NCBI RefSeq assembly: GCF_003953935.1
Contig: NZ_RXLQ01000003.1
Coordinates: forward strand, 248,001 to 312,000
Direction: 5' to 3'
Length of the DNA: 64,000 nucleotides
Source: Massilia atriviolacea
GTDB taxonomy: Bacteria; Pseudomonadota; Gammaproteobacteria; Burkholderiales; Burkholderiaceae_D
In this document: in pieces, positions 1 through 64,000 of the stretch
Layout of the letters: every line of letters starts with the position of its first letter
Position numbering within the stretch: position 1 is the first letter of the stretch
The notes under the pieces: model-generated
What the model saw: only the letters and a program-made list of their open reading frames with translations
The model's database searches: none
What the model was told of the DNA's origin: nothing
Program-made: the position numbers and the translations under genes

Positions 1-1
1 C

Positions 2-1132
2 GTCGGCGCCGAGGCTGTGATAAGGGGGCCGCGCGCCATGGCGGCCGATGCGGCCGGCGATATCTATTTCAGCGATGTCGACCTGTTGCGCAAGGTCACC
101 GCTGGCGGCGTGGTGAGCACGGTGGCCGGCAACAGTGCGGGTGGCGCCGTGCGCGACGGCACCGGTGCGGATGCGCGTTTTTCCTACCTCGGTCCGCTGT
201 TGATGACGGCGTCGGGCAATATTCTTGCGCTCGACAGCGGCGCGCCGTCGATCCGCACCGTGACGCCGGCCGGCGTCGTCACCACCTCGGCCGCGACCGC
301 GCTTGCCGGCGGCAGCGCGGACGGCAAGGGCACTGGCGCGCGTTTCAACCGCCGCAATAGCACGGCGGCCGATCAGGCAGGCAATCTGTACATTGCCGAC
401 GCCGACGCCAACGTGGTGCGCACGGTCGGCCCCGACGGCGTGACCAGTGTGTTTGCCGGCAACGGCGTCAAGGGCGCGACCTTCCGCCGGCCGTACAGCG
501 TCGCCATCAGCCCGAACGGCGCCGTGTATGTCGCCGATGCCTACCAGATCGTCAGGATCGAGCGCGGCGCCACGACGGTGGTGCAGTCGTACACGCCGGA
601 TACCAACAATGTCCTCGATATCGCGGTCGATGCCGGGGAAAACCTGGCGATTGCCGGTTACTTATCGGTGCGCAAGGTAACGCCATCGGGCAAGGTGAGC
701 GAGGTGCTGACCGATGTGGGCCACGGCGGCGAAGGCAGGGACGACGGCGCGCTGCGGCCGGTGAGCATCGCCTACGACCGTCCGGGCAATCTGTACGTGG
801 CCGACGAGGCCAGCCTGGTCATCTACAAGCTGAGCACGGCCGGCAAGCTGAGCCGCTTCGCCGGCTCGCCGTTCTGGATGGGCGACCTCGATGGCCCGCC
901 CGGCAACGCCATGCTGGGCTTTCACGGGACCACCGAAATGGCCTTCGCGCCGAATGGCGATATGTACCTGAGCGGGCAGGGCCTGCTGCGCAAGGTCGCG
1001 CCGGACGGCACTGTCTCGACGCCCGCGCTGGCCTGGGGCAAGCCGGTGCTGGGCGGGATCGCCATCGGCAATGGGATGCTGATCGGCCTGACATCGTACG
1101 CCGTGGTGCAGGCCCCGCTGCCGGCCGACTGA
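2..1132 (+). CDS. NHL-repeat (beta-propeller) protein, 5' end outside window
   Basis: The reading frame is open to the left edge of the window, so the gene starts upstream and the GTG at 17 is probably internal. About 375 residues are visible. They contain a recurring unit of the type GDIYF/GNLYVAD, then a short basic stretch, then an x-VTxxG-V segment (for example GNLYIADADANVVRTV and GNLYVADEASLVIYKL). This is the NHL beta-propeller repeat pattern, with roughly six blades visible. NHL propellers are usually secreted or surface scaffolds for ligand binding, and some are lyases. No catalytic residues or membrane segments can be identified in this fragment. It ends at TGA 15 bases before the stop of the convergent AraC gene. 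The fold is confident; the function is unknown. Confidence 0.75.
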   Translation, partial: VGAEAVIRGPRAMAADAAGDIYFSDVDLLRKVTAGGVVSTVAGNSAGGAVRDGTGADARFSYLGPLLMTASGNILALDSGAPSIRTVTPAGVVTTSAATALAGGSADGKGTGARFNRRNSTAADQAGNLYIADADANVVRTVGPDGVTSVFAGNGVKGATFRRPYSVAISPNGAVYVADAYQIVRIERGATTVVQSYTPDTNNVLDIAVDAGENLAIAGYLSVRKVTPSGKVSEVLTDVGHGGEGRDDGALRPVSIAYDRPGNLYVADEASLVIYKLSTAGKLSRFAGSPFWMGDLDGPPGNAMLGFHGTTEMAFAPNGDMYLSGQGLLRKVAPDGTVSTPALAWGKPVLGGIAIGNGMLIGLTSYAVVQAPLPAD

Positions 1133-1146
1133 GCGAGCCATGCCGC

Positions 1147-2178
1147 TCACTCGTCCTGGCGGCTGCCCTTGCGGTAGTCGGAGGGGCTGCTGCCGGTCCA
1201 GTGTCTGAACGCGCGGCAGAAGCCCGTGGCATCGGTGTAGCCGAGCGCGCATGCCAGCGCCGCGACGGAGGTATTGGAATTGCTCAGGCGGTGCACGGCA
1301 ATATCGCGCCGCAGCCCGTCCTTGACTGCCTGGAAATGCGTTCCTTCCTGCGCGAACCGGCGGTTGATCGTGCGCACCGAGAGGTGCAGTGCGCCGGCGA
1401 GATCCTGGATCGTCACCTGCCGCGCCAGGTCCTGCTCGAGATACGCGCGCGCCCTGGCTGCGATCGACGCATGGTGAAAGGCGCTGAAGGTCCAGTCTTC
1501 CGGCGCGCGTTTCAGGAAGGCCCATAGCGCGTGTTTCTCGCGTTTGAATACCTCGGCGCAATCCTGGTACGCGAAATGGATGCAAGTCGTGGCGGCATTG
1601 AAACGCAGCGCGCCGGGGTACAGGAAGGCATAGTCGTCCACATGCCTGGGCCGGGCGAAACAGAACTCGGCCAGGTGCAGGCTGAGCTCCCGGCCGAGCA
1701 GCCAGGAGGCGATGCCGTGGATCAGCTTCATCATCAACTCATGCCCGAGCGGCGTGACAAGCGTTCCCGGCCTTCTTTCCACCAGCGCCAGCCGCACCAG
1801 ATTGTTTTTGGTCGCAATGTGCAGGCGGTAATCGTCGAGCAGCAAATTCCAGAAGCGCACCAGGCGGTTCAGGGCGACCAGCACGGTCGGCGCGTCCAGC
1901 AGGCTGAGCATGAGGTATTTCAGGGTGCCGCCGCGCATCGGCCGCGACCACAGCCCCAGCATCTCGTCGTCGAGCGTCGCCGCCACGGTCCGGTACAGCG
2001 CAACGTATTGCTGGCGCGTCAGGCGTGCGTCGGGCTGATCGAGCAGCGACTGCGCAATCCCGGCGCTCGCGAGCACCTGCGCCGCCGCCGCGTCTCCGTG
2101 CCGGGTGCGCACGGCGTGCAGCATCCCGTGCAGGAAGTGGGCGGAAACGGTGAGCGTGCTTTGCCAGGATGCGTGCAT
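1147..2178 (-). CDS. AraC family transcriptional regulator
   Basis: The product is 343 residues. The C-terminal ~100 residues form the AraC double helix-turn-helix: VTIQDLAGALHLSVRTINRRF is helix-turn-helix one and SVAALACALGYTDATGFCRAF is the second, followed by the FRHWTGSSPSDYR tail. Residues ~20-205 match the 'Arabinose-binding' N-terminal domain of the OruR/ArgR-like AraC subgroup, whose members usually control amino-acid or fatty-acid catabolic genes. The start at 2178 gives the usual family length, although no strong ribosome-binding site is seen. It is divergent from the ketosynthase gene at 2348, so it may control that gene. The effector is unknown. Confidence 0.85.
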   Translation of the reverse strand: MHASWQSTLTVSAHFLHGMLHAVRTRHGDAAAAQVLASAGIAQSLLDQPDARLTRQQYVALYRTVAATLDDEMLGLWSRPMRGGTLKYLMLSLLDAPTVLVALNRLVRFWNLLLDDYRLHIATKNNLVRLALVERRPGTLVTPLGHELMMKLIHGIASWLLGRELSLHLAEFCFARPRHVDDYAFLYPGALRFNAATTCIHFAYQDCAEVFKREKHALWAFLKRAPEDWTFSAFHHASIAARARAYLEQDLARQVTIQDLAGALHLSVRTINRRFAQEGTHFQAVKDGLRRDIAVHRLSNSNTSVAALACALGYTDATGFCRAFRHWTGSSPSDYRKGSRQDE

Positions 2179-2347
2179 GGTGGCGTCATTATGGCGCAGT
2201 TTGCATATTCGTTGGCGCGATGTGCCAGGCTTTTTCCCCTTACTTCCCTATACTCACCCCTTTATCGGGCGGCGGCCCGGCGTTCGCCGCATGGCGCATT
2301 TTGCCAATCCGATCTGCATATTTTTCTTCCTGAACGAGGAGCATGGT

Positions 2348-3625
2348 ATGAATACAAGGCGTATTGTCGTCACGGGCATGGGGATCGTGTCGCCCCTGGG
2401 TTGCGGGGTGGAGGCTGTCTGGCGCCGCCTCCTGGATGGCCAGTCGGGATTGATTGTCCTGCCCGAGGACGTGACGGAAGCGATTGCCTCCAGGGTGGCC
2501 GGCGTGGTGCCGGCCCTGGCCTCCGAGCGCCCATGGGGATTCGATCCGGCGCTGGCCGTGGAAGCCAAGGAGCACAAGAAAATGGACCGCTTCAGCCTGT
2601 TTGCCCTGGCGGCGGCGCAGGAAGCCCTGCAGCAGGCCGGCTGGCAGCCCGATAACGACAGCGCGCGCGAACGGACGGCCACCATCGTCGGCTCGGGCGT
2701 GGGCGGATTCGGCGCCATTGTCGACGCCGTCAGGACCACCGACGGCCGTGGACCGAAACGGCTGTCGCCGTTTACCGTGCCCAGTTTCCTCGCCAATATG
2801 GCGGCCGGGCACATTTCGATTCGCCACGGCTTTCGTGGTCCGCTCGGGGCGCCGGTCACGGCCTGCGCCGCCAGCGCCCAGGCCATCGGCGACGCCGCGC
2901 GCCTGATCCGCGCCGGCGAGGCCGATATTGCCGTGTGCGGCGGCGCCGAGGCGTGCATCGACCGCGTCAGCTTGGGCGCCTTTGCCGCCGCCAGGACCAT
3001 GTCCACCGGCTTCAACGACGATCCGGTGCGGGCATCGCGTCCCTTCGATGTCGCGCGCGACGGCTTTGTGATGGGCGAAGGGGCCGGCATGCTGGTCATC
3101 GAAGAGCTGCAACACGCCTTGCGCCGTGGCGCCACGCCGCTTGCGGAACTGCTGGGGTATGGCACCAGCGCCGACGCCTATCACATGACCTCGCCGCCCG
3201 GGGATGGCGCCGGCGGCCGGCGCGCCATGGAACTGGCGATCCGCCAGGCGCAGCTGGCGCCGCAACAGATCGGGCACCTGAACGCGCATGCGACGTCCAC
3301 GCCGGTCGGCGACAGCAGCGAGCTGGCGGCCATCAAGGCCATCTTCGGGACGGGACGCGGGCCGGCGGTATCGGCCACCAAGTCGGCGACCGGGCATCTG
3401 CTCGGGGCGGCTGGGGGCGTGGAAGCGATCTTCACGGTGCTGGCGCTGCGCGACCAGATCGCCCCGCCCACGCTGAACTTGACGCAGCCCGATCCGGCTG
3501 CCGAGGGCATCGACATCGTCAGCGCAGCGGCGCGCACGATTGCGACCGACTATGCCATCTCGAATGGCTTCGGTTTCGGCGGCGTCAACGCCAGCCTGGT
3601 GTTCGGGCGCGCCCTTAGCCGATGA
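2348..3625 (+). CDS. fabF: beta-ketoacyl-ACP synthase II (FabF-like)
   Basis: The product is 425 residues and condenses malonyl-ACP with acyl-ACP in fatty-acid or polyketide-type chain elongation. It opens with RRIVVTGMGIVSPLG, typical of FabF. The active-site triad is complete: Cys173 in VTACAASAQA, His314 in NAHATSTPVGD and His350 in KSATGHLLGAAGG. The C-terminal GFGFGGVNASLVF is also present. The start at 2348 is chosen because GAGGAG lies 8 bases upstream; a longer open frame to 2105 has no start signal and would overlap the AraC gene. No acpP or fabG is nearby, so this is probably an extra paralogue rather than the main fab-cluster fabF. It overlaps the 3' end of lpxH by 11 bases, convergently. 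Confidence 0.88.
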   Translation: MNTRRIVVTGMGIVSPLGCGVEAVWRRLLDGQSGLIVLPEDVTEAIASRVAGVVPALASERPWGFDPALAVEAKEHKKMDRFSLFALAAAQEALQQAGWQPDNDSARERTATIVGSGVGGFGAIVDAVRTTDGRGPKRLSPFTVPSFLANMAAGHISIRHGFRGPLGAPVTACAASAQAIGDAARLIRAGEADIAVCGGAEACIDRVSLGAFAAARTMSTGFNDDPVRASRPFDVARDGFVMGEGAGMLVIEELQHALRRGATPLAELLGYGTSADAYHMTSPPGDGAGGRRAMELAIRQAQLAPQQIGHLNAHATSTPVGDSSELAAIKAIFGTGRGPAVSATKSATGHLLGAAGGVEAIFTVLALRDQIAPPTLNLTQPDPAAEGIDIVSAAARTIATDYAISNGFGFGGVNASLVFGRALSR

Positions 3626-4376
3626 CTTTGCCGTCGAGGTCGTGGCGCGTGATGGCGCCGCCCTCGCCGATGGCGATCCAGCCGCCGCGCGGCGGCTCGG
3701 CATCGGGCTCCCAGTCCGGCAGCACGTAGCGGCGCTTGCCGTCGCGTTCGTGCAGGGCGGGGCGGTGCGTGTGGCCGTGGATCAGCACCTTCGTGCCGGT
3801 GGCGGCGAACAGCGCGTCGATCGCCTGCGGCGTGACGTCCATGATTTCCATGGTCTTGGTGCTGTGCGCTTCCTTGCTGCCTTCGCGCAGGTTTGCGATG
3901 ATCGCCTTGCGCTGCGCCAGCGGCATGGTCAGGAACTGCGCCTGCCAGGCCGGCTGGCGCACCTGCTGGCGAAATGCCATGTACTTGAGGTCGTCGGTGC
4001 ATTGGGCGTCGCCGTGCACCAGCGCGATGTTCTGCCCGCCGATCTCGGCGATGTGCGGCTCGCCCAGCAATTGCATGCCGGCGGCGTCGGCAAAGGCCTG
4101 GCCGACCAGGAAGTCGCGGTTGCCGGCGATCCAGTAGACCGCAATGCCGGCATCGCTGACGGCGCGGATGCTGGCGGCGATGCGGCGGTGCAGGGGCGCG
4201 TCGAGATCGTCGTCGCCAGCCCAGTATTCGAACAGGTCGCCGAGGATATACAGCGCGCGCGCCGCCATCGCCCGTTCTTCCATGAAGGCGAAGAAGGCGT
4301 CCAGCGTGCGCGGGTACGCTTCCTGCAGGTGCAGGTCGGAAATAAACAGCGCGAGCGTTCGCGCAGGCAGGGTCAT
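3615..4376 (-). CDS. lpxH: UDP-2,3-diacylglucosamine diphosphatase LpxH
   Basis: The product is 253 residues and hydrolyses UDP-2,3-diacylglucosamine to lipid X and UMP on the cytoplasmic membrane face in lipid A synthesis. The calcineurin-type metallophosphoesterase motifs appear in order: FISDLHL near residue 14, GDLFEYW, AGNRDFL, LVHGDAQC and IHGHTHRPA. The length matches the family. It lies downstream of the two cyclophilin genes on the same strand (ppiA, ppiB, lpxH), an order I associate with Burkholderiales, with 53 bases separating it from ppiB. Confidence 0.95.
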   Translation of the reverse strand: MTLPARTLALFISDLHLQEAYPRTLDAFFAFMEERAMAARALYILGDLFEYWAGDDDLDAPLHRRIAASIRAVSDAGIAVYWIAGNRDFLVGQAFADAAGMQLLGEPHIAEIGGQNIALVHGDAQCTDDLKYMAFRQQVRQPAWQAQFLTMPLAQRKAIIANLREGSKEAHSTKTMEIMDVTPQAIDALFAATGTKVLIHGHTHRPALHERDGKRRYVLPDWEPDAEPPRGGWIAIGEGGAITRHDLDGKVIG

Positions 4377-4429
4377 GGCGCCACCGCCGGTGGAGTTTGC
4401 TCGCGCATCATTCTTCTTGCCTGGATGAC

Positions 4430-4906
4430 TTAGATGACTTCGATTTTTTCGATGATCACTGGCTCGACAGGCACGTCGCCGCTCTTGGTCTTGACCTTGC
4501 GGATCGCATCGACCACTTCCTGGCCTTCGGTGACTTTGCCGAAGACGGCGTAGCCCCAGCCGTCCTGGCCTGGATAGTCGAGGAAGCTGTTGTTCTTGAC
4601 GTTGATGAAGAACTGCGCCGACGCCGAGTGCGGCGCCGAGGTGCGGGCCATGGCCAGGGTGTAGGTGTCGTTCTTGAGGCCGTTGTTGGCTTCGTTCTCG
4701 ACGGTCTGCTCGGCCGGCTTCTGGCGCATGTTCGGTTCCATGCCGCCGCCCTGGATCATGAAGTCGGCGATGATGCGGTGGAAAATGGTGTTGGTGTAAT
4801 GGCCCTTGGCCACATAGTCGAGGAAGTTGGCGACCGTTTTAGGCGCTTTTTCGGCGTCCAGTTCGGCGGTGATGTTGCCCATGTTGGTGGTAATGAGAAT
4901 GGCCAT
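4430..4906 (-). CDS. ppiB: cytoplasmic peptidyl-prolyl cis-trans isomerase B (cyclophilin)
   Basis: The product is 158 residues and catalyses proline cis-trans isomerisation. There is no signal peptide, because the protein begins directly with the first cyclophilin strand (MAILITTNMGNITAELD). The catalytic segment FHRIIADFMIQGGG contains the conserved Arg, and SAQFFINVKNN and GYAVFGKVTEG follow in the correct order. The length equals E. coli PpiB. It is the middle gene of ppiA-ppiB-lpxH. The start codon is preceded by AAGAGGAATC, which supplies a ribosome-binding site. Confidence 0.94.
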   Translation of the reverse strand: MAILITTNMGNITAELDAEKAPKTVANFLDYVAKGHYTNTIFHRIIADFMIQGGGMEPNMRQKPAEQTVENEANNGLKNDTYTLAMARTSAPHSASAQFFINVKNNSFLDYPGQDGWGYAVFGKVTEGQEVVDAIRKVKTKSGDVPVEPVIIEKIEVI

Positions 4907-4969
4907 GTGTGATTCCTCTTGGTTGGGTGATTGATTACGGCGCCGCTATTTTACGGGAACATCGGCAGT

Positions 4970-5563
4970 TCAGGGTTTCACGATGGTGGCGGACTTGATG
5001 ACGATCGGCGTGACCGGCACGTTCTGGTTGCCGCGCACGTCGTCGACCATCACGACCTTGATCTTGTCGACCACGTCCTGGCCGGAAATGACCTTGCCGA
5101 ACACGGTATAGCCGAAGCCGTCGCGGCCCGGATAGTCGAGGTTGGTGTTTTCGGCGACGTTGATAAAGAATTGCGAGGTGGCCGAATTCGGGTCCTGGGT
5201 GCGCGCCATGGCGATCGAGTAGGGCACGTTGAGCAGGCCGTTCTTGGCTTCGTTCTGGATCGGCTTGTTGGTGCGGCGCTGCAGCATCTTTTCATCCATG
5301 CCGCCGCCCTGGATCATGAAGTCGTTGATTACGCGGTGAAAAATCAAGCCCTTGTAATGCCCGCTTTTTACGTACTGCAAAAAATTGGCGACGGTCTTCG
5401 GCGCTTTTTCCTGGTCGAGCTCGAGGACGATTTCGCCCATGGTGGTTTTCAGGGAGACGTGCGGCGTCTCGCTCGCGAGCACGGCGGTGCTGAGGGTCAG
5501 GCCGGCGAACAGGGTCAGGAAGCGGGCGACCAGCGGCATGCGGAACAATAACGAATCTTGCAT
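4970..5563 (-). CDS. ppiA: periplasmic peptidyl-prolyl cis-trans isomerase A (cyclophilin)
   Basis: The product is 197 residues. A signal peptide is visible (basic start, then FLTLFAGLTLSTAVLASE), so it is expected in the periplasm, where it would help fold exported proteins. The cyclophilin core follows, with FHRVINDFMIQGGG (catalytic Arg) and SQFFINVAENTN. It is closely similar to the downstream ppiB product, which suggests an old tandem duplication with added export signal. It is divergent from cysS across a 272-base gap. Confidence 0.93.
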   Translation of the reverse strand: MQDSLLFRMPLVARFLTLFAGLTLSTAVLASETPHVSLKTTMGEIVLELDQEKAPKTVANFLQYVKSGHYKGLIFHRVINDFMIQGGGMDEKMLQRRTNKPIQNEAKNGLLNVPYSIAMARTQDPNSATSQFFINVAENTNLDYPGRDGFGYTVFGKVISGQDVVDKIKVVMVDDVRGNQNVPVTPIVIKSATIVKP

Positions 5564-5666
5564 TTGAAATCCTTGACGTGAAGTGCGTGTTGTTATATGG
5601 AGGGGAGGCTGTCAAGCCTTACCGCAAAAATAAACCTGATCCATATGCGGCCAGCCGGGATTTTAA

Positions 5667-5678
5667 CAATGCTATACT
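5667..5678 (+). promoter_or_regulatory. possible extended -10 promoter for cysS
   Basis: TGCTATACT in the ppiA-cysS gap has the TGn plus TATAAT-like arrangement of an extended -10 promoter pointing at cysS, about 160 bases upstream of its start. There is no good -35 hexamer, which extended -10 promoters do not require. This is a weak call based on sequence only. The rest of the 272-base gap shows no clear gene. Confidence 0.3.
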
Positions 5679-5835
5679 TTGTACAGAACGTCCCATTCTA
5701 TCAAAGAAGAACAAGACAGAGGGCTCCGGCGATCTCGATGCAAACCACGCCTGACCGGCGCGCGCCCACTGCGGCGATCGCGCCCGGTTGTCGTTTTGCC
5801 CGAGCGCGGCGCGCGCTGTAACGAGTAAGAATCTG

Positions 5836-7248
5836 ATGAGCCAATTAAAGATCTACAACACGCTTGCGCGTGAAAAGCAGGTATTCACCCCCATCGAGCC
5901 AGGTAAAGTCGGCATGTACGTGTGCGGGATGACCATCTACGACTACTGCCATATCGGCCATGCGCGCATGATGATGGCCTTCGACGTCATTTACCGCTGG
6001 CTCAAGGTGTCGGGCTACCAGGTCACCTACGTGCGCAACATCACCGACATCGAAGACAAGATCATCAGGCGCGCCGTCGAGAACGGCGAGTCGATTTTCC
6101 AGCTGACCTCGCGCTTCGAAAAGTACATGGATGAGGACATCGCCGCGCTCGGCATCCTGCCGCCCGACGTGGTGCCGCATGCGACCGCCTACGTGCCGCA
6201 GATGCTGTCGATCATCGCCCAGCTCGAACAGAAGGGCCTGGCCTACAAGTCGGACGATGGCGACGTCAACTTCGCGGTGCGCAATTTCCCCGGCTACGGC
6301 AAGCTGTCCGGCAAGTCGCTGGACGACCTGCGCGCGGGCGAACGGGTCGACGTCAACACCGGCAAGCGCGATCCGCTCGACTTCGTGCTGTGGAAGGCGT
6401 CCAAGGAATCCGAGCCGGACGAAGTCAAATGGGACTCGACCTGGGGCAGCGGCCGTCCGGGCTGGCATATCGAGTGCTCGGCCATGTCGTGCGCAACCCT
6501 GGGCCAGCACTTCGACATCCACGGCGGCGGCGCCGACCTGCAGTTCCCGCACCACGAGAACGAGATCGCCCAGTCCGAAGGCGCGTTCGATCATCCGATG
6601 GCCAATTACTGGGTGCATAACGGCTTCGTGCGCGTGGTCGACGAAAAGACCCGGGTCGCCGAAAAGATGTCCAAGTCGCTCAACAACTTCTTCACGATCC
6701 GCGACGTGCTCAAGCTGTACGACGCCGAAGTGATCCGCTTCTTCATCCTGCGCGGGCATTACCGCAGTCCGCTCAACTACGGCACCGACAACCTCGACGA
6801 CGCCAAGGCGGCACTGACGCGCCTGTACACGGCCTTGTCCGGCATCGAGCTCGGTGCTGAAGCAATCGAAGTCGACTGGAACGAAGCCCACGCCATCCGC
6901 TTTCGCGAAGCGATGGACGACGACTTCAACACCCCGATCGCGATCGCCGTGCTGTTCGACCTGGTTACCGAGCTGAACAAAAGCAAGTCGGTCGCCCATG
7001 CGCGCCAGTTCAAGGCCCTGGCCGCCGTGCTGGGCCTGCTCGAACGCGCGCCGCAAGCCTTCCTGCAGGGCGGCGTGGACGAGGGCGCCATGATTGAGGC
7101 CGCCATCGTGGACGCCATCGCGCGCCGCAGCGAGGCCAAGAAGGCGCGCAATTTCGCCGAGTCCGACAGCATTCGCGCCGGGTTGCTGGCGGCCGGCATC
7201 GTCCTCGAGGACAAGCCGGACGGCACGACCAACTGGCGCCGTGCATGA
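5836..7248 (+). CDS. cysS: cysteinyl-tRNA synthetase
   Basis: The product is 470 residues and charges tRNA-Cys with cysteine in the cytoplasm. The class I signatures are both present: HIGH as [12 protein letters not shown] near residue 38 and KMSKS as [11 protein letters not shown]. The zinc ligands fit the family: Cys in YVCGMTIYD, Cys in WHIECSAM, and His/Glu in [12 protein letters not shown]. The start at 5836 gives [10 protein letters not shown], the usual N-terminus; the longer open frame upstream has no support. Its stop overlaps the start of the following glycosylase gene (ATGA), indicating translational coupling. Confidence 0.97.
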
Positions 7249-7907
7249 TGGCGCCAACCAAGGAAACGGCGGGGACGACCCCGCCGCCGCTAGAGGTGCC
7301 CGCCTACTGGGAACAAGCCAAGGTCGAACTCATGAAGCGCGACCGCATCATGAAGAAGCTGATCCCCCAGTTCGGCGACCTGCACCTGGTCGGCCACGGC
7401 GATCCGTTTACCACCCTGGCGCGCTCGGTGGTGGGCCAGCAGGTCACCACCAAGGCCGCCGACGCCGCCTGGAACAAGCTGCTGCTGGCCTGCCCCAGGA
7501 TCACGCCGGCCCAGGTGATCAAGGCCGGCGCCGAACAGCTGTCGGCCTGCGGGCTGTCCAAGCGCAAGACCGAATACATCCTCGACCTGGCCGACCATTT
7601 CAAGGCCAAGCGCGTGCACGCCAACCAGTGGGCCGAGATGGATGACGAAGCCGTCATCGCCGAGCTGGTGCAGATTCGCGGCATCGGACGCTGGACAGCG
7701 GAGATGTTTCTGATATTTAATCTGCTCCGTCCCAACGTCTTGCCGCTGGACGACCCAGGTTTGATCCAGGGCATCAGCCAGAACTACTTTTCCGGCGAAC
7801 CTGTATCGCGTAGCGATGCGCGCGAGGTCTCGGCCAATTGGGAACCGTGGAGAACGGTCGCTACGTGGTATTTGTGGCGTAGCCTCGATCCGGTTCCGGT
7901 AGAATAG
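7245..7907 (+). CDS. DNA-3-methyladenine glycosylase II family (AlkA-like, HhH-GPD)
   Basis: The product is 220 residues and should excise alkylated purines from DNA in base-excision repair. The helix-hairpin-helix is seen as [18 protein letters not shown]. It is followed by the Gly/Pro-rich loop and catalytic Asp in [11 protein letters not shown], and TWYLWRSLD at the end matches the family tail. It is shorter than E. coli AlkA because it lacks the N-terminal beta domain, as in Mag-type glycosylases. The start overlaps the cysS stop by four bases. The cysS-glycosylase-accA order appears to be a conserved Burkholderiales arrangement (from memory). Confidence 0.88.
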
Positions 7908-7964
7908 CGCCTGTAGCGGCCGTGCGGTGGGGTATGTTGCGGCCAGAATTTACCCGGAGGTACA

Positions 7965-8942
7965 ATGATTAAAACAACTTTCCTCAATTTTGAGCAGCCA
8001 ATTGCAGAGCTCGATTCCAAAATTGAAGAGCTGCGCTTCGTCCAGGACGATTCGGCTGTCGACATCTCCGAAGAAATCGACCGCCTGGCCAAGAAGAGCC
8101 AGCAGCTGACCAAGGATATTTACGCCAAGCTCACGCCATGGCAGGTGTCGCAGATTGCGCGCCATCCGCAACGTCCGTACACCATGGACTACGTGAACGA
8201 AATCTTTACCGACTTCCACGAACTGCACGGCGACCGCTCCTACGCGGACGACCTGTCGATCGTGGGCGGCCTGGCCCGCTTCAACGGCCAGTCCTGCATG
8301 GTCATCGGCCACCAGAAGGGGCGCGACACCAAGGAACGCGCGCTGCGCAACTTCGGCATGCCCAAGCCCGAAGGCTACCGCAAGGCCATGCGCCTGATGA
8401 AGCTGGCCGAAAAATTCGGCCTGCCGATCTTCACCTTCGTCGACACGCCCGGCGCCTTCCCCGGCATCGATGCCGAAGAGCGCGGCCAGTCCGAAGCCAT
8501 CGGCCACAACCTGTACGTGATGGCCGAACTCAAGGTGCCGCTGATCGCCACCATCATCGGCGAAGGCGGCTCCGGCGGCGCGCTGGCGATTGCCGTGGGC
8601 GACGCCGTGCTGATGCTGCAGTACGCGACCTACTCGGTGATTTCGCCGGAAGGCTGCGCCTCGATCCTCTGGAAGACCTCCGAGCGCGCCTCGGACGCCG
8701 CCGACGCGCTGGGCCTGACCGCGCACCGCCTCAAGGCAATGGGCCTGATCGACAAGATCATCAACGAGCCGCTCGGCGGCGCCCACCGCGATCCGAAGAA
8801 CATGGCCGTCATGCTCAAGCGCGCGCTGGCCGACACCCTGCGCCAGTTCCAGGGCATGAAGACCAAGGACCTGCTGGAAGCCCGCCACAACAAGTTGATG
8901 AGCTACGGCAAATTCAAAGAAACGACCCCGGCCGAAGAGTGA
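7965..8942 (+). CDS. accA: acetyl-CoA carboxylase carboxyltransferase subunit alpha
   Basis: The product is 325 residues. It is the alpha half of the carboxyltransferase that, with AccD, transfers CO2 from biotin to acetyl-CoA, the first step of fatty-acid synthesis. The family pattern is clear: the N-terminal [16 protein letters not shown] coiled segment, then [33 protein letters not shown] and [17 protein letters not shown] (oxyanion loop). CCCGGAGGTACA gives a strong ribosome-binding site 6 bases before ATG. It is followed after 5 bases by tilS, so the two are probably cotranscribed. Confidence 0.97.
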
Positions 8943-8947
8943 CCCCG

Positions 8948-10348
8948 ATGACCAACGCAGCGCTTGCAGCGCAGTTTGCGCAGGCGCTCGATGCGTTGCG
9001 TGCACAGGGCGAACGCCCATCCGTGGCGATCGCCTACAGCGGCGGGCTCGATTCCTCGGCCCTGCTGCACCTGGCGGCGCAGTACGCCGCCGCCAGCGAC
9101 CTTCCCCTGTTTGCCTTCCACGTCCACCACGGCATCAGCCCCAACGCCGATGCCTGGCTGGCGCATTGCGAAGCGCGCTGCGCCACGCTCGGCGTGAACT
9201 TCGCCGCGCGCCGCGTGACCCTGGAAAAGACCAGATCCGGCGTGGAAGCGGCGGCCCGCAAGCTGCGCTACGCCGCATTGGGCGACATGTGCCGCGAGCA
9301 CGGCGTGCGCCTGATGCTGACCGCCCACCACCTCGACGACCAGGCCGAAACCGTGCTGCTGCAACTGCTGCGCGGCTCCGGCACGGCCGGCCTGTCCGGC
9401 ATGGACGCGGCCAACGCCGCGCCCGAGTTGCTGGGCAATCCGGACCTGGTGATGGCGCGTCCCCTGCTGCCGGTCTCGCGCCAGCAGCTCGAAGCCTACG
9501 TGGCCGCCTTCGGCGTGGCTTACGTCGAAGACGAATCGAACACCCATCCGCGCTACGCGCGCAACGCCTTGCGCCACCAGGTGATGCCGGCGCTGGCGAG
9601 CGCCTTTCCCGGCTACCAGGAACGCTTTGCGCGCAGCGCCGCGCACGCGCAGTCGGCCCAGCGCCTGTTGACCGAACTGGCCGGGCAAGACCTGGCCGGC
9701 TGCCTGGTCGACGACTGCATCGACGTCGCCAGGCTGCGCGCGATGAGCCTGGACCGCGCCTACAACATGCTGCGCCACTGGTTCGCGCAGCGTTCGCTGC
9801 GCATGCCGTCGACCGCCTGGCTGGGCGAAATGGTGACCCAGCTGGTCGAAGCGCGCCACGACGCCCAGTTGCTGGTGACGCACCCCGACTGCCACATCCG
9901 GCGCCACCGCGACCGCCTGTACATCACCCCCAAGCTGGCCGGCCTGGCCGGCCAGCGCGATCCCGACGACGAAGGCGTGATCGTCAAGGAAGGCGAGCGC
10001 TTCACTTGGAACGGCGAAGCGAGCATGGCGTTCCCGGCCTACGGCGGGGTGCTGCATTTCGACCAGGCGGGGCAGGGCTTCGATGGCGCCTGGCTGCGCG
10101 CGCAGCCCTTGCTGATCGACTTCCGCAAGGGCGGCGAACGCCTGAAGCCGGCCGCCAACCGCCCCACGCGCCCGCTCAAATACCACTACCAGGCCTGCGA
10201 CGTGCCGGCCTGGGAGCGCGAGCGCCTGCCGATTGTGAGCAGCGGCAAGGATTTGCTGTTCGCGGCCGGCATCGGCATGGATTGCCACCACTTCGGGACG
10301 GCATCGGCTCCCTTCGTCAGCCTGCGCTGGGAAGCGCGCGTGTTCTGA
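8948..10348 (+). CDS. tilS: tRNA(Ile)-lysidine synthase
   Basis: The product is 466 residues. It modifies C34 of the tRNA-Ile CAU anticodon to lysidine using ATP and lysine, which lets the tRNA read AUA. The PP-loop motif SGGLDSSALLHLA sits at about residue 30. HHLDDQAETVLLQLLRG follows, and the C-terminal substrate-binding region with LKYHYQACDVPAWERERLP is present. The start at 8948 is 5 bases after the accA stop; a longer open frame in this register runs inside accA and is a shadow. Confidence 0.94.
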   Translation: MTNAALAAQFAQALDALRAQGERPSVAIAYSGGLDSSALLHLAAQYAAASDLPLFAFHVHHGISPNADAWLAHCEARCATLGVNFAARRVTLEKTRSGVEAAARKLRYAALGDMCREHGVRLMLTAHHLDDQAETVLLQLLRGSGTAGLSGMDAANAAPELLGNPDLVMARPLLPVSRQQLEAYVAAFGVAYVEDESNTHPRYARNALRHQVMPALASAFPGYQERFARSAAHAQSAQRLLTELAGQDLAGCLVDDCIDVARLRAMSLDRAYNMLRHWFAQRSLRMPSTAWLGEMVTQLVEARHDAQLLVTHPDCHIRRHRDRLYITPKLAGLAGQRDPDDEGVIVKEGERFTWNGEASMAFPAYGGVLHFDQAGQGFDGAWLRAQPLLIDFRKGGERLKPAANRPTRPLKYHYQACDVPAWERERLPIVSSGKDLLFAAGIGMDCHHFGTASAPFVSLRWEARVF

Positions 10349-10481
10349 GGACTACGCGGAAACGTAATTTCGATATAGCAATAACGTATAGATTTGTCCA
10401 TCGACTGCCTTGTTTTTTTGCATCGCAGCATGTAGAGTAAAGCCCTCCTTTTTCATTTAACCGAGCGGAAACTTCACTCTT

Positions 10482-11729
10482 ATGGCTTTAATCGTCCACA
10501 AATATGGCGGAACGTCGATGGGCTCGACCGACCGCATCAAGAACGTCGCGGCCCGCGTCGCCAAGTGGCATGACGCCGGGCACCAGATCATTGTTGTGCC
10601 TTCGGCCATGTCCGGCGAGACCAATCGCCTGATCGGCCTGGCAAAACAATTGATGGAACAGCCTGATCCGCGCGAACTGGACATGATTGCCTCCACCGGT
10701 GAACAAGTTTCCGTCGGCCTGCTGGCGATGGCGCTGCTGGCGATCGGCAAGCAGGCGGTCTCCTACGCCGGCTGGCAAGTGGCGATCAAGACCGACTCGG
10801 CATTTACCAAGGCGCGCATCGAATCGATCGACGACGCCAAGGTCAAGGCCGACCTCGATGCCGGCAAGATCGTGATCATCACCGGTTTCCAGGGCGTGGA
10901 CGCGAACGGCAACATCGCCACCCTGGGGCGCGGCGGTTCGGATACCTCGGCCGTGGCGATTGCCGCCGCGATGAAAGCGCAGGAATGCCTGATTTACACC
11001 GACGTTGACGGCGTGTACACGACCGATCCGCGCGTGGTGTCGGAGGCGCGCCGCCTCAAGACGATTACCTTTGAAGAAATGCTGGAACTGGCCTCGCTCG
11101 GCTCGAAAGTGCTGCAGAGCCGCTCCGTAGAATTTGCCGGCAACTACCGCGTGCCAACCCGCGTCCTGTCGTCGCTGACCGATCCCCTGATGCCGCTCGA
11201 AGAAGAAGCCAACTCGGGCACCCTGATTTCGTTTGAGGAAGATACAAATATGGAACAAGCCGTCATCTCCGGCATCGCATTCAACCGCGATGAGGCCAAA
11301 ATCACCATCCTGGGCGTGCCGGACAAGCCGGGCATCGCCTACCACATCCTGGGACCGGTGGCCGACGCCAACATCGAAGTCGACATGATCATCCAGAACC
11401 AGTCGGTGGAAGGCAAGACCGACTTCACCTTCACCGTCACGCGCGGCGAGTATGCGAAGGCGATGGGCGTGCTGGAAGGGGTGAAGACCGATATCGGCGC
11501 GGCCAGCATTTCGGGCGACGCCAAGGTGTCCAAGGTGTCGGTGGTGGGCGTGGGCATGCGCAGCCACGTGGGCGTGGCCTCGCAGATGTTCCGCACCTTG
11601 TCGGAAGAGGGCATCAACATCCTGATGATCTCGACCTCGGAGATCAAGATCTCGGTGCTGATCGATGAAAAGTACATGGAACTGGCCGTGCGCGCCCTGC
11701 ACAAGGCCTTCGATTTGGAAAAAGCATAA
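10482..11729 (+). CDS. lysC: aspartate kinase
   Basis: The product is 415 residues. It phosphorylates aspartate, the entry step to lysine, methionine, threonine and diaminopimelate synthesis. The kinase N-terminus LIVHKYGGTSMGS and the TLGRGGSDTSAVAIAAAM loop are present. Two ACT regulatory domains follow: AKITILGVPDKPGIAYHIL and KVSVVGVGMRSHVGVASQMF. It is a monofunctional enzyme of usual length with no homoserine dehydrogenase fusion. An internal in-frame start near 11251 (TNMEQAVISGIAFNRD) resembles the second start that makes the separate beta subunit in some aspartokinases. It precedes the tRNA-Ser genes. Confidence 0.96.
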   Translation: MALIVHKYGGTSMGSTDRIKNVAARVAKWHDAGHQIIVVPSAMSGETNRLIGLAKQLMEQPDPRELDMIASTGEQVSVGLLAMALLAIGKQAVSYAGWQVAIKTDSAFTKARIESIDDAKVKADLDAGKIVIITGFQGVDANGNIATLGRGGSDTSAVAIAAAMKAQECLIYTDVDGVYTTDPRVVSEARRLKTITFEEMLELASLGSKVLQSRSVEFAGNYRVPTRVLSSLTDPLMPLEEEANSGTLISFEEDTNMEQAVISGIAFNRDEAKITILGVPDKPGIAYHILGPVADANIEVDMIIQNQSVEGKTDFTFTVTRGEYAKAMGVLEGVKTDIGAASISGDAKVSKVSVVGVGMRSHVGVASQMFRTLSEEGINILMISTSEIKISVLIDEKYMELAVRALHKAFDLEKA

Positions 11730-11755
11730 TCTTTCCAAAAAGTCCGGGTGCGGCA

Positions 11756-11784
11756 TTGCCAAACCAAATTTCAGCCGGTATGAT
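11756..11784 (+). promoter_or_regulatory. sigma-70 promoter of the first tRNA-Ser
   Basis: TTGCCA (11756-11761), a 17-base spacer and TATGAT (11779-11784) make a good sigma-70 promoter 40 bases before the tRNA. The -10 and flanking bases (11775-11796) are repeated exactly 290 bases downstream, in front of the second tRNA. Confidence 0.7.
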
Positions 11785-11823
11785 CTTGGTCTTCTGATCT
11801 GGTGAAGCATGCTGGATGAGATT

Positions 11824-11917
11824 GGAGATGTGGCCGAGTGGCCGAAGGCACTTCCCTGCTAAGGAAGCATACGGGCTTAAACCTGTATCGTGAGTTCGAA
11901 TCTCACCATCTCCGCCA
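11824..11917 (+). tRNA. tRNA-Ser (anticodon GCT), copy 1
   Basis: A 7-base acceptor stem GGAGATG pairs with CATCTCC, followed by the discriminator G and encoded CCA. The anticodon arm CTTCC-CTGCTAA-GGAAG gives GCT, which reads AGC and AGU serine codons. The long variable arm and the GTTCGAATC T-loop are typical of class II tRNA-Ser. Length is 94 nt with CCA. Confidence 0.96.
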
Positions 11918-11948
11918 GAATTCGCCCAGGTTGCTCCGGGCTGTCGAC

Positions 11949-11981
11949 ACCCGCAGTGCTCTCACCAGGCTGCGGGTTTTT
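11949..11981 (+). terminator. Rho-independent terminator after tRNA-Ser copy 1
   Basis: ACCCGCAG pairs with CTGCGGGT around a 13-base loop and is followed by TTTT. It separates the two tRNA-Ser transcription units. Confidence 0.75.
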
Positions 11982-12064
11982 GCATTGTGGCGCGCCGCCG
12001 CTGCTGAAAAGATGGCATTTTTTCGGGAAGAAGGGCTCGCGGCCCTGTTCAGCGCCGGGAGAAT

Positions 12065-12086
12065 CCGGTATGATCTTGGTCTTCTG
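12065..12086 (+). promoter_or_regulatory. repeated promoter box of the second tRNA-Ser
   Basis: This 22-base stretch contains TATGAT (12069-12074) and is identical to 11775-11796. It lies at the same 49-base distance from its tRNA. The -35 region is not conserved; TGTTCA at 12046 is a weak candidate. The bases between box and tRNA have diverged, so the box itself appears to be under selection. Confidence 0.5.
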
Positions 12087-12113
12087 GCTTAGCAATATTG
12101 TGTAGGCCAGAAT

Positions 12114-12207
12114 GGAGATGTGGCCGAGTGGCCGAAGGCACTTCCCTGCTAAGGAAGCATACGGGCTTAAACCTGTATCGTGAGTTCGAATCTCACCATC
12201 TCCGCCA
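12114..12207 (+). tRNA. tRNA-Ser (anticodon GCT), copy 2
   Basis: This is identical to copy 1 over the whole 94 nt, including encoded CCA and the GCT anticodon. It lies 290 bases downstream as a tandem duplicate. Confidence 0.96.
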
Positions 12208-12215
12208 GTATTCTT

Positions 12216-12241
12216 AAAACCCGCTTCGGCGGGTTTTTTTG
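12216..12241 (+). terminator. Rho-independent terminator after tRNA-Ser copy 2
   Basis: AAACCCGC-TTCG-GCGGGTTT with a UUCG tetraloop and a run of T residues is a textbook terminator directly behind the tRNA. Confidence 0.9.
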
Positions 12242-12321
12242 TTTGCGCCCGAGATTTTTCATGAGGATGGCGACGACGGTCCCGACATCGCCTGAGCGTC
12301 AGGCAGGCAGCCCGCTTGATG

Positions 12322-13023
12322 TCACGCGGGCGGTCCGGGAAGATCCTCGCCTTGGGGCAGATCCGGAATCTCGAGCCACGTGACTGGAACATCGACCAGC
12401 AATGCTGTCATACTCAGGCAAGCAGGCGTCGTTTCGCCACCGTCCAGGTTTCCAATGACAGTCTTCGTGACACTGACGTGACAGTCCGCATATAGCTGAG
12501 AGCATATGGTCGCGCGTTTAGGATACTGCTTACCGAGCAGTTGTACGTTCGCTTTCGTTGAGTTTCCGAAACCGAAACGGGCGGCTTTCCACAAGCGGAT
12601 AATTTCTCTGAAATCGTACGAAATGCCTTGCGACGCTAAAGCGTGGATGGCAAGCTCGTATCGCTCCGGGACGGTCAGATGCGGATTTCTGCGAAAACGT
12701 AAATGATGGTCGCCAACGTATTTGGAGAGCATGTCACGGCGAACGCCGTTGCGGTTTGCTTCGCAAATGACGCCCTTTCCGATATAGAGTGCGGCGTGTT
12801 GCCATACTGCGTGCTCCCTCATATATCCGCCTCGCTCCTGAACTTTCTGGATGCTCCGGCCAACGAACCCCGGATGGCAAGCGCTTACAAGAACAAGGTC
12901 TCCTGGTAAAAGTCTGCTGAGGTCGATAACCTTGCCGAGGCTTAGTTCCTTTTGTGAGAGTGGTCCCTGAACAATAAAGCGGCCAACTGCCTTGTCGTCG
13001 GGTTTTAGAATCAGTTGTGACAT
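12322..13023 (-). CDS. permuted papain/NlpC-P60-like (YiiX/YebB type) protein
   Basis: The product is 233 residues with no signal peptide. Three elements in the order of the circularly permuted NlpC/P60 (YiiX-like) fold are visible: LLPGDLVLVS near residue 40, WQHAALYIGKGVICEA (candidate catalytic His) and RATICSQLYAD (candidate catalytic Cys near residue 180). Such proteins are cysteine peptidases, amidases or acyltransferases acting on lipids or peptidoglycan. The gene looks AT-richer than its neighbours. Its ATG lies only about 10 bases past a terminator-like hairpin and has no visible ribosome-binding site, so the true start may be further in. The substrate is unknown. Confidence 0.6.
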   Translation of the reverse strand: MSQLILKPDDKAVGRFIVQGPLSQKELSLGKVIDLSRLLPGDLVLVSACHPGFVGRSIQKVQERGGYMREHAVWQHAALYIGKGVICEANRNGVRRDMLSKYVGDHHLRFRRNPHLTVPERYELAIHALASQGISYDFREIIRLWKAARFGFGNSTKANVQLLGKQYPKRATICSQLYADCHVSVTKTVIGNLDGGETTPACLSMTALLVDVPVTWLEIPDLPQGEDLPGPPA

Positions 13024-13032
13024 ATATGAAAA

Positions 13033-13050
13033 AGCCCGCGCGTGCGGGCC
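13033..13050 (-). terminator. terminator-like hairpin between the two islet genes
   Basis: On the minus strand GCCCGCACGCGCGGGC is followed by TTTTTT. It lies after the stop of the 80-residue gene and directly before the ATG of the papain-like gene at 13023. It would end the upstream transcript, leaving the downstream gene without an obvious promoter. Confidence 0.7.
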
Positions 13051-13072
13051 TTCGATGTATTCAGAAAATATG

Positions 13073-13315
13073 TCACCAAGCGAACATTTTCTTGGAGCTA
13101 CGTATCGGTATGATGACTTTTGTCACTTGCCCATCGTCATCGGACTCATACGACACATCATCGCCTTTTACTAACCCTAGTTGCTCGGTCGATTCGCCAC
13201 GATAATTGGGGATTTTGTCGAACGTAAAGTGGAAAATTTCATGCGAACGCTTGTCAACGAGATAGCCTAGTCCATCAGGAGTAATCCTCGACAATATTGC
13301 TTTCTTGGCGCTCAT
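13073..13315 (-). CDS. small hypothetical protein (80 aa)
   Basis: I do not recognise this protein. It is 80 residues, soluble and mixed-charge, with the pattern GLGYLVDKRSHEIFHFTFDKI followed by GDDVSYESDDDGQVTKVIIP. This could be a small beta-barrel resembling S1/cold-shock-like folds (inference from beta-rich pattern only). A strong AAGGAGGT ribosome-binding site lies before the ATG, and a sigma-70 promoter is recognisable just upstream, so it is probably a real expressed gene. A terminator follows its stop. Confidence 0.6.
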   Translation of the reverse strand: MSAKKAILSRITPDGLGYLVDKRSHEIFHFTFDKIPNYRGESTEQLGLVKGDDVSYESDDDGQVTKVIIPIRSSKKMFAW

Positions 13316-13340
13316 GCTACCTCCTTACAACCGTAAAGAT

Positions 13341-13370
13341 AGTATAGGCACGAACACGAGACATGGTCAA
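13341..13370 (-). promoter_or_regulatory. sigma-70 promoter of the 80-residue gene, with overlapping inverted repeat
   Basis: On the minus strand TTGACC, an 18-base spacer and TATACT precede the gene by about 25 bases. An inverted repeat CATGGT-CA-ACCATG (13362-13375) covers the -35, so a repressor could bind there. Confidence 0.55.
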
Positions 13371-13572
13371 CCATGGCGGCGATGTCGACGGCGGGCGATC
13401 AGGCGGCAGGACCCACCTTGCAGCCCTTATCTGGACGCCTGCGCCGTTCCACGCACGTGTTTAGCAAAAAAGCATCGTGCGTTCGCGGAACCGCCGGGCG
13501 GCGTGTCGGTCCAAGCCTTGTCAGGACTGGAAATGCATCGGTCCACCCACCATCCTGGTACAGGAGGACAAC

Positions 13573-14478
13573 ATGGACTCGCAGAATCGTACTGCCTTGC
13601 GCGCGTCAACGCTGGTCGCGGGGCTGCTCATTCCTTTCTATCTTCACGCCAATCCGGCGCCGCCGCGCAAGGCCGAGCCGCAGCCGCCGGCCAGCCAGGC
13701 CGTGCAGCCCCAGGTCGACAAGCGCACCGCCGACGCGGCCGAGCAAAAGCAGCGCGCACTGATGGCCGAAGCCCAGGCGGCCATCGCCGACACCGAAAAA
13801 GCGCTCAAGGCGCTCGACGAAAAACGCACCCGCGACGCGCTCTCGGCGCTCGCCTCGGCCACCGGCACCCTGGAGCTGATCCTGGCGCGCAGTCCCAAGC
13901 TGGCGCTCGCGCCCGTGCGCACCGATGTGCTCACGCACGACGTCCTGGCGAAGAGCGACACCATCAAGGCCGCCGTGAAAGACGTGCGCGACCGCTTGCG
14001 CGACGGCGAGGTGCAACAGGCGCGCCAACTGATGCAGAGCCTGGCCAGCGAAGTCGAATTCCGTACGCTGAATATTCCGCTCGAAACCTACCCCGCCGCA
14101 ATCAAGGCGATCACCCCACTCATCGACGCCGGCAAGATGGACGAAGCGAAGACCGCGCTGCGCACCATGCTCAATACGCTGGTGGTGACCACCGAGGTCG
14201 TGCCCCTGCCCAAGCTGCGCGCGGAAGAGCAGATCAAGGCGGCCCAGGCGCTGGCCGAGAAGGCCAGGCGCAGCAAGGAAGAGAACGACAGGCTGGCCCA
14301 GAACATCGCAGCCGCGCGCGCGCAGTTGCAGATCGCCGAAGCGCTCGGCTACGGCGACAAAAAGGACTACAAGCCGATGTACCAGCAGATCGACGAACTC
14401 GAAAAGAAAACGGCGGGCGGCAAATCGGGCATCGGCTGGTTCGACAAGCTCCGGCAACAGCTTGCCGCATGGCTGTAA
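13573..14478 (+). CDS. YfdX-like family exported protein
   Basis: The product is 301 residues. An N-terminal hydrophobic segment (STLVAGLLIPFYLHANP) looks like a signal peptide, followed by a Pro/Ala-rich linker and a helix-rich domain. That domain runs from about residue 60 to 260 (AEAQAAIADTEKALKALDEK ... LNTLVVTTEVVPLPKLRAEEQ) and resembles the YfdX domain, whose E. coli member sits in an acid/oxalate-response cluster. The remaining C-terminus is alpha-helical with a short amphipathic end. AGGAGG at 13562 fixes the ATG at 13573. Function in this organism is unknown. Confidence 0.65.
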   Translation: MDSQNRTALRASTLVAGLLIPFYLHANPAPPRKAEPQPPASQAVQPQVDKRTADAAEQKQRALMAEAQAAIADTEKALKALDEKRTRDALSALASATGTLELILARSPKLALAPVRTDVLTHDVLAKSDTIKAAVKDVRDRLRDGEVQQARQLMQSLASEVEFRTLNIPLETYPAAIKAITPLIDAGKMDEAKTALRTMLNTLVVTTEVVPLPKLRAEEQIKAAQALAEKARRSKEENDRLAQNIAAARAQLQIAEALGYGDKKDYKPMYQQIDELEKKTAGGKSGIGWFDKLRQQLAAWL

Positions 14479-14515
14479 GCAAGCAGCCCACATCGTATCG
14501 CGCAAAGGAGCACCG

Positions 14516-14844
14516 ATGCCGGGGCATGATCCCGACAATCTGCCGCGGCGAACATGGCTGCCGAGGGTCCCGGCGCGGCTGGCGGTGCTCGCCGCTGCCG
14601 CCATTCCCTTCCTGCAAAGCCTGGCGCCGAGCGTGGCGGCCCGCGCCGCCGCTGCGCCGGCCGGCCTCGGCAGCGAATGGAGCGGGGGCTTTACTGTCCC
14701 TGCCACGGCTCCCGTTTCGACCTGGCCGGGCGCGTGTTCAGGAACGTGCCGGCGCCCGCGCACCGGGCAGAGATGGAAGGAGCATTCCTACATCCGGTTT
14801 GCGATCCCGCCTATTTATCCCCGTACGGGACGGGACTAACATGA
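14516..14844 (+). pseudogene. decayed Rieske iron-sulfur protein (petA-like) remnant
   Basis: The first frame begins with RRTWL, a hydrophobic segment and IPFLQSLAPS plus an Ala-rich run. This is the membrane anchor pattern of the Rieske subunit of the cytochrome bc1 complex. About 60 codons in, the frame that makes sense changes by one base, and the other frame reads GLYCPCHGSRFDLAGRVF. That contains Rieske box 2 (CPCHGS) and the downstream conserved segment. Box 1 (CTHLGC) and most of the middle of the protein are missing, so an internal deletion plus frameshift has occurred. A further shift is suggested near the end (IPP/YLSPYGTGL). A functional cluster binder cannot be made from this. Confidence 0.7.
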
Positions 14845-14920
14845 AAGGTCATCGCAAGGCCGCATGGCAGCGAATGCCGTGGCTGCGCGGATTATCTCAA
14901 TCGACAATCAGGAGGAAACC

Positions 14921-15481
14921 ATGTTGAGCCGTATTCTCGGGTTGGTGGCGGTCGCGGTCGGTGGAAGCTTGCTGGCCAAACAGATGCAAAAGTCCGGCGG
15001 CAAGGGCAGTCAATCCAGTGTCAGTATCGATGTCGACCTTCCGGTGCGCACGGTGTACGACCAGTTCACGCAGTTCGAACAATTTCCGCAGTTTATGGAA
15101 AGCGTGCACGAGGTGCGCCAGCTCGACGACAAGCGCCTGCACTGGAAGGCGGACGTGTTCGGCAAGGTGATCGAATGGGATGCCGAGATCACCGAACAGA
15201 TTCCCGACAAAAAGATCGCCTGGCGCAGCACCTCCGGCACGCCGAACGGCGGCAAGGTGAGCTTCGAAGCGCTGTCGGATGCGCGCACCAGGGTTAGCCT
15301 GGAGTTGCACTACGAACCGCAGGATGCGCTGGAAACCATGGGCGACATGGCCGGCGCGGTCCGCATGCAGGCACGCGCCAACCTGCAGCGCTTCAAGGAC
15401 CTGCTGGAAAAACGCGGCAGCGAGACGGGCGCCTGGCGCGGCACGATCGCCAAGGAGGGCAGCGCGGCGCCGATGCACTGA
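14921..15481 (+). CDS. SRPBCC (START-like) family protein
   Basis: The product is 186 residues. A short hydrophobic N-terminus (LGLVAVAVGGSLLA) may anchor it in the membrane. Residues ~35-170 form an SRPBCC/polyketide-cyclase-type fold: SVSIDVDLPVRTVYDQFTQF, then FPQFMESVHEVRQLD, WDAEITEQIPDKKIAWRS and a C-terminal long helix ending RFKDLLEKR. Proteins of this kind bind hydrophobic ligands, and the paralogues I know are often stress-induced. GGAGGAAACC places the start at 14921. It follows the Rieske remnant. Confidence 0.75.
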   Translation: MLSRILGLVAVAVGGSLLAKQMQKSGGKGSQSSVSIDVDLPVRTVYDQFTQFEQFPQFMESVHEVRQLDDKRLHWKADVFGKVIEWDAEITEQIPDKKIAWRSTSGTPNGGKVSFEALSDARTRVSLELHYEPQDALETMGDMAGAVRMQARANLQRFKDLLEKRGSETGAWRGTIAKEGSAAPMH

Positions 15482-15495
15482 GTCCCTGATCCGCC

Positions 15496-15522
15496 CGCCT
15501 GCACGGCTGCGGCGTGCAGGCG
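15496..15522. terminator. hairpin between convergent genes
   Basis: CGCCTGCAC pairs with GTGCAGGCG around a 9-base loop, between the stops of the SRPBCC and DUF695 genes. There is no T-run, so it is only a possible bidirectional terminator. Confidence 0.35.
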
Positions 15523-15580
15523 CGCAAGGCAAGCAGCCCGGCGAACGCCGCATGCCTCGTCGGCTGCGGCCGGGCGCTGC

Positions 15581-16039
15581 CTACTCGGTCGCGAACGAGG
15601 CGTACACCTCCCACGCGGGATCGCGGTAGGCCATGCATTGGATCCGGTGCGATGTGACCTCGGCGCGCAGCCGCTCGTGAACCGGACCGATGCATTCGCC
15701 ATTCTTCAGGTAGAACACGAATTCCTTGAACGTGCCGGTCGTGATCGCCAGCGCATGCACCACCGGCCCGCCTTCCTTGAGCAGTGCGCGGATGCGGTCT
15801 TCGAGTTCGCCGATGACGCGATTTTCTTCCGCATCCGGCAAGCCGCCCGGGTTCGGATGGTTCAGCGGGATCGCGAAGCCGACGCGGATGCCAAGCTGCG
15901 GATGTCCGGCCCAGCGCTGGGCCGATGTGTTGATCCTGACGATCATGGGACCATCGCCATGGGTCCCTTCGGCAACGGTCCAGCTGTCATCGCGGTCGTT
16001 CAATGCCGACAGCGGCAGAGGGTCTTCAGAAGGCAGCAT
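15581..16039 (-). CDS. DUF695-like domain protein
   Basis: The product is 152 residues, soluble, with no signal. The pattern DSWTVAEGTHGDGPMIVRIN and GHPQLGIRVGFAIPLNHPN, followed by E-rich EENRVIGELEDRIRALL and TTGTFKEFVFYLKN, fits the DUF695 group of small cytoplasmic proteins with no known activity. The start at 16039 (MLPSEDPLPL) is preferred because AAGGATCTCCC precedes it; the longer frame to 16111 has no signal. It is 78 bases downstream of the peptidase gene and may be cotranscribed. Confidence 0.6.
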   Translation of the reverse strand: MLPSEDPLPLSALNDRDDSWTVAEGTHGDGPMIVRINTSAQRWAGHPQLGIRVGFAIPLNHPNPGGLPDAEENRVIGELEDRIRALLKEGGPVVHALAITTGTFKEFVFYLKNGECIGPVHERLRAEVTSHRIQCMAYRDPAWEVYASFATE

Positions 16040-16117
16040 GGGAGATCCTTGTTCGTCATTCGAAAGACAACGTTGGAAAGACACAGCGCCGGCAGCGTGC
16101 CGGCGCTCCACGGACGC

Positions 16118-17593
16118 TTACGGGTGCGCCGCGATCACTTGCGCTACCGCCGCCGTCAGGCGCTTACCGTAGGGCACATGCAGGAACTCGTTCGGACCGT
16201 GCGCATTGCTTTTCGGACCGAGTACGCCGCAGACCATCATCTGCGCTTTCGGGAAGCTCTTTTGCAGCAGTCCCATCAGGGGAATGGTGCCGCCTTCGCC
16301 CAGGTAGCCGACCGGCGTGCCGAAGTGGTTTTCGCTAGCGGCGTTGACGGCATTCGACAGCCACGGGCTCAGTTCCGGCGTGTTCCAGCCGCTGGCGCCG
16401 TAGGAACCCGGCGTGCCATCCGGTACGAAGGTGACGCGCGCATTGTAGGGCGCGTTATCTTCCAGCAAGGTCTTGAGCTGCAGCGCGGCGGCATTGCCGT
16501 CGAGCAGGGGCGGCAGGCGCAGCGACAGCTTGAAGGCCGAGTAGGGCCGCAGCACGTTGCCGGCGTTGGCAAAATCGGGAAAGCCTTCCGCGCCGACCAC
16601 CGACAGGGTGGGGCGCCAGGTCTTGTTCAGGATCGCTTCCAGCGGGTCGGTCGTGACCGGCAGCACCGAGCCGCCATCGGCCCCGCAGGCCCAGGGCGTG
16701 CGCTTGTAGACTTCTTCCTTGAGGATCGCGGCGGTCGCCCGGGCTTCCTCGATGCGCACGTGCGGGATCTCGCAATGGAAGCTCTCCGGCAGCAGGCGTC
16801 CGGTCTTGGCGTCTTCCAGGCGGTCGAGCAGGTGGCGCAGGATGCGGAAGCTCGACGGCACCACGCCCGAATGGGCGCCCGAGTGGATGCCTTCGGTCAG
16901 CACTTCGACCTTGAGCGTGCCCGACACCATGCCGCGCAGCGAGGTGGTCAGCCACAGCTGCTCGTAGTTGCCCGCGCCGGAATCGAGGCAGACCACCAGC
17001 GATACCTGGCCCAGCCGGTCGCCCAGCATGTCGAGGTAAGGCGGCAGGTCGTAGGAGCCGCTTTCTTCGCAGGTTTCGATCAGGCCCACGCAGCGCGGGC
17101 GCGGAATGTTCTGGCGGTCGAGCGCCATGACGGCGGTGAGCGAGGCATACACCGCGTAGCCGTCGTCGGCGCCGCCGCGTCCGTACAGCTTGCCGTTTTC
17201 GTACTTGGGCGTCCATGGGCCCAGGTCGCCGCGCCAGCCGTCGAATTCGGGCTGCTTGTCGAGGTGGCCGTACATCAGGATGGTGTCCTTCGAGTCCGCC
17301 TTGGTGGCAGGCACTTCGAAGAAGATGACCGGCGAGCGGTTCGGCACGCGCAGCACTTCCAGCTTCAGGCCGGGGATTTTCTTGCTCTTGATCCATTCTT
17401 CGGCATCGCGCACGACCCGGTCGAGATAGCCGTTGGCTTCCCAGTTGGCATCGAAGGCAGGGCTTTTGGCCGGCACGGCGATGTACTGGACCAGGGCCGG
17501 AACGATTTCTTCATCCCACACGCGGTCGGCGTACGCCGCGAGTTCGCTTTGGGAGAGCGTGCCGCTGGTAGGCGACGTCACTGGATGGTTCAT
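16118..17593 (-). CDS. M20 family metallopeptidase
   Basis: The product is 491 residues with no signal peptide, so it is expected in the cytoplasm. The M20 di-zinc peptidase residues are visible: His in LMYGHLDKQPE, bridging Asp in YGRGGADDGYA, the Glu-Glu pair in IETCEESGS and Asp in VVCLDSGAGN, plus a late His in NAHGPNEFLHVPYG. An insert domain for dimerisation lies between about 200 and 380 (HSGAHSGVVPSS). The size and the GHLDKQP form match the larger dipeptidase/carnosinase-type M20 enzymes. The substrate is probably short peptides. Confidence 0.88.
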   Translation of the reverse strand: MNHPVTSPTSGTLSQSELAAYADRVWDEEIVPALVQYIAVPAKSPAFDANWEANGYLDRVVRDAEEWIKSKKIPGLKLEVLRVPNRSPVIFFEVPATKADSKDTILMYGHLDKQPEFDGWRGDLGPWTPKYENGKLYGRGGADDGYAVYASLTAVMALDRQNIPRPRCVGLIETCEESGSYDLPPYLDMLGDRLGQVSLVVCLDSGAGNYEQLWLTTSLRGMVSGTLKVEVLTEGIHSGAHSGVVPSSFRILRHLLDRLEDAKTGRLLPESFHCEIPHVRIEEARATAAILKEEVYKRTPWACGADGGSVLPVTTDPLEAILNKTWRPTLSVVGAEGFPDFANAGNVLRPYSAFKLSLRLPPLLDGNAAALQLKTLLEDNAPYNARVTFVPDGTPGSYGASGWNTPELSPWLSNAVNAASENHFGTPVGYLGEGGTIPLMGLLQKSFPKAQMMVCGVLGPKSNAHGPNEFLHVPYGKRLTAAVAQVIAAHP

Positions 17594-17768
17594 GGGATTC
17601 TCGCTGTTGACTGAATATCGTATTTTACTGTAGCACTTTGGTTCATGTGGCGGCGCTTGCCGAACGGACCCGCCAGCATCGCCCGCCCTACCGGTTCCAA
17701 GCGCGATTCGGGGGTATTATCTGAAGCATCACGTTGTCACACCCTCATGACTTACCAAGGAGAAAAGC

Positions 17769-18350
17769 ATGGCTGGAAAGAAGATTCTGTTTCTGACGGG
17801 CGATTTCGCGGAGGATTACGAGACGATGGTGCCATTCCAGGCGCTGCAGATGGTCGGGCACACGGTGCACGCGGTCTGTCCCGGCAAAAAGGCCGGCGAC
17901 AAGATCAAGACCGCCATCCACGACTTCGAAGGCGACCAGACCTACACCGAAAAGCCGGGCCACCTGTTCGCGCTGAACGCCAGCTTCGATGACGCCGAGG
18001 CCGGCAACTACGATGCCCTGATGATCGCCGGCGGGCGCGCGCCGGAATACCTGCGCCTGGACGAGCGCGTGATCGCGCTGGTGCGCCAGTTTGCGCAAGC
18101 CAACAAACCGATCGCCGCCGTCTGCCACGGCGCGCAATTGCTGGCCGCAGCCGATGTGATTCGCGGCAAGCGCATCTCGGCCTATCCCGCCTGTTCGCCG
18201 GAAGTGCGCATGGCCGGCGGCGAGTACGCGCCGATCGAGGTCGACCAGGCTGTCACGGACGGCAACTTCGTCACGGCGCCGGCATGGCCGGCGCACCCGC
18301 AGTGGCTGGCGCAATTCCTGGCGCTGCTGGGGACCGAGATCAAGCTGTAA
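17769..18350 (+). CDS. DJ-1/PfpI family protein
   Basis: The product is 193 residues. It has the glutamine-amidotransferase-like fold with the nucleophile elbow AAVCHGAQLLAAA (Cys near residue 118) and the conserved acidic residue in GDFAEDYE. YDALMIAGGRAPEYLRLDE matches PfpI/YhbO-type members. These are described as deglycases, holdases or peptidases; the true activity is debated. A clear AAGGAGAAAAGC ribosome-binding site precedes ATG. Confidence 0.88.
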   Translation: MAGKKILFLTGDFAEDYETMVPFQALQMVGHTVHAVCPGKKAGDKIKTAIHDFEGDQTYTEKPGHLFALNASFDDAEAGNYDALMIAGGRAPEYLRLDERVIALVRQFAQANKPIAAVCHGAQLLAAADVIRGKRISAYPACSPEVRMAGGEYAPIEVDQAVTDGNFVTAPAWPAHPQWLAQFLALLGTEIKL

Positions 18351-18369
18351 GCGGTGGGGCTGGCGCCGG

Positions 18370-19152
18370 TCAGAACGTGAACGATTTGACCAGCGTCAGT
18401 TCGCCGATGCTGCGCATGGGCAGCACGAATTCCTCGCGCTTTTCGCGCGCCGTGTTTTCGTTGTACACCAGCGTCACGCGCGCGGTGATCATCTCCATCT
18501 GGCGCCGGCTCTCGTCGAAGTGATAGCCGTTCGCGCCCAGCTTGCCCCAGTAATTGATGTACACGTGGTAGTTGCCGCGCAAGGGCGCCGTCATGGTGTA
18601 CATCTCGGGGCCGGGGCCGTCCACGCTGTCGACGTCGAGGCCGCCGCCGTTGCTCAGCACCGGGTGGCCGAAGTAGGCATGCTGGCCGTCCGGCGTGACG
18701 ATGTGCAGGTCGATTTCGGCCTCGGTGTCGTCCCAGGCGCAGATCACGCGCAGGCCGGGCAGGGGGCGGCCCGCGCTGGTTTCGTAGAATTGCACGCGCC
18801 TGAGCGATTTGCCCTGCGGCGACCTGACTTCGACACTGTTGGAACCGGCGCCGAACAGGTAGGGGCGGGCGTACTCGCCCTGCGCGTCGGTCGTCAGGCG
18901 CAGCGGATTGCCGTTGACCACCAGCTGGTGCGGCGCGCGCTTGCCGGCGGCCGCCGCGATGCGCCCCTTGATCATGCTGCGCTTGCTCTGGGCGCCGCGG
19001 TCGATCGGGGAATGCGGATAAGCCACCGTGGCTTCCCCGCTCCTGTCGACCAGGCCCGAGCGGTTCCAGCCGCCCGCCGGCGCGGCAAGTTCCGTGGCCA
19101 GCGCGGGCACGGCGGCCAGGGCCAGCAGCGGCAAGGTCCAGTTCAGCTTCAT
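18370..19152 (-). CDS. exported DUF2135 (YfaP-like) protein
   Basis: The product is 260 residues with a clear signal peptide (LNWTLPLLALAAVPALATEL). A central carboxypeptidase-regulatory/Ig-like part (residues ~75-130) is followed by the DUF2135-type segment CAWDDTEAEIDLHIVTPDG, then HPVLSNGGGLDVDSVDGPG and YHVYINYWG. DUF2135 proteins are periplasmic, often near alpha-2-macroglobulin-like genes, but no such partner is seen here. GGAG six bases before the ATG at 19152 supports that start over an upstream ATG at 19164. Confidence 0.7.
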   Translation of the reverse strand: MKLNWTLPLLALAAVPALATELAAPAGGWNRSGLVDRSGEATVAYPHSPIDRGAQSKRSMIKGRIAAAAGKRAPHQLVVNGNPLRLTTDAQGEYARPYLFGAGSNSVEVRSPQGKSLRRVQFYETSAGRPLPGLRVICAWDDTEAEIDLHIVTPDGQHAYFGHPVLSNGGGLDVDSVDGPGPEMYTMTAPLRGNYHVYINYWGKLGANGYHFDESRRQMEMITARVTLVYNENTAREKREEFVLPMRSIGELTLVKSFTF

Positions 19153-19365
19153 CGCGTTCTCCATGCAGTCCGGGTGATTGTAACCGTTCGCCCCCGAAAC
19201 GTTAGTTTGCCTTTGTTTTATGGTTAATTGAAGAGTAAGCTTGCCTTTGCGGCAAATCAATGTGTGCTGCGATACAGGCAGGCAAGAGGCTGAGCCATCA
19301 GTCCGGCGTCAATCAGGGGAAGTGCAGGTCAATGACATTCACATCATTCACTGGAGATCACCCAT

Positions 19366-20103
19366 ATGAACATCAACCCGTTCGATCTGTCGGTAGCCGA
19401 TTTCGTGGCGCAGTCGCCCAAATGGTGCAAGGAATTCAATATCGCGGAGGACTTTCCCTACGATCTGAAGGTGGAGATCGCGGACCGCGCCCTGTTCGAC
19501 GCCGGTATCGATAAGTACGAGCAGATCGAGGCGGAAGCCGACGTCTGGTTCGAAGAAGAGCATCGGCGCCAGGTCGCCGCGCTGCCCACCTACAGCAGCC
19601 AGGCCGACTACATCGTGCGCACCGAGCAGTGGCGCGACGAATTCAAGATCCCCAGGTTCCTGCCTTACACGGAACAGGTGCGCATGGCCGAGGAAGTGCT
19701 GCGCACCATCGACCGCGCCAAATACGCCGGCATGCTGGCGGCGGCCGACGAGTGGAGCAAGCAGGAGAGCGCCAAGCTCGATGCCGAGCCGCCTTTCGAT
19801 AACTGGGAACAGCAGATCCGGCGCCAGTTGATGCAAATCCAGACCGGCAAATACCTGATGATCTATGTGCCGTACGGGTCGAGCAGTTACACCATCGAGC
19901 AGGGTACGCTGACCAGCGTCGACTGGAACAAGGGCACGGTGCTGCTGCACAGCACGACCTATGACCGCGACACCACGGTCTCGTTCGACCGCATCCAGAG
20001 CATCGACGAGAGCCGCAGCGGTTCCGGCGCGCTCGGCTCGGTGCAGACGGCCGACCTGCGCCGGGTCGGTAGCGACTGGTATCGCGGCAACACCAAGCTG
20101 TAA
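19366..20103 (+). CDS. hypothetical protein (245 aa)
   Basis: I do not recognise this family. The protein is soluble and acidic with no signal or membrane segment. The N-terminal half contains two similar helical blocks, KWCKEFNIAEDFPYDLKVEI and EQWRDEFKIPRFLPYTEQVR, which look like an internal duplication, each followed by a helix with DRA. The C-terminal third is beta-rich (YLMIYVPYGSSSYTIEQGTL; GTVLLHSTTYDRDTTVSFDR). ATCACCCATATG carries no strong ribosome-binding site, but a GGAGATCACC lies 6 bases upstream. It stands alone between two minus-strand secreted-protein genes. Confidence 0.6.
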   Translation: MNINPFDLSVADFVAQSPKWCKEFNIAEDFPYDLKVEIADRALFDAGIDKYEQIEAEADVWFEEEHRRQVAALPTYSSQADYIVRTEQWRDEFKIPRFLPYTEQVRMAEEVLRTIDRAKYAGMLAAADEWSKQESAKLDAEPPFDNWEQQIRRQLMQIQTGKYLMIYVPYGSSSYTIEQGTLTSVDWNKGTVLLHSTTYDRDTTVSFDRIQSIDESRSGSGALGSVQTADLRRVGSDWYRGNTKL

Positions 20104-20148
20104 GCGGCACGAGGCCATCGGCGTCCGATGGCCTCCCCGGCGCGGCGC

Positions 20149-21624
20149 TTAGCGCGGCGCGCCGGCCGGGACGGCGGCGGTGCCGAACTCGTCCGCTCCC
20201 AGGTCGATCGCGCCTTCGATGCGCGCCTGGCCGTTGATATCGGCCGTGCCGTTGACCGCGATCACGCCCGACGGAAAGTAGCGCGTCCACAGCGGCGAGC
20301 TCCAGTTCGTCACGGCCGCCGTCACGGCCCCGGCATCGATCGCCGGCGAACCGGCCTGCAGCCTGAGGTTGCCGCTGGCCGGCGCCACGAACTTCGGATC
20401 GGCCACGAGTTTGCTGCCCGGCAGCGAGGACGACGCCGTGCTCGTTCCCCACCAGATATTCTTGCCCCAGACATTGTTGCTGTTCCCGCTGCCGGACACC
20501 TCGTAGGCTTCCTCCGCGCTGTTTTCGCCGAAGAAGATGTTGTTGCTGAAGCGGCTGTCGGTCACTTTGTACTGGAACAGCAGTTCGGTGCCCCAGCCCT
20601 GGTTCTTGTAGAAGGCATTGTTGTGCACCTGGATGCGGCGCGAGGCGCCCGCCGAGGTGGAATAGCCGCCCAGCGACAGGCCGGCTTCGCGGTTGTTGAA
20701 GATGAAGTTATTCATCATCAGGATATCCTCGGTGGCCTTGCCCTTGTGCTCGCTGGCGAACTCGAAGCCGATATCGTTACCGGTCGAAATATTCCTGTCG
20801 AAAATGATGTTGCGTCCGCCATCCACGTAAAAGCCGCCCGCCGAGCCGACCTTGTTGTACCAGGGATTGCTCTTGCTGGAATTGTTCTTCGCCGTATTGC
20901 CGCGCACGATGCCGTTGCGCACCCGGTCGTTCTCGCCGCAGCCGCTGCATTCGCCTTCGTAGCCGATGAAATCGAAACCGATGTTGTTATTGTCGTGCAC
21001 ATTGTTCGACAAGACTTCGAAACGGTCGACGTTCCCGTTGATCACCAGCGCCTCGCTGGATTGCAACACGTTCTGGTACACCTCGTTGCCCTGCACCAGC
21101 AGGTCGGTAATGCCGCTCGCGTGGGTGCCGAACACGGCCAGTCCATGCGCGCCGACCGCGCACGGTTCCTTGCAGGTGCTGGTGTGCTTGATGTTGTGGA
21201 TCTTGTTGTTGACGATCTGAATGTTCGAACCCTTGCCTTCAACCAGGATGCCGACCGGCGTAGTCGAACCGCCGGTGACGAAGTTGGCGACGTCGAAGCC
21301 TTCCACGCGCACATAGCTCGAATTGCTGATGGTGATCAAGCCTTCGCGGTCGCTGGGCACCAGGCCGGTCCCGCTCAGCATCGCGCCGGCGTCGGCCTTG
21401 ACGGTGATGAAGTTGCCAGCGCTGCCGTTCTTGTCGGCCAGTTTCACTTTCTGCGTGTAGGTGCCGGCCAGCACGCGCACGGTGTCGCCGGCGATGGCGG
21501 TGTTCACCGCGTTCTGGATCGACTGGCCGGGGCCGACGGTGATGGTGGCGGCGCCCGCAACGCCGGTGTGGGCCAGCATGGCCAGGCAAGTCAGTTGGGA
21601 TACGACGATCTTTGCACGCTTCAT
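20149..21624 (-). CDS. secreted right-handed parallel beta-helix protein
   Basis: The product is 491 residues with a signal peptide ending at AGAATITV. GQSIQNAVNTAIAGDTVRVLAGTY is the usual opening of DUF1565/pectate-lyase-like parallel beta-helices. It is followed by many short Asn-rich rungs (VRVEGFDVANF, IQIVNNKIHNI, FEVLSNNVHDNNNIGFD, GIVRGNTAKNNSSK). The C-terminal region resembles the PDAGAVTAAVTNW... cap of polysaccharide-binding helices and ends with an INGQARIEGAIDLGADEFG tail common in secreted beta-helix proteins. It probably binds or cleaves an extracellular polysaccharide; catalytic residues cannot be named by eye. Confidence 0.85.
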   Translation of the reverse strand: MKRAKIVVSQLTCLAMLAHTGVAGAATITVGPGQSIQNAVNTAIAGDTVRVLAGTYTQKVKLADKNGSAGNFITVKADAGAMLSGTGLVPSDREGLITISNSSYVRVEGFDVANFVTGGSTTPVGILVEGKGSNIQIVNNKIHNIKHTSTCKEPCAVGAHGLAVFGTHASGITDLLVQGNEVYQNVLQSSEALVINGNVDRFEVLSNNVHDNNNIGFDFIGYEGECSGCGENDRVRNGIVRGNTAKNNSSKSNPWYNKVGSAGGFYVDGGRNIIFDRNISTGNDIGFEFASEHKGKATEDILMMNNFIFNNREAGLSLGGYSTSAGASRRIQVHNNAFYKNQGWGTELLFQYKVTDSRFSNNIFFGENSAEEAYEVSGSGNSNNVWGKNIWWGTSTASSSLPGSKLVADPKFVAPASGNLRLQAGSPAIDAGAVTAAVTNWSSPLWTRYFPSGVIAVNGTADINGQARIEGAIDLGADEFGTAAVPAGAPR

Positions 21625-21953
21625 CAGGGATTCTCCAGGTTGGAACCGTTAAGTGGGGCGATTGCAGCCGGAGTTGTCACTTGGACATGCAATCTGCGCC
21701 CATCTTATTCCTCCCGATTCGAAAGAACAAGCATATTTCGTTTTCTTTCTTTTCATTGAATTGGAATTACTTTTACTTTCGAGAATCAAGTGGTTTATGA
21801 AGGAAAGCTTGCCGACATCGGCATGAAGGATCCGTGTCTACCAAAAATTGTCAGCTCGGCTTACGGGCATGCGCCAGCTTGTTCCAGGCGAGCCAGCCAG
21901 GCATCCAGGCGTGCGCATGCTGGGCGGACAGCGGGCAGCCTGGTCCAGATCCG
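21625..21953. other. 329-base gap between beta-helix and CAT-like genes
   Basis: This contains an AT-rich pyrimidine-heavy segment (about 21720-21790) that probably includes the promoter of the minus-strand beta-helix gene. It also holds a GC-rich 120-base stretch behind the CAT-like stop. In the CAT frame after the TAG the DNA would read RLDAWLARLEQAGACP, a helical, coding-looking piece, possibly a remnant of an originally longer C-terminus. No complete gene is seen. Confidence 0.4.
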
Positions 21954-22607
21954 CTATCGCTGCGGATGCGCCGCCATGACGGCGGCCACCCGGTCGGCAA
22001 TCGCCCGCGCCAGCAGATGCACGTGATAGCCGTCGACAAAGCCGTGATGCGCCTGCACCGAAAACGGCACCGTCATCGCGTCGCCCGCCGGCGCGCTGAA
22101 TCTGCCCCAGGCGAGCGAGGGAATATCGGCGGCGCGGTGGCTGAAGATCGGATGCTCGATCGCGCGCATCTCGAACCAGGGCATGCAGGTGATGTAGACA
22201 TTTTCCCTGGCCTGGCGCGGGGTCAGGTCGGCGCTGGTATTGATCAGCGCGCGGCTCGCCTGCGCTTCGCGGCCGGCGCGCACACTGCGTTCGATACATT
22301 CGCGCAGGTCGGCGCTGCGCGTAAAACGCGCAAAATTGAGGTTGTTATCCCCGTTAATCACCGTGAACGAGCCGATAAAATCCTCGATCCTGATGACCTC
22401 GTCTTCATGGATGCGGTACATGAAATGATCGATCGTTTCAATCGCGGACAGCACGCAATACAGGAAGAAATGAAACGGCGGCAACTGCCGCTCCTTGCAG
22501 AACGGCCGGAACTCGGGCAGCTCCAAGGTCAGGCTGATATTGAGGAGGGGATTGTCGAATTGGCGGAACACCTCGTAGCGGTCGCGCCGGAGTTCAAAAT
22601 TTTTCAT
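21954..22607 (-). CDS. chloramphenicol acetyltransferase-like (CatA-type) protein
   Basis: The product is 217 residues, the normal size of classical trimeric chloramphenicol acetyltransferases. The catalytic motif is present as VQAHHGFVDGYHVHLL (HHxxxDG with the active His). The upstream parts FPLL-type NISLTLE and PPFHFFLYCVLSAIETIDHFMYRI also fit. ADIPSLAWGRF corresponds to the family segment before the active site. Whether the substrate is chloramphenicol cannot be told; many chromosomal homologues have other or unknown acyl acceptors. The start at 22607 (MKNFELRRDRYEVF) is chosen for family length over the longer frame to 22643. Confidence 0.8.
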   Translation of the reverse strand: MKNFELRRDRYEVFRQFDNPLLNISLTLELPEFRPFCKERQLPPFHFFLYCVLSAIETIDHFMYRIHEDEVIRIEDFIGSFTVINGDNNLNFARFTRSADLRECIERSVRAGREAQASRALINTSADLTPRQARENVYITCMPWFEMRAIEHPIFSHRAADIPSLAWGRFSAPAGDAMTVPFSVQAHHGFVDGYHVHLLARAIADRVAAVMAAHPQR

Positions 22608-22671
22608 GCGCGCAGTGTAACCGATGGCGGCGCCGGCCATCACGCCAGGGCGCCGCTTCCGGGGTCCGCCC

Positions 22672-25053
22672 TTACGTGACGCTCAGGAACACGGCCGAGG
22701 TCCACACGCGCGACTGGTCGCGCTGGCGTGCCGTGATGAACAGCGGATGCTCGCGTTCCGGCGCCAGCGCCAGCGCCGCCAGCGCGATCTCGCCCGTTAC
22801 CTCGCGCGGCAGGGCCGCATCGCTGATGCGCTCGACCGACAGCCTGAGCTCGGCGCCCGGCAAGCGCTGCTCGTGACGCGGCTGCCCGTGCAACTGCTCG
22901 CCCGTCACCGTCAGGCCCACCTGCGGCGCGTGCACGAACGCCTGCGGCTGCAAGGGATCGCCCACCTTCACGTAGCCATCGATGCGTGCGCTCACCTCGA
23001 TCGTGCAGCCGGACAGCGTCGACAGGCTCAGCTCGATGCTGTCGGTGTCGCCGCTGGTGCTGGTGCGAAACGCGACAGTGGTGGCATCCTGGCGCCAGCA
23101 CGTCTGTTCCGGATGGTCGAGCCCGAACGCCTCGACGTCGAGCACCAGCGCGCCCACGACGCGGATCGTGCCGCTCCAGTACGCGCCCCGGTAACGCTCG
23201 CGCACGCGCGCCCCGCCCACGCGCACCCGCACCTTCGCCGGCGCCAGCCCGGCTTCCTGCTGCAGGTCGCGCTGCCAGACGCAGTGCTCGCCGTCGTACA
23301 GGCTCACTTCTTCCCAGCCCTGGTCACCCAGCAGGCGGTAGCTCAGCGCCTCGCCCGCGCGCGCCCGCACCACCTCGCCCATCCAGTGCGTGCCCAGGCG
23401 CAGGCTGGCAAAGCTGCGCTCGCCCGTGGTGGCGAAGGTGCGCCGCGCGCGCAGGGCCGTGGCCACGCCCTCGCGGTCGAAGCGGTCGGCGATCACGCCG
23501 GTCAGCCCGCCGCGCGAGCCGAACACGGCGGTCGCCGGCACGCCGCCGCCGCAGCGCCCCTGGTGCTCGTCGCTGTTGGCGGCCGCCCCCATGCGGTAGC
23601 CTTTTTGCAGCGCTTCGGCATACACCCAGTGGAACTGGCCCCAGGCCGAGCCGACCTCGATCAGGCGCTCCAGCTCGGGATGGTGCCAGTCCAGGTTGCA
23701 GCGCCGTCCGCCGATGTGCGGCATCATCAGGTGCCCCTCGGGGTCGTGCGCGTACGCCGCGTACAGTTGGTCGACCGGCCAGGCGCCCGGTTTCAGGGTG
23801 CCGGCGGTGAATTCGTTCCATTCGAAGGAGCGCACCAGCCGTCCGTGCTTGTCGAAGGGGAATTGCGGCTTGCCGTCGCGCAGGAAGACCACGTTGCGGT
23901 CGCCGCCGGCGCTGGAATTGCCGCACCATTCGGTGCCCGGATAGCAGACAAAGCGTCCCGCTTCGTTCAGGCTGTGGATCAGTTCGACCGCCTTGTCCCA
24001 GCGCGACTCGGTGATGTTGAAGTCGTTGGCCGTATAGCCGAGCACGTCGAGCCCGGCGACATCGCGCCCGTAGCTGAGGTTGTACAAGGTGTCGTTGGTG
24101 CCGACCGTGTCGTCCGAGTGCACGTGCAGGTCGGCGTACAGGGCGCGCAGGGCGCCGCTGCCGCTGTCGCTGTCGATGTAGGCGAGCGCCGGCGCGGGCG
24201 CGGCAACGCCGTCGTCGTCCGTGGCCGCATCGATGCGCCATTCGCCTTGCTGCGGCAGGCGCAGGGCCGCCAGGCGCACCACCGCCCAGCCTTCGGCGGC
24301 CAGGGTGAAGGGCAGCTCGCGCGCCACCCCGTGCGGGCCGCGCAGGCGCAGCGTGCCCGCCAGCGGCAGATTGCGCGCGGTATTGCCCCAGGCGTCGTCG
24401 GCGCGCACCAGGATGTCGAAGGCTTCGTCGTTGCCGACCAGGCGCGGGGCGATGATCTGCAAGCGCCGCGCCGGGCCGGGGACGATGTCGAGCAAAATGT
24501 CGCCCGGCACTTCGGCGAACTTGGAGCTGCCGAGCGGGTCGATGAACATGCGGAACCGGAATCCCTGTTCCACAAAACTCTGCACGCGCGTGCCGGCCCC
24601 GCCCTGGCGCCGGTCGCCGAGGCGAATGACGATGCGGTCGCCCGGGTTCAGGTAGCCGTCGACGATATCGACGATCACCGCTTTCTGGAACGGCCGCTCG
24701 TGGCCTTTCTGGTCGAAGCGCACGGTCAGGTGCTGCACGGTGGCCGCGCTCTGGCCCGGCGCCAGCGCGCCCGCGTGGTACTCGGCCGTGACAAAATTGG
24801 CCGCGCCCGGGTCGCTGGTCTGGAACAGCGCCCAGTCCGAATAGAATTTGAAGGCCAGCTTGAGCCAGGCGCCATCGGCCAGGCCCGAGCCGCCCACGGT
24901 ATAGACCAGCCGCAGCTCGGTCCATTCGCCGGCCACCAGGGTGCGCCGTTCGCAGCTGACGGCGCCCAGGAACGGGCGCTCCTTGTTGCGTTCGTATAAG
25001 CCGATAGGGGCGATGTAATGGCCGGCTTCGGTTTTCGGGTCGAATCGATGCAT
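22672..25053 (-). CDS. DUF3604 / PHP-like metal-dependent protein
   Basis: The product is 793 residues, with no signal peptide. The N-terminal ~330 residues are beta-rich (Ig-like). The metal-binding type segment YADLHVHSDDTVGTNDTL follows, then LGYTANDFN, YPGTEWCGNSS, MPHIGGRRCNLDWHH and AAANSDEHQGRCGG, with His/Asp/Glu placed as in PHP-type hydrolases. The C-terminal ~200 residues are again beta-rich. This matches what I know as DUF3604, a family of proposed metal-dependent hydrolases without an established reaction. It is the last gene of an ABC-importer operon (15 bases after the permease), so it most likely acts on the imported compound. Confidence 0.7.
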   Translation of the reverse strand: MHRFDPKTEAGHYIAPIGLYERNKERPFLGAVSCERRTLVAGEWTELRLVYTVGGSGLADGAWLKLAFKFYSDWALFQTSDPGAANFVTAEYHAGALAPGQSAATVQHLTVRFDQKGHERPFQKAVIVDIVDGYLNPGDRIVIRLGDRRQGGAGTRVQSFVEQGFRFRMFIDPLGSSKFAEVPGDILLDIVPGPARRLQIIAPRLVGNDEAFDILVRADDAWGNTARNLPLAGTLRLRGPHGVARELPFTLAAEGWAVVRLAALRLPQQGEWRIDAATDDDGVAAPAPALAYIDSDSGSGALRALYADLHVHSDDTVGTNDTLYNLSYGRDVAGLDVLGYTANDFNITESRWDKAVELIHSLNEAGRFVCYPGTEWCGNSSAGGDRNVVFLRDGKPQFPFDKHGRLVRSFEWNEFTAGTLKPGAWPVDQLYAAYAHDPEGHLMMPHIGGRRCNLDWHHPELERLIEVGSAWGQFHWVYAEALQKGYRMGAAANSDEHQGRCGGGVPATAVFGSRGGLTGVIADRFDREGVATALRARRTFATTGERSFASLRLGTHWMGEVVRARAGEALSYRLLGDQGWEEVSLYDGEHCVWQRDLQQEAGLAPAKVRVRVGGARVRERYRGAYWSGTIRVVGALVLDVEAFGLDHPEQTCWRQDATTVAFRTSTSGDTDSIELSLSTLSGCTIEVSARIDGYVKVGDPLQPQAFVHAPQVGLTVTGEQLHGQPRHEQRLPGAELRLSVERISDAALPREVTGEIALAALALAPEREHPLFITARQRDQSRVWTSAVFLSVT

Positions 25054-25068
25054 GCAAGTCTCTCTGAG

Positions 25069-25839
25069 TTAGGTACGCCAGGTTTGGTAATGTCGTTCGA
25101 TGCGCCGGAACACCAGGCTTTCCATCAGCCAGGCGATCAGGCCGATCAGCACGATGCCCAGCAGTACCTGGCTGCTGTTGCCGATCTGGCCGCCGGTCGA
25201 GACCATCCAGCCGATGCCGCGACTGGCGCCGATCATTTCGGCCGCCACCAGCGCGCGCCAGGCCTGGCTGAAGCCGATGCGCAGCGCCGCCGTCAGGCAG
25301 GGCAGGGAAGCGGGAAAGTACACGTGGCGCAGCAGTTGCCAGCGGCTGGCGCCGAGCACGCGCGCGGCGCGCACCTCGCCGTGGCGGATCGCCTGCACGC
25401 CTTGCTGCACGGTGACGGCCATCGGGAACACGGCAGCGATGAAGATCACCACCACGATCGACCAGTAGCCGATGCCGAAGACGATCATGGTCAGCGGCGC
25501 CCAGGCGATCGGCGGGATCGCCATGAACAGGCCGGTCAGCGGAGCGGCAAAGTCGCGCAGCCGGCGCGACAGGCCCGTGGCCGTGCCCAGCAGCAGCGCG
25601 CCCAGCACGGCGGCCGAGAAACCGCCCAGCTCTTCCGTCAGGCTGGCGCCGAGCTGCGGCCACAGGCTGCCGTTGCGCGCCCAGCGCCAGCCTTCCAGCG
25701 CCACCTCCCACGGCTGCGGCAGGATGTAGGCGGGAAAGCGGCTGGCCAGCAGGCTCCACGCCAGCAGCAGGCAGGGCAGGGAGGCCCAGCCCCAGTTCGG
25801 CGTCGGCCGGCGCAATTTATTTCCCACCCTGGTGTCCAC
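25069..25839 (-). CDS. ABC transporter permease (SsuC/TauC type)
   Basis: The product is 256 residues with about six membrane helices. The EAA loop is seen as ARVLGASRWQLLRHVYFPASLP, which docks to the ATPase. The overall pattern (TGLFMAIPPIAWAPLTMIVFGIG) is that of the nitrate/sulfonate/taurine permease family. Its start overlaps the 3' end of the binding-protein gene by 23 bases, indicating translational coupling within the operon. Confidence 0.88.
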   Translation of the reverse strand: MDTRVGNKLRRPTPNWGWASLPCLLLAWSLLASRFPAYILPQPWEVALEGWRWARNGSLWPQLGASLTEELGGFSAAVLGALLLGTATGLSRRLRDFAAPLTGLFMAIPPIAWAPLTMIVFGIGYWSIVVVIFIAAVFPMAVTVQQGVQAIRHGEVRAARVLGASRWQLLRHVYFPASLPCLTAALRIGFSQAWRALVAAEMIGASRGIGWMVSTGGQIGNSSQVLLGIVLIGLIAWLMESLVFRRIERHYQTWRT

Positions 25840-26833
25840 CCTGTCCGACAGCCTGCTCGGCGCGGCGCTGGAAGGTGGTGTCGACCAGGTCGGCGACGTT
25901 CATCGGTTTGCCCATGAAGCCGAGCGCGCTCGAGTAATCCATCAGGCGCTGGATGAACTCCAGGTCGGCCGTTTCCAGCCGCGCCGACCAGCCGAGCCGC
26001 TTGCGCGCTTCCTGCACGATCGCCTCGGCGGGAATGGCGGCGCCGTTGGCCGCCTGCACCGGTTCCAGCTTGAATGCCGCGGCGATCAGGCGGTTGGCCT
26101 CGGCCGGATGGGTCTTCAGGAAGGCGACCGCGCGCGCATGGGCGCGCAACAGCTTGACCACCTCGTCCGGCCGCTCGGCCAGGGTGGCGGGCAGGGCGGC
26201 GATCACGTACCAGGGGTGATTCGGCAGCGCCTGGTTGACGTCGAGCAGCAGGCGCGTCTTGCCGCGCAGCAGGGCCTGGCTGACGAAGGGTTCGAAGGTG
26301 AAGGCGGCGTCGACCGCGTGGCGCTCGAGCGCGGCCGGCATGTTGGCCGGCGCCATGGCGACGATGCCGAGGTCGCGGTCGGGGTCGAGCCTGGCGTGTT
26401 CGCGCAGCACGAAGCCGCGCAGCAGCACGTCCATGCCGCTGCCTTTTGGCAAGCTGGCCAGGCGCTTGCCGCGCAGCCCGGCCACGCTCGTGACCGCGCT
26501 GGCCGCGTCGGCCAGCAGCGCGGCCTGGCCGTAGTTGACCTTGGCGATGATTTTCGCCTCCAGCCCGCGCGACGCCCACTGGTACACAGGCGGCGCGCCC
26601 ACGTAGGCGAGGTCGAGTTCGCCGGCGGCGACCGCCTGCTGCAGCAGCGGGCCGTCGCCGAACTGGCGCAGGTCCACCTTCAGGCCCTCGGCCGCGTAAA
26701 AGCCTTTCTTGTCGGCGATCAGGGCCGGGGCATTGGCCATGGCGAACACCCAGCCGACGCGCAGCGGCTGGTCGGCGCCGTGGGCCAGGCTGGCGCAGGC
26801 GAACAGGGCAAGGGCGAGAGTGTGTTTCAGCAT
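25817..26833 (-). CDS. ABC transporter substrate-binding protein (SsuA/TauA/NMT1-like)
   Basis: The product is 338 residues with a signal peptide (LALALFACASLAHGAD). Features of the NMT1/SsuA-like group are present: LRVGWVFAMANAPALIADKKGF, GDGPLLQQAVAAGELDLAYVGAPP, KGSGMDVLLRG and AFTFEPFVSQAL. Such periplasmic proteins bind sulfonates, nitrate-like anions, thiamine precursors or similar small compounds. The ligand here is not predictable by eye. The end of the protein is Gln/Gly-rich and overlaps the permease start. Confidence 0.88.
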   Translation of the reverse strand: MLKHTLALALFACASLAHGADQPLRVGWVFAMANAPALIADKKGFYAAEGLKVDLRQFGDGPLLQQAVAAGELDLAYVGAPPVYQWASRGLEAKIIAKVNYGQAALLADAASAVTSVAGLRGKRLASLPKGSGMDVLLRGFVLREHARLDPDRDLGIVAMAPANMPAALERHAVDAAFTFEPFVSQALLRGKTRLLLDVNQALPNHPWYVIAALPATLAERPDEVVKLLRAHARAVAFLKTHPAEANRLIAAAFKLEPVQAANGAAIPAEAIVQEARKRLGWSARLETADLEFIQRLMDYSSALGFMGKPMNVADLVDTTFQRRAEQAVGQGGHQGGK

Positions 26834-26864
26834 GGGCAGGCTCCGTGTCGGGATTGATATCGGT

Positions 26865-27659
26865 TCAAGCCGCTTGCACGGCCAGGTTGATCTGTTCCAT
26901 CAGCGCATTGCGGCAGGCGATGAAGCGCGGCAGGCTGCGCGTGGTCCGCATGCTGCGCGGACGCGGCAGGTCGATCTCGGCGATGCGCGCGATCCCGGCC
27001 GGGGCGATGCCCAGCACCACCACGCGGTCGGCCAGGAACACCGCTTCGTCGATGTCGTGCGTGATGAACAGGGTGGTCTGTCCCAGCGCCGACCACAGGC
27101 GCAGGGTTTCTTCGTTCATGCTGTTGCGCGTGATGGCGTCGAGCGCGGCGAAGGGCTCGTCCATCAGCAGCAGGGCCGGCTCCAGCGCCAGGGTGCGCGC
27201 CAGCGACACGCGTTGCTGCATGCCGCCCGACAATTGATGCGGCAGCTTCGCCTCGGCCCCGGCCAGCCCGACCAGGGCCAGGTAGTCGCGCGCCCTGGCG
27301 TATTGCGCCGCTGGCGGCAGCCGGTTCGCCATGCGCAGGCCGAAGCGCACGTTTTCCAGCGCGCTCAGCCAGGGAAACAGTTGCGGCGACTGGAACACAT
27401 AACCGAGTTCCGGCATGTCCGGCCGCACCGCCGCGTCATTGATGCGCACGCTGCCCCGGTCCGGCTGTTCGAAGCCGGACAGCAGGTTGAGCAGGGTGGT
27501 CTTGCCGCAGCCGGACGGCCCGAGGATGGCGACGAATTCGCCGGGCGCCACCGTCAGCGACAAGCCGGCGAACACCTGCTGCCCGTCGGGCCAGGCAAAG
27601 TCGACAACGTCGAGCGCGACGGCGGCGGGGCGGACAGCGGACTTTTTTTCCATGAGCAT
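26865..27659 (-). CDS. ABC transporter ATP-binding protein (SsuB/TauB type)
   Basis: The product is 264 residues and energises the importer. Walker A is LGPSGCGKTTLLNLLSG, the signature is HQLSGGMQQRVSLARTLA, Walker B is ALLLMDEPFAALD and the switch His is in TLFITHDIDEAVF. It is the first gene of the operon (ATPase, binding protein, permease, DUF3604). Two in-frame ATGs at 27659 and 27653 are equally possible starts. The operon promoter should lie in the 109-base gap to the GntR gene. Confidence 0.92.
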   Translation of the reverse strand: MLMEKKSAVRPAAVALDVVDFAWPDGQQVFAGLSLTVAPGEFVAILGPSGCGKTTLLNLLSGFEQPDRGSVRINDAAVRPDMPELGYVFQSPQLFPWLSALENVRFGLRMANRLPPAAQYARARDYLALVGLAGAEAKLPHQLSGGMQQRVSLARTLALEPALLLMDEPFAALDAITRNSMNEETLRLWSALGQTTLFITHDIDEAVFLADRVVVLGIAPAGIARIAEIDLPRPRSMRTTRSLPRFIACRNALMEQINLAVQAA

Positions 27660-27703
27660 CGTAATCGAACGGGCTTTTTTATCGGTAAGCGGTGATAATA
27701 CGT

Positions 27704-27724
27704 CTTAATACAAGTTGTACTAAG
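27704..27724. promoter_or_regulatory. GntR-type operator palindrome
   Basis: CTTAATACAA, a central G and TTGTACTAAG form a 21-base inverted repeat with 9 of 10 arm positions paired. It sits in the divergent gap between the ABC operon and its adjacent GntR gene. TTAGTA-17-TATTAT on the minus strand is a possible operon promoter overlapping it. Position and symmetry fit the binding site of the neighbouring regulator. Confidence 0.65.
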
Positions 27725-27768
27725 CCGGATTTTCGCCTTTGCTTATCTGTTCACCGTTGTGTCACCCG

Positions 27769-28515
27769 ATGCCGTCCGCCATGCCTCTTTCCCGCGATAA
27801 CGCCGCACCCTTGCAGCAGCAGCTGGCCGATGTGCTGCGCCACGAAATCGACGCCGGCGCCTACGAGCCGTCCGGCAAGTTGCCGTCCGAGGCGGCGCTG
27901 GGCGCGCGCTTTGGGGTCAGCCGCGTCACCGTGCGCCTGGCCCTGGCGCGCCTGGCCGAGGCCGGGGTCGTCGAGCGCAAGCAGGGCAAGGGCACGTATG
28001 CGGCCGGCAAACAGGTGCGCCACGGCCTGGACCAGTTGCGCAGCTTCCACGAGTCGCTGCTGGCGCAGGGCTTGCGGGCCGAGATGCGCCTGCTCTCGCA
28101 GGCGCTGGTCGCGCTGCCGCAGGCGATGGCCGAGCTGGCCGAGGCCGGACAAGGCCAGTGCCTGCTGTTGCAGCGCCTGCACCTGGTCGATGGCGAGCCG
28201 ATCGCGCTCGGGCGCAACTACCTGCCGCCGGGCCTGGCCGCCATGCCTGCTGAAAAAATCGCCCGGCAACCGGCCTACGCCCTGCTGGCCGAGCTGACCG
28301 GCCTGCCGGTGGCGCGCGCCGAACTGGCCATCAGGCTGGCCCTGGCCGACGGCGCGGTGGCGCAGGCCCTCGGCGTGGGGGAGGGCAGCGCCGTGCTGCT
28401 GATGGAACGCCGCTCGTATTTTGCCGATGGCCGCTGCTGCGATTGTTCGGCGTTTTACATCCGCCCGGAGCGCTACGCCTTCGTGCTGCGCACCAGCTTC
28501 GCGCCGGGCGGCTGA
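27769..28515 (+). CDS. GntR family regulator, HutC/UTRA subfamily
   Basis: The product is 248 residues. The winged helix-turn-helix lies at residues ~10-75 (GKLPSEAALGARFGVSRVTVRLALARLAEAGVVERKQGKGTYAA). A UTRA ligand-binding domain follows (LHLVDGEPIALGRNYLPPGL; AYALLAELTGLPVARAEL; LLMERRSYFADGR...CSAFYIRPERYAF). HutC-type members usually repress a transport or catabolic operon and are released by the imported ligand. It is divergent from the ABC/DUF3604 operon with a palindrome between them. ATG at 27769 or 27781 may be the start. Confidence 0.88.
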   Translation: MPSAMPLSRDNAAPLQQQLADVLRHEIDAGAYEPSGKLPSEAALGARFGVSRVTVRLALARLAEAGVVERKQGKGTYAAGKQVRHGLDQLRSFHESLLAQGLRAEMRLLSQALVALPQAMAELAEAGQGQCLLLQRLHLVDGEPIALGRNYLPPGLAAMPAEKIARQPAYALLAELTGLPVARAELAIRLALADGAVAQALGVGEGSAVLLMERRSYFADGRCCDCSAFYIRPERYAFVLRTSFAPGG

Positions 28516-28533
28516 GGCGCCCGCCCGCCGGCC

Positions 28534-30672
28534 TCAGCGGCCTGCCGCGCACAGCAATTGCGCCACGCCTTCCTCGCTGGTCGCCCGCGAATACAGGAAG
28601 CCCTGGGCGTAGTCGCAGCCGGCCTGGCGCAGCCAGTCGCGCTGCGCCGCTGTTTCCACCCCCTCGGCGATCACCTTCAAGCCCAGCTTGTGGGCCATCG
28701 CGATGATGGTCTCGGCAAAGATCCGGTGATCGGGCTTGGTGGTGAGCATGTCGCGCACGAAGGACTGGTCGATTTTCAGGAAGTCCACCTTGAACTTGTT
28801 CAGGTAGGCCATCGACGAGTAGCCGGTGCCGAAGTCGTCGATCGCCAGCTGCACGCCCGCCTGCTGCAGCCGGGCCAGCTTGGCGCGCACGCCGGGCGAA
28901 TCGTCCAGCAGCACGCCCTCGGTAATTTCGATGGCGATGCGCGATCCGGCGCGTCCCAGCAGGGCCAGGTCGCGCTCCCAGGAGTTCTTTACAAGCCGGC
29001 TCATGAAGCCGAGCGGCGACTTGTTGACGCTGACCTGGAACGGCGTGCCGCTCAGCTCGGCCAGGCGCAGCGCGCAGGGCACCGCCTGCGACAGCACCCA
29101 GGCATCGATTTCACCGATCAGGCCGGTTTCTTCGGCGATCCCGATGAAGCGCTCGGGCAGCACCAGGCTGCCGTCCGGATGGCGCCAGCGCACCAGCGCC
29201 TCGGCCTTGACGATGGTCTCGCCGGCCAGCTCGACGATGGGCTGGTAATGCACGGTCAGTTCGCCGCGCGCCAGCGCCTGGCGCAGCTCGTCGATCAGCT
29301 TCAGGCGGGCCGAGGCCGAGTCGCGCATGGCGGACGTGAAATAACTGAAGCGGTTGCGGCCCGCGCGCTTGGCCACGAACATGGCCTGGTCGGCATTGCG
29401 CAGCAGCTCGTCCGGCTGGCGCCCGTCCTGCGGGCACAGGCTGATGCCGATGCTGGCGGACAGTTGCACCTGCTTGCCGGCAATCGAGAACGGCCGCGCC
29501 AGCTCGGAAAGCAGTTCGCCGGCCAGCATCTCGACCACGGCGACCTGGCCGATCTCGTTGAGGATCACCGTGAATTCGTCGCCGCCGATGCGGGCCACGG
29601 TGTCGGTGGCGCGCACGCAGGCCAGCAGGCGCTGCGCGCATTGGCGCAGCAGCTGGTCGCCCGCATCGTGGCCGAGCTGGTCGTTGACTTCCTTGAAGCC
29701 GTCGAGGTCGACGAACAGCAGGGCCAGTGCGAAGCCGGTGCGGGCGGCGTGGCGCATGTCGTGGTCGAGCCGTTCGCGGAACAGGGTGCGGTTGGGCAGG
29801 CTGGTCAGGCTGTCGTAGTAGGCGTTGCGCAGGATCTTCGCTTCCGACGCCTTTAGTTCGGAAATATTGCGCGCCGTACCGGTTAGCGCGTCCACGCTGC
29901 CGTCGGCGGCGAGCACCGGCATGATGACGTAGCGGTAGGTGTGCTGCGCGCCGTCGGCCGCGACGCAGCGCAGCTCGCCCCGGCCGACGGCGCGCGTCTC
30001 GGCCACGGCGCGCAGGTCGCGCTTGATCTGGGCGGCGAAGGCCGGACACAAGTCGTGCAGGCGGTGCGCGCAGGCCGATTCGGCTGGCGTGCCGAGCAGG
30101 TGCGCCAGCGCCTCGTTGGCGTACAGGATATGGCCGTCGGTATCGACGATGAAGTGCAGGTCGGGCGTGGCCGAGAGCAGGGTGTCGAAGCGGTGCGTGA
30201 TGTGTTCTTTTTCTACGACGTACGCTTGCAGGGACTCGGTCAGGGCCTGGTCGATGGCTTCGTTGAAACGGATCAGGTCCTCGCCCGTCAGGTCGGCGTC
30301 GCCGTTGCCGCGCTCGTCCCACAGGCGCATCACGCTGGCGCGCAGGGCGCGGAACTCGGCCACCGTGTCGTTGACGGTGAAGCCGGCGCTCATGCGGCCG
30401 GCGCCGTGCAGCCCGGCCTCGGTGCCGGCATCGTGCGGCGGCGCCCGGCCGCGCGCCTTGTCGGCCTGCTCTTGCGGCGTTTGCGGCTGGTCGAGGTCGT
30501 CGGCGATGGCGTTCAGGATGCCGGCCGCATGGTCGCGCAGGCGCCCGGCCGGCATGTGGCGCGCGGCGGGAATGCTGCGTGCGAACGCGTCCCAATGCTG
30601 GAGGATCGCGGCCAGGTTTCCACGGATAAAACGCGCAAGGCGCGCCTCGTGCTTGTCGCTCGGCTGGTTCAT
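28534..30672 (-). CDS. PAS-GGDEF-EAL cyclic-di-GMP enzyme
   Basis: The product is 712 residues and cytoplasmic. Residues ~1-150 are helical and resemble the RsbRD-type N-terminal sensory domain. A PAS domain spans ~165-275 (FDTLLSATPDLHFIVDTDGHI). A GGDEF domain follows with an intact GGDEF core and an RxxD inhibitory site (RATD) five residues before it. The EAL domain is complete at the level of metal and catalytic residues: EALVRW, Asn in SVNKSP, EITEG, DDFGTGYSS, KIDQSF, AEGVET and QGFLYSR. Both c-di-GMP synthesis and breakdown are possible. The start at 30672 (MNQPSDKHEARL) is chosen for the domain boundary. It is convergent with the GntR gene. Confidence 0.92.
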   Translation of the reverse strand: MNQPSDKHEARLARFIRGNLAAILQHWDAFARSIPAARHMPAGRLRDHAAGILNAIADDLDQPQTPQEQADKARGRAPPHDAGTEAGLHGAGRMSAGFTVNDTVAEFRALRASVMRLWDERGNGDADLTGEDLIRFNEAIDQALTESLQAYVVEKEHITHRFDTLLSATPDLHFIVDTDGHILYANEALAHLLGTPAESACAHRLHDLCPAFAAQIKRDLRAVAETRAVGRGELRCVAADGAQHTYRYVIMPVLAADGSVDALTGTARNISELKASEAKILRNAYYDSLTSLPNRTLFRERLDHDMRHAARTGFALALLFVDLDGFKEVNDQLGHDAGDQLLRQCAQRLLACVRATDTVARIGGDEFTVILNEIGQVAVVEMLAGELLSELARPFSIAGKQVQLSASIGISLCPQDGRQPDELLRNADQAMFVAKRAGRNRFSYFTSAMRDSASARLKLIDELRQALARGELTVHYQPIVELAGETIVKAEALVRWRHPDGSLVLPERFIGIAEETGLIGEIDAWVLSQAVPCALRLAELSGTPFQVSVNKSPLGFMSRLVKNSWERDLALLGRAGSRIAIEITEGVLLDDSPGVRAKLARLQQAGVQLAIDDFGTGYSSMAYLNKFKVDFLKIDQSFVRDMLTTKPDHRIFAETIIAMAHKLGLKVIAEGVETAAQRDWLRQAGCDYAQGFLYSRATSEEGVAQLLCAAGR

Positions 30673-30862
30673 GAAGGGGCTCGCAGTGAAGGGACCAGCT
30701 TTAGACCGACACCCGGCAAGAAAGTTCCCGCGATTTCGCGCTTTTTGCGCCAGCGGCGAGCGCATCGGCTTGCGCGGATCGTGGGACGCCGGCGCTGCGC
30801 GGCGCTATCGTCGGAGTCGTTCCGCTGCGTCCGCTGCGCCTAACTTTTCCGAGGAGAAAACG

Positions 30863-32353
30863 ATGAAGCCGCTGTACAAGTCGGTCCCTCTGGCCCTGTT
30901 CGTCGCCATGCTCGGCTGGCAAGCGCCACCCGTCCAGGCGCAGTCGGGCACGCCGCTGCCCGCCGCCGCCGCCGCGCCGCAGCCCGCGCGCGGCCCGGCC
31001 AGCCTGGTGCTCGCCGTGCGCTACTGGAGCGAAGCGGCGCTGCGCGCCAATGCCGTCGACCACACGCCGCCGCCGCCCGCTTCGGCGCGCGCGTACCGCG
31101 AGCAGTACGGTCCGGCGCGCTCGAGCCGGGCGCTGGCGATCCACCACCTGGCCATGTTCGAGGCCCTCAACGCCGTGCTGCGCAGCGAGCCGGGCTACAC
31201 CGGCATGGCGCCGGCGCCGGCGGACAGCTCGCCCGACGCCGCCCTGGCCCGGGCCGCGCGCGATACCCTGCAAGCGCTGTATCCGGCACAGGCGCGTACC
31301 GTCGAGCAAACCTATCTGCGCGACATGGCGCGGCTCGCGCCCGGCCGCGCCCGCGATAACGGGGTCGACACCGGCCGGCGCGCGGCCGCCGCCGTGCTGG
31401 CGCTGCACCCGCCGCGCAGCGGGCCCGAGGACCTGGTCGTCGGCGTCAGTTTTTTTCCGAGCAATGCGCCGGGCAAGTGGCGCCCCGACCCGGTCGGCCG
31501 CGACCCGCTGGCGCTCGGCGCCGCCTGGCACGGCGCGCGGCCGTTCGTCCTGCCCGCGCTCGAGCCTTTCCGTGCGCCAGCGCCGCCGGCCCTGTCCAGC
31601 GCCGCCTATGCGGCCGCTGTCGAGGACGTGCGCCAGCTCGGCGGCGACGGCGTGCGCACGCCGACCCGGCGCAGCGCGGCGCAAACCGTGGCCGGCATCT
31701 ACTGGTCGTACGAGGGCACGCCGCTGATCGGCGCCGCGCCGCGCCTGTACAACCAGATCGCCCTGGAAATCGGCACGCGCCGCCATCTGTCCGGCATGCA
31801 GATGGCGCGCATGCTGGCGCTGGTCAACGTGGCCATGGCCGATACCTGCCTGGTGGTGTGGAAGACCAAGTACGACGAGCAATTCTGGCGCCCGGTGGGC
31901 GGCATCCGCGAAGCCTCGCCCGGCACCAGCCCCACCGGACTGGGCGACGGCAACCCGGCCACCCGCGCCGATCCGCACTGGACCCCGCTGGGCGCGCAGG
32001 CGAGCAATACCAGCGAACCCGACTTCACGCCGCCGTTTCCCTCCTATCCATCCGGCCACGCCAGCTTCGGCAGCGCGCTGTTCCAGACCTTGCGCCGCTT
32101 TTACGGCACCGACGTTATCGCGTTTTCCTTCGTGTCCGACGAGTTCAACGGCGTCACGCGCGACAACGACGGCCGGGTGCGGCCGCGCCTGGTGCGCACC
32201 TTTTCCTCGCTTTCGCAGGCCGAGTACGAAAACGGCCGCAGCCGCGTCTACCTGGGCGTGCACTGGGACTTCGACCGCAGCGCCGGGCAGCAGGTGGGAC
32301 GGCGCGTGGCCGATTACGTCATCGGGCGCGGCCTGCTGCAAGCGCTGCCGTGA
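30863..32353 (+). CDS. exported vanadium haloperoxidase/PAP2-type phosphatase
   Basis: The product is 496 residues with a signal peptide cut near VQAQSG. The three PAP2/vanadium-haloperoxidase motifs are present: KYDEQFWRP, SYPSGHASFGSA (PSGH) and SRVYLGVHWDFD. The large N-terminal helical part and overall length fit bacterial vanadium-dependent haloperoxidase-like proteins rather than small lipid phosphatases. It may be a periplasmic acid phosphatase or a haloperoxidase. GAGGAGAAAACG precedes ATG. A PhaC-like hydrolase follows after 21 bases and is probably cotranscribed. Confidence 0.85.
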   Translation: MKPLYKSVPLALFVAMLGWQAPPVQAQSGTPLPAAAAAPQPARGPASLVLAVRYWSEAALRANAVDHTPPPPASARAYREQYGPARSSRALAIHHLAMFEALNAVLRSEPGYTGMAPAPADSSPDAALARAARDTLQALYPAQARTVEQTYLRDMARLAPGRARDNGVDTGRRAAAAVLALHPPRSGPEDLVVGVSFFPSNAPGKWRPDPVGRDPLALGAAWHGARPFVLPALEPFRAPAPPALSSAAYAAAVEDVRQLGGDGVRTPTRRSAAQTVAGIYWSYEGTPLIGAAPRLYNQIALEIGTRRHLSGMQMARMLALVNVAMADTCLVVWKTKYDEQFWRPVGGIREASPGTSPTGLGDGNPATRADPHWTPLGAQASNTSEPDFTPPFPSYPSGHASFGSALFQTLRRFYGTDVIAFSFVSDEFNGVTRDNDGRVRPRLVRTFSSLSQAEYENGRSRVYLGVHWDFDRSAGQQVGRRVADYVIGRGLLQALP

Positions 32354-32374
32354 CACCCGGAAAGGAGGGCGAGC

Positions 32375-33481
32375 ATGAGCACCTTACGCTTCTTCGACAC
32401 AGTCGAGCGCCTGCGCCAATACCAGGGCGATGTGCTCGAACTGGCCGGCTTCGGCCCGCTGCCGGCGCCGTCCCGCATCGTGTTCAGCGCCCCCGGGTTG
32501 CGGCTGCGCTGCTACGGCAGCGGAACGCGGCAGCGGCCGCCGCTGCTGATCGTGCCGGCGCCGATCAAGCGCTGGTATATCTGGGACCTGTCGCCGCAGC
32601 GCAGCGTGGTGCGCCAGGCGCTGGCGCGCGGCTTCGGCGTGTACCTGGTCGAATGGACCGACCCGCGCGCCGGGGCCGGCATGCCCGGGCTGGCCGATTA
32701 CGCCGGGCCGATGCTCGACGCCTGCATCAGGGTGGTGCGCCACATGCATGCCTGCGTGCAGGTCACCCTGTGCGGCCATTCGCTGGGCGGCATCCTGGCC
32801 GCGCTGCACAGTGCCTGGCGGCCCGAACACGTGGCGGCGCTGGCCCTGTTCGAAGCGCCCATCAACTTCGACGGCATGGCCCCGGCGCTGCGGCGCATCG
32901 CCAGCACGGCCTTGCTGGCCAGCCTGCCGTCCGAGCGCACGCGCCCGCTGCCCGGCTCGCTGCTGAGCGCCATCTTCGCCAATGCCGCGCCAGCCGCGTT
33001 CTATGCGGCCCCCACGCTCGACTTCCTCGCCAGCGCGCCGTTTCCCGCCTTGCTGGCGAGCCATCTGCGGGTGCAGCGCTGGACCCTGGACGAGTTGGCC
33101 ATGCCGCGTCCGCTGTTCGAGGAAGCGGTCGAGCTGCTGTTCGCGCGCAACAGCTTCATGCGCGGCGACCTGGTCCTGGACGGGGTGCGCCTCGAGCCGG
33201 GCCAGGTGCGCGCACCGCTGCTGAGCCTGTTCCGTCCGGTCAGCGCCCTGGCCCCGCCCGGCACGGTGCTCGGCTTTCACCAGGCCGCCGGCAGCGCGCA
33301 CAAGGTGCTGCTGCCCTACCTGGGCGATGCGGGGACGGCGATCCAGCATGTGGCGCCGCTGGTGGGCGACAGTGCGCACCTGCTGGTGTGGCCGCGCGTG
33401 TTCGACTGGCTCGACCGCCTTGCCGGGGTGCGGGCCGCCGTGCGCGCGGACAGCCGGCCGCGCGCGCTGGCCGGCGCTTAG
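32375..33481 (+). CDS. alpha/beta hydrolase (PhaC-like)
   Basis: The product is 368 residues and cytoplasmic. The nucleophile elbow is VTLCGHSLGGILAAL, with Ser where class I/III PHA synthases carry Cys in GxCxGG. LLIVPAPIKRWYIWDLSPQRSVVRQAL and GVYLVEWTDP match the PhaC/PhaC-like opening. It therefore looks like a PhaC-related hydrolase or depolymerase rather than a synthase. AAGGAGGGCGAGC precedes ATG. Its stop overlaps the convergent transporter stop in CTTAG. Confidence 0.8.
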   Translation: MSTLRFFDTVERLRQYQGDVLELAGFGPLPAPSRIVFSAPGLRLRCYGSGTRQRPPLLIVPAPIKRWYIWDLSPQRSVVRQALARGFGVYLVEWTDPRAGAGMPGLADYAGPMLDACIRVVRHMHACVQVTLCGHSLGGILAALHSAWRPEHVAALALFEAPINFDGMAPALRRIASTALLASLPSERTRPLPGSLLSAIFANAAPAAFYAAPTLDFLASAPFPALLASHLRVQRWTLDELAMPRPLFEEAVELLFARNSFMRGDLVLDGVRLEPGQVRAPLLSLFRPVSALAPPGTVLGFHQAAGSAHKVLLPYLGDAGTAIQHVAPLVGDSAHLLVWPRVFDWLDRLAGVRAAVRADSRPRALAGA

Positions 33482-33957
33482 CGCGCCGCCGGCGCGCCGG
33501 CCGAGGCCATCTGCGTGACCAGCATGCCGGCCACGATCAGCAGCAGGCCGATGACGCGCCCGGCGCCGACCGGCTGGTGCGCAAAGCCCATCAGGCCGGC
33601 GTGATCGATCAGCAGCGACACCGCCATCTGCCCGGCCACCACCGCCACGATGAAGTGCGCCGCGCCCAGCCGTGGCGCCAGCACCAGCGCCGTCACCACG
33701 TAGAGGGCGCCGGCGGCGCCGCCGGCCCACAGCCAGCATGGACCGCGCCAGGCCGCGCCGAGCGCCGGTTCGGGCACGCGCAGGGCGAGCATCACGGCAA
33801 TCACCAGCGCCGCGCCGATCCCCAGCGACACCAGGCTGGCCCACAGCGGGTGGCCGAGCGCGCGTCCGAGCGCGGCATTGGCCCCGGCCTGGAAGGGCAC
33901 CACGGCGCCGGCCAGCACGGCGGCGCCCAGCATGAGAAGCGTGTTTGTATTGAACAT
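33478..33957 (-). CDS. DMT superfamily transporter (YdcZ/DUF606 type)
   Basis: The product is 159 residues with five hydrophobic helices beginning LLMLGAAVLAGAVVPFQAGANAALGRALG. The pattern of an inner-membrane YdcZ/DUF606 member is clear (HPLWASLVSLGIG; HFIVAVVAGQMAVSLLIDH; GRVIGLLLIVAGMLV). The start at 33957 (MFNTNTLLML) is chosen because the protein then begins just before the first helix. The substrate is unknown. It is divergent from the headless LysR gene. Confidence 0.85.
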   Translation of the reverse strand: MFNTNTLLMLGAAVLAGAVVPFQAGANAALGRALGHPLWASLVSLGIGAALVIAVMLALRVPEPALGAAWRGPCWLWAGGAAGALYVVTALVLAPRLGAAHFIVAVVAGQMAVSLLIDHAGLMGFAHQPVGAGRVIGLLLIVAGMLVTQMASAGAPAAR

Positions 33958-34009
33958 GGTCGGCATTTTCCTGTAACGATGAGCGCATGCTAGGCGATTC
34001 GCCGCAAGA

Positions 34010-34774
34010 ATGGAAATGCGTCGTATGCAGGTGCGCCGTGGCGCCTTGCTCGAGCCGACCGCGCGCGCGCGCCAGCTGGCGCCGCAACTGGCCGATGCGC
34101 TCGGCCGCATGCGCCAGCTGCTGCGGCCGGCCCGCTTCGATCCCGGCGCCGAACAGCGCGTCTTCCGCCTGGCGATGTCCGACTACGGTGCGGCGGTGCT
34201 GCTGCCGGCGCTGCTGCCGGTCTTGCGCGCCGAAGCGCCGCAGGTCGACCTGGTGGTCAGCCAGGCCAGCCGCGAAGCGATGACGGCGCAAGTGCAGGAT
34301 GGCGAAATCGACCTGGCGTTCGGGGTCTTTCCGCAACTGCCGGCGGCGCTGGTCGCGCAGCGCCTGTTCGCGGAAGAATTCGTGTGCGTGGCCGACCGCG
34401 CCAGCCTGGGCGGCGGCGCCGCGCTCGGCCTGGCGGCCTGGCTGGCGCGTCCCCATGTGCTGCTGTCCTTGTGGGCCGACTCCGGCAACGAAGTCGACCT
34501 CGCGCTGGCGCAGGCGGGGGCGCGCCGCCGCGTGTGCCTGACGCTGCCGCACTGGGGCGTGGCGCCGGCGCTGGTCAAGGGCAGCGACCTGGTGCTGACG
34601 GTGGCGCGCCGCATGGTGCCGGCCGGCGCCGTGGACCAGGCGCTGGCCGTGTTCGCGCCGCCGTTCGCCATTGCCCCGTTTGCGTTTTGCCAGCTCTGGC
34701 ACCGGCGGCGCGAGGACGACATGGCGCACCGCTGGCTGCGCCAGCGCATCGCGGCGCTGGCAGGCGCACAATGA
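34010..34774 (+). pseudogene. LysR regulator lacking its N-terminal DNA-binding domain
   Basis: The reading frame holds only the end of the LysR winged helix (VRRGALLEPTARARQLAPQL) and the substrate-binding domain (FRLAMSDYGAAVLLPALLPVLR; DGEIDLAFGVFPQLP; VKGSDLVLTVARRMV). The first ~60 residues, the helix-turn-helix, are absent. No frame within the 52-base gap to the transporter gene could encode them. This is best explained by a 5' deletion, and a protein made from an internal start could not bind DNA. The divergent DMT transporter was presumably its target. Confidence 0.7.
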
Positions 34775-34909
34775 AATGTTTTCTTGTAGTAATGGACGTC
34801 AACTTCGTGTAGCATGGAAGCCATCCACTTCAACGCTCGCCCCACCCCTGCGACCTTTGATAACACCGGCCTTGCATCTGCCGGAGATTCAGCCAGGTCA
34901 GGAGCGCAT

Positions 34910-35290
34910 ATGGCGCAGCAACATACACACAAGCGCGTGCTGGTTGTCGACGACAACCGCGAAGCCGCCGACGTTCTCACCGAAATGCTGGGCCTGTGCG
35001 GCTACGAAGCCGTGCCGGCGTACGACGGCCTGTCCGCGCTGCAGCTGGCGCAGGGCTTCGATCCGGACGCCATCATTCTCGATATCGGCATGCCCGGGCT
35101 GGACGGCCTGGAAGTGGCGGCGGCCTTGCGCCAGCAGGCGAAGTTCGCCAACACGCGGGTGGTGGCGTTCACCGCCTGGGGCGACCCGCGCACGCGCGAG
35201 CGCACCCGGCAAGCCGGCTTCGACGCCCACCTGGTCAAGCCGGCCGGACTGGACGCGATCCTCGATGCGCTCACCAGCGGCAGCGCCTGA
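34910..35290 (+). CDS. CheY-like response regulator receiver
   Basis: The product is 126 residues, a stand-alone receiver domain. Acidic pocket DD in VLVVDDNREAADVL, phosphoacceptor Asp in IILDIGMPGLDGLE, Thr in VVAFTAWGD and Lys in HLVKPAG are all present. There is no output domain, so it acts by protein contact with an unknown partner. No kinase gene is adjacent. AGGAGCGCAT before the ATG at 34910 supports this start over the longer frame from 34814. Confidence 0.88.
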   Translation: MAQQHTHKRVLVVDDNREAADVLTEMLGLCGYEAVPAYDGLSALQLAQGFDPDAIILDIGMPGLDGLEVAAALRQQAKFANTRVVAFTAWGDPRTRERTRQAGFDAHLVKPAGLDAILDALTSGSA

Positions 35291-35371
35291 GGCAAGCGCT
35301 CCCCGCTGACACGCTGCGGTCATATTTGAAATATATGATCGACAACTTTCCAGCGTATCCAGGGAGCATGC

Positions 35372-38065
35372 ATGTCCACCAGCCGACGCACCTTTCTCAG
35401 CCTGGCTTCGGCCGGCGCCGCCAGTACCCTGTTTCCCGACCTGATCCGCGACGCCCTGGCCGTGCCGGCCAATAACGCCACAGGCACCATCGCCGACGTC
35501 GAGCACGTGGTCATCTTCATGCAGGAAAACCGCTCCTTCGATCACTACTTCGGCAGCTTTCCGGGCGTGCGCGGTTTCGACGATCCGCGCGCCATCACGC
35601 TGCCGAGCGGCAAACCGGTGTGGTACCAGCCGGACGCCGCCGGCGGTGACGTGCTGCCTTTCCATTTCGACGCCAGGAACACCAGCGCGCTCTCGCTCGG
35701 CACCGACCATTCGTGGAAGGGCTCGCAGGCGGCCTGGCAGGGCTGGGATGCCTGGGTCAAGAAAAAGTCGCCGCAGAGCATGGGCTACTTCGATCGCGGC
35801 GACCTGCCGTTCTACTACGCGCTGGCGGACGCCTTCAGCATCTGCGACGCCTACCACTGCTCGGTCTTCGGGCCGACCGACCCGAACCGCTTCTACTCGC
35901 TGTCGGGCACCAGCCGCAAGCGCATGGGTTCCCTGGGCAGCCTGTACAACATCAGCACGGCGGGCTACTACAACAACGATCCCCGCTACGACAACCTGTC
36001 GGCCGCCACCACCGCCGGCGCGCCGGCCTGGCGCACCTATGCCGAAGTGCTCGAAGCGAACGACGTCAGCTGGAAGGTGTACCAGGAATGGGACAACTAC
36101 GGCGACAACTACCTGGCCTACTTCAAGCAATTCCGCGTCAATCCCGACGGCAGCCGCCTGGCGCCCGACAGTCCGCTGTACCGCAAGGGCCGCGCGCTGG
36201 CGCCCGGATCGACCGAAGCCAATTCGCGCGGTACCAGGGGCGACTGGCTGGTGGCCGACTTTGCCGACGACGTGCGCTACAACCGCTTGCCGAAGGTGTC
36301 CTGGATCGTGGCGCCGAACGACTACACCGAGCACTCGCCGAATTCGCCCAACGCCGGCGAAAACCTCACCGCGCGCCTGCTGGCGGCGCTGGTGGCCAAT
36401 CCGGTGGTGTGGTCGAAGACGGTGTTCCTGCTGACCTACGATGAAAACGACGGCTTCTTCGACCATGTGCCGCCCAACATCCCGCCGCTCGACGCCGGCA
36501 TGGGCCGCACCACCCTGGCCGACATCGGCGCCGACGAAAACCTGGCCGGCGTGCCGGTCGGGCTGGGGCCGCGCGTGCCGATGCTGGTCATCTCGCCGTG
36601 GAGCCGGGGAGGGAGGGTGTGCTCGCAAGTGTTCGACCACACCTCCAAGCTGCGCTTCCTGGAGGAGTGGCTCACGCTCGGCCTGAAAAAGAACCGCGCC
36701 AGCGTCACGCTGGAAAATATCTCGCCGTGGCGGCGCGTGGTGTGCGGCGACCTGACGTCGGCCTTCGATTTCAGGACGCCCAACAATACCTGGCCGGCCG
36801 GCGTGCCCAAGACCACCGAGTACGCACTGGTGTCGGGCAAACCCTATCCGACTCCGCCGGCGCAGCAAACCTTGCCGCTGCAGGAGCCGTGCAAGACCGT
36901 CACGCGCACGCGCTACGCCTGCGCGCTGCCGTATGTGCTCGGCGCCCACGCCACGGCGGGCGCCGGCAGGCAGCTGGAACTGTCGTTCGTCAACAGCGGC
37001 AAGGCCGGCGCGGCCTTCATCGTGTATTCGAGCGCGCGCACCGACGGGCCGTGGTACTACACGGTCGAAGCGGGCAAGCGCATCGACAGGGAAACCTGGA
37101 ACTGGACCGGCGCGCGCTATCACCTGAGCGTGACCGGTCCGAACGGCTTCCTGCGCGAACTGGCCGGCAGCACGGCGTCGATGGCGGCCAGGCCCGAAGT
37201 GCAGGTCGCCTACGACCTGGCCGGCGCCAACGTGCAGCTGCTGCTGTCGAACGTTGGCGGCAGCGCCGCCTGCACCTTCACCATGATCGACAATGCCTAC
37301 GGCGCCGCCGTGTCCACTTACGTGCTGGCCCCCGGCCAGCAGCAGGTGGTGCAGTGCCTGCTGGCGGGCAGCTTCGGCTGGTACGACTACAGCATCGGCT
37401 GCAATGCCGATCCGCTGTTCCTGCGCCGCGTGGCCGGCCACGTGGACAACGGCACGCCGGGGCGCACCGATCCGGCCATCGGCGCCAACCGCCGCCGGGT
37501 GGTGCTCAGCGCCAGCGCGCAGGTGGTGCAGCGCGGAGGCGCCTTGACGGTGAGCTACGCGGCGCCGGCCGGCAAGCTCGATCCGAAGAACTGGGTCGGC
37601 CTGTATCCGGCCAATGCCACGCCGGGCAGCGGCCAGCCATCGCTGCAATGGGCGTATGTGCCGGCCGCCAGCGGCAGCCATGCCTTCGACACGGCCAGGC
37701 TGCCGGTGGGCGACTACGTAATCTGGTATTTCTACCAGGGCGGTTACGCGGCCCTGGGCGAGGCGGCCGGCGTGAGCGTGACGCAGTTCGCCAGCAGCAC
37801 CCCGGCCATCAAGCGCGGTGCGCCGATCGTGTTCACGTTCGCGCTTCCCGCCAGTCGCGTGGCTGCGAAAAACTGGATCGGCATCTACCGCGCCGGCACC
37901 TCGCCGGGAGCGGGCAGCTCGGCCGTCTGGCAGTACGCGGGGCAGGCCGGCGCCAGCGTCAGTTTCGACAGCAACAGCCTGACCCCGGGCACCTACAGCG
38001 CCTGGCTGCTGTACGACGACGGCTACAGCGCGCTGGGCGGGCCGCTGGCGATCAAGGTCGCCTGA
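35372..38065 (+). CDS. Tat-exported phospholipase C (phosphoesterase family)
   Basis: The product is 897 residues. A twin-arginine signal (SRRTFLSLASAGAAS) sends it to the periplasm or outside. The phosphoesterase core has VVIFMQENRSFDHYFGSFPG and NDGFFDHVPP, as in phosphatidylcholine-specific phospholipases C. Two DUF756-type C-terminal domains follow (LSFVNSGKAGAAFIVYS; VAYDLAGANVQLLLSN). After these come two further tandem modules not in the ~700-residue classical enzyme: VVLSASAQVVQRG...NWVGLYP and IVFTFALPASRV...NWIGIYR. These look like beta-sandwich binding domains. AGGGAGC precedes ATG. Confidence 0.9.
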   Translation: MSTSRRTFLSLASAGAASTLFPDLIRDALAVPANNATGTIADVEHVVIFMQENRSFDHYFGSFPGVRGFDDPRAITLPSGKPVWYQPDAAGGDVLPFHFDARNTSALSLGTDHSWKGSQAAWQGWDAWVKKKSPQSMGYFDRGDLPFYYALADAFSICDAYHCSVFGPTDPNRFYSLSGTSRKRMGSLGSLYNISTAGYYNNDPRYDNLSAATTAGAPAWRTYAEVLEANDVSWKVYQEWDNYGDNYLAYFKQFRVNPDGSRLAPDSPLYRKGRALAPGSTEANSRGTRGDWLVADFADDVRYNRLPKVSWIVAPNDYTEHSPNSPNAGENLTARLLAALVANPVVWSKTVFLLTYDENDGFFDHVPPNIPPLDAGMGRTTLADIGADENLAGVPVGLGPRVPMLVISPWSRGGRVCSQVFDHTSKLRFLEEWLTLGLKKNRASVTLENISPWRRVVCGDLTSAFDFRTPNNTWPAGVPKTTEYALVSGKPYPTPPAQQTLPLQEPCKTVTRTRYACALPYVLGAHATAGAGRQLELSFVNSGKAGAAFIVYSSARTDGPWYYTVEAGKRIDRETWNWTGARYHLSVTGPNGFLRELAGSTASMAARPEVQVAYDLAGANVQLLLSNVGGSAACTFTMIDNAYGAAVSTYVLAPGQQQVVQCLLAGSFGWYDYSIGCNADPLFLRRVAGHVDNGTPGRTDPAIGANRRRVVLSASAQVVQRGGALTVSYAAPAGKLDPKNWVGLYPANATPGSGQPSLQWAYVPAASGSHAFDTARLPVGDYVIWYFYQGGYAALGEAAGVSVTQFASSTPAIKRGAPIVFTFALPASRVAAKNWIGIYRAGTSPGAGSSAVWQYAGQAGASVSFDSNSLTPGTYSAWLLYDDGYSALGGPLAIKVA

Positions 38066-38088
38066 CTTTCACTTACCGGAAACCGATC

Positions 38089-38775
38089 ATGTTCAAGCGA
38101 TTCACACGGACGGCCCTCGCCGTCGCCTTGCTGGCCGCCTGCGCCGGCGCCAGTGCGGGCGTGCTGCGCATCGGCCAGCGCGGCGCGCTGGCGCAGGCCG
38201 GGCAGATTGTCCAGACCAGCAACTTCGACGACTTCGGGGCCGGCTATCATTTTCCCGGCAGCGGCTTCACGCGCGGCGGGGTGACGTACAACTCGGATGA
38301 AAACCTGATCGTCGGCAGCGGCGCGGGCGCGGGCGCGGGCATCGGCATCGGCACAACGCGGCCGGTGATGTCGAACGAGTACTGGTCGCCTATCATCGCC
38401 AGCATCGCCAGCATCGCCAGCATCGGCGCCGAGGTGCGGTACGACCTGTTCGGCTTCGACGCGGCGGTGAGCGGCGGCAGCGTCGAGGTCCTGGTGGCGA
38501 CCAATCTGGGCAGCTACCGCTTCGACGGCATCGCGCTGGCAGATGGCCTGGCGGGGCTGGACTTTCTCGGTTTCCAGGCCACCGGCGGCGAGTACTTTAC
38601 CGGCTTCGAGCTGCGCAGCATGGGCGAGGGCTACCTGGCCGGCATCACCAATGTGGCGCTGGGCAGCGCGCGCGCGGCGGTGCCGGAACCGGGCGCCTTG
38701 GCCTTGCTGCTGCTGGGACTGGCGCTGCTGGCGGCGCGCGTGCGCGGCTGGACAGGCACGCCGCTTGTGCGTTAA
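38089..38775 (+). CDS. PEP-CTERM sorting domain protein
   Basis: The product is 228 residues. A signal peptide (ALAVALLAACAGASAG) leads, and the C-terminus is the PEP-CTERM tripartite signal: VPEPGALALLLLGLALLAARVRG, i.e. VPEP, a hydrophobic helix and basic tail. The exosortase that would process it is not in the window. Residues ~103-111 are IAS repeats encoded by an exact 9-base tandem repeat. It lies 23 bases after the phospholipase gene, with a terminator behind it. Confidence 0.85.
   Translation: MFKRFTRTALAVALLAACAGASAGVLRIGQRGALAQAGQIVQTSNFDDFGAGYHFPGSGFTRGGVTYNSDENLIVGSGAGAGAGIGIGTTRPVMSNEYWSPIIASIASIASIGAEVRYDLFGFDAAVSGGSVEVLVATNLGSYRFDGIALADGLAGLDFLGFQATGGEYFTGFELRSMGEGYLAGITNVALGSARAAVPEPGALALLLLGLALLAARVRGWTGTPLVR
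38395..38421 (+). repeat. 9-base tandem repeat inside the PEP-CTERM gene
   Basis: ATCGCCAGC is repeated three times, followed by a variant ATCGGC, encoding Ile-Ala-Ser repeats. The number is a multiple of three bases, so changes would alter length without a frameshift. Confidence 0.75.
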
Positions 38776-38781
38776 AGTTCC

Positions 38782-38806
38782 GTGGCCGCGCCACGCGGCC
38801 ACTTTT
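38782..38806 (+). terminator. terminator after the PEP-CTERM gene
   Basis: GTGGCCGCG, a CCA loop and CGCGGCCAC, then TTTT: a perfect 9-base-pair stem seven bases after the stop codon. Confidence 0.85.
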
Positions 38807-39046
38807 CCCCAAGCAGTCCGTCCGGAGTACCAAGCCAAAATGACCAGCTAAGTTCCTTTGTCTTCGCAACACTCGCCATGGCTGCCTTTGCGCGCCGGCC
38901 TTGCGTTGCGTTTTATGCAGCCTGACAGGAGCTTCATTGTGGCCATTCATTCCCAAGCGGCGTGCACCGCACCCATTGCAGCGAGACGTAGCTGACGACT
39001 CGGATACGATCTCGTATCAGACTCCTGCACCTGGCAGAGGCATGTC

Positions 39047-41173
39047 CTAACTTAGTGGCGGCATGTCTTTATCTGGCAGCGGCGCATCGTACACGATAGA
39101 TCCGCCCTGCAGCGCGATCAGGCGGCGTGCACTCGCAATCGTTTCGAGACGGTGTGACACAATAATGCGCGTCATATTGAGTTCTGCGATTGCGCTACTG
39201 ACCTCGCTTTCCACCGCCCCATCGAGCGCGCTCGTGGCCTCGTCCATGATCAGGATCCTGGGCCGCTTGTACAGCGCTCGCGCTAGCAGGACGCGCTGCT
39301 TCTGACCACCGGACAAGCTGCTGCCCATGTCGGCAACGACGGTTTCGTAGCCCATTCGCATGCGTTCAATATCGGCGTCGATCTGCGCAAGCTGCGCGCA
39401 GCGTCGAATGCGGTCCATCTCGGGACGCTCGTCGTAAAAGCAGATGTTTTCCTTGAGCGATCCAGACAGCAACGCATCGTCCTGCATCACTGCTGCCAGG
39501 GCGCGGCGGTACGCGCGCACGCCGAGCTGCGAGATCGGTATTCCTCCGTAGCGAATTTCACCGACCGTCGGTTTCAGACTGCCCACAATCAGCTTGATCA
39601 GGGTGGTCTTGCCGCAGCCGGAAGCGCCGGCAATCGCCACCGAATCGCCTGGCTCAATGCTCAGGTCGATATTGCGTAATATCCAGGGCTCGGTGTCGCT
39701 GTAGCGATAGCTGACCTTGACCAGCTCCAGTTTGGGTACTAGCTGATCGATGTCGCGCGCGTGTTCAATGTCTTCCTCGGCGGGTTCCAGGACGATGTCG
39801 GCTAGCCGCTCGCAGTGCAGGGATAGCATTTTGTAATCGATGAACACATTGATCAAGGCGCTCATGCGGGCCGTGAACATCCCGCTGTACACAGTCAGCG
39901 CGATCAACATGCCGACCGTGAACGAACCCTCCATGATCAGGCCAGCGCCGAGCCACAGTACCAGTGCCGCCGAGATAGCGCCTATCGTCATGTTGATGTT
40001 GCAAAACCATAGGCCCATCACCTGCGTGCGCACGTTGCGATTAATCGTGTCGGTTTTCATCGCCAGCCAGTGCGCACGCCGGTCGAGCTCGCGTCCGGAC
40101 AGCTTGATCGGCCCGATTGCCCGTATCGTCTCCATGAGGCAGGTCTGTTCTTTGGCGGCAAGCGTCAAGCCTTCCAGGTTCGCAGTATGCAGTGGTCGAT
40201 ACGACAGGGCGCGCACTGTCGCGTAGAGAAGGACAGTGGCGCCGACCACGCTCGCCAGCAGCGGGCTGTACAGGATCATGACAATCAGGGTAAGGATTGC
40301 CGTTATGCCATCCAGTACGGCACCGACGGCACGCGTGGTCAGCAAATCCTGAATAGGACCGACCGAACCAAAGCGCGATAGCACATCACCGAGCTGGCGT
40401 GTCTCAAACCAGTTCATGGGGAGCCGCACCAAGCGTCCGAATACATCGCCTACCCATTGCAGGTTAAGGTGCGTTGTCAAATACAGAATGGTGAGACCGC
40501 GCATGTGCAACAGCATCCCCTGCGTGAGGATCAGCAGGAGCAGGCCGAGCATGAGTACATTGCGCAAGCTGGCGTCGTTGGACATGAGCACGTCGTCGAT
40601 CATGAATTGATTCAAGCGAGGCATGGCCAGCACCAGTAGTTCAACCGCGAGGGAGATCGCGAACAACAGGCCGAAGGCCTGCCACCAGCCATCGAGCTTG
40701 CCCATCAGGGCGCGGACCGATACCTTACGCCGCTCGTCGGCCGGACTGAAATCGGTGGCGGGCTCGAATTCGAGCGCGGTGCCGGTGAATTCGCGGCTCA
40801 CTTCCGCGTAGGGAAGATGGCGCACGCCGATAGCCGGGTCGTGAATCACTACCTCTTTGGCAGTGGCGCGACGCAACACGACGAAATGGTTCAGACCCCA
40901 ATGCAGGATGGCCGGCGTTCTCAGGGCAGGCAATTCTTCCAGGGTCAGCGACAGGGCCCGGCTCGACAGCTTCAACCGCTGTGCATACTCGGTCAACGTC
41001 AGCATGCTGATGCCGCTCATCGATGTGGGGAAGCGCCCGCGCAGGGCCGCCAGATCCGTGCGCAAACCCTGGTAGGAGGCGACCATTGCAAGGCAAGCCA
41101 GTCCGCACTCGGCCACTTCCGCCTGGAGAATCAGCGGCAGGCGTGCGCTGCGAAAGAATGGCGAAGTGGCCAT
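39047..41173 (-). CDS. C39 peptidase-containing ABC exporter (PCAT)
   Basis: The product is 708 residues and should cut a double-glycine leader and export the cargo. The N-terminal C39 peptidase has Gln17, catalytic Cys23 in EVAECGLACLAM, His96 in HWGLNHFVVL and Asp112 in VVIHDPAIG. About six membrane helices follow (160-430). The ATPase has Walker A GASGCGKTTLIKL, signature LSGGQKQRVLLARAL and Walker B RILIMDEATSALD, with the switch His in IIVSHRLE. The protein starts one base after the stop of the upstream 181-residue gene. It is the last gene of an operon carrying an adaptor and a double-glycine substrate. Confidence 0.94.
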   Translation of the reverse strand: MATSPFFRSARLPLILQAEVAECGLACLAMVASYQGLRTDLAALRGRFPTSMSGISMLTLTEYAQRLKLSSRALSLTLEELPALRTPAILHWGLNHFVVLRRATAKEVVIHDPAIGVRHLPYAEVSREFTGTALEFEPATDFSPADERRKVSVRALMGKLDGWWQAFGLLFAISLAVELLVLAMPRLNQFMIDDVLMSNDASLRNVLMLGLLLLILTQGMLLHMRGLTILYLTTHLNLQWVGDVFGRLVRLPMNWFETRQLGDVLSRFGSVGPIQDLLTTRAVGAVLDGITAILTLIVMILYSPLLASVVGATVLLYATVRALSYRPLHTANLEGLTLAAKEQTCLMETIRAIGPIKLSGRELDRRAHWLAMKTDTINRNVRTQVMGLWFCNINMTIGAISAALVLWLGAGLIMEGSFTVGMLIALTVYSGMFTARMSALINVFIDYKMLSLHCERLADIVLEPAEEDIEHARDIDQLVPKLELVKVSYRYSDTEPWILRNIDLSIEPGDSVAIAGASGCGKTTLIKLIVGSLKPTVGEIRYGGIPISQLGVRAYRRALAAVMQDDALLSGSLKENICFYDERPEMDRIRRCAQLAQIDADIERMRMGYETVVADMGSSLSGGQKQRVLLARALYKRPRILIMDEATSALDGAVESEVSSAIAELNMTRIIVSHRLETIASARRLIALQGGSIVYDAPLPDKDMPPLS

Positions 41174-41174
41174 C

Positions 41175-41720
41175 TCACTTCTCCAACTTCCAGTTCAGTT
41201 TCATTATCACCCGCTTAAGACTGCCCATGGCGCCCAGAACCTCGATGATGTTTTCGTCAGCGACGGACAGTTCGATATCTTGCTTGGGTGAGCAAAACCA
41301 TCGATCGGCATCAGTGTTTGGGCGAAATTGAAAACGGTTGCCTGTGGGGGAGGGCGAGGTATCCATATAACCAAGATCAAGAATGGCCTTTCTTAGATCT
41401 GGTACTAGCAGGCGGGCTGAGCCCCGAGATATGGCAATTGTAATTTTTCCTGGCAATTGCTCATGGAGTGCGCGTACGACGGTGATAGCGAAACAAAAAA
41501 AGATAAGCAATCTGACACGCAAGTCCACGGAATCAGGCAGCACCACGCTGCACATGAAGACGACGGCTGCCGTCAGTGCGAGCGTTATTATGGATTGTTT
41601 TACGGATAGAAAAGGCCATAGGTACCGCCCAAAGCTGTATGCGCGTTGTGTAGCAAAAAAGAAAAACGGAGGCGGAGTTACCGTTTCAATAGCTACAGGA
41701 TGATCAAGCGAAATCGACAT
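41175..41720 (-). CDS. two-helix membrane protein of the export operon (possible immunity protein)
   Basis: The product is 181 residues and I recognise no family. Two hydrophobic helices lie near residues 45-62 (ITLALTAAVVFMCSVVLP) and 68-85 (LRVRLLIFFCFAITVVRAL). The rest, about 95 residues, is predicted soluble (RGSARLLVPDLRKAILDLGY ... IIEVLGAMGSLKRVIMKLNW). A strong AAGGAG precedes ATG. It lies between the precursor and the exporter, and its TGA is one base from the exporter ATG. That position fits an immunity protein or accessory factor, which is inference only. Confidence 0.65.
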   Translation of the reverse strand: MSISLDHPVAIETVTPPPFFFFATQRAYSFGRYLWPFLSVKQSIITLALTAAVVFMCSVVLPDSVDLRVRLLIFFCFAITVVRALHEQLPGKITIAISRGSARLLVPDLRKAILDLGYMDTSPSPTGNRFQFRPNTDADRWFCSPKQDIELSVADENIIEVLGAMGSLKRVIMKLNWKLEK

Positions 41721-41792
41721 AAACTACTCCTTACATGACGTACTCCTTATATGCAGCCGCAATTATTTCTTGCGGCTGCACGGATTCTCGGA

Positions 41793-42461
41793 TCAGGCCA
41801 CCATCTGCATCACGGCACCACCTGCAGGGCCTGTGAAGGATGTATTGTCGTCGTCAGGCGCCATTGCGCGGGGCATGTGCCGTACGCCATCCTTATCTAT
41901 AAAGGTCTTATTGTCGTTCTTGGGATGATCGCGCTCCATCAGTACAAGGCTACCGTAAGCCGCGCCTACGCCAATCGCAATCCCGGCGATCTTCAGCGGC
42001 CCTGGGAGCTTCGCCGCCAGGCCCGAATTTTGGAGTGCCTTGGTAAGCGCTGCCTCAGCGAATGTGGACACTTCAGAGTAGACAACTCCGGAGAGAAGAC
42101 CGTCGAGCGCCATATGCTGTACGGAGATTGCCGGGTCGGCGTATATCCCGATAAGGCTCCCTTCCCATGCCGCAGGCTCCTGGCCGACCGACACGTTTGG
42201 AGGTGCGTTTTCAAACACCGGTATCGCGCCGTTGATCTTGACGACAGCCGGTTGCCCGCCTTCTACACCAACGGCGGCGAGATCGTATGCATGTCCGCCG
42301 ATACCCCCGAATCCGCCACCACTTCCGCCGCCATCTCCACCGGAACCACCGCCACCGGAACCGGAACCACCTCCGCCTTCTCCCGGAAGCGCTTCCCCGG
42401 GTGTTATTTCTGCCTTTCCTCCAACGAGTTGGGCCAATAGTTCCTTGTCTAGCACTCTCAT
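41793..42461 (-). CDS. glycine-rich precursor with double-glycine leader (bacteriocin-like)
   Basis: The product is 222 residues. The start is the ATG at 42461, because GGAG lies six bases upstream. The N-terminus MRVLDKELLAQLVGG is a short double-glycine leader: Leu at -12, Leu at -7, Leu at -4 and GG at -2/-1 relative to the cut. The mature part begins KAEITPGE and carries a Gly/Ser run (residues ~26-48). A globular-looking stretch follows, with a hydrophobic helix near 165-185 (KIAGIAIGVGAAYGSLVLM), then a charged segment and a Gly-rich end. It is larger than typical class II bacteriocins (30-100 residues). It is the expected cargo of the adjacent C39 exporter. Confidence 0.75.
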   Translation of the reverse strand: MRVLDKELLAQLVGGKAEITPGEALPGEGGGGSGSGGGGSGGDGGGSGGGFGGIGGHAYDLAAVGVEGGQPAVVKINGAIPVFENAPPNVSVGQEPAAWEGSLIGIYADPAISVQHMALDGLLSGVVYSEVSTFAEAALTKALQNSGLAAKLPGPLKIAGIAIGVGAAYGSLVLMERDHPKNDNKTFIDKDGVRHMPRAMAPDDDNTSFTGPAGGAVMQMVA

Positions 42462-42557
42462 GACGTTCTCCATTCGATTGATGTGACCATGCTCCACGCG
42501 CGCATGGCAGGTTCGGCGTTGTTGAAAAAACGCGGCGCCAATGAAGTTCAATGTCCT

Positions 42558-43835
42558 CTAATTCTGTGAACCTGTGCTCGGAGGAACACGGTCCCTTGCT
42601 ACGCTGACGACAGGGTCCACGATCCACTCGATCAGCTTCCGGCGATCGTGAAAAACGTCGGCTTCCAGCGTCATTCCTGGCTCAAATGGCCTACGCTTGC
42701 CATACATCATCATGGAGTTGGTCGACATCGCTACGGTCGCCCGATACATCGGGATATCAGGAACGTTGGGAGTGTCCGGCGCCTTTGCACCGTCATTGAT
42801 GGGATTGAGTTCGACCTGCTTGACCGTGCCGGGCACCAAGCCGTACTTCTGATACGGGAAAGCGTCAATGCGCAGTTGGACCTGTTGCCCCACCACCACC
42901 GACGATTTCGCTTGCGAGGGAATCAGCAGCTTTGCCTCAAGCACGCTACCCATTGGAAGGATAGTGGCGAGCACTGTTCCGGCCGGCACCGACTGCCCTA
43001 CGTCATAGCCCAGCGCAGTAACGGTGCCGGCAGCCGGTGCCGTTACCCGCACTGTACTGCGTCCTTCGTGCTCCGCTGCCTCTTGTTCTAATGCTGCAAG
43101 ACTCTGTTCTGCCTCGGAAACGGCAATTTTTTCGCGCGCGGCGAGTGACGCTTTTTCGTTCTGCACTTGAAGCAATGACGCGCGTGCGTTACCCAGGTTG
43201 ACCGTCAGCGCATTGCGCCTGGCGCGCTCGACATTCAGGATGTTCGTATGCTGCGCCAGCGTGGCCACAGACACAAAGCCCTGATGGGCAAGCGTGCTGT
43301 TTCGGTCGACGGAGGTTTGCGCGCTTTTGACCAGTTCGTTCCCGATGGCGATTCCGCCAAGATGCGCGGCGATCTCGGCCTTCACCAGGCGCTCCTGATC
43401 GGCCAGGGCAGCGGCGCGAAGGGCCAATTGCTGGAGCATCGCGTCGCGTCGTTGTGCGGTCTGTTCGCGTCGCATGGCGAGCGAAGCGGTAATGCGTGCA
43501 TCGATCGAGCCGGTCCCGCCAATCCGCTCGGCGGACAGGTCGAAGAGCGTCTGCCCCGCCTCGACCGTCGCACTCTCGCTGACACGGCGCGCGACGATAC
43601 GGCCAAATTGCGGGGCGACTGCCTTGATGGCGCCGCCGGCATAGACCAGTTGGCCTTTCACTTTGACCTTGCTACTGTATTCGGCAAAAAACAGTAACAG
43701 CGCAAGAACGAGCACGATCGCACTACCGCAGGCCGCTGCTACCTTCATTTGCACAGGGCGGGCCAATATGATGGCGCCGCCTTTGCGGCTGCGGCGAGCC
43801 TCGATAACTTCAATACGTATCGGCGCGATATTCAT
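42558..43835 (-). CDS. HlyD-family membrane-fusion/secretion adaptor
   Basis: The product is 425 residues and is the first gene of the operon. One N-terminal membrane helix (~residues 38-54, IVLVLALLLFF) precedes a beta-barrel/lipoyl half-motif (GQLVYAGGAIKAVAPQFGRI). A long alpha-helical coiled hairpin with repeated heptads follows (AEIAAHLGG ... LAALEQEAAEHEG), then the second lipoyl half (VTAPAAGTVTALGYDVGQSV). It resembles CvaA/HlyD-type adaptors that link a C39 ABC exporter to TolC. AGGGAGGTCGGG fixes ATG at 43835. Confidence 0.9.
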   Translation of the reverse strand: MNIAPIRIEVIEARRSRKGGAIILARPVQMKVAAACGSAIVLVLALLLFFAEYSSKVKVKGQLVYAGGAIKAVAPQFGRIVARRVSESATVEAGQTLFDLSAERIGGTGSIDARITASLAMRREQTAQRRDAMLQQLALRAAALADQERLVKAEIAAHLGGIAIGNELVKSAQTSVDRNSTLAHQGFVSVATLAQHTNILNVERARRNALTVNLGNARASLLQVQNEKASLAAREKIAVSEAEQSLAALEQEAAEHEGRSTVRVTAPAAGTVTALGYDVGQSVPAGTVLATILPMGSVLEAKLLIPSQAKSSVVVGQQVQLRIDAFPYQKYGLVPGTVKQVELNPINDGAKAPDTPNVPDIPMYRATVAMSTNSMMMYGKRRPFEPGMTLEADVFHDRRKLIEWIVDPVVSVARDRVPPSTGSQN

Positions 43836-43865
43836 CCCGACCTCCCTGTCACCGGCACTGAGCAA

Positions 43866-44329
43866 GGTGCATGCCGGGGCGGCTTTGCCGCCTTACTGCC
43901 GCTGAGCGGCGTCAATGCTCGATCTTGACTCGTACAGCGCGTTCTTGAAGATTGCGATGTAACTTATTCGCGAGAGTGCGTCGCACGTCAAGCGAAAGTG
44001 CATATAGACGTGGTGCTTAAAAAAAAGTTCAATGTTTTTTCAATGGGCGCAGATTCTGGAGTGGGGGATGCGGAGATCGTCGCTCGTCAAATCGGGCGTA
44101 TCGCGCTTGAGCTTGCAAAGCCGGATGCGCTCACACTCCAGTGGATCCGCGAGCCGGCGCGCCTGCTGCTCGACGAACCCGGCAATCAGCGCTACCTGGT
44201 CTGGGTGTGCGCCCTCGATTGCGTCGAGGGAGGAGGGGCGTCAACAAAAACACGGGCGGCGCATTCGTGGTTATGATGGCGGCGGAGCCTCGCTCCGCAC
44301 AATTATCGACTTCTCACAAGACCAAGAAA
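43866..44329. other. 464-base gap upstream of the export operon
   Basis: TTGACG-17-AATAAG on the minus strand (about 43960-43995) is a weak candidate promoter for the export operon. To the right of about 44040 the composition returns to GC-rich. A 92-codon frame (43998-44276) contains a helical, coding-looking stretch (DALTLQWIREPARLLLDEPG) that may be a gene remnant. No complete gene is supported. Confidence 0.35.
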
Positions 44330-44788
44330 ATGAAAAAAATTACCACCCGCCTGGCGACGCTGGCCGACATCGATCAACTGGCCGTCATGTTCGATGCCTA
44401 CCGCCAGTTCTACGCGCTGGCGCCGGACCCGGCCCTGTCGCGCCAGTTCATCCTGGACCGCATGCTGGGCAATGAATCGGTGCTGATCCTGGCCGAAGAC
44501 GAAGCCGGCGCGCCCGCCGGCTTCTGCCAGCTGTATCCGACCTTCTGTTCGCTGGCGGCCGCGCCGATCTACGCGCTGTACGACCTGTTCGTGCGGCCCG
44601 AGGCGCGCCAGTTCGGCGCCGGCCGCGCCCTGATGCTGGCCGCCGAAGCGCACGCCCTGCGCAACGGCGCCGTGCGGCTCGACCTGACCACCGCCAGGAC
44701 CAATCTGCCGGCCCAATCGCTGTACTCCGGGCTGGGCTGGAAACGCGACGATATCTTCTACGCTTACAGCAAAACCCTGGCTGCATAG
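44330..44788 (+). CDS. GNAT family N-acetyltransferase
   Basis: The product is 152 residues. The opening TTRLATLADIDQLAVMFDAYR and motif A (LYDLFVRPEARQFGAGRALM) with the C-terminal motif (ARTNLPAQSLYSGLGWKRDD) give the acetyl-CoA fold. It resembles small RimI/PhnO-like acetyltransferases. The acceptor is unknown. The start at 44330 is chosen for the family N-terminus; no strong ribosome-binding site is visible. Confidence 0.85.
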   Translation: MKKITTRLATLADIDQLAVMFDAYRQFYALAPDPALSRQFILDRMLGNESVLILAEDEAGAPAGFCQLYPTFCSLAAAPIYALYDLFVRPEARQFGAGRALMLAAEAHALRNGAVRLDLTTARTNLPAQSLYSGLGWKRDDIFYAYSKTLAA

Positions 44789-44891
44789 CTTGATCTGGCA
44801 CAAGCCGGAGCGATAAATTTCTGGCCCATTGCGGAGCAAGGTCAAACAGGCGTACATTAGTGTCTTTACAAGTTTGATCAGGAGATCAGCA

Positions 44892-46220
44892 ATGGGTTCC
44901 AGTAAATTGATGCGCTTGAGTTTGCTTGCCGCTGCCGCCCTCGGCGTCGCCGCCGTCCCGGTGGCGGCGCGCGCCGACGAAACCTGCAATTCGCCCTACA
45001 TGTCGGGCCTGATCAAGGGGCAGGAAGATTACCTCTACGTCTGGACCCTGGGCGTGAAGGGCATGGGCGACGGCTTCGACAAGATGGTCACCATGGACGT
45101 CAATCCGGCCTCGAAAAAATTCGGCCAGGTGATCGCCCAGGTCTCGGTCGGCAAGCGCGGCGAAGCCCATCACATGGGCTTTAGCGACGACCGCCGCTTC
45201 CTCTGGGCCGGCGGGCTGGACGACAGCAAGATCTATGTGTTCGACGTGCACACCGACCCGGCCAGGCCGAAGCTGGTAAAGACGATCGACGACTTCGCCA
45301 GGCGCTCGGGCTATGTCGGCCCGCACACCTTCTACGCACTGCCGGGCCGCATGCTGATCGGCGCGCTGTCGAACGACAAGGACCGCGGCGGCGTGACCGG
45401 CATGGCGGTCTACAACAGCAAGGGCGACTTCATCGCCAAACACGACATGCCGACCACCAACGGCGGCGACGGCTACGGCTACGATGTCGCGATCAACCCC
45501 GGCAAGAACGCGATGCTGACGTCGAGCTTCACGGGCGCGGTCAACTACATGACCGATCTCGGCAAACTGATCAAGGACCCGGCGGCCATGAAGCAGTTCG
45601 GCAACACCATGGTGATGTGGAACCTGAAATCGATGCAGCCCGAAAAAGTGCTGAGCGTGCCCGGTGCGCCGCTCGAAATCCGCTGGTCGCTCAAGGAGGG
45701 CGACGACTGGGCCATCACCGCCACCGCGCTGACCTCGAAGATCTGGCTGGTCAAGAAGGACGCGGGCGGCGCCTGGCAGGCCAGGGAGGTGGCCACCATC
45801 GGCGACCCGGCCAAGGTGCCGCTGCCGGTCGACCTGTCGATCACGGCCGACGGCAAGGGCTTGTGGGTGAACACCTTCATGGATGGCACGACGCATTATT
45901 TCGACATCAGCAATCCGGAAGCCCCGAAGGAAACCTATTCCAAGCGCACCGGGTCGCAGGTCAACATGGTCTCGCAAAGCTGGGACGGCAAGCGCCTGTA
46001 CATCAGCAGTTCGCTGCTGGCCAACTGGGACAAGAAGGGCGCCGAGGACGAACAGTTCGTCAAGCTGTTCGCCTGGGACGGCAAGGAACTGAAAGAAAGC
46101 TTCAAGGTCGACTTCGCCAAGCTCAAGCTCGGGCGCGCGCACCACATGAAGTTCGGCGCCGCCCCCGGCCGCAGCAGCGCCGACGCGGGGCAGGGCGCGG
46201 TGCGCGTGGCGGGCCGCTGA
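44892..46220 (+). CDS. mtoX: periplasmic methanethiol oxidase (SBP56 family)
   Basis: The product is 442 residues. A signal peptide (LSLLAAAALGVAAVPVAARADE) marks the periplasmic form. The SBP56/selenium-binding-protein propeller pattern is seen: Cys-containing DETCNSPYMSGL, DYLYVWTLGVKG, GKRGEAHHMGFSDDRR, GPHTFYALPGR and MLTSSFTGAVNYM. The bacterial enzymes oxidise methanethiol to formaldehyde, H2S and H2O2, using copper. An SCO1/SenC gene follows directly, which agrees with the mtoX arrangement known from Hyphomicrobium. AGGAGA eight bases upstream supports ATG 44892. Confidence 0.85.
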   Translation: MGSSKLMRLSLLAAAALGVAAVPVAARADETCNSPYMSGLIKGQEDYLYVWTLGVKGMGDGFDKMVTMDVNPASKKFGQVIAQVSVGKRGEAHHMGFSDDRRFLWAGGLDDSKIYVFDVHTDPARPKLVKTIDDFARRSGYVGPHTFYALPGRMLIGALSNDKDRGGVTGMAVYNSKGDFIAKHDMPTTNGGDGYGYDVAINPGKNAMLTSSFTGAVNYMTDLGKLIKDPAAMKQFGNTMVMWNLKSMQPEKVLSVPGAPLEIRWSLKEGDDWAITATALTSKIWLVKKDAGGAWQAREVATIGDPAKVPLPVDLSITADGKGLWVNTFMDGTTHYFDISNPEAPKETYSKRTGSQVNMVSQSWDGKRLYISSSLLANWDKKGAEDEQFVKLFAWDGKELKESFKVDFAKLKLGRAHHMKFGAAPGRSSADAGQGAVRVAGR

Positions 46221-46222
46221 TC

Positions 46223-46879
46223 TTGGGGCGCCTGCATGGATGCGCGCTGGCGCTGATGCTGCTGGGGCCGGCGGCCGTGGCGGCGCCGGCGCAATTTGCG
46301 CTGCCGGCGCCGGGCGCCTACAAGCTCGAACGCATCCTCAAGGCGCCGGACGGCATCGTGCTCGATAGCGACGGCAGCCGTCACAGGCTGTCGGAATTTA
46401 CCACCGGTAAAGTCACCCTGTTTTCCTTCATTTACACCTACTGCACCGACGCCAAGGGTTGTCCGCTGGCCTACGAAACGCTGCACACCCTGAAGAAAAC
46501 CCTGGGCAAGGATGCGCGCACGCGCGACCAGGTGCGCTTTGTCAGCATGAGTTTCGATCCCACCTACGACACGCCGCCGGCCATGCGCAGCTACGGCGGA
46601 CTCGACGCGCGCGAGCGCGGTGGCGTGGACTGGCGCTTCCTCACCAGCCGCTCGAATGCCGAACTGGCGCCGATGCTCGACGGCTTCGGCCAGGATGTGT
46701 CGGTAGCCGCCGAGCGGGCGCCCGGGCAACGCGTGCCGACCCTGTCGCACCTGCTCAAGGTGTACCTGATCGATGCCAGCGGCACGGTGCGCGAGATTTA
46801 TTCCACTTCCTTTCTGCAGTCCGATGTGGTGCTGAACGATATTCGCACGCTGCTGCTGGAGGCCCAGCGCAAGCGCTGA
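46223..46879 (+). CDS. SCO1/SenC-like copper chaperone with atypical Cys spacing
   Basis: The product is about 218 residues, exported (ALALMLLGPAAVAAPA) and a thioredoxin-like protein of the SCO1/SenC type. The copper motif is usually CxxxC. Here it reads YTYCTDAKGCPLAY, i.e. CxxxxxC, with the His ligand probably in LSHLLKVYLID. It would metallate the adjacent methanethiol oxidase. No ATG fits: the best start is TTG at 46223, two bases after the mtoX stop, giving a complete signal peptide. A later ATG at 46256 would remove the signal, so the two genes look translationally coupled. Confidence 0.75.
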   Translation: MGRLHGCALALMLLGPAAVAAPAQFALPAPGAYKLERILKAPDGIVLDSDGSRHRLSEFTTGKVTLFSFIYTYCTDAKGCPLAYETLHTLKKTLGKDARTRDQVRFVSMSFDPTYDTPPAMRSYGGLDARERGGVDWRFLTSRSNAELAPMLDGFGQDVSVAAERAPGQRVPTLSHLLKVYLIDASGTVREIYSTSFLQSDVVLNDIRTLLLEAQRKR

Positions 46880-46960
46880 GATGCGAGATGGCGCCTGCCA
46901 TGTAAAATGCCGGCCGGCGCGGACAAGCGGCGCTCACCTCACACCGACTGGAGCAGCGAT

Positions 46961-47152
46961 TTGTCCGACATGATTTTTTTCGTGGTCCTGTTCGTCGTGG
47001 TCAATGCCGTGTGCGTCGTCGCCGCCAGTGTCATCATGAAACTCCTGGGCTGCTCCGAGGCGTCGATCAAGGCCTGCCAAAGAGCCATCGGGTGGCTGCT
47101 ATTCCTTGCGCCAGTGCTCCTGTTCGCCTTCCTCGCGGTGAAGTTTTCCTGA
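46961..47152 (+). CDS. small membrane protein (63 aa)
   Basis: Two hydrophobic helices are visible: MIFFVVLFVVVNAVCVVAAS and AIGWLLFLAPVLLFAFLAV. A short polar loop with two Cys residues (LGCSEASIKACQ) lies between them. I recognise no family. The preferred start is TTG at 46961, because GGAG precedes it by 7 bases; ATG at 46970 is an alternative. It may be a stand-alone gene. Confidence 0.55.
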   Translation: MSDMIFFVVLFVVVNAVCVVAASVIMKLLGCSEASIKACQRAIGWLLFLAPVLLFAFLAVKFS

Positions 47153-47699
47153 TCGCTTTCCATCCTGCAACCTCTTTTGCATCCGCAGTACATATTGCAT
47201 TCAGATGATTCTGTCAATTGCTGAAAATACATAAAAAATGACAAAAATCATTCATCTGAGCATGTCACAATGTTTTCACGTAGCAATTTCAGCTCGCCAT
47301 CTTCCCTTGTCGCGCGGGCAAGGGCTCGCCGTCTCCATCTCCCTGTCATAGGGAAAACCTGGTTCCGCAGTATGTACGCCGCATCAGTGGGCGTCAGATC
47401 GCTTCTCCTATGAGGACGCAAGATCGCGGTTAAAATTTCCATATGGAAATAACTAGAATGTTGACTCTATGCGAACAGAGTTGTTAGTGTTGCATTTTTG
47501 TATCATTTCCATTAAGCACTTTGTAAGATGTTGTTTGTATGAATATAATGTCGTCGCGCAAGAAAAGTGTTGTCGATGCATCCATGCCTTAGCATCCCGT
47601 AGTCCCGCTTTCCACCGCACCGTTCCCGTTTAATTTCCCAATCGCAATAAGCGATGCCGTGTGCATTGCGGGCGATTTGTTGTCCGCATTCTCCAATTG
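47153..47699. other. 547-base AT-rich gap upstream of the giant gene
   Basis: This long leader region is AT-richer than the rest of the window. It contains an 8-base inverted repeat TCAGATGA/TCATCTGA (47201-47259) and a perfect 16-base palindrome (47435-47450). TTGACT lies at 47461, but no convincing -10 stands at 17 bases from it. A 64-codon minus-strand frame (47248-47442) has no support as a gene. The region probably holds the promoter and control sites of the giant operon. Confidence 0.5.
47435..47450. promoter_or_regulatory. perfect 16-base palindrome upstream of the giant gene
   Basis: ATTTCCATATGGAAAT reads the same on both strands. It lies 10 bases before TTGACT and about 250 bases before the coding start. 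The symmetry suggests a dimeric regulator site. Confidence 0.4.
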
Positions 47700-50600
47700 A
47701 TGAAGCCAATCATGCATAAAAGCGCCTTACCAGTGTTCAAGTCCCGATCGTCGAAGGCTTTTGCCTGCCTGCTGCGGGTAGCCGCCGTTGCCGTGCTCGG
47801 CCTGCCTTTGCAGGCCGCCGCGGTCGATATGCTGGTATCGCGCCTGACCGACACGCCGGATCCGGCCGTGCGCGGCGGCACGATCCTGTATTCGGCATCG
47901 GTGACCAACAACACCAGCGACATCGCCAAGGATGTCAAGGTGGTGTTCACGCTCGATGCGGGCACCACCTTCGTCTCGGTCAGCGATCCGGCCTGCGTGT
48001 ACGATGCCGGCAGCAACAAGGTGACCTGCAGCTACGCCACGGTGGCGGGCGACGGCGCCGGCGCGGGAACCGCCGACGTCAAGGAGATCGACCTGGTGGT
48101 GCGCAACCTGGCCAGCGCCGGCCAGACGGTCAGCCTGGGCGCGGTCGTGAGCACCAGCGATCCGGACAGCAACGCGGGCAACAATTCGCTGTCGCAGCTG
48201 ACCACCATCGACAACGGCGCCGACCTGTCGCTGGTGCTGACCGGCTCGCCGTCGAGCCTGATGGCCAGCGGCAGCCTGGTGTACACGGCCACCCTCAACA
48301 ACAACGGTCCCGACAACGCCGGCGCCACCAGGGCCACCATCACCCTGAGCCCGAACCTGAGCTACCAGACCGCGACCGGTTCCGGCTGGTCGTGCGGGGC
48401 GGCAGGGCAGGTGGTGACCTGTAACCGTGCCAGCGCGCCGACGGGCGCGCTGCCGGTCATTACTATCAACACCAGGGCGACCGGCACCACCACCGGCACC
48501 ATTACCAGCACCGGCGTGGTGACGGTCAGCGGCGGCGCGACCGACTTCAACAACGCCAACGACGCGTCGTCGGCGAACACCACGATCACCGTCGGCACCG
48601 ACCTTGCGCTCACCAAGACCGTGTCGCAAGCCCTGGTGGGCGGCGGCCAGCCGGTCAGCTTCACCCTGGCGCCGCGCAACCTGGGCCCGATGACGGCCAA
48701 CAACGTGACGGTCAGCGACACCGTGCCCGCCGGCTTTGCCATTACCGGCGCGGCCGGCACCGGCTGGACCTGCACCATCAACGGCCAGGCCGTCAGCTGC
48801 ACCCGCCCGAGCTATACCGTCGGCGCCGCGCAGGACATCGTCATCAGCACCACCGCACCGAGCGTGCAGGCGCAGACCAACGCCACCAACACCGCCGCCA
48901 TCGGCAGCGACACGCCCGATGGCGACACCGGCAACAACAGCGGCTCGGTGAACGTGAGCATCGTGCCGGACGGCGTCGACCTGTCGGTCACCAAGACCAA
49001 GACCCCGAATCCGGTGGCGCAGGGCGCGAACATGGTCAGCACCATGCGCGTGACCAATCACGGCCCCGGCGCGGCCCTGGCCGGTGAAGTGAAGATCGTC
49101 GAAACCTTGCCTGTCGGCGAAACCTTCGTTAGCGCCAGCGGCGCCAACTGGACCTGCGCGCCGCAAGCCGGACAGGACATCACCTGTACCTACGCCCTGC
49201 CGCTGGCGCTCAATGCCCAGACCTCGAACCTGGTCCTGACCACCACCGCCACCGACGCCGGCACCCTGACCAATACCGCTTGCGCGGCCTACCTCGACAA
49301 CGGCGGCCTGAAGGTCGACCCGATCGCGGCGAATAACTGCGTCAGCGCGACGTCGCAATCGACCCAGACCCCCAACGCCGCCGACCTGCAACTGAGCAAG
49401 GCAGCGGCCCCGGGCACCCTGGACTGGAATGCGCCGACCATCACCTACACCCTGACCGTGACCAATGCCGGCCCGGGCGTATCGACCAACGCGGTGCTGT
49501 CCGACCCGATTCCCGGCTTCATTCCCGGCAAGACCGTGGTCACGGCAGCGCAGACCGGCGGCACCAGCGCGGTGACGTTTACCTGCACCACCGGCGCCGT
49601 CGTCACCTGCTTCACCAGCGGCGGCACCATGGCCGTCGGCACCACGGCGATCATCACCGTCAGCGTCACCCGTCCGCTGCTCGACAGCAGCGGCCAGCCG
49701 GGCAACAAATGGGTGAATTCGGCCAGCGTGCGTTCCAACGCGCAAGGCGACCCGGTTCCCGCGAATAACGTCGCCTCTGCCGATGTGCAGGTCGATCCGG
49801 TCTCCGACCTGACCGTCGTCAACACTGTGACCCCTGGCTCGGTACCGGCCGGCACCAATGCCACCTATGTGCTGACGATCAATAACAATGGCCCGTCGAC
49901 CGCCAACGGCGTGACCGTCACCGACGTGTTCACGATTCCCGAAGGCACGATGAGCGTGCTGTCGATCACCGCCAGCAACGGCGGCGTGTGCCAGCCTTAC
50001 GATCCGGCCACGCGCACCATCAGCTGCGCGATGGGCGCCATGGCGTCCGGCGCGACCCGCACCATCACGGTCGTGACCCGTCCCGACTACATGGACAACC
50101 AGCCGACGCCGCGCACCATCGGCAGCACCGCCACGGTCGCCACCACCAGCAACGAGAGCGACCTGGGCAACAACAGTTCGTCGAACAACCTGAGCGTCAC
50201 CCCGGCCACGCTCGACCTGCTGGTCAACAATACCGACAACGTCGATCCGATGGGCTTCGTGCCGGCCGGCGCCGGTCCGGTGTTCCCGGACAACGTGGTC
50301 ACCTACCGCAACACCATCACCAATCGCGGTCCGTCGGTCGCCACCCACCTCAAGCTGAGCTACGTCATGAAGCCGCCTGCAGGCAAGAGCATGACCTTCC
50401 TCGGCGGCAAACTGCTGCCTGACGGCGCCGCGTACACCAATTACTGCGACCAGGCCAACAGCCAAGTCACCGGGCCGGCGCAGATGACGGTCACCTGTCA
50501 TTTCCCGACCAATGAGATCCTGGAAGGCAACAACGCGAACCGCGACCTGTACCTCGACTTCCGCGTCGACACCCAGCCGACCGGTTCGGGCGATGCCTAC

Positions 50601-53600
50601 CAGTCGACGGTGACGGTGTCCTCGCGCGAGCCGGAAGCGCTCACGCCGAACAACTCGGCCGACCAGAGCACCACCATCAAGATGCGCGTCGACCTGAAGA
50701 TGAGCAAGGCGGCCTTCGCCTGGAACGGCACCAGCAACGCCGGCGCCACGGCGGTGCAGTTGCGCCAGCCATTCTTCTGGGTACTGACCCTGAACAACGC
50801 CGGTCCCGGCAACAGTAACGGCACCGTGATCAACGACGTGCTGCCGGCCGGCCTGACGGTCTACACCGGCGGCGCGGCTGCGCCGTACAACGCGGCGCCG
50901 TATAACGCCGGGATTACCTGGAGCACCAACAACGCGGCCCCGAGCAACGGTAGCTGCGGCGCCGGCGCGACCATCAGCTGCGCCGTCGGCCTGCTGGAAG
51001 TGGGCAAGTCGGCCACCGTGCGCATTCCCGTGATCGCCACCGCCGCCAATCCGGCGCTGGAAAACTGCGGCACCGCCAGCACCACCGATGTCGAGCGCAC
51101 CGCGGTCGACAACCGCGGCTGCGCCACCATCGCGGTCCAGCCGTCCTCGATCGCCGGCTTCGTCTACGAAGACAATAACAACGACGCCGCCAAGGCGGCG
51201 GGCGAGACCGGCATCACCGGCGTCACCCTGCGCCTGGACGGTACCGATCTCTACGGCAATACCGTGAGCAATGTCACCACCGTGACCAGCGCCGGCGGCG
51301 CCTACGTCTTCAACAACCTGTCGCCGGGTACCTACAAGGTCACCGAAGTCCAGCCGGCCACCCACCTGGACGGCAAGGATGCCGCCGGCAGCGCCGCCGG
51401 CACTGCCAGCGACGCCACCGCCGACGAGATCGGCAACATCGTCCTGCCTGCCAGCACGGCCGCCACCGGCTACCTGTTCGGCGAACTGAAACCGGCCGCC
51501 TTGTCGGGCTACGTCTTCGTCGACCTCGACAAGGACGCCGTGCGCGACCTGACCGGCGTGCCTGCCACCGACGAGAGCGCGGGCGTGACCAGCGTCAGCA
51601 TGACCCTGTCCGGCAGCGACGACCTGGGCCCGGTGAACGCCACCGTCCAGACCGGCGTTAACGGTTCCTACAGTTTCGGCAATCTGCGTCCCGGCAGCTA
51701 CCAGGTCGTGCAGCAAACCCTGACCGGCGTGACCCACACCGGCATGACCGCCGGCAGCAAGGGCGGCAACGATGGCGCCGCCGTGCTGGCCCCGAATACC
51801 CCGGTACTCGGCCTGACCAAGCGCACCCTCGGCAATGTGGTGCTGGTGGCCGGCGACGCCGCCATCAACAACAACTTCGGCGAAACCGGCCAGGGCCTGG
51901 GCGGCGCCGTGTATGCCGACCTGAACAACAATGGCGTCAAGGATACGGGCGAGCCGGGCATTCCGGGCGTGCAGGTCACCCTGTCGGGCAACACCGCGAC
52001 CGGCGCCAGCGTGTGCGTCGAAATTTCGCCGAACCCGTGCACCATCGTCACCGACAGCAACGGCAGCTACAGCTTCACCGGCCTGCCGTCGAGCGACCCG
52101 GCCGGCTACGTGCTCACCGAGCAGAGCCAGGCCAGCGCGCCCCTGTCCAACTACGCCGACGGCATCGACGCTGTCGGTACCGTGAACGGCGTGGTCCGTG
52201 GCAGCATGACGAACGACAAGTTCAGCGGCATCGTCATCGGCACCGGCCAGTTCGGCAGCAACTACAACTTCGGCGAATCGACGGCCAGCCTGTCGGGCAA
52301 GGTCTATCTGGACGGCGACCGCAGCGGCACCCTGAACGCCGGCGACACGCCGTTGCCGAACGTGACGGTCACCCTGTCGGGCAGCACCGCCACCGGCGCC
52401 AATGTCTGCAGCGTCGTGAGCAATTGCGTCGGCCAGACCGATGCCAACGGTAACTACAGCTTCACCGGCCTGCCAGCCAGCAATGGCGCCGGCTACACCG
52501 TGACCGAAACCCAGCCGGTCGACTTCGTCGACGCCACCAACACGCTCGGCACCGGCGCCAGCGTGCCCGGCAACCTGGGCGTGGCGGGCACCAGTTCCTT
52601 CAACGGCGTGGTGCTGGGCGCGGGCCAGAAGGGCATCGATTACCTGTTCGGCGAAGCCACCGGCAAGCTGAGCGGCTTCGTGTATGCCGACAAGAACAAC
52701 AACGGCATCATGGATGCCGGCGAAAGCGGCATCGGCGGCGTCTCGCTGGCGCTGACCGGCACGGCGGCCAGCGGCGGCAGCGCCTGCGGCGCGCCGGCCT
52801 GCACGGCCACCACCAATCCGGACGGTTCGTACAGCTTCAGCTTCCTGCGCAACGCCAACGGCGCCGGCTATACCGTCACCGAAACCCAGCCGGCCGCCTA
52901 CCTCGACGGCATCACCCGCAAGGGCAACGTCGGCGGCGTGCCGTGCGCGGCCTGCGTCGACAATACGGCCAACGCGATCGGCACCATCGCCTACGTCGTG
53001 GACAAGACCCACAGCGACTTCAACTTCGGCGAACTGCTGCCGGCCAGCGTCAGCGGGTTTGTGTATGCGGACAGCAACCAGAACGCCGCGCTCGACAAGG
53101 ATGAGCAGATTCCCGGCGTGACCGTCACCCTGAGCGGCACCGACGACCGCGGCGCGGCCGTCAACCTGAGCACGACCAGCGCGGCCGACGGCAGCTACCG
53201 TTTCGACAAGCTGCGTCCGAGCAGCGGCGCCGGTTACACCGTGAGCGAAACCCATCCGGCCGGCTTCAACGATTTCCCTGGCAATACCGGCTCGCTGCCG
53301 GGCACCATCGGCGGTGTCGGCGCCGGCGTGGCCGTGCCGAACAGCATCGGCGGCCTGCAACTGGTGCAGGGCGACGCTGCCGTGAACTACAACTTCCGCG
53401 AAATCGGCGCCAGCATCGGCGGCGCCGTGTACTTCGACGCCAACAGCAACGGCCAGCGCGACAGCGGCGAAGCGCCATTCCCCGGCGTCACCGTGCGCCT
53501 GGCCGGCCCGACCCCGCGCACCGTGGTCACCGGCGCCGACGGCAGCTTCCTGTTCACCGGCCTGATGGCGGGTAACTACACCATCGTCGAAACCCAGCCG

Positions 53601-56600
53601 GGTGGCGTGACCGATGGTGCGGACACGGCCGGCTCGCTGGGCGGCACCATCAATGCGCCGAAGAACAGCATCGGCGGCATCAACCTGGCGCCAGGCGCGG
53701 CGGGCGCGAACTATCTGTTCGGCGAACGCAGCCTGCCGAGCGCGACCGGTTCGCTGGCCGGGACCGTGTATGTCGACGCCAACAAGGACGGCAAACGCGA
53801 CAGCGGCGAAGAACTGCTGGCCGGCGTCACCCTGACCCTGACCGGCGTGGACGCCAAAGGACAGCCGGTCACCCTGACCGCGCAGACCGACAGCAAGGGT
53901 AACTACCTGTTCCCGTTCCTGATTCCGGGCAGCTACAACCTGCTTGAAACCCAGCCGGAAAAACTGTCCGACTTCGAGGCCGCCAGCGGCACCAGGATCG
54001 GTACCCTGGGCGGCGGCGCACCTGGCTTGAATTCGGTCACCGCGATCGTGATTCCCGCCATGGGCGGGGCGGCCACCGGCTACGACTTCCGCGAGTTCAG
54101 CCCGAACGCGCAGGTGGCCGGTCCGGCCCAGCTCAGCGGTCACGTCTACGTCGACGGCAACAAGAATGCCAAGATGGAAGCGGGCGAAGCCCTGGCCGGC
54201 GTCACCGTCACCCTGACCGGTGTCGATGTCAACGGCGTGGCGATTCCCGCACGCACCACCCAGACCGGCGCCGACGGCAGCTATCTGTTCGACAAGCTCG
54301 TTCCTGGCACCTACACCGTGGTGGAAACCCAGCCGGCCGGCTATGGCGAATTCCCGACCAACACCGGCAGCGCTGTCGGCAGCGCGGGCGGCGTCCTCGA
54401 TGCCGGCCCGAACAAGATCACGAAAATCGTGCTGGCGCTGGGCAACAATGCGACCGACTACGATTTCCGCGAAGCGGGCGGCAGCCTGGCGGGCGTGGTC
54501 TACCGCGACGACAACCATAACGGCGTGCAGGACGCCGGCGAGCCGGGCATTGCCGGCGTGCCGCTCGGCGCCATCGGCGGCAAGGGCGAAGCAGGACGCG
54601 CCACCACCGGCGCCGATGGCCGCTTCCTGATCGTCGGCTTGCCTGCCGACACCTACAGCCTGGTGGAAACCCATCCGTCCGCCTACATCGACGGCAAGGA
54701 AAGCGCCGGCAAGATCGACGGCGCCGTGGTCGGCATTGTCGACAACAGCGGCTTCGATGCGACTGCGCCGAAGAACACCATCGGCGGCATCAAGCTGGGC
54801 GTGGCGCAGGACGGCGTGGACCACCTGTTCGGCGAACGCCGCGCGCGCCTGGAAGGCTATGTCTACGTGGACGCCAACCACAACGGCCAGATGGACGCGG
54901 GCGAGATCCCCTTGCCTGGCGTGCACGTCACCCTGACCGGGAATGGAACAAGCGGCGGCGACTGCGTGCAAGGTTGCGTGGCGCTCACCGGCGCCGACGG
55001 CAAGTATGTGTTCGAGAACCTGGTTCCCGGCCGCTACACCCTGGTCGAGTCGCAAACCGACCTGCCGACCTCGAAGTACATGGATGGCAAGGAAACCGCC
55101 GGCGTGGCGGGCGGGATCGTCGACAACAGCAGCTTCGGCACCGCGCCGTCGCAAAACACGATCGCGCAGATCGACGTCACCAGCGAGAAGCTGGCGGCCA
55201 ACAACGGCGTGATCGGCGGCAACCTGTTCGGCGAGCGCGTGCGTCCGGGTCCGGAAACCAGGGCGCCGATCATCAACGGCTATGTCTGGATGGACCGCGG
55301 CCACACCCGCACCCGTCCGAACGACCATGAAGGCGTGAAGGACTGGACCGTGACCCTGACCCAGAACGGCAAGCCGGTCTGCACCGTCAAGAGCGATGCG
55401 AATGGCTTCTACCAGTTCGACAGCCTGCGTTGCCCCGGCTATGAAGGCACGGGCCTGCCGACCGGTCCCGGCTTCGAGATCCGCTTCACCAAGGATGGCA
55501 ACGGCATGCCGAACGTTCCGACCTCGGCCGGTAACGCCGGCAAGCCGGACGCCGGCTTGATTCGCGACATCACCCTGACCGACAACAGCGACATCACCGA
55601 GCAGAACCTGCCGCTCAACCCATCGGGCGTGGTGTACGACAGCGTGACCCGTCAACCGGTACGCGGCGCGGTCGTGAGCGTCAGCGGTCCGGCCGGTTTC
55701 GACCCGGCGCGTCATCTGCTGGGCGGCCTGGCGGCAGTCAAGCAGACCACCGGCAGCGACGGCGTGTACCAGTTCTTCCTGCAAAACGGTGCGCCGGCCG
55801 GCACCTACAAGCTGGCGATCAGCAGCTATCCGACCGGCTACGTGCCGGCCGAATCGGCGCGGATTCCATCGTGCCAGGGTGCACTGCCGGTCGCGGCCAA
55901 CGCGAATGTGGCGCTGGTCCAGAAGTCGAACAGCGCCCCTGCAACGGCTGTCAACCTGCACAAACCGGGCGCCTGCGTCGGCCTGGTGCCGGGCGGGGCG
56001 GACACGACCCAGTACTACACCACCTTCACGGTGGGCCCGAACGGCGCGCCGGTGGTGAACAACCACCTGCCGATCGACAAGATCGAAGCGGCCGGCCTGG
56101 CGCTGACCAAGACCGGCGACAAGCAGCAGCTGGAATTCGGCGAAAGCCTGCTGTACACCCTGACCGTGCGCCAGACCAGCGGCAGCGCGGTGGCGCAGGC
56201 AACGGTGCGCGACAGCCTGCCGGCCGGCTTCGCGCTGGTGCCGGGCACGGTCAAGGTCGACGGCAAGCCGGTGGCCGATCCCGCGGTCACCAGCGGTCCG
56301 GTGCTGGCCTTTAACCTGGGGCCGCTGGCCAGCAACAAGCAGGCGGTATTGACCTACCGCCTGCGCGCCGGCGTCGGCAGCCTGCAGGGCGACGGCATCA
56401 ACCGCGCGATCGCCTATGCCTGCAACCAGGCCTCGGGTTGCGTCGCGCCGGGTTCGTACCAGCCGGTGCCGGATGCGTATCCGTCCAACCGCGCCGAGTA
56501 CAAGGTGCGCCTGACTGGTGGCGTGTTCACCGAACAGGCCTGCGTGGCCGGCAAGGTATTCGTCGACTGCAACGGCAACTCGGTGCAGGACAGCGAAGAG

Positions 56601-57056
56601 CTGGGCATTCCGGGCGTGCGCCTGTATATGGAAGACGGCACCTCGTTCACCACCGATGTGGAAGGCAAGTACAGCTACTGCGGCCTGTCTCCGAAATCGC
56701 ACGTGATCAAGGCCGACAGCCTGACCCTGCCGCGTGGCAGCCGCTTGACGACGACCAGCAACCGCAACCTGGGCGACGCCAACAGCATCTGGCTGGACGC
56801 CAAGAATGGCGAGCTGCTGCGCGCCGACTTCGCCGAAGGTTCGTGCTCGGCGCCGGTCGTCGAGCAGTTGAAAGCGCGCCGCAGCCAGGGTGGCACGCGT
56901 GCTCCGGAAACGGAAGCGGCGCGCCTGCCGGGCCTGAAGTTCGACAGTAAAGCTCCTGCCGCGCCGCGGCAGGCGACCGACAGCGCCAACCAGGAACTGG
57001 TCAAGCCACGCCAGGGAGCAATCCCTGCCGGCGCGGGAGAAGCCCGTGCGCAATAA
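47700..57056 (+). CDS. giant secreted DUF11 / SdrD-B (CnaB-type) repeat protein
   Basis: The product is about 3,118 residues (3,114 from the second ATG at 47712). A signal peptide is visible (AFACLLRVAAVAVLGLPLQAAA). Eight DUF11-type domains follow (~residues 45-1140; each opens like DLxLxKTxxP and contains YTLTxxNxGP). About twelve SdrD-B/CnaB-like modules come next (to ~2640), each with a calcium-loop type DxNxNGxxDxGE and a GSYxFxxLxPGxY strand pair. A carboxypeptidase-regulatory-like module, one more DUF11 and a last cysteine-containing SdrD-B module end the protein. There is no LPXTG, membrane anchor or obvious passenger cleavage site. The next two genes encode an outer-membrane barrel and an OmpA protein, suggesting display through them. 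Function is probably adhesion or scaffold (inference). Confidence 0.85.
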   Translation: MKPIMHKSALPVFKSRSSKAFACLLRVAAVAVLGLPLQAAAVDMLVSRLTDTPDPAVRGGTILYSASVTNNTSDIAKDVKVVFTLDAGTTFVSVSDPACVYDAGSNKVTCSYATVAGDGAGAGTADVKEIDLVVRNLASAGQTVSLGAVVSTSDPDSNAGNNSLSQLTTIDNGADLSLVLTGSPSSLMASGSLVYTATLNNNGPDNAGATRATITLSPNLSYQTATGSGWSCGAAGQVVTCNRASAPTGALPVITINTRATGTTTGTITSTGVVTVSGGATDFNNANDASSANTTITVGTDLALTKTVSQALVGGGQPVSFTLAPRNLGPMTANNVTVSDTVPAGFAITGAAGTGWTCTINGQAVSCTRPSYTVGAAQDIVISTTAPSVQAQTNATNTAAIGSDTPDGDTGNNSGSVNVSIVPDGVDLSVTKTKTPNPVAQGANMVSTMRVTNHGPGAALAGEVKIVETLPVGETFVSASGANWTCAPQAGQDITCTYALPLALNAQTSNLVLTTTATDAGTLTNTACAAYLDNGGLKVDPIAANNCVSATSQSTQTPNAADLQLSKAAAPGTLDWNAPTITYTLTVTNAGPGVSTNAVLSDPIPGFIPGKTVVTAAQTGGTSAVTFTCTTGAVVTCFTSGGTMAVGTTAIITVSVTRPLLDSSGQPGNKWVNSASVRSNAQGDPVPANNVASADVQVDPVSDLTVVNTVTPGSVPAGTNATYVLTINNNGPSTANGVTVTDVFTIPEGTMSVLSITASNGGVCQPYDPATRTISCAMGAMASGATRTITVVTRPDYMDNQPTPRTIGSTATVATTSNESDLGNNSSSNNLSVTPATLDLLVNNTDNVDPMGFVPAGAGPVFPDNVVTYRNTITNRGPSVATHLKLSYVMKPPAGKSMTFLGGKLLPDGAAYTNYCDQANSQVTGPAQMTVTCHFPTNEILEGNNANRDLYLDFRVDTQPTGSGDAYQSTVTVSSREPEALTPNNSADQSTTIKMRVDLKMSKAAFAWNGTSNAGATAVQLRQPFFWVLTLNNAGPGNSNGTVINDVLPAGLTVYTGGAAAPYNAAPYNAGITWSTNNAAPSNGSCGAGATISCAVGLLEVGKSATVRIPVIATAANPALENCGTASTTDVERTAVDNRGCATIAVQPSSIAGFVYEDNNNDAAKAAGETGITGVTLRLDGTDLYGNTVSNVTTVTSAGGAYVFNNLSPGTYKVTEVQPATHLDGKDAAGSAAGTASDATADEIGNIVLPASTAATGYLFGELKPAALSGYVFVDLDKDAVRDLTGVPATDESAGVTSVSMTLSGSDDLGPVNATVQTGVNGSYSFGNLRPGSYQVVQQTLTGVTHTGMTAGSKGGNDGAAVLAPNTPVLGLTKRTLGNVVLVAGDAAINNNFGETGQGLGGAVYADLNNNGVKDTGEPGIPGVQVTLSGNTATGASVCVEISPNPCTIVTDSNGSYSFTGLPSSDPAGYVLTEQSQASAPLSNYADGIDAVGTVNGVVRGSMTNDKFSGIVIGTGQFGSNYNFGESTASLSGKVYLDGDRSGTLNAGDTPLPNVTVTLSGSTATGANVCSVVSNCVGQTDANGNYSFTGLPASNGAGYTVTETQPVDFVDATNTLGTGASVPGNLGVAGTSSFNGVVLGAGQKGIDYLFGEATGKLSGFVYADKNNNGIMDAGESGIGGVSLALTGTAASGGSACGAPACTATTNPDGSYSFSFLRNANGAGYTVTETQPAAYLDGITRKGNVGGVPCAACVDNTANAIGTIAYVVDKTHSDFNFGELLPASVSGFVYADSNQNAALDKDEQIPGVTVTLSGTDDRGAAVNLSTTSAADGSYRFDKLRPSSGAGYTVSETHPAGFNDFPGNTGSLPGTIGGVGAGVAVPNSIGGLQLVQGDAAVNYNFREIGASIGGAVYFDANSNGQRDSGEAPFPGVTVRLAGPTPRTVVTGADGSFLFTGLMAGNYTIVETQPGGVTDGADTAGSLGGTINAPKNSIGGINLAPGAAGANYLFGERSLPSATGSLAGTVYVDANKDGKRDSGEELLAGVTLTLTGVDAKGQPVTLTAQTDSKGNYLFPFLIPGSYNLLETQPEKLSDFEAASGTRIGTLGGGAPGLNSVTAIVIPAMGGAATGYDFREFSPNAQVAGPAQLSGHVYVDGNKNAKMEAGEALAGVTVTLTGVDVNGVAIPARTTQTGADGSYLFDKLVPGTYTVVETQPAGYGEFPTNTGSAVGSAGGVLDAGPNKITKIVLALGNNATDYDFREAGGSLAGVVYRDDNHNGVQDAGEPGIAGVPLGAIGGKGEAGRATTGADGRFLIVGLPADTYSLVETHPSAYIDGKESAGKIDGAVVGIVDNSGFDATAPKNTIGGIKLGVAQDGVDHLFGERRARLEGYVYVDANHNGQMDAGEIPLPGVHVTLTGNGTSGGDCVQGCVALTGADGKYVFENLVPGRYTLVESQTDLPTSKYMDGKETAGVAGGIVDNSSFGTAPSQNTIAQIDVTSEKLAANNGVIGGNLFGERVRPGPETRAPIINGYVWMDRGHTRTRPNDHEGVKDWTVTLTQNGKPVCTVKSDANGFYQFDSLRCPGYEGTGLPTGPGFEIRFTKDGNGMPNVPTSAGNAGKPDAGLIRDITLTDNSDITEQNLPLNPSGVVYDSVTRQPVRGAVVSVSGPAGFDPARHLLGGLAAVKQTTGSDGVYQFFLQNGAPAGTYKLAISSYPTGYVPAESARIPSCQGALPVAANANVALVQKSNSAPATAVNLHKPGACVGLVPGGADTTQYYTTFTVGPNGAPVVNNHLPIDKIEAAGLALTKTGDKQQLEFGESLLYTLTVRQTSGSAVAQATVRDSLPAGFALVPGTVKVDGKPVADPAVTSGPVLAFNLGPLASNKQAVLTYRLRAGVGSLQGDGINRAIAYACNQASGCVAPGSYQPVPDAYPSNRAEYKVRLTGGVFTEQACVAGKVFVDCNGNSVQDSEELGIPGVRLYMEDGTSFTTDVEGKYSYCGLSPKSHVIKADSLTLPRGSRLTTTSNRNLGDANSIWLDAKNGELLRADFAEGSCSAPVVEQLKARRSQGGTRAPETEAARLPGLKFDSKAPAAPRQATDSANQELVKPRQGAIPAGAGEARAQ

Positions 57057-57078
57057 GCAACCATCCCGCCTGGCACAG

Positions 57079-60000
57079 ATGAACATCATGACGAACAAAA
57101 AACTTCTTCTTATTCAACGCCGCGGCACCGGTCGCCTGCTGGCGGGCGCGCTGGCGGTGGCCTGCGCTTTCCCGAACGCCGGCGCGCAAGTACTGCCGTC
57201 GTCTCCGCTTGACGCCGGCCTGCGCGCCCAGATGGCGGCGCCGCAACTCTGGGGCGGGCGTCTCGACGCCAGCGCCAGGGTGGCGCGCATCCTGGTCGAA
57301 ACCGACCGCGACGGCGTGCCGGCCGACGGCCAGTCGAAGGTAGCAGTGAGCGTGCAGGTGCTGGGCGAGGATGGCCAGCCGCTCAAGGAAGACGTGCTGC
57401 TGACCCTGGAAGCCTCGGCCGGCCGCATCCTGCTCGACGGCGCCGCCACCGACGCCCTCGGTCCGCAGAACGGCGACGCCAACAAGGTTACGCCCGGCAT
57501 GCAGCTGCGCGTGAAGGGCGGCAAGGCGCAATTCCGCCTGCTGGCCCCGGCGGCCGCCCAGGAAGTCCTGCTGCGCGTCGACGGCGGCAAGATCAGCACC
57601 CAGGGCGTGATCACCTTTGTTCCGGAACTGCGCCAGATGCTGGCCGTGGGCCTGATCGAAGGCGTGATCGCCAAGCGCAACCTGGAAGCGGGGGACCTGG
57701 CGCCGGCGCGCTTTAACGACGGCTTCGAGCAGGACATCACGCGCTGGAGCCGCCAGTTCAACAGCGGCAAGGCGAATGCCAGCGCGCGTTCCGCCTTCTT
57801 CGTCAAAGGCACCATCCTCGGCAGCAAGCTGTTGACGGCCGCCTACGATTCGGACCAGCAGACCAAGGAAAAGCTGCAGCGCGACATCAACCCGAACGAG
57901 TTCTACCCGGTCTACGGCGACAGCGCCAGCACCGCCTTCGACGCCCGTTCGGCCGGCCGCCTGTACGTGCGCGTCGACGACAAGAAGAGCTACGTGCTGT
58001 ACGGCGACTTTTCCACCAGCGACGGCACCATGTCCTCGGTGCCCGGTCCGAACGTGGGCCTGGAAGCGCGCAAGCTCGGCCAGTACCAGCGCACCGCCAC
58101 CGGCCTGCGCGGCAGCTGGGACGCCTCGCGCGGCAAGCTGGGCGGCTTCGCCTTCCACGACAATGCCAAGCAGGTGATCGAGGAATACCGCGCCAACGGC
58201 AGCTCTGGTCCCTTCGCCGTGCGCAACAACGGCGCGCTGACCAACTCCGAGCGCGTCGAACTGATCGTGCGCGACAAGAACCAGACCGACCTGGTCAAGC
58301 AAGTAACGCCCATGCGCCGCCTGGAAGACTACAGCTTCGAGCCGTTCTCGGGCCGCATCCTGTTCAAGCAGGCCGTGCCATCGCTAACGCCCGAAGGCGA
58401 CCCGCAATCGATCCGCGTGACCTACGAGGTGGAGCAGGGCGGCGACGACTTCTGGGTGATGGGCATCGACGGCGAATACCGCCTGAACGACAGCATCAGC
58501 GTCGGCATGGCCTCGGTCGAGGACAAGAATCCGCAGTCGCCGTACCGCCTGCACAGCGTGAATGCGAGCGTGAAGCTGGCGCCGTCGACCAGTTTCGTGG
58601 CCGAATTCGCGCAGAGCGAATCGACCACCTACAGCGCCAACGGCCAGGTGTTTACGACGCCGAGCGGGCAGGCTGGCGAGTTGTCGAGTTCGGCAACCGG
58701 CCAGGCTGCGCGCCTGGCCCTGTCGCACAAGGGCGAGACGGTCGAGGCGCGCGCCTACTGGCAGCGCGCCGACGACGAGTTCAACAATACAGCGGCCGGC
58801 ATCAGCCCCGGCCACAGCGACGCCGGCGTGAACGTCAGCGCCAGATTCACGTCGACCACCACGGCGTATGCCAGCGCCTTGCAGAGCAAGGACCAGCAGG
58901 TGGTGGCCCAGCGCGATGCGGTGCGCGTCGGCATGCTGTGGAAGGCCGATCCGCGCCTGACGCTGGACTTCTCGCTGCAGCACATGAAGGAAGAAGGCGA
59001 GCTGCGCAACCAGGTCGGCATGGCCAGCAATACCGGCGTGGTCTCGAACGCGAACGGCCTGAACCCGAGCGGCGGCTTCTTCGGCTTCGGCAACACCAAC
59101 AGCGCGATCAGCCCGGTCAACGGCGGCGCCATCACCACCTTCGCCCCGGTCGGCGCGACCACCGCGCCGGGCACGCGCGGCACGCTGGACGCGAATACGG
59201 TCGCCATCGGCGCCCAGTACAAGGCCACCGACCTGCTGAGCCTGACCGCCGTGGTCGAACATGGCGTGTCCGACAGCAATCAGAAGCGCTACGAGCTCGG
59301 TGCGCAGTATCAATTGTCCGAACGCAGCCGTGCGTATGCGCGCTACGAAAACCAGACCGGCCTGGCATCGCGCTACGCGCTCAATCCGGCCGAGAAGAGC
59401 AATGCCTTCGTGGCCGGGGTCGAATCGACCTACCTGCCGGGCGCCAGCATCTTCTCGGAATACCGCCTGCGCGATGCGCTCGACAGCGGGCTGGCCGACG
59501 GGCGCGACCTGCAACTGGCCAGCGGCGCGCGCAACACCTGGAACGTGTCCGAAGGCCTGGCGCTCTCCACCAACGCCGAATACCTGCACGTGTTCGACGG
59601 CCGCCAGCAAAAAGGCGTGGCCCTGGCCACGGCGCTCGACTACACCGCCAACCCGCTGTGGAAAGCCTCGGCCAAGCTCGAATGGCGGCGCCTGTTCGAC
59701 AGCCCTGGCGAGATCGGCAACCAGGCGCAGGACCAGTGGTTGAATACCCTGTCCTTCGTGCGCAAGCTCGACCGCGACTGGACCGTGCTGGCCCGCAACT
59801 ATGCCCTCCTGTCGCGCAACAACGACGACATCAGCGGCAAGCCGCTGGCCAACAGTCTGCAGGAACGCGCGCAGCTCGGCTTTGCCTGGCGTCCGGTGGA
59901 CCACAACCAGTTCAACGGACTGGCGCGCTACGAGTACAAGAACGTGCGCGACGGCGCCCGCGCCGATGGCGACAATTACGCCGCCCACATCGTCTCGACG

Positions 60001-60411
60001 CACCTGGACTACCATCCGAGCCGTCCCTGGTGGAGCACCGGCCGCCTGGCCGCCAAGAGCAGCCGCGAGCGCAACCTGCCGCTCGGGCAGCAGAAGTACA
60101 GCGCGTGGATGGCGTCCGGCAGGGTGGTGTACGACATCACCGAAAACTGGGACATCGGCGTGCTCGCCGCCTACCTGCACAGCCCGCAGAACAAGGGCAG
60201 CAGCCAGTATGCGCGCGGGGTCGAAGTCGGCTACCTGGTCAGGCAGAACCTGTGGCTGTCGGCCGGTTACAACGTCAGCGGCTTCCGCGAACGCGACCTG
60301 AGCGCGGCGGACTACACCTCCAAGGGATGGTTCGTGCGCCTGCGCTTCAAGTTTGACGAGAATGTATTCAAAGGCAAGGACCCAGAAGTCAACCGCACGC
60401 TGGCCCGCTAA
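57079..60411 (+). CDS. large outer-membrane beta-barrel protein with Ig-like N-domain
   Basis: The product is 1,110 residues. A signal peptide ends near PNAGAQV. Residues ~45-185 form an Ig/invasin-like domain (ARILVETDRDGVPADGQSKVAVSVQVLGE; DGGKISTQGVITFVP). The remainder is a long series of alternating aromatic/polar strands (SVGMASVEDKNPQSPYRLHS ... LSAGYNVSGFRERDLSAADY), ending GWFVRLRFKFDENVFKG, as in outer-membrane barrels. No TonB box or plug domain is obvious. A GTG at 57046 inside the giant gene and ATGs at 57079 and 57088 are possible starts. The tight spacing (22 bases after the stop) puts it in one operon with the giant protein, so it may anchor or export it. Confidence 0.75.
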   Translation: MNIMTNKKLLLIQRRGTGRLLAGALAVACAFPNAGAQVLPSSPLDAGLRAQMAAPQLWGGRLDASARVARILVETDRDGVPADGQSKVAVSVQVLGEDGQPLKEDVLLTLEASAGRILLDGAATDALGPQNGDANKVTPGMQLRVKGGKAQFRLLAPAAAQEVLLRVDGGKISTQGVITFVPELRQMLAVGLIEGVIAKRNLEAGDLAPARFNDGFEQDITRWSRQFNSGKANASARSAFFVKGTILGSKLLTAAYDSDQQTKEKLQRDINPNEFYPVYGDSASTAFDARSAGRLYVRVDDKKSYVLYGDFSTSDGTMSSVPGPNVGLEARKLGQYQRTATGLRGSWDASRGKLGGFAFHDNAKQVIEEYRANGSSGPFAVRNNGALTNSERVELIVRDKNQTDLVKQVTPMRRLEDYSFEPFSGRILFKQAVPSLTPEGDPQSIRVTYEVEQGGDDFWVMGIDGEYRLNDSISVGMASVEDKNPQSPYRLHSVNASVKLAPSTSFVAEFAQSESTTYSANGQVFTTPSGQAGELSSSATGQAARLALSHKGETVEARAYWQRADDEFNNTAAGISPGHSDAGVNVSARFTSTTTAYASALQSKDQQVVAQRDAVRVGMLWKADPRLTLDFSLQHMKEEGELRNQVGMASNTGVVSNANGLNPSGGFFGFGNTNSAISPVNGGAITTFAPVGATTAPGTRGTLDANTVAIGAQYKATDLLSLTAVVEHGVSDSNQKRYELGAQYQLSERSRAYARYENQTGLASRYALNPAEKSNAFVAGVESTYLPGASIFSEYRLRDALDSGLADGRDLQLASGARNTWNVSEGLALSTNAEYLHVFDGRQQKGVALATALDYTANPLWKASAKLEWRRLFDSPGEIGNQAQDQWLNTLSFVRKLDRDWTVLARNYALLSRNNDDISGKPLANSLQERAQLGFAWRPVDHNQFNGLARYEYKNVRDGARADGDNYAAHIVSTHLDYHPSRPWWSTGRLAAKSSRERNLPLGQQKYSAWMASGRVVYDITENWDIGVLAAYLHSPQNKGSSQYARGVEVGYLVRQNLWLSAGYNVSGFRERDLSAADYTSKGWFVRLRFKFDENVFKGKDPEVNRTLAR

Positions 60412-60420
60412 TTTCCTGAC

Positions 60421-61464
60421 ATGAGAATGACGATGAAACCAACCATTATTTCCCGCCCGCGCAGCGTGCTGTTTGCCGTGATGGCCCTGGCCGTGCAAGG
60501 CGCGTTTGCGCAAACGCTCGCCGCGCCGGCGCAGCGCATCTCCGACCAGGCGATCGTGGCCGACCAGGCCGGCTACAGGGCCTTGCAGCAGCGCGTCAAG
60601 GCGCTCAACGACAAGGGCGTGCCGGTCAACAATTACTACCTGTCGAAGGCGCAATGCTGGCTCGACGTCTCGCTGCACGAATACACGCGCAACGACCGTT
60701 CGGCCTTCCCGCAGCAGGCGCTGGAGCAGGGCGCCGCGATCGTCGGCGCGCTGGAGTCGGGCGCCACGCCCAATCCGGGCGAGCAGACGCCGCTGGTGAA
60801 CGACGCGGCCAAGCTGCGCGAAGACCTGTGGGCGCGCTTCGGCGCCGTCAAGGGCGGTGCGGGCTTTGCCTGCGCGGCGCAGAAGGTCGCTTGCGGCGAG
60901 GTCGAACTGGTGCATGCCGGGAACGAATTCAATCAGCAGGGCTGGCGCCATGCGAATCCCTACATCCAGATCGCCGAAGACCAGTTGCAGGCGGCGCAAG
61001 CCTCGGCGGCGGCCTGCGGCGGCGCGCCGGTCAAGGTGGCGGCGACGCCGGTGCCGGGTACGGCGCCGGTGGTGTCGGTCGAGAAGCTGACCCTGGCGGC
61101 CGATGCGCTGTTCAGGTTCGACAGATCGGGCCTGGCGGACCTGTTGCCGGCCGGCCGTGCGCGCATCGACAGCATGCTGATCAAGCTCGACGGTGTGTAT
61201 GCGCAGATCTCGGGCATCAAGCTGACCGGTTACACCGACCGCCTGGGGACGGAAGCGTACAACCAGCCGCTGTCGGAAAAGCGCGCGGCCACGGTGCGCG
61301 AATATATCCTGAGCAAAGGTTTTGCGGGCGAGATCGCCAGCGCCGGCAAGGGCGAAGCGGACCAGGTCGAAGCGTGCACGGGTGTCGCGCCGCGCGCCGC
61401 CCTGATCGGCTGCCTGCAACCGAACCGCCGGGTCGAAGTGGAAGTGACCGGGATCAAGCGTTAA
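60421..61464 (+). CDS. OmpA-family protein of the giant-protein operon
   Basis: The product is up to 347 residues, with a signal peptide (SVLFAVMALAVQGAFAQ). The middle has a helical repeat-like region with several Cys (KAQCWLDVSLHEY, GFACAAQKVACGEVELV). The C-terminal ~120 residues are an OmpA peptidoglycan-binding domain: VEKLTLAADALFRFDRSGL, LTGYTDRLGTEAYNQPLSEKRA and NRRVEVEVTG. It lies 9 bases after the barrel gene. It may tether the barrel-giant complex to the cell wall. ATGs at 60421, 60427 and 60433 are alternative starts. Confidence 0.8.
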   Translation: MRMTMKPTIISRPRSVLFAVMALAVQGAFAQTLAAPAQRISDQAIVADQAGYRALQQRVKALNDKGVPVNNYYLSKAQCWLDVSLHEYTRNDRSAFPQQALEQGAAIVGALESGATPNPGEQTPLVNDAAKLREDLWARFGAVKGGAGFACAAQKVACGEVELVHAGNEFNQQGWRHANPYIQIAEDQLQAAQASAAACGGAPVKVAATPVPGTAPVVSVEKLTLAADALFRFDRSGLADLLPAGRARIDSMLIKLDGVYAQISGIKLTGYTDRLGTEAYNQPLSEKRAATVREYILSKGFAGEIASAGKGEADQVEACTGVAPRAALIGCLQPNRRVEVEVTGIKR

Positions 61465-61496
61465 GAAGATGGTGTGTCCGGCCAAGGCCGGAACAA

Positions 61497-61526
61497 GCAA
61501 AAAGCCGCACCGGTGCGGCTTTTGCG
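61497..61526 (+). terminator. terminator of the giant-protein operon
   Basis: AAAAAGCCGCACC pairs with GGTGCGGCTTTT in a stem with A and T tracts on either side, so it can end transcription in both directions. A near-copy, interrupted by an extra GGGGTCAGACCCC hairpin, lies at 61633-61670. Confidence 0.85.
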
Positions 61527-61540
61527 TTACTGCGCGGGAT

Positions 61541-61582
61541 TTAAGGGCGCTTGCGGCGGGCGCTGACGCCGAGGATGGTCAG
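61541..61582 (-). pseudogene. fragment of a second PEP-CTERM gene tail
   Basis: The minus strand reads LTILGVSARRKRP and a stop. This is nearly the same as the last residues (LSILGVSARRKRG) of the PEP-CTERM gene at 61688. With the flanking terminator, the ~64-base block is a degenerate copy of 61666-61729. It is a left-over of a duplication, too short to be a gene. Confidence 0.65.
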
Positions 61583-61594
61583 AAACCACCTACA

Positions 61595-61670
61595 ACCGGG
61601 GTCAGAGCTTTAATCAGAAATCTTTCTGATAGAAAAAGCCGCACCGGGGTCAGACCCCGGTGCGGCTTTT
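61595..61670. repeat. REP-like GGGGTCAGA elements and hairpins
   Basis: ACCGGGGTCAGAGCTTTAAT is followed by a perfect 8-base inverted repeat ATCAGAAA-TC-TTTCTGAT (61613-61630). A terminator stem containing GGGGTCAGACCCC follows (61633-61670). The GGGGTCAGA word recurs and resembles REP-type repeats that I have seen in related betaproteobacteria (recollection, not searched). Confidence 0.5.
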
Positions 61671-61687
61671 GCGTTGCTGCGCTTGAA

Positions 61688-62401
61688 TTAGCCGCGCTTG
61701 CGGCGGGCGCTGACACCGAGGATGGACAGGCCGGCCAGCAGCATGGCCCAGGTGCCGGGTTCGGGAACGGGCGTGACGGTGACGTCGGTCAGCGACGTGA
61801 CCACGCCGCTGAGCATGATGCGGTTACCGTCAGCACGATAGAAGTAGTGGTAGACGCTCGCACTCGTCACATCGGCAAGAGAAAGCTGTTGCGGTAAAGT
61901 TCCGTCAGAAATCCATGTCGATGATGCGTTACTGAAACCGATTCCGAAGGACACGTCATATCCCCCACTGTCGATACTCAAGGAATCCCGCGAGTTTGGC
62001 GTGCCAACCTTGCCGTCGGCAAGCGTCACTCGGCGCGTCAATGCGTCTCGATCTCCCGCACTGACTGTCTGCCCACTCGGCAAGATTTTGAACGTAAAGA
62101 AATCCGTCGGTGAGGCATACGCACCGTGGTAAAAATAGTCGGTGGAGGCTGGGTCGTAGGGCGGGTTATCCAGACTCCCACGCTCCATCCTGGCGCTGCT
62201 GTCGTAGGAAAAACGTCCGACAATGCGGTCGTTCATCGAAATCAGACTTCCAGCCTGCACACCCACGGTGCTTTGTTCGAACGACAGCTTGTTAACGTTC
62301 CCGATCTGACTGACCGCGGCCGTGAACTCATAGGTGCGCATCTCCGCCTTTGCCGGGACGGTTAGCGCGAGTGCGGAGAGCGCCGTTACGATGTATTTCA
62401 T
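61688..62401 (-). CDS. PEP-CTERM sorting domain protein
   Basis: The product is 237 residues. A signal peptide (IVTALSALALTVPAKAE) leads, and the C-terminus is VPEPGTWAMLLAGLSILG followed by VSARRKRG: the VPEP motif, a hydrophobic helix and an arginine-rich end. The mature part is beta-rich with no recognised fold (RTYEFTAAVSQIGNVNK; SLISMNDRIVGRFSYDSSAR). The start at 62401 gives the signal peptide directly; the frame upstream is out of a normal signal context. It is divergent from the S9 peptidase. No exosortase gene is in the window. Confidence 0.8.
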   Translation of the reverse strand: MKYIVTALSALALTVPAKAEMRTYEFTAAVSQIGNVNKLSFEQSTVGVQAGSLISMNDRIVGRFSYDSSARMERGSLDNPPYDPASTDYFYHGAYASPTDFFTFKILPSGQTVSAGDRDALTRRVTLADGKVGTPNSRDSLSIDSGGYDVSFGIGFSNASSTWISDGTLPQQLSLADVTSASVYHYFYRADGNRIMLSGVVTSLTDVTVTPVPEPGTWAMLLAGLSILGVSARRKRG

Positions 62402-62424
62402 GCAATTCCAATAGTCAATTAATA

Positions 62425-62456
62425 TTGCATTATATTGCATTGCATTTATGCAATCA
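62425..62456. repeat. TTGCAT-rich direct repeats in the divergent gap
   Basis: ATTGCAT occurs three times in close order, and ATTGCAT/ATGCAAT makes an inverted pair, in AT-rich DNA upstream of the PEP-CTERM gene. It could be part of the promoter or a regulator site. Confidence 0.35.
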
Positions 62457-62580
62457 ATACATGCCTGATCCGCATGTATCAAAAGCGCCATCTTTCGGCT
62501 GCTCTTGCGATACGAACTTGGTATGATGCCGGGGCCTTTGTGTATCTATTGGCACTTTCATGACTCTTGGGGACATTGCA

Positions 62581-64000
62581 ATGATGGGACGTTTGTTCAT
62601 ATTGGGAGCGGCCACCCTGGCCGCCGGTAGCGCGCTGGCCGCGCCGCGTGGTTTCACCATCGAAGACCTGGTGAAAATGGAGCGGGTCGGCGCGCCGGCA
62701 CTCTCGCCCGACGCCTCGCGCGTGGTCTACACGGTGCGCAGCACCAATATGGAGAAGAACCGCGGCAACACCCAGCTGTGGATGATCGACCTGCGCAGCG
62801 CCAGGCCGGCCCCGGTCAGGCTGACCAGCGGCGACGCCAACAGCACCGATCCCGAATGGTCGCCCAAGGGCGACGCCATCTATTTCCTGTCGGCCCGCTC
62901 GGGTTCCTCGCAGGTATGGCGTATGCCGGCCGCCGGCGGCGACGCCGTCAAGGTCACCGACCTGCCGCTCGACGTCGACAACTTCCGCCTCTCGCCGGCC
63001 GGCGACCGCCTGGCCATGAGCCTGGCCGTGTTCCGCGATTGCAGCGACCTGGCCTGCACCAGGACCCGCCTCGACGAGAAGACCAAGAACAAGGCCAGCG
63101 GCAAGGTCTACGACCGCCTGTTCGTGCGCCACTGGGATACCTGGTCCGACGGCCGCAACAACGTGCTGTACTCGGCCCCGCTCGACGCCGCCGGCAAGGT
63201 CAGCGCCGCACCGGTCAGCCTGTCGGGCGGCATCGACGGCGACGTGCCGTCCAAACCGTTCGGCGACCGCGAGGAATACCGCTTCAGCCCGGACGGCAGG
63301 AGCGTCGTGTTCAATGTGCGCGTGGCAGGCAAGACCGAAGCCTGGTCGACCAACTTCGACATCTATCAGACCGCCGCCGCCGGCGGCGAGGCGCCGCGCA
63401 ACCTGACCGCCGACAATCCGGCCTGGGACAGCAAGCCGGCCTTTTCGCCCGACGGCAAGACGCTCGCCTACCTGGCCATGCGCCACCCCGGCTTCGAAGC
63501 CGACCGCTTCCGCCTGGTGCTGATGGATGTCGCCAGCGGCAAGAAGCGCGTCGTGGCCGAGAGCTGGGACCGCTCCATCGGCGACTACAAATGGCGCGAC
63601 GACGGCAAGTCGCTGCTGGCCACCGCCGACGACCTGGGCCAGCATCGCCTGTTCTCGATCGACGCCGCCAGCGGCAAGGTCGCGCCGCTCAGCGACAAGG
63701 GCTATGTCAGCGCCTTCGACGCGCGCGGCAAGACGGTGGTGATGGCGCAGGCCAACCTGCAATCGGGCGCGCAATTGTTCAAGCGTGTCGACGGCGGCGC
63801 GCCGGTCCAGCTGACCCAGTTGAACAGCGAACTGCTGGCCGAGGTGCGTTTCGGCGAATCCGAACAGTTTTCCTTCACCGGCGCCAAGGGCGAGACCGTC
63901 TACGGCCATGTGATGAAACCGTGGGATGCCAAACCCGGCGTCAAGTATCCGGTCGCCTTCCTGGTGCACGGCGGTCCGCAGGGCAGCTTCGGCAATTCGT
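62581..64000 (+). CDS. S9 family peptidase (prolyl-oligopeptidase type), 3' end outside window
   Basis: The frame is open to the right edge, with 473 residues visible. A signal peptide (LFILGAATLAAGSALA) exports it. The N-terminal beta-propeller has repeated DPEWSPKGDAIYFLSAR, YRFSPDGRSVVFN and KPAFSPDGKTLAYLAMR units (PD40-like). The start of the catalytic alpha/beta-hydrolase domain is reached (KYPVAFLVHGGPQGSFG, oxyanion part). The Ser, Asp and His of the triad lie beyond the edge. It is probably a dipeptidyl- or acyl-aminoacyl-peptidase. GGGGACATTGCA precedes ATG. Confidence 0.9.
   Translation, partial: MMGRLFILGAATLAAGSALAAPRGFTIEDLVKMERVGAPALSPDASRVVYTVRSTNMEKNRGNTQLWMIDLRSARPAPVRLTSGDANSTDPEWSPKGDAIYFLSARSGSSQVWRMPAAGGDAVKVTDLPLDVDNFRLSPAGDRLAMSLAVFRDCSDLACTRTRLDEKTKNKASGKVYDRLFVRHWDTWSDGRNNVLYSAPLDAAGKVSAAPVSLSGGIDGDVPSKPFGDREEYRFSPDGRSVVFNVRVAGKTEAWSTNFDIYQTAAAGGEAPRNLTADNPAWDSKPAFSPDGKTLAYLAMRHPGFEADRFRLVLMDVASGKKRVVAESWDRSIGDYKWRDDGKSLLATADDLGQHRLFSIDAASGKVAPLSDKGYVSAFDARGKTVVMAQANLQSGAQLFKRVDGGAPVQLTQLNSELLAEVRFGESEQFSFTGAKGETVYGHVMKPWDAKPGVKYPVAFLVHGGPQGSFGNS

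Follow-up and report, generated by a model that had tools for sequence, protein, structure and literature searches.

Three genes on the forward strand of a Massilia atriviolacea contig, at positions 47700..61464 of the window (the whole stretch of 64,000 nucleotides that was analysed), encode a giant protein with DUF11 and SdrD_B repeats, a protein with a very large predicted outer-membrane barrel, and a protein with an OmpA domain. This trio recurs in other genomes beyond chance. We propose, with a probability of roughly one half, that the three proteins form one outer-membrane complex for display and anchoring of the giant protein, possibly a novel mode of giant-protein display in Gram-negative bacteria.

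Gene layout and domain composition

The features of the locus are listed in the table below. The genes, their order and the 9 nucleotides between the barrel stop codon (60411) and the start of the OmpA gene were correctly given in the preliminary description, whereas its gap of 22 nucleotides between giant and barrel genes assumes a barrel start at ATG 57079. An overlapping start at GTG 57046 is more likely, because several relatives begin at the homologous "MRN.." codon, and the giant's stop would then be overlapped by 11 nucleotides. A GGGAG sequence is found upstream of this GTG, its end 6 nucleotides short of the start. Among 73 giant/barrel pairs (window included), 70 have an in-frame barrel start codon that precedes the last base of the giant's stop, mostly at -4 or -11. 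For the giant gene, a further open upstream start is GTG 47661.

Table. Features of the three-gene locus in window coordinates. Residue positions of the sub-regions of the giant protein are counted from GTG 47661, not from ATG 47700.
Feature	Position	Strand	Remarks
Giant fibre protein (putative)	47700..57056	+	3,118 aa from ATG 47700; Sec signal peptide judged by eye
DUF11 (CLIPPER-type) array	47817..51149	+	aa 53-1163; many close Cys pairs
SdrD_B-type array	51147..55340	+	aa ~1163-2560; recurring motifs that we take to be Ca-loop-like
Conserved C-terminal module of giant	55341..56837	+	aa 2561-3059; prealbumin-like, DUF11, Cys-containing SdrD_B
Conserved C-terminal tail of giant	56838..57053	+	aa 3060-3131; contains Cys3062
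Barrel protein	57046..60411	+	1,121 aa from GTG 57046; 1,110 aa from ATG 57079
Big_1/invasin-like Ig domain of barrel protein	57286..57621	+	aa 81-192
Outer-membrane barrel region (predicted)	57640..60354	+	aa 199-1103; 39 model strands of at least 8 residues
OmpA-C protein	60421-61464	+	347 aa; signal peptide judged by eye; N-domain contains Cys
N-domain of OmpA protein	60514..61035	+	aa 32-205

The open reading frame from ATG 47700 and its Pfam matches confirm a giant protein built of DUF11 and SdrD_B repeats, with SdrD_B found in 13 stretches (E 1.6e-143) and DUF11 in nine (E 2.1e-96). The protein had been described as lacking an anchor of its own; Pfam indeed gave neither an OmpA domain nor a sorting tail, and an LPXTG motif was not seen by eye, but a conserved C-terminal module and tail are present, and this module is the portion that is joined to the barrel as a single chain in other species. 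The Pfam matches include no known ligand-binding or adhesive head domain. Compared with six congeners, the tail (96%) and the barrel (94.5%) are more conserved than the repeats (82%). Past the signal region the giant contains 40 cysteines, mostly in close pairs, and the tail position Cys3062 is a cysteine in 44 of 44 alignment rows. Of the nine DUF11-type domains of the giant, three show by pattern match both the Lys and the Asp of a possible Lys-Asp-Asn isopeptide triad (K319/D353, K1016/D1059 and K2817/D2851).

The third protein matches Pfam OmpA with E 1.4e-10 (41.8 bits, cut-off 27.2), and its D273 and R288, presumably the peptidoglycan-binding residues, are kept in 70 of 70 rows.

Linkage, fusion and co-occurrence

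Of 60 genomes, the window's own among them, 18 contain the barrel, as do 55 of the 398 genomes sampled from the phylum, and it matched 548 stretches in the genome contig collection. A DUF11-type giant adjoins the barrel gene, or is fused to it, in 78 of 80 related loci, while the remaining two reach contig edges. In a second, hand-picked sample of more distant loci (n=24), a DUF11/SdrD-type protein is fused or adjacent to the barrel in all 24. The preliminary description had named lack of linkage in other genomes as fatal to its reading; since the genes are linked, that objection does not arise. An OmpA partner is found beside the giant/barrel pair in 69 of the 80 loci. Six (L052, L053, L054, L056, L060 and L108) have no OmpA gene on the examined stretch despite some room; L054 ends with its contig, and L060 offers 4.3 kb.

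Natural fusions connect the giant, the barrel and the OmpA domain, which argues for the earlier suggestion that the three parts make up one system. Single-chain proteins that combine the giant's C-terminal module with the barrel account for 18 of the 61 tree rows. The OmpA domain is fused N-terminally to the barrel in three loci (L031, L032, L122), lies at the C-terminus of the giant in L133-L135, and lies between C-terminal module and barrel, in one chain, in L128 and L141. Supported branches of the barrel tree force at least three changes between the split and the fused state with 59 rows, after removal of L124 for its long branch and of L024 as a duplicate of L116, and four with 61 rows. 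With L079 set aside, 14 of 17 fused loci also carry a separate DUF11-type open reading frame on the stretch; none was found in L126, L136 and L141.

The C-terminal 106 residues of the giant were found in all but two of the 18 barrel genomes and in none of the 42 without a barrel (Fisher 1e-12, ignoring kinship), i.e. over the 60 genomes both, barrel only, tail only and neither were counted in 16, 2, 0 and 42 cases. The N-domain of the OmpA protein occurs in 14 of the 60 genomes, 13 of which also have the barrel (13, 5, 1 and 41 in the same order). Thus five barrel genomes lack this N-domain and two lack the giant's tail; in one genome (G043) the OmpA gene lies about 1 Mb away from the barrel, and the single genome with the N-domain but no barrel (G055) has it at a contig end. 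The repeated fusion, the reordering with partners kept together, the start/stop overlap and the co-occurrence of tail and barrel make it very improbable that the barrel is an ordinary large porin or receptor sharing an operon with a fibre gene by circumstance, as might be read from weak matches of 12 family members to generic barrel models (OMP_b-brl in six, best 1.2e-4; DUF2490 in two, best 3.7e-5; Porin_4 in one, 1.9e-4).

The barrel protein and known secretion systems

In the AlphaFold2 model of the barrel protein, one Ig domain is followed by about 39 long strands (pLDDT 71.3, pTM 0.69); the five models span pLDDT 65.0-71.3, a middling confidence that leaves the exact strand number unsure. 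Not all of these predicted strands necessarily belong to the barrel wall, and low-confidence loops could block the lumen, but the predicted barrel is far larger than a usual porin. A crude estimate from the beta-moment gave 40 peaks. In the model the linker between the Ig domain and the first strand is no longer than about 6 residues, so that this domain is most likely located at the periplasmic mouth.

No Pfam or NCBIfam family matched the window's barrel at or above its cut-off, and as a single query it found no PDB relative to E 1. With an alignment profile in place of the single sequence, the Ig part matched invasin (0.0062); the three further matches were at 0.095 or worse. The 50 matches listed in a fold comparison are to Ig domains or to barrels, the latter partial and loose, with no full-length match among these 50, which is not evidence of a new fold.

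That the barrel fits no named secretion type, as had been stated, was borne out: none of the tested secretion-barrel families rose above noise in the window's barrel or in 11 other aligned relatives. Curated cut-offs were used for the window's barrel and five distant proteins, and best E-values for the 11 relatives. In these 12 barrels, Pfam and NCBIfam searches to E 1 found no POTRA or ShlB/FhaC-type barrel (type Vb two-partner secretion), and to the same limit no Plug or TonB_dep_Rec (TonB-dependent receptors), no PF03797 (type Va) and no DUF560 (type 11 secretion, Slam). An usher-family barrel was likewise not found in the family search, nor was any sequence match to the SprA family of type IX secretion in the 12 barrels (Pfam/NCBIfam). 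Among the matches listed, two of 15 plasmid relatives are annotated as TonB-dependent receptors.

Several of these systems share single features with the trio. SprA is also a very large single-chain barrel, of 36 strands, but at the sequence level neither the giant nor the barrel of the window matched an SprA family or a T9SS sorting tail. Trimeric autotransporters (type Vc) with TpgA have a neighbouring OmpA-C protein too, and our OmpA protein matches NF047726 TpgA with 4.5e-21, albeit with a score of 75 bits where the cut-off is 350; the giant and the window's barrel, however, have no YadA anchor match. Intimin and invasin, the inverse autotransporters (type Ve), combine a Big_1/invasin-like Ig domain and a barrel in one chain. 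There an IAT_beta barrel is expected to precede the Ig domain, whereas here the Ig domain comes first, followed by a far larger barrel, and a protein of its own makes up the fibre.

One alternative is a split type V-like autotransporter, in which the barrel would export the unfolded giant with its C-terminal end first and the Ig domain of the barrel would end up outside. The fused forms do run from passenger to C-terminal barrel, like type Va, invasin and intimin have similar Ig domains, and the distant relative L133 nearly reaches the YadA_anchor cut-off (21.4 against 22.7 bits). We nevertheless consider this alternative unlikely. Type Va and Ve barrels have 12 strands, about a third of the size of the barrel described here with its 39 long model strands, and in the window the giant is a separate chain. 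IAT_beta was matched in one of 12 barrels only, over 58 residues and below its cut-off (0.018; 15.1 against 22.3 bits). The short distance between Ig domain and first strand and the OmpA domain between C-terminal module and barrel in L128 and L141 also speak against it, and the many Cys pairs of the giant disfavour threading as an unfolded chain through a narrow pore.

The giant itself shares SdrD_B repeats with the staphylococcal Sdr proteins (MSCRAMM), and the SdrD crystal structure 10PS matches the profile of its C-terminal module (2.2e-8). Its score against NCBIfam SdrD is 258.6 bits, with a cut-off of 2500, and it has no MSCRAMM head match or LPXTG, but has barrel and OmpA partners instead. 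The suggested Gram-negative counterpart of Sdr fibres holds for the repeat domains; an Sdr-type head domain is absent from the Pfam matches. A DUF11 stalk and an OmpA-type anchor are shared with the CLIPPER (DUF11) adhesin of Acinetobacter silvestris (B9T28_05395; PMC12617251; PDB 9IFR), and 9IFR matches the DUF11 domain of the giant's C-terminal module with E 3.7e-10. In contrast to that adhesin, the tandem DUF11 stalk described here has its OmpA-like anchor on a separate protein, and its partner is a very large barrel; the words "barrel" and "outer membrane" do not occur in the main text of PMC12617251. Passages of a paper on type 11 secretion cargo (PMC12282271) name DUF11 (PF01345) only as a domain co-occurring with DUF1194. 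No description of the giant/barrel pair was found in the literature searched, outside the scope of which were preprints and most subscription journals.

A proposed display and anchoring complex

In the complex that we propose, the giant would reach the periplasm via Sec, and its small domains would fold there, many of them held by disulfides. Its C-terminal module and tail would dock at the periplasmic face of the barrel, at the Ig domain and the mouth, while the long, more variable N-terminal fibre, with an adhesive or structural role, would be held by the barrel and probably emerge through it. The OmpA-domain protein would bind peptidoglycan and so tie the complex down. Since peptidoglycan binding by an OmpA-type domain requires the periplasm, the stretch before the barrel would be located on that side of the membrane.

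The last point bears on another alternative, namely that the giant leaves the cell by a different route, e.g. type I or II secretion, and that the barrel is merely a receptor or anchor catching it from outside. At 39-43.9 kb the window does encode an ABC exporter with a C39 peptidase and an HlyD-type protein. Their genes do not adjoin the trio, small leader peptides are the usual substrates of C39 exporters, and the OmpA domains fused beside the C-terminal module would place this end of the giant in the periplasm, and hence this route appears quite improbable.

These same fusions would suit a periplasmic scaffold, in which the trio ties the outer membrane to the peptidoglycan without any display, and Cys-paired domains fit the periplasm as well. 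Such a role is improbable for a protein of about 25 small domains, which when extended would measure an estimated 90 nm, several times the normal periplasm. Moreover, the repeats are more variable than the C-terminal module, as in surface fibres, and DUF11 is described in PMC12617251 as a stalk domain of fibrillar adhesins.

A more specific form of the display complex is put forward only tentatively. The trio might represent an unrecognised export/display system of Pseudomonadota, to which cyanobacterial records also contain relatives, and in which a barrel of about 36-40 strands passes folded, disulfide-bonded Ig-type domains with the N-terminal end outward, the C-terminal module and tail acting as stopper and docking signal and the OmpA-type domain as peptidoglycan clamp. 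If folded domains do pass, the barrel would be one of a very small number of outer-membrane pores that let folded protein through. Giants with DUF11 and SdrD_B domains are widespread in Gram-negative genomes, and a dedicated partner barrel would supply them with an anchor and perhaps an exit. The conserved tail of the giant may serve as a sequence tag for finding cargo proteins of the system.

Linkage and co-occurrence of the three genes

The conserved C-terminal module (C-module) of the giant DUF11/SdrD_B fibre protein is encoded upstream of the barrel in 73 of 80 loci (L numbers), which are the top-scoring of 548 barrel-related stretches and over-represent certain genera. In five other loci, giant and barrel form a single open frame of 3,747 residues (L079), the order is barrel, OmpA, giant (L113 and L119), the upstream giant is frame-broken (L118), or a DUF11 protein lies downstream of the barrel (L054). 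A DUF11-type giant is thus found beside or fused to the barrel in 78 of the 80 loci, in line with the linkage in other genomes on which the preliminary description depends, and the remaining two (L051 and L093) stop at a contig edge. In 69 loci the barrel has the OmpA partner beside it; in five without it (L062, L064, L069, L071 and L088) the sequence ends no more than about 620 nt from the barrel, and six with more room (L052, L053, L054, L056, L060 and L108) show no OmpA gene on the stretch examined. Complete trios in the standard order occur in 63/80 loci from 20 named genera and five named families (14 trio loci lack a genus name and 11 a family name), a few with broken frames (L101, L103, L112 and L115). 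In L115 (2903-6757) an in-frame stop interrupts the barrel, and the same frame then continues from the barrel into the OmpA domain. In a second, hand-picked sample of 20 places in phylum-survey genomes and four of 24 plasmid records, a DUF11/SdrD-type protein was fused to or directly adjoined the barrel in all 24 loci.

Among 60 genomes (G numbers), a set sharing some genomes with the 80 loci and hence not independent of them, the C-terminal 106 residues of the giant were found in 16, all barrel-bearing; the two barrel genomes lacking them (G040 and G059) have distant forms. The N-domain of the OmpA protein was found in 14 genomes, 13 of which have the barrel, and is missing from five barrel genomes (G006, G033, G040, G056 and G059); in the sole genome with the N-domain and no barrel (G055) it lies at a contig end. 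Fisher tests, which ignore kinship, gave 1e-12 for the C-terminal residues and 2e-8 for the N-domain, each against the barrel.

Gene layout, fusions and conservation

The coordinates of the trio in the preliminary description stand, except for the barrel start, which is now placed so as to overlap the stop of the giant, as in several relatives, and is preceded by GGGAG. Since a barrel start codon lies ahead of the end of the giant's stop in 70 of 73 giant/barrel pairs, translation of the two is probably coupled.

Trio genes and neighbouring features in the window
Feature	Position	Strand	Remark
Giant gene	47700-57056	+	ORF
Barrel gene	between giant and OmpA-domain genes	+	likely start GTG 57046
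OmpA-domain gene	60421-61464	+	ORF
PEP-CTERM protein	61688-62491	-	immediately downstream of trio
C39-peptidase ABC exporter and HlyD-type gene	39047-43865	-	
Large protein	35372-38065	+	phosphoesterase and bacterial phospholipase C C-terminal domains
tRNA-Ser (GCT)	11824-11917		
tRNA-Ser (GCT)	12114-12207		about 200 nt from the other

Chains of 1,614-2,353 residues with the C-module followed by the barrel occur in L021, L022, L026 and L028, and the fused state is found in 18 of the 61 rows of the barrel tree. Four changes between split and fused states are needed on a barrel tree of 59 rows, three of them forced by well-supported branches, and a simpler tree model (61 rows) likewise gives four. 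In L031, L032 and L122 an OmpA domain lies on the N-terminal side of the barrel, in L133-L135 it closes the giant, and in L128 and L141 it sits between C-module and barrel. Such repeated fission and fusion of the same partners, usually a sign of one working complex, would point to one here. Separate DUF11 genes adjoin the fused chain in, for example, L026, L125, L127 and L142, as if the platform served additional fibre subunits.

In the giant, DUF11 repeats make up the first third and are followed by SdrD_B repeats and the C-module. Mean identity to the window in six congeners is 82% for the repeats, 91% for the C-module, 96% for the tail (the last conserved residues after the C-module) and 94.5% for the barrel. 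In an alignment of C-module and tail (44 rows), invariant residues are plentiful in the last SdrD_B domain and the tail, and cysteine columns 401, 410, 447 and 502 are kept in 43, 44, 43 and 44 rows, respectively. As the repeats vary more while C-module and tail residues are kept, the giant is, judged by sequence, a more variable fibre closing in a fixed connector. In the OmpA protein, Asp273 and Arg288 of the C-domain are present in 70/70 rows, and positions 79, 151, 158 and 199 of the N-domain are cysteine in all rows with a letter there.

Predicted barrel and proposed mechanism

An AlphaFold2 model of barrel residues 46-1121, from an alignment of 56 rows, had a mean pLDDT of 71.3 and a pTM of 0.69. 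It contains an Ig domain (model residues 36-147) and, from 154 to 1058, 39 strands of at least 8 residues (36 of at least 10), not all of which need belong to the wall. In fold comparison, rows aligning small porins span about 152 to 1058, and a closed barrel with its first strand next to its last would fit these alignments. The linker of about six residues between Ig domain and first strand is too short to cross the lumen comfortably, which makes a periplasmic position of the Ig domain most likely. Pfam gave Big_1 matches on the Ig part in 10/12 members and scattered generic barrel matches, all below cut-off for the barrel of the window; an NCBIfam search of this barrel and its relatives gave noise only (best 0.0031). 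Annotations of the distant relatives listed are mixed (TonB-dependent receptor, outer membrane protein transport protein, OmpA family protein, DUF11 protein, hypothetical protein).

The mechanism proposed here builds on the observed linkage, fusion, co-occurrence and conservation and on the predicted barrel size, from which we infer its other steps. Sec would carry the giant into the periplasm, where its domains may fold and oxidise, as suggested by 40 cysteines, most of them closely paired, past the signal region. C-module and tail would then dock on the periplasmic side of the barrel. The extended fibre, estimated at about 90 nm, is probably outside the cell, since it cannot stand upright in the periplasm, and this would need the large lumen of the barrel; the OmpA protein would clamp the complex. 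The bold reading would make the trio an export system of a categorically new type. We group the trio with the anchored fibrillar adhesins, because the closest among the published cases found is a CLIPPER (DUF11) fibrillar adhesin from Acinetobacter silvestris (PMC12617251, PDB 9IFR), which has an OmpA-like anchoring domain; neither 'barrel' nor 'outer membrane' occurs in the main text of that paper.

Distribution and second loci

The barrel was found in 18/60 genomes (own genome counted), in 41/300 genomes of the order, in 55/398 of the phylum and in 24 plasmid records, with two cyanobacteria among the 15 matches listed; the surroundings of one cyanobacterial plasmid record were examined. The best 80 of the 548 stretches from the scan of genome contigs include Massilia, Janthinobacterium, Candidatus Glomeribacter, Variovorax, Sphaerotilus, Leptothrix, Stenotrophomonas, Xanthomonas, Lysobacter, Pseudoxanthomonas and others, the closest barrels being from Massilia (92-97% identity).

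In a congener (G006; L030, 7473-13084) C-module and barrel are in many broken frames, decay and poor assembly being indistinguishable in this 48% complete genome. The own genome holds a second giant-barrel pair on another contig (L033, contig C35, 483-10953), with a barrel 52% identical to that of the window and sequence stopping 482 nt beyond it. Similar second pairs occur in G002 (L037) and in G016 (L034), with no OmpA gene seen on the stretch examined. In G043 (L027 and L156) the barrel is followed by the giant, and the OmpA partner is on the same contig at a distance of about 1 Mb.
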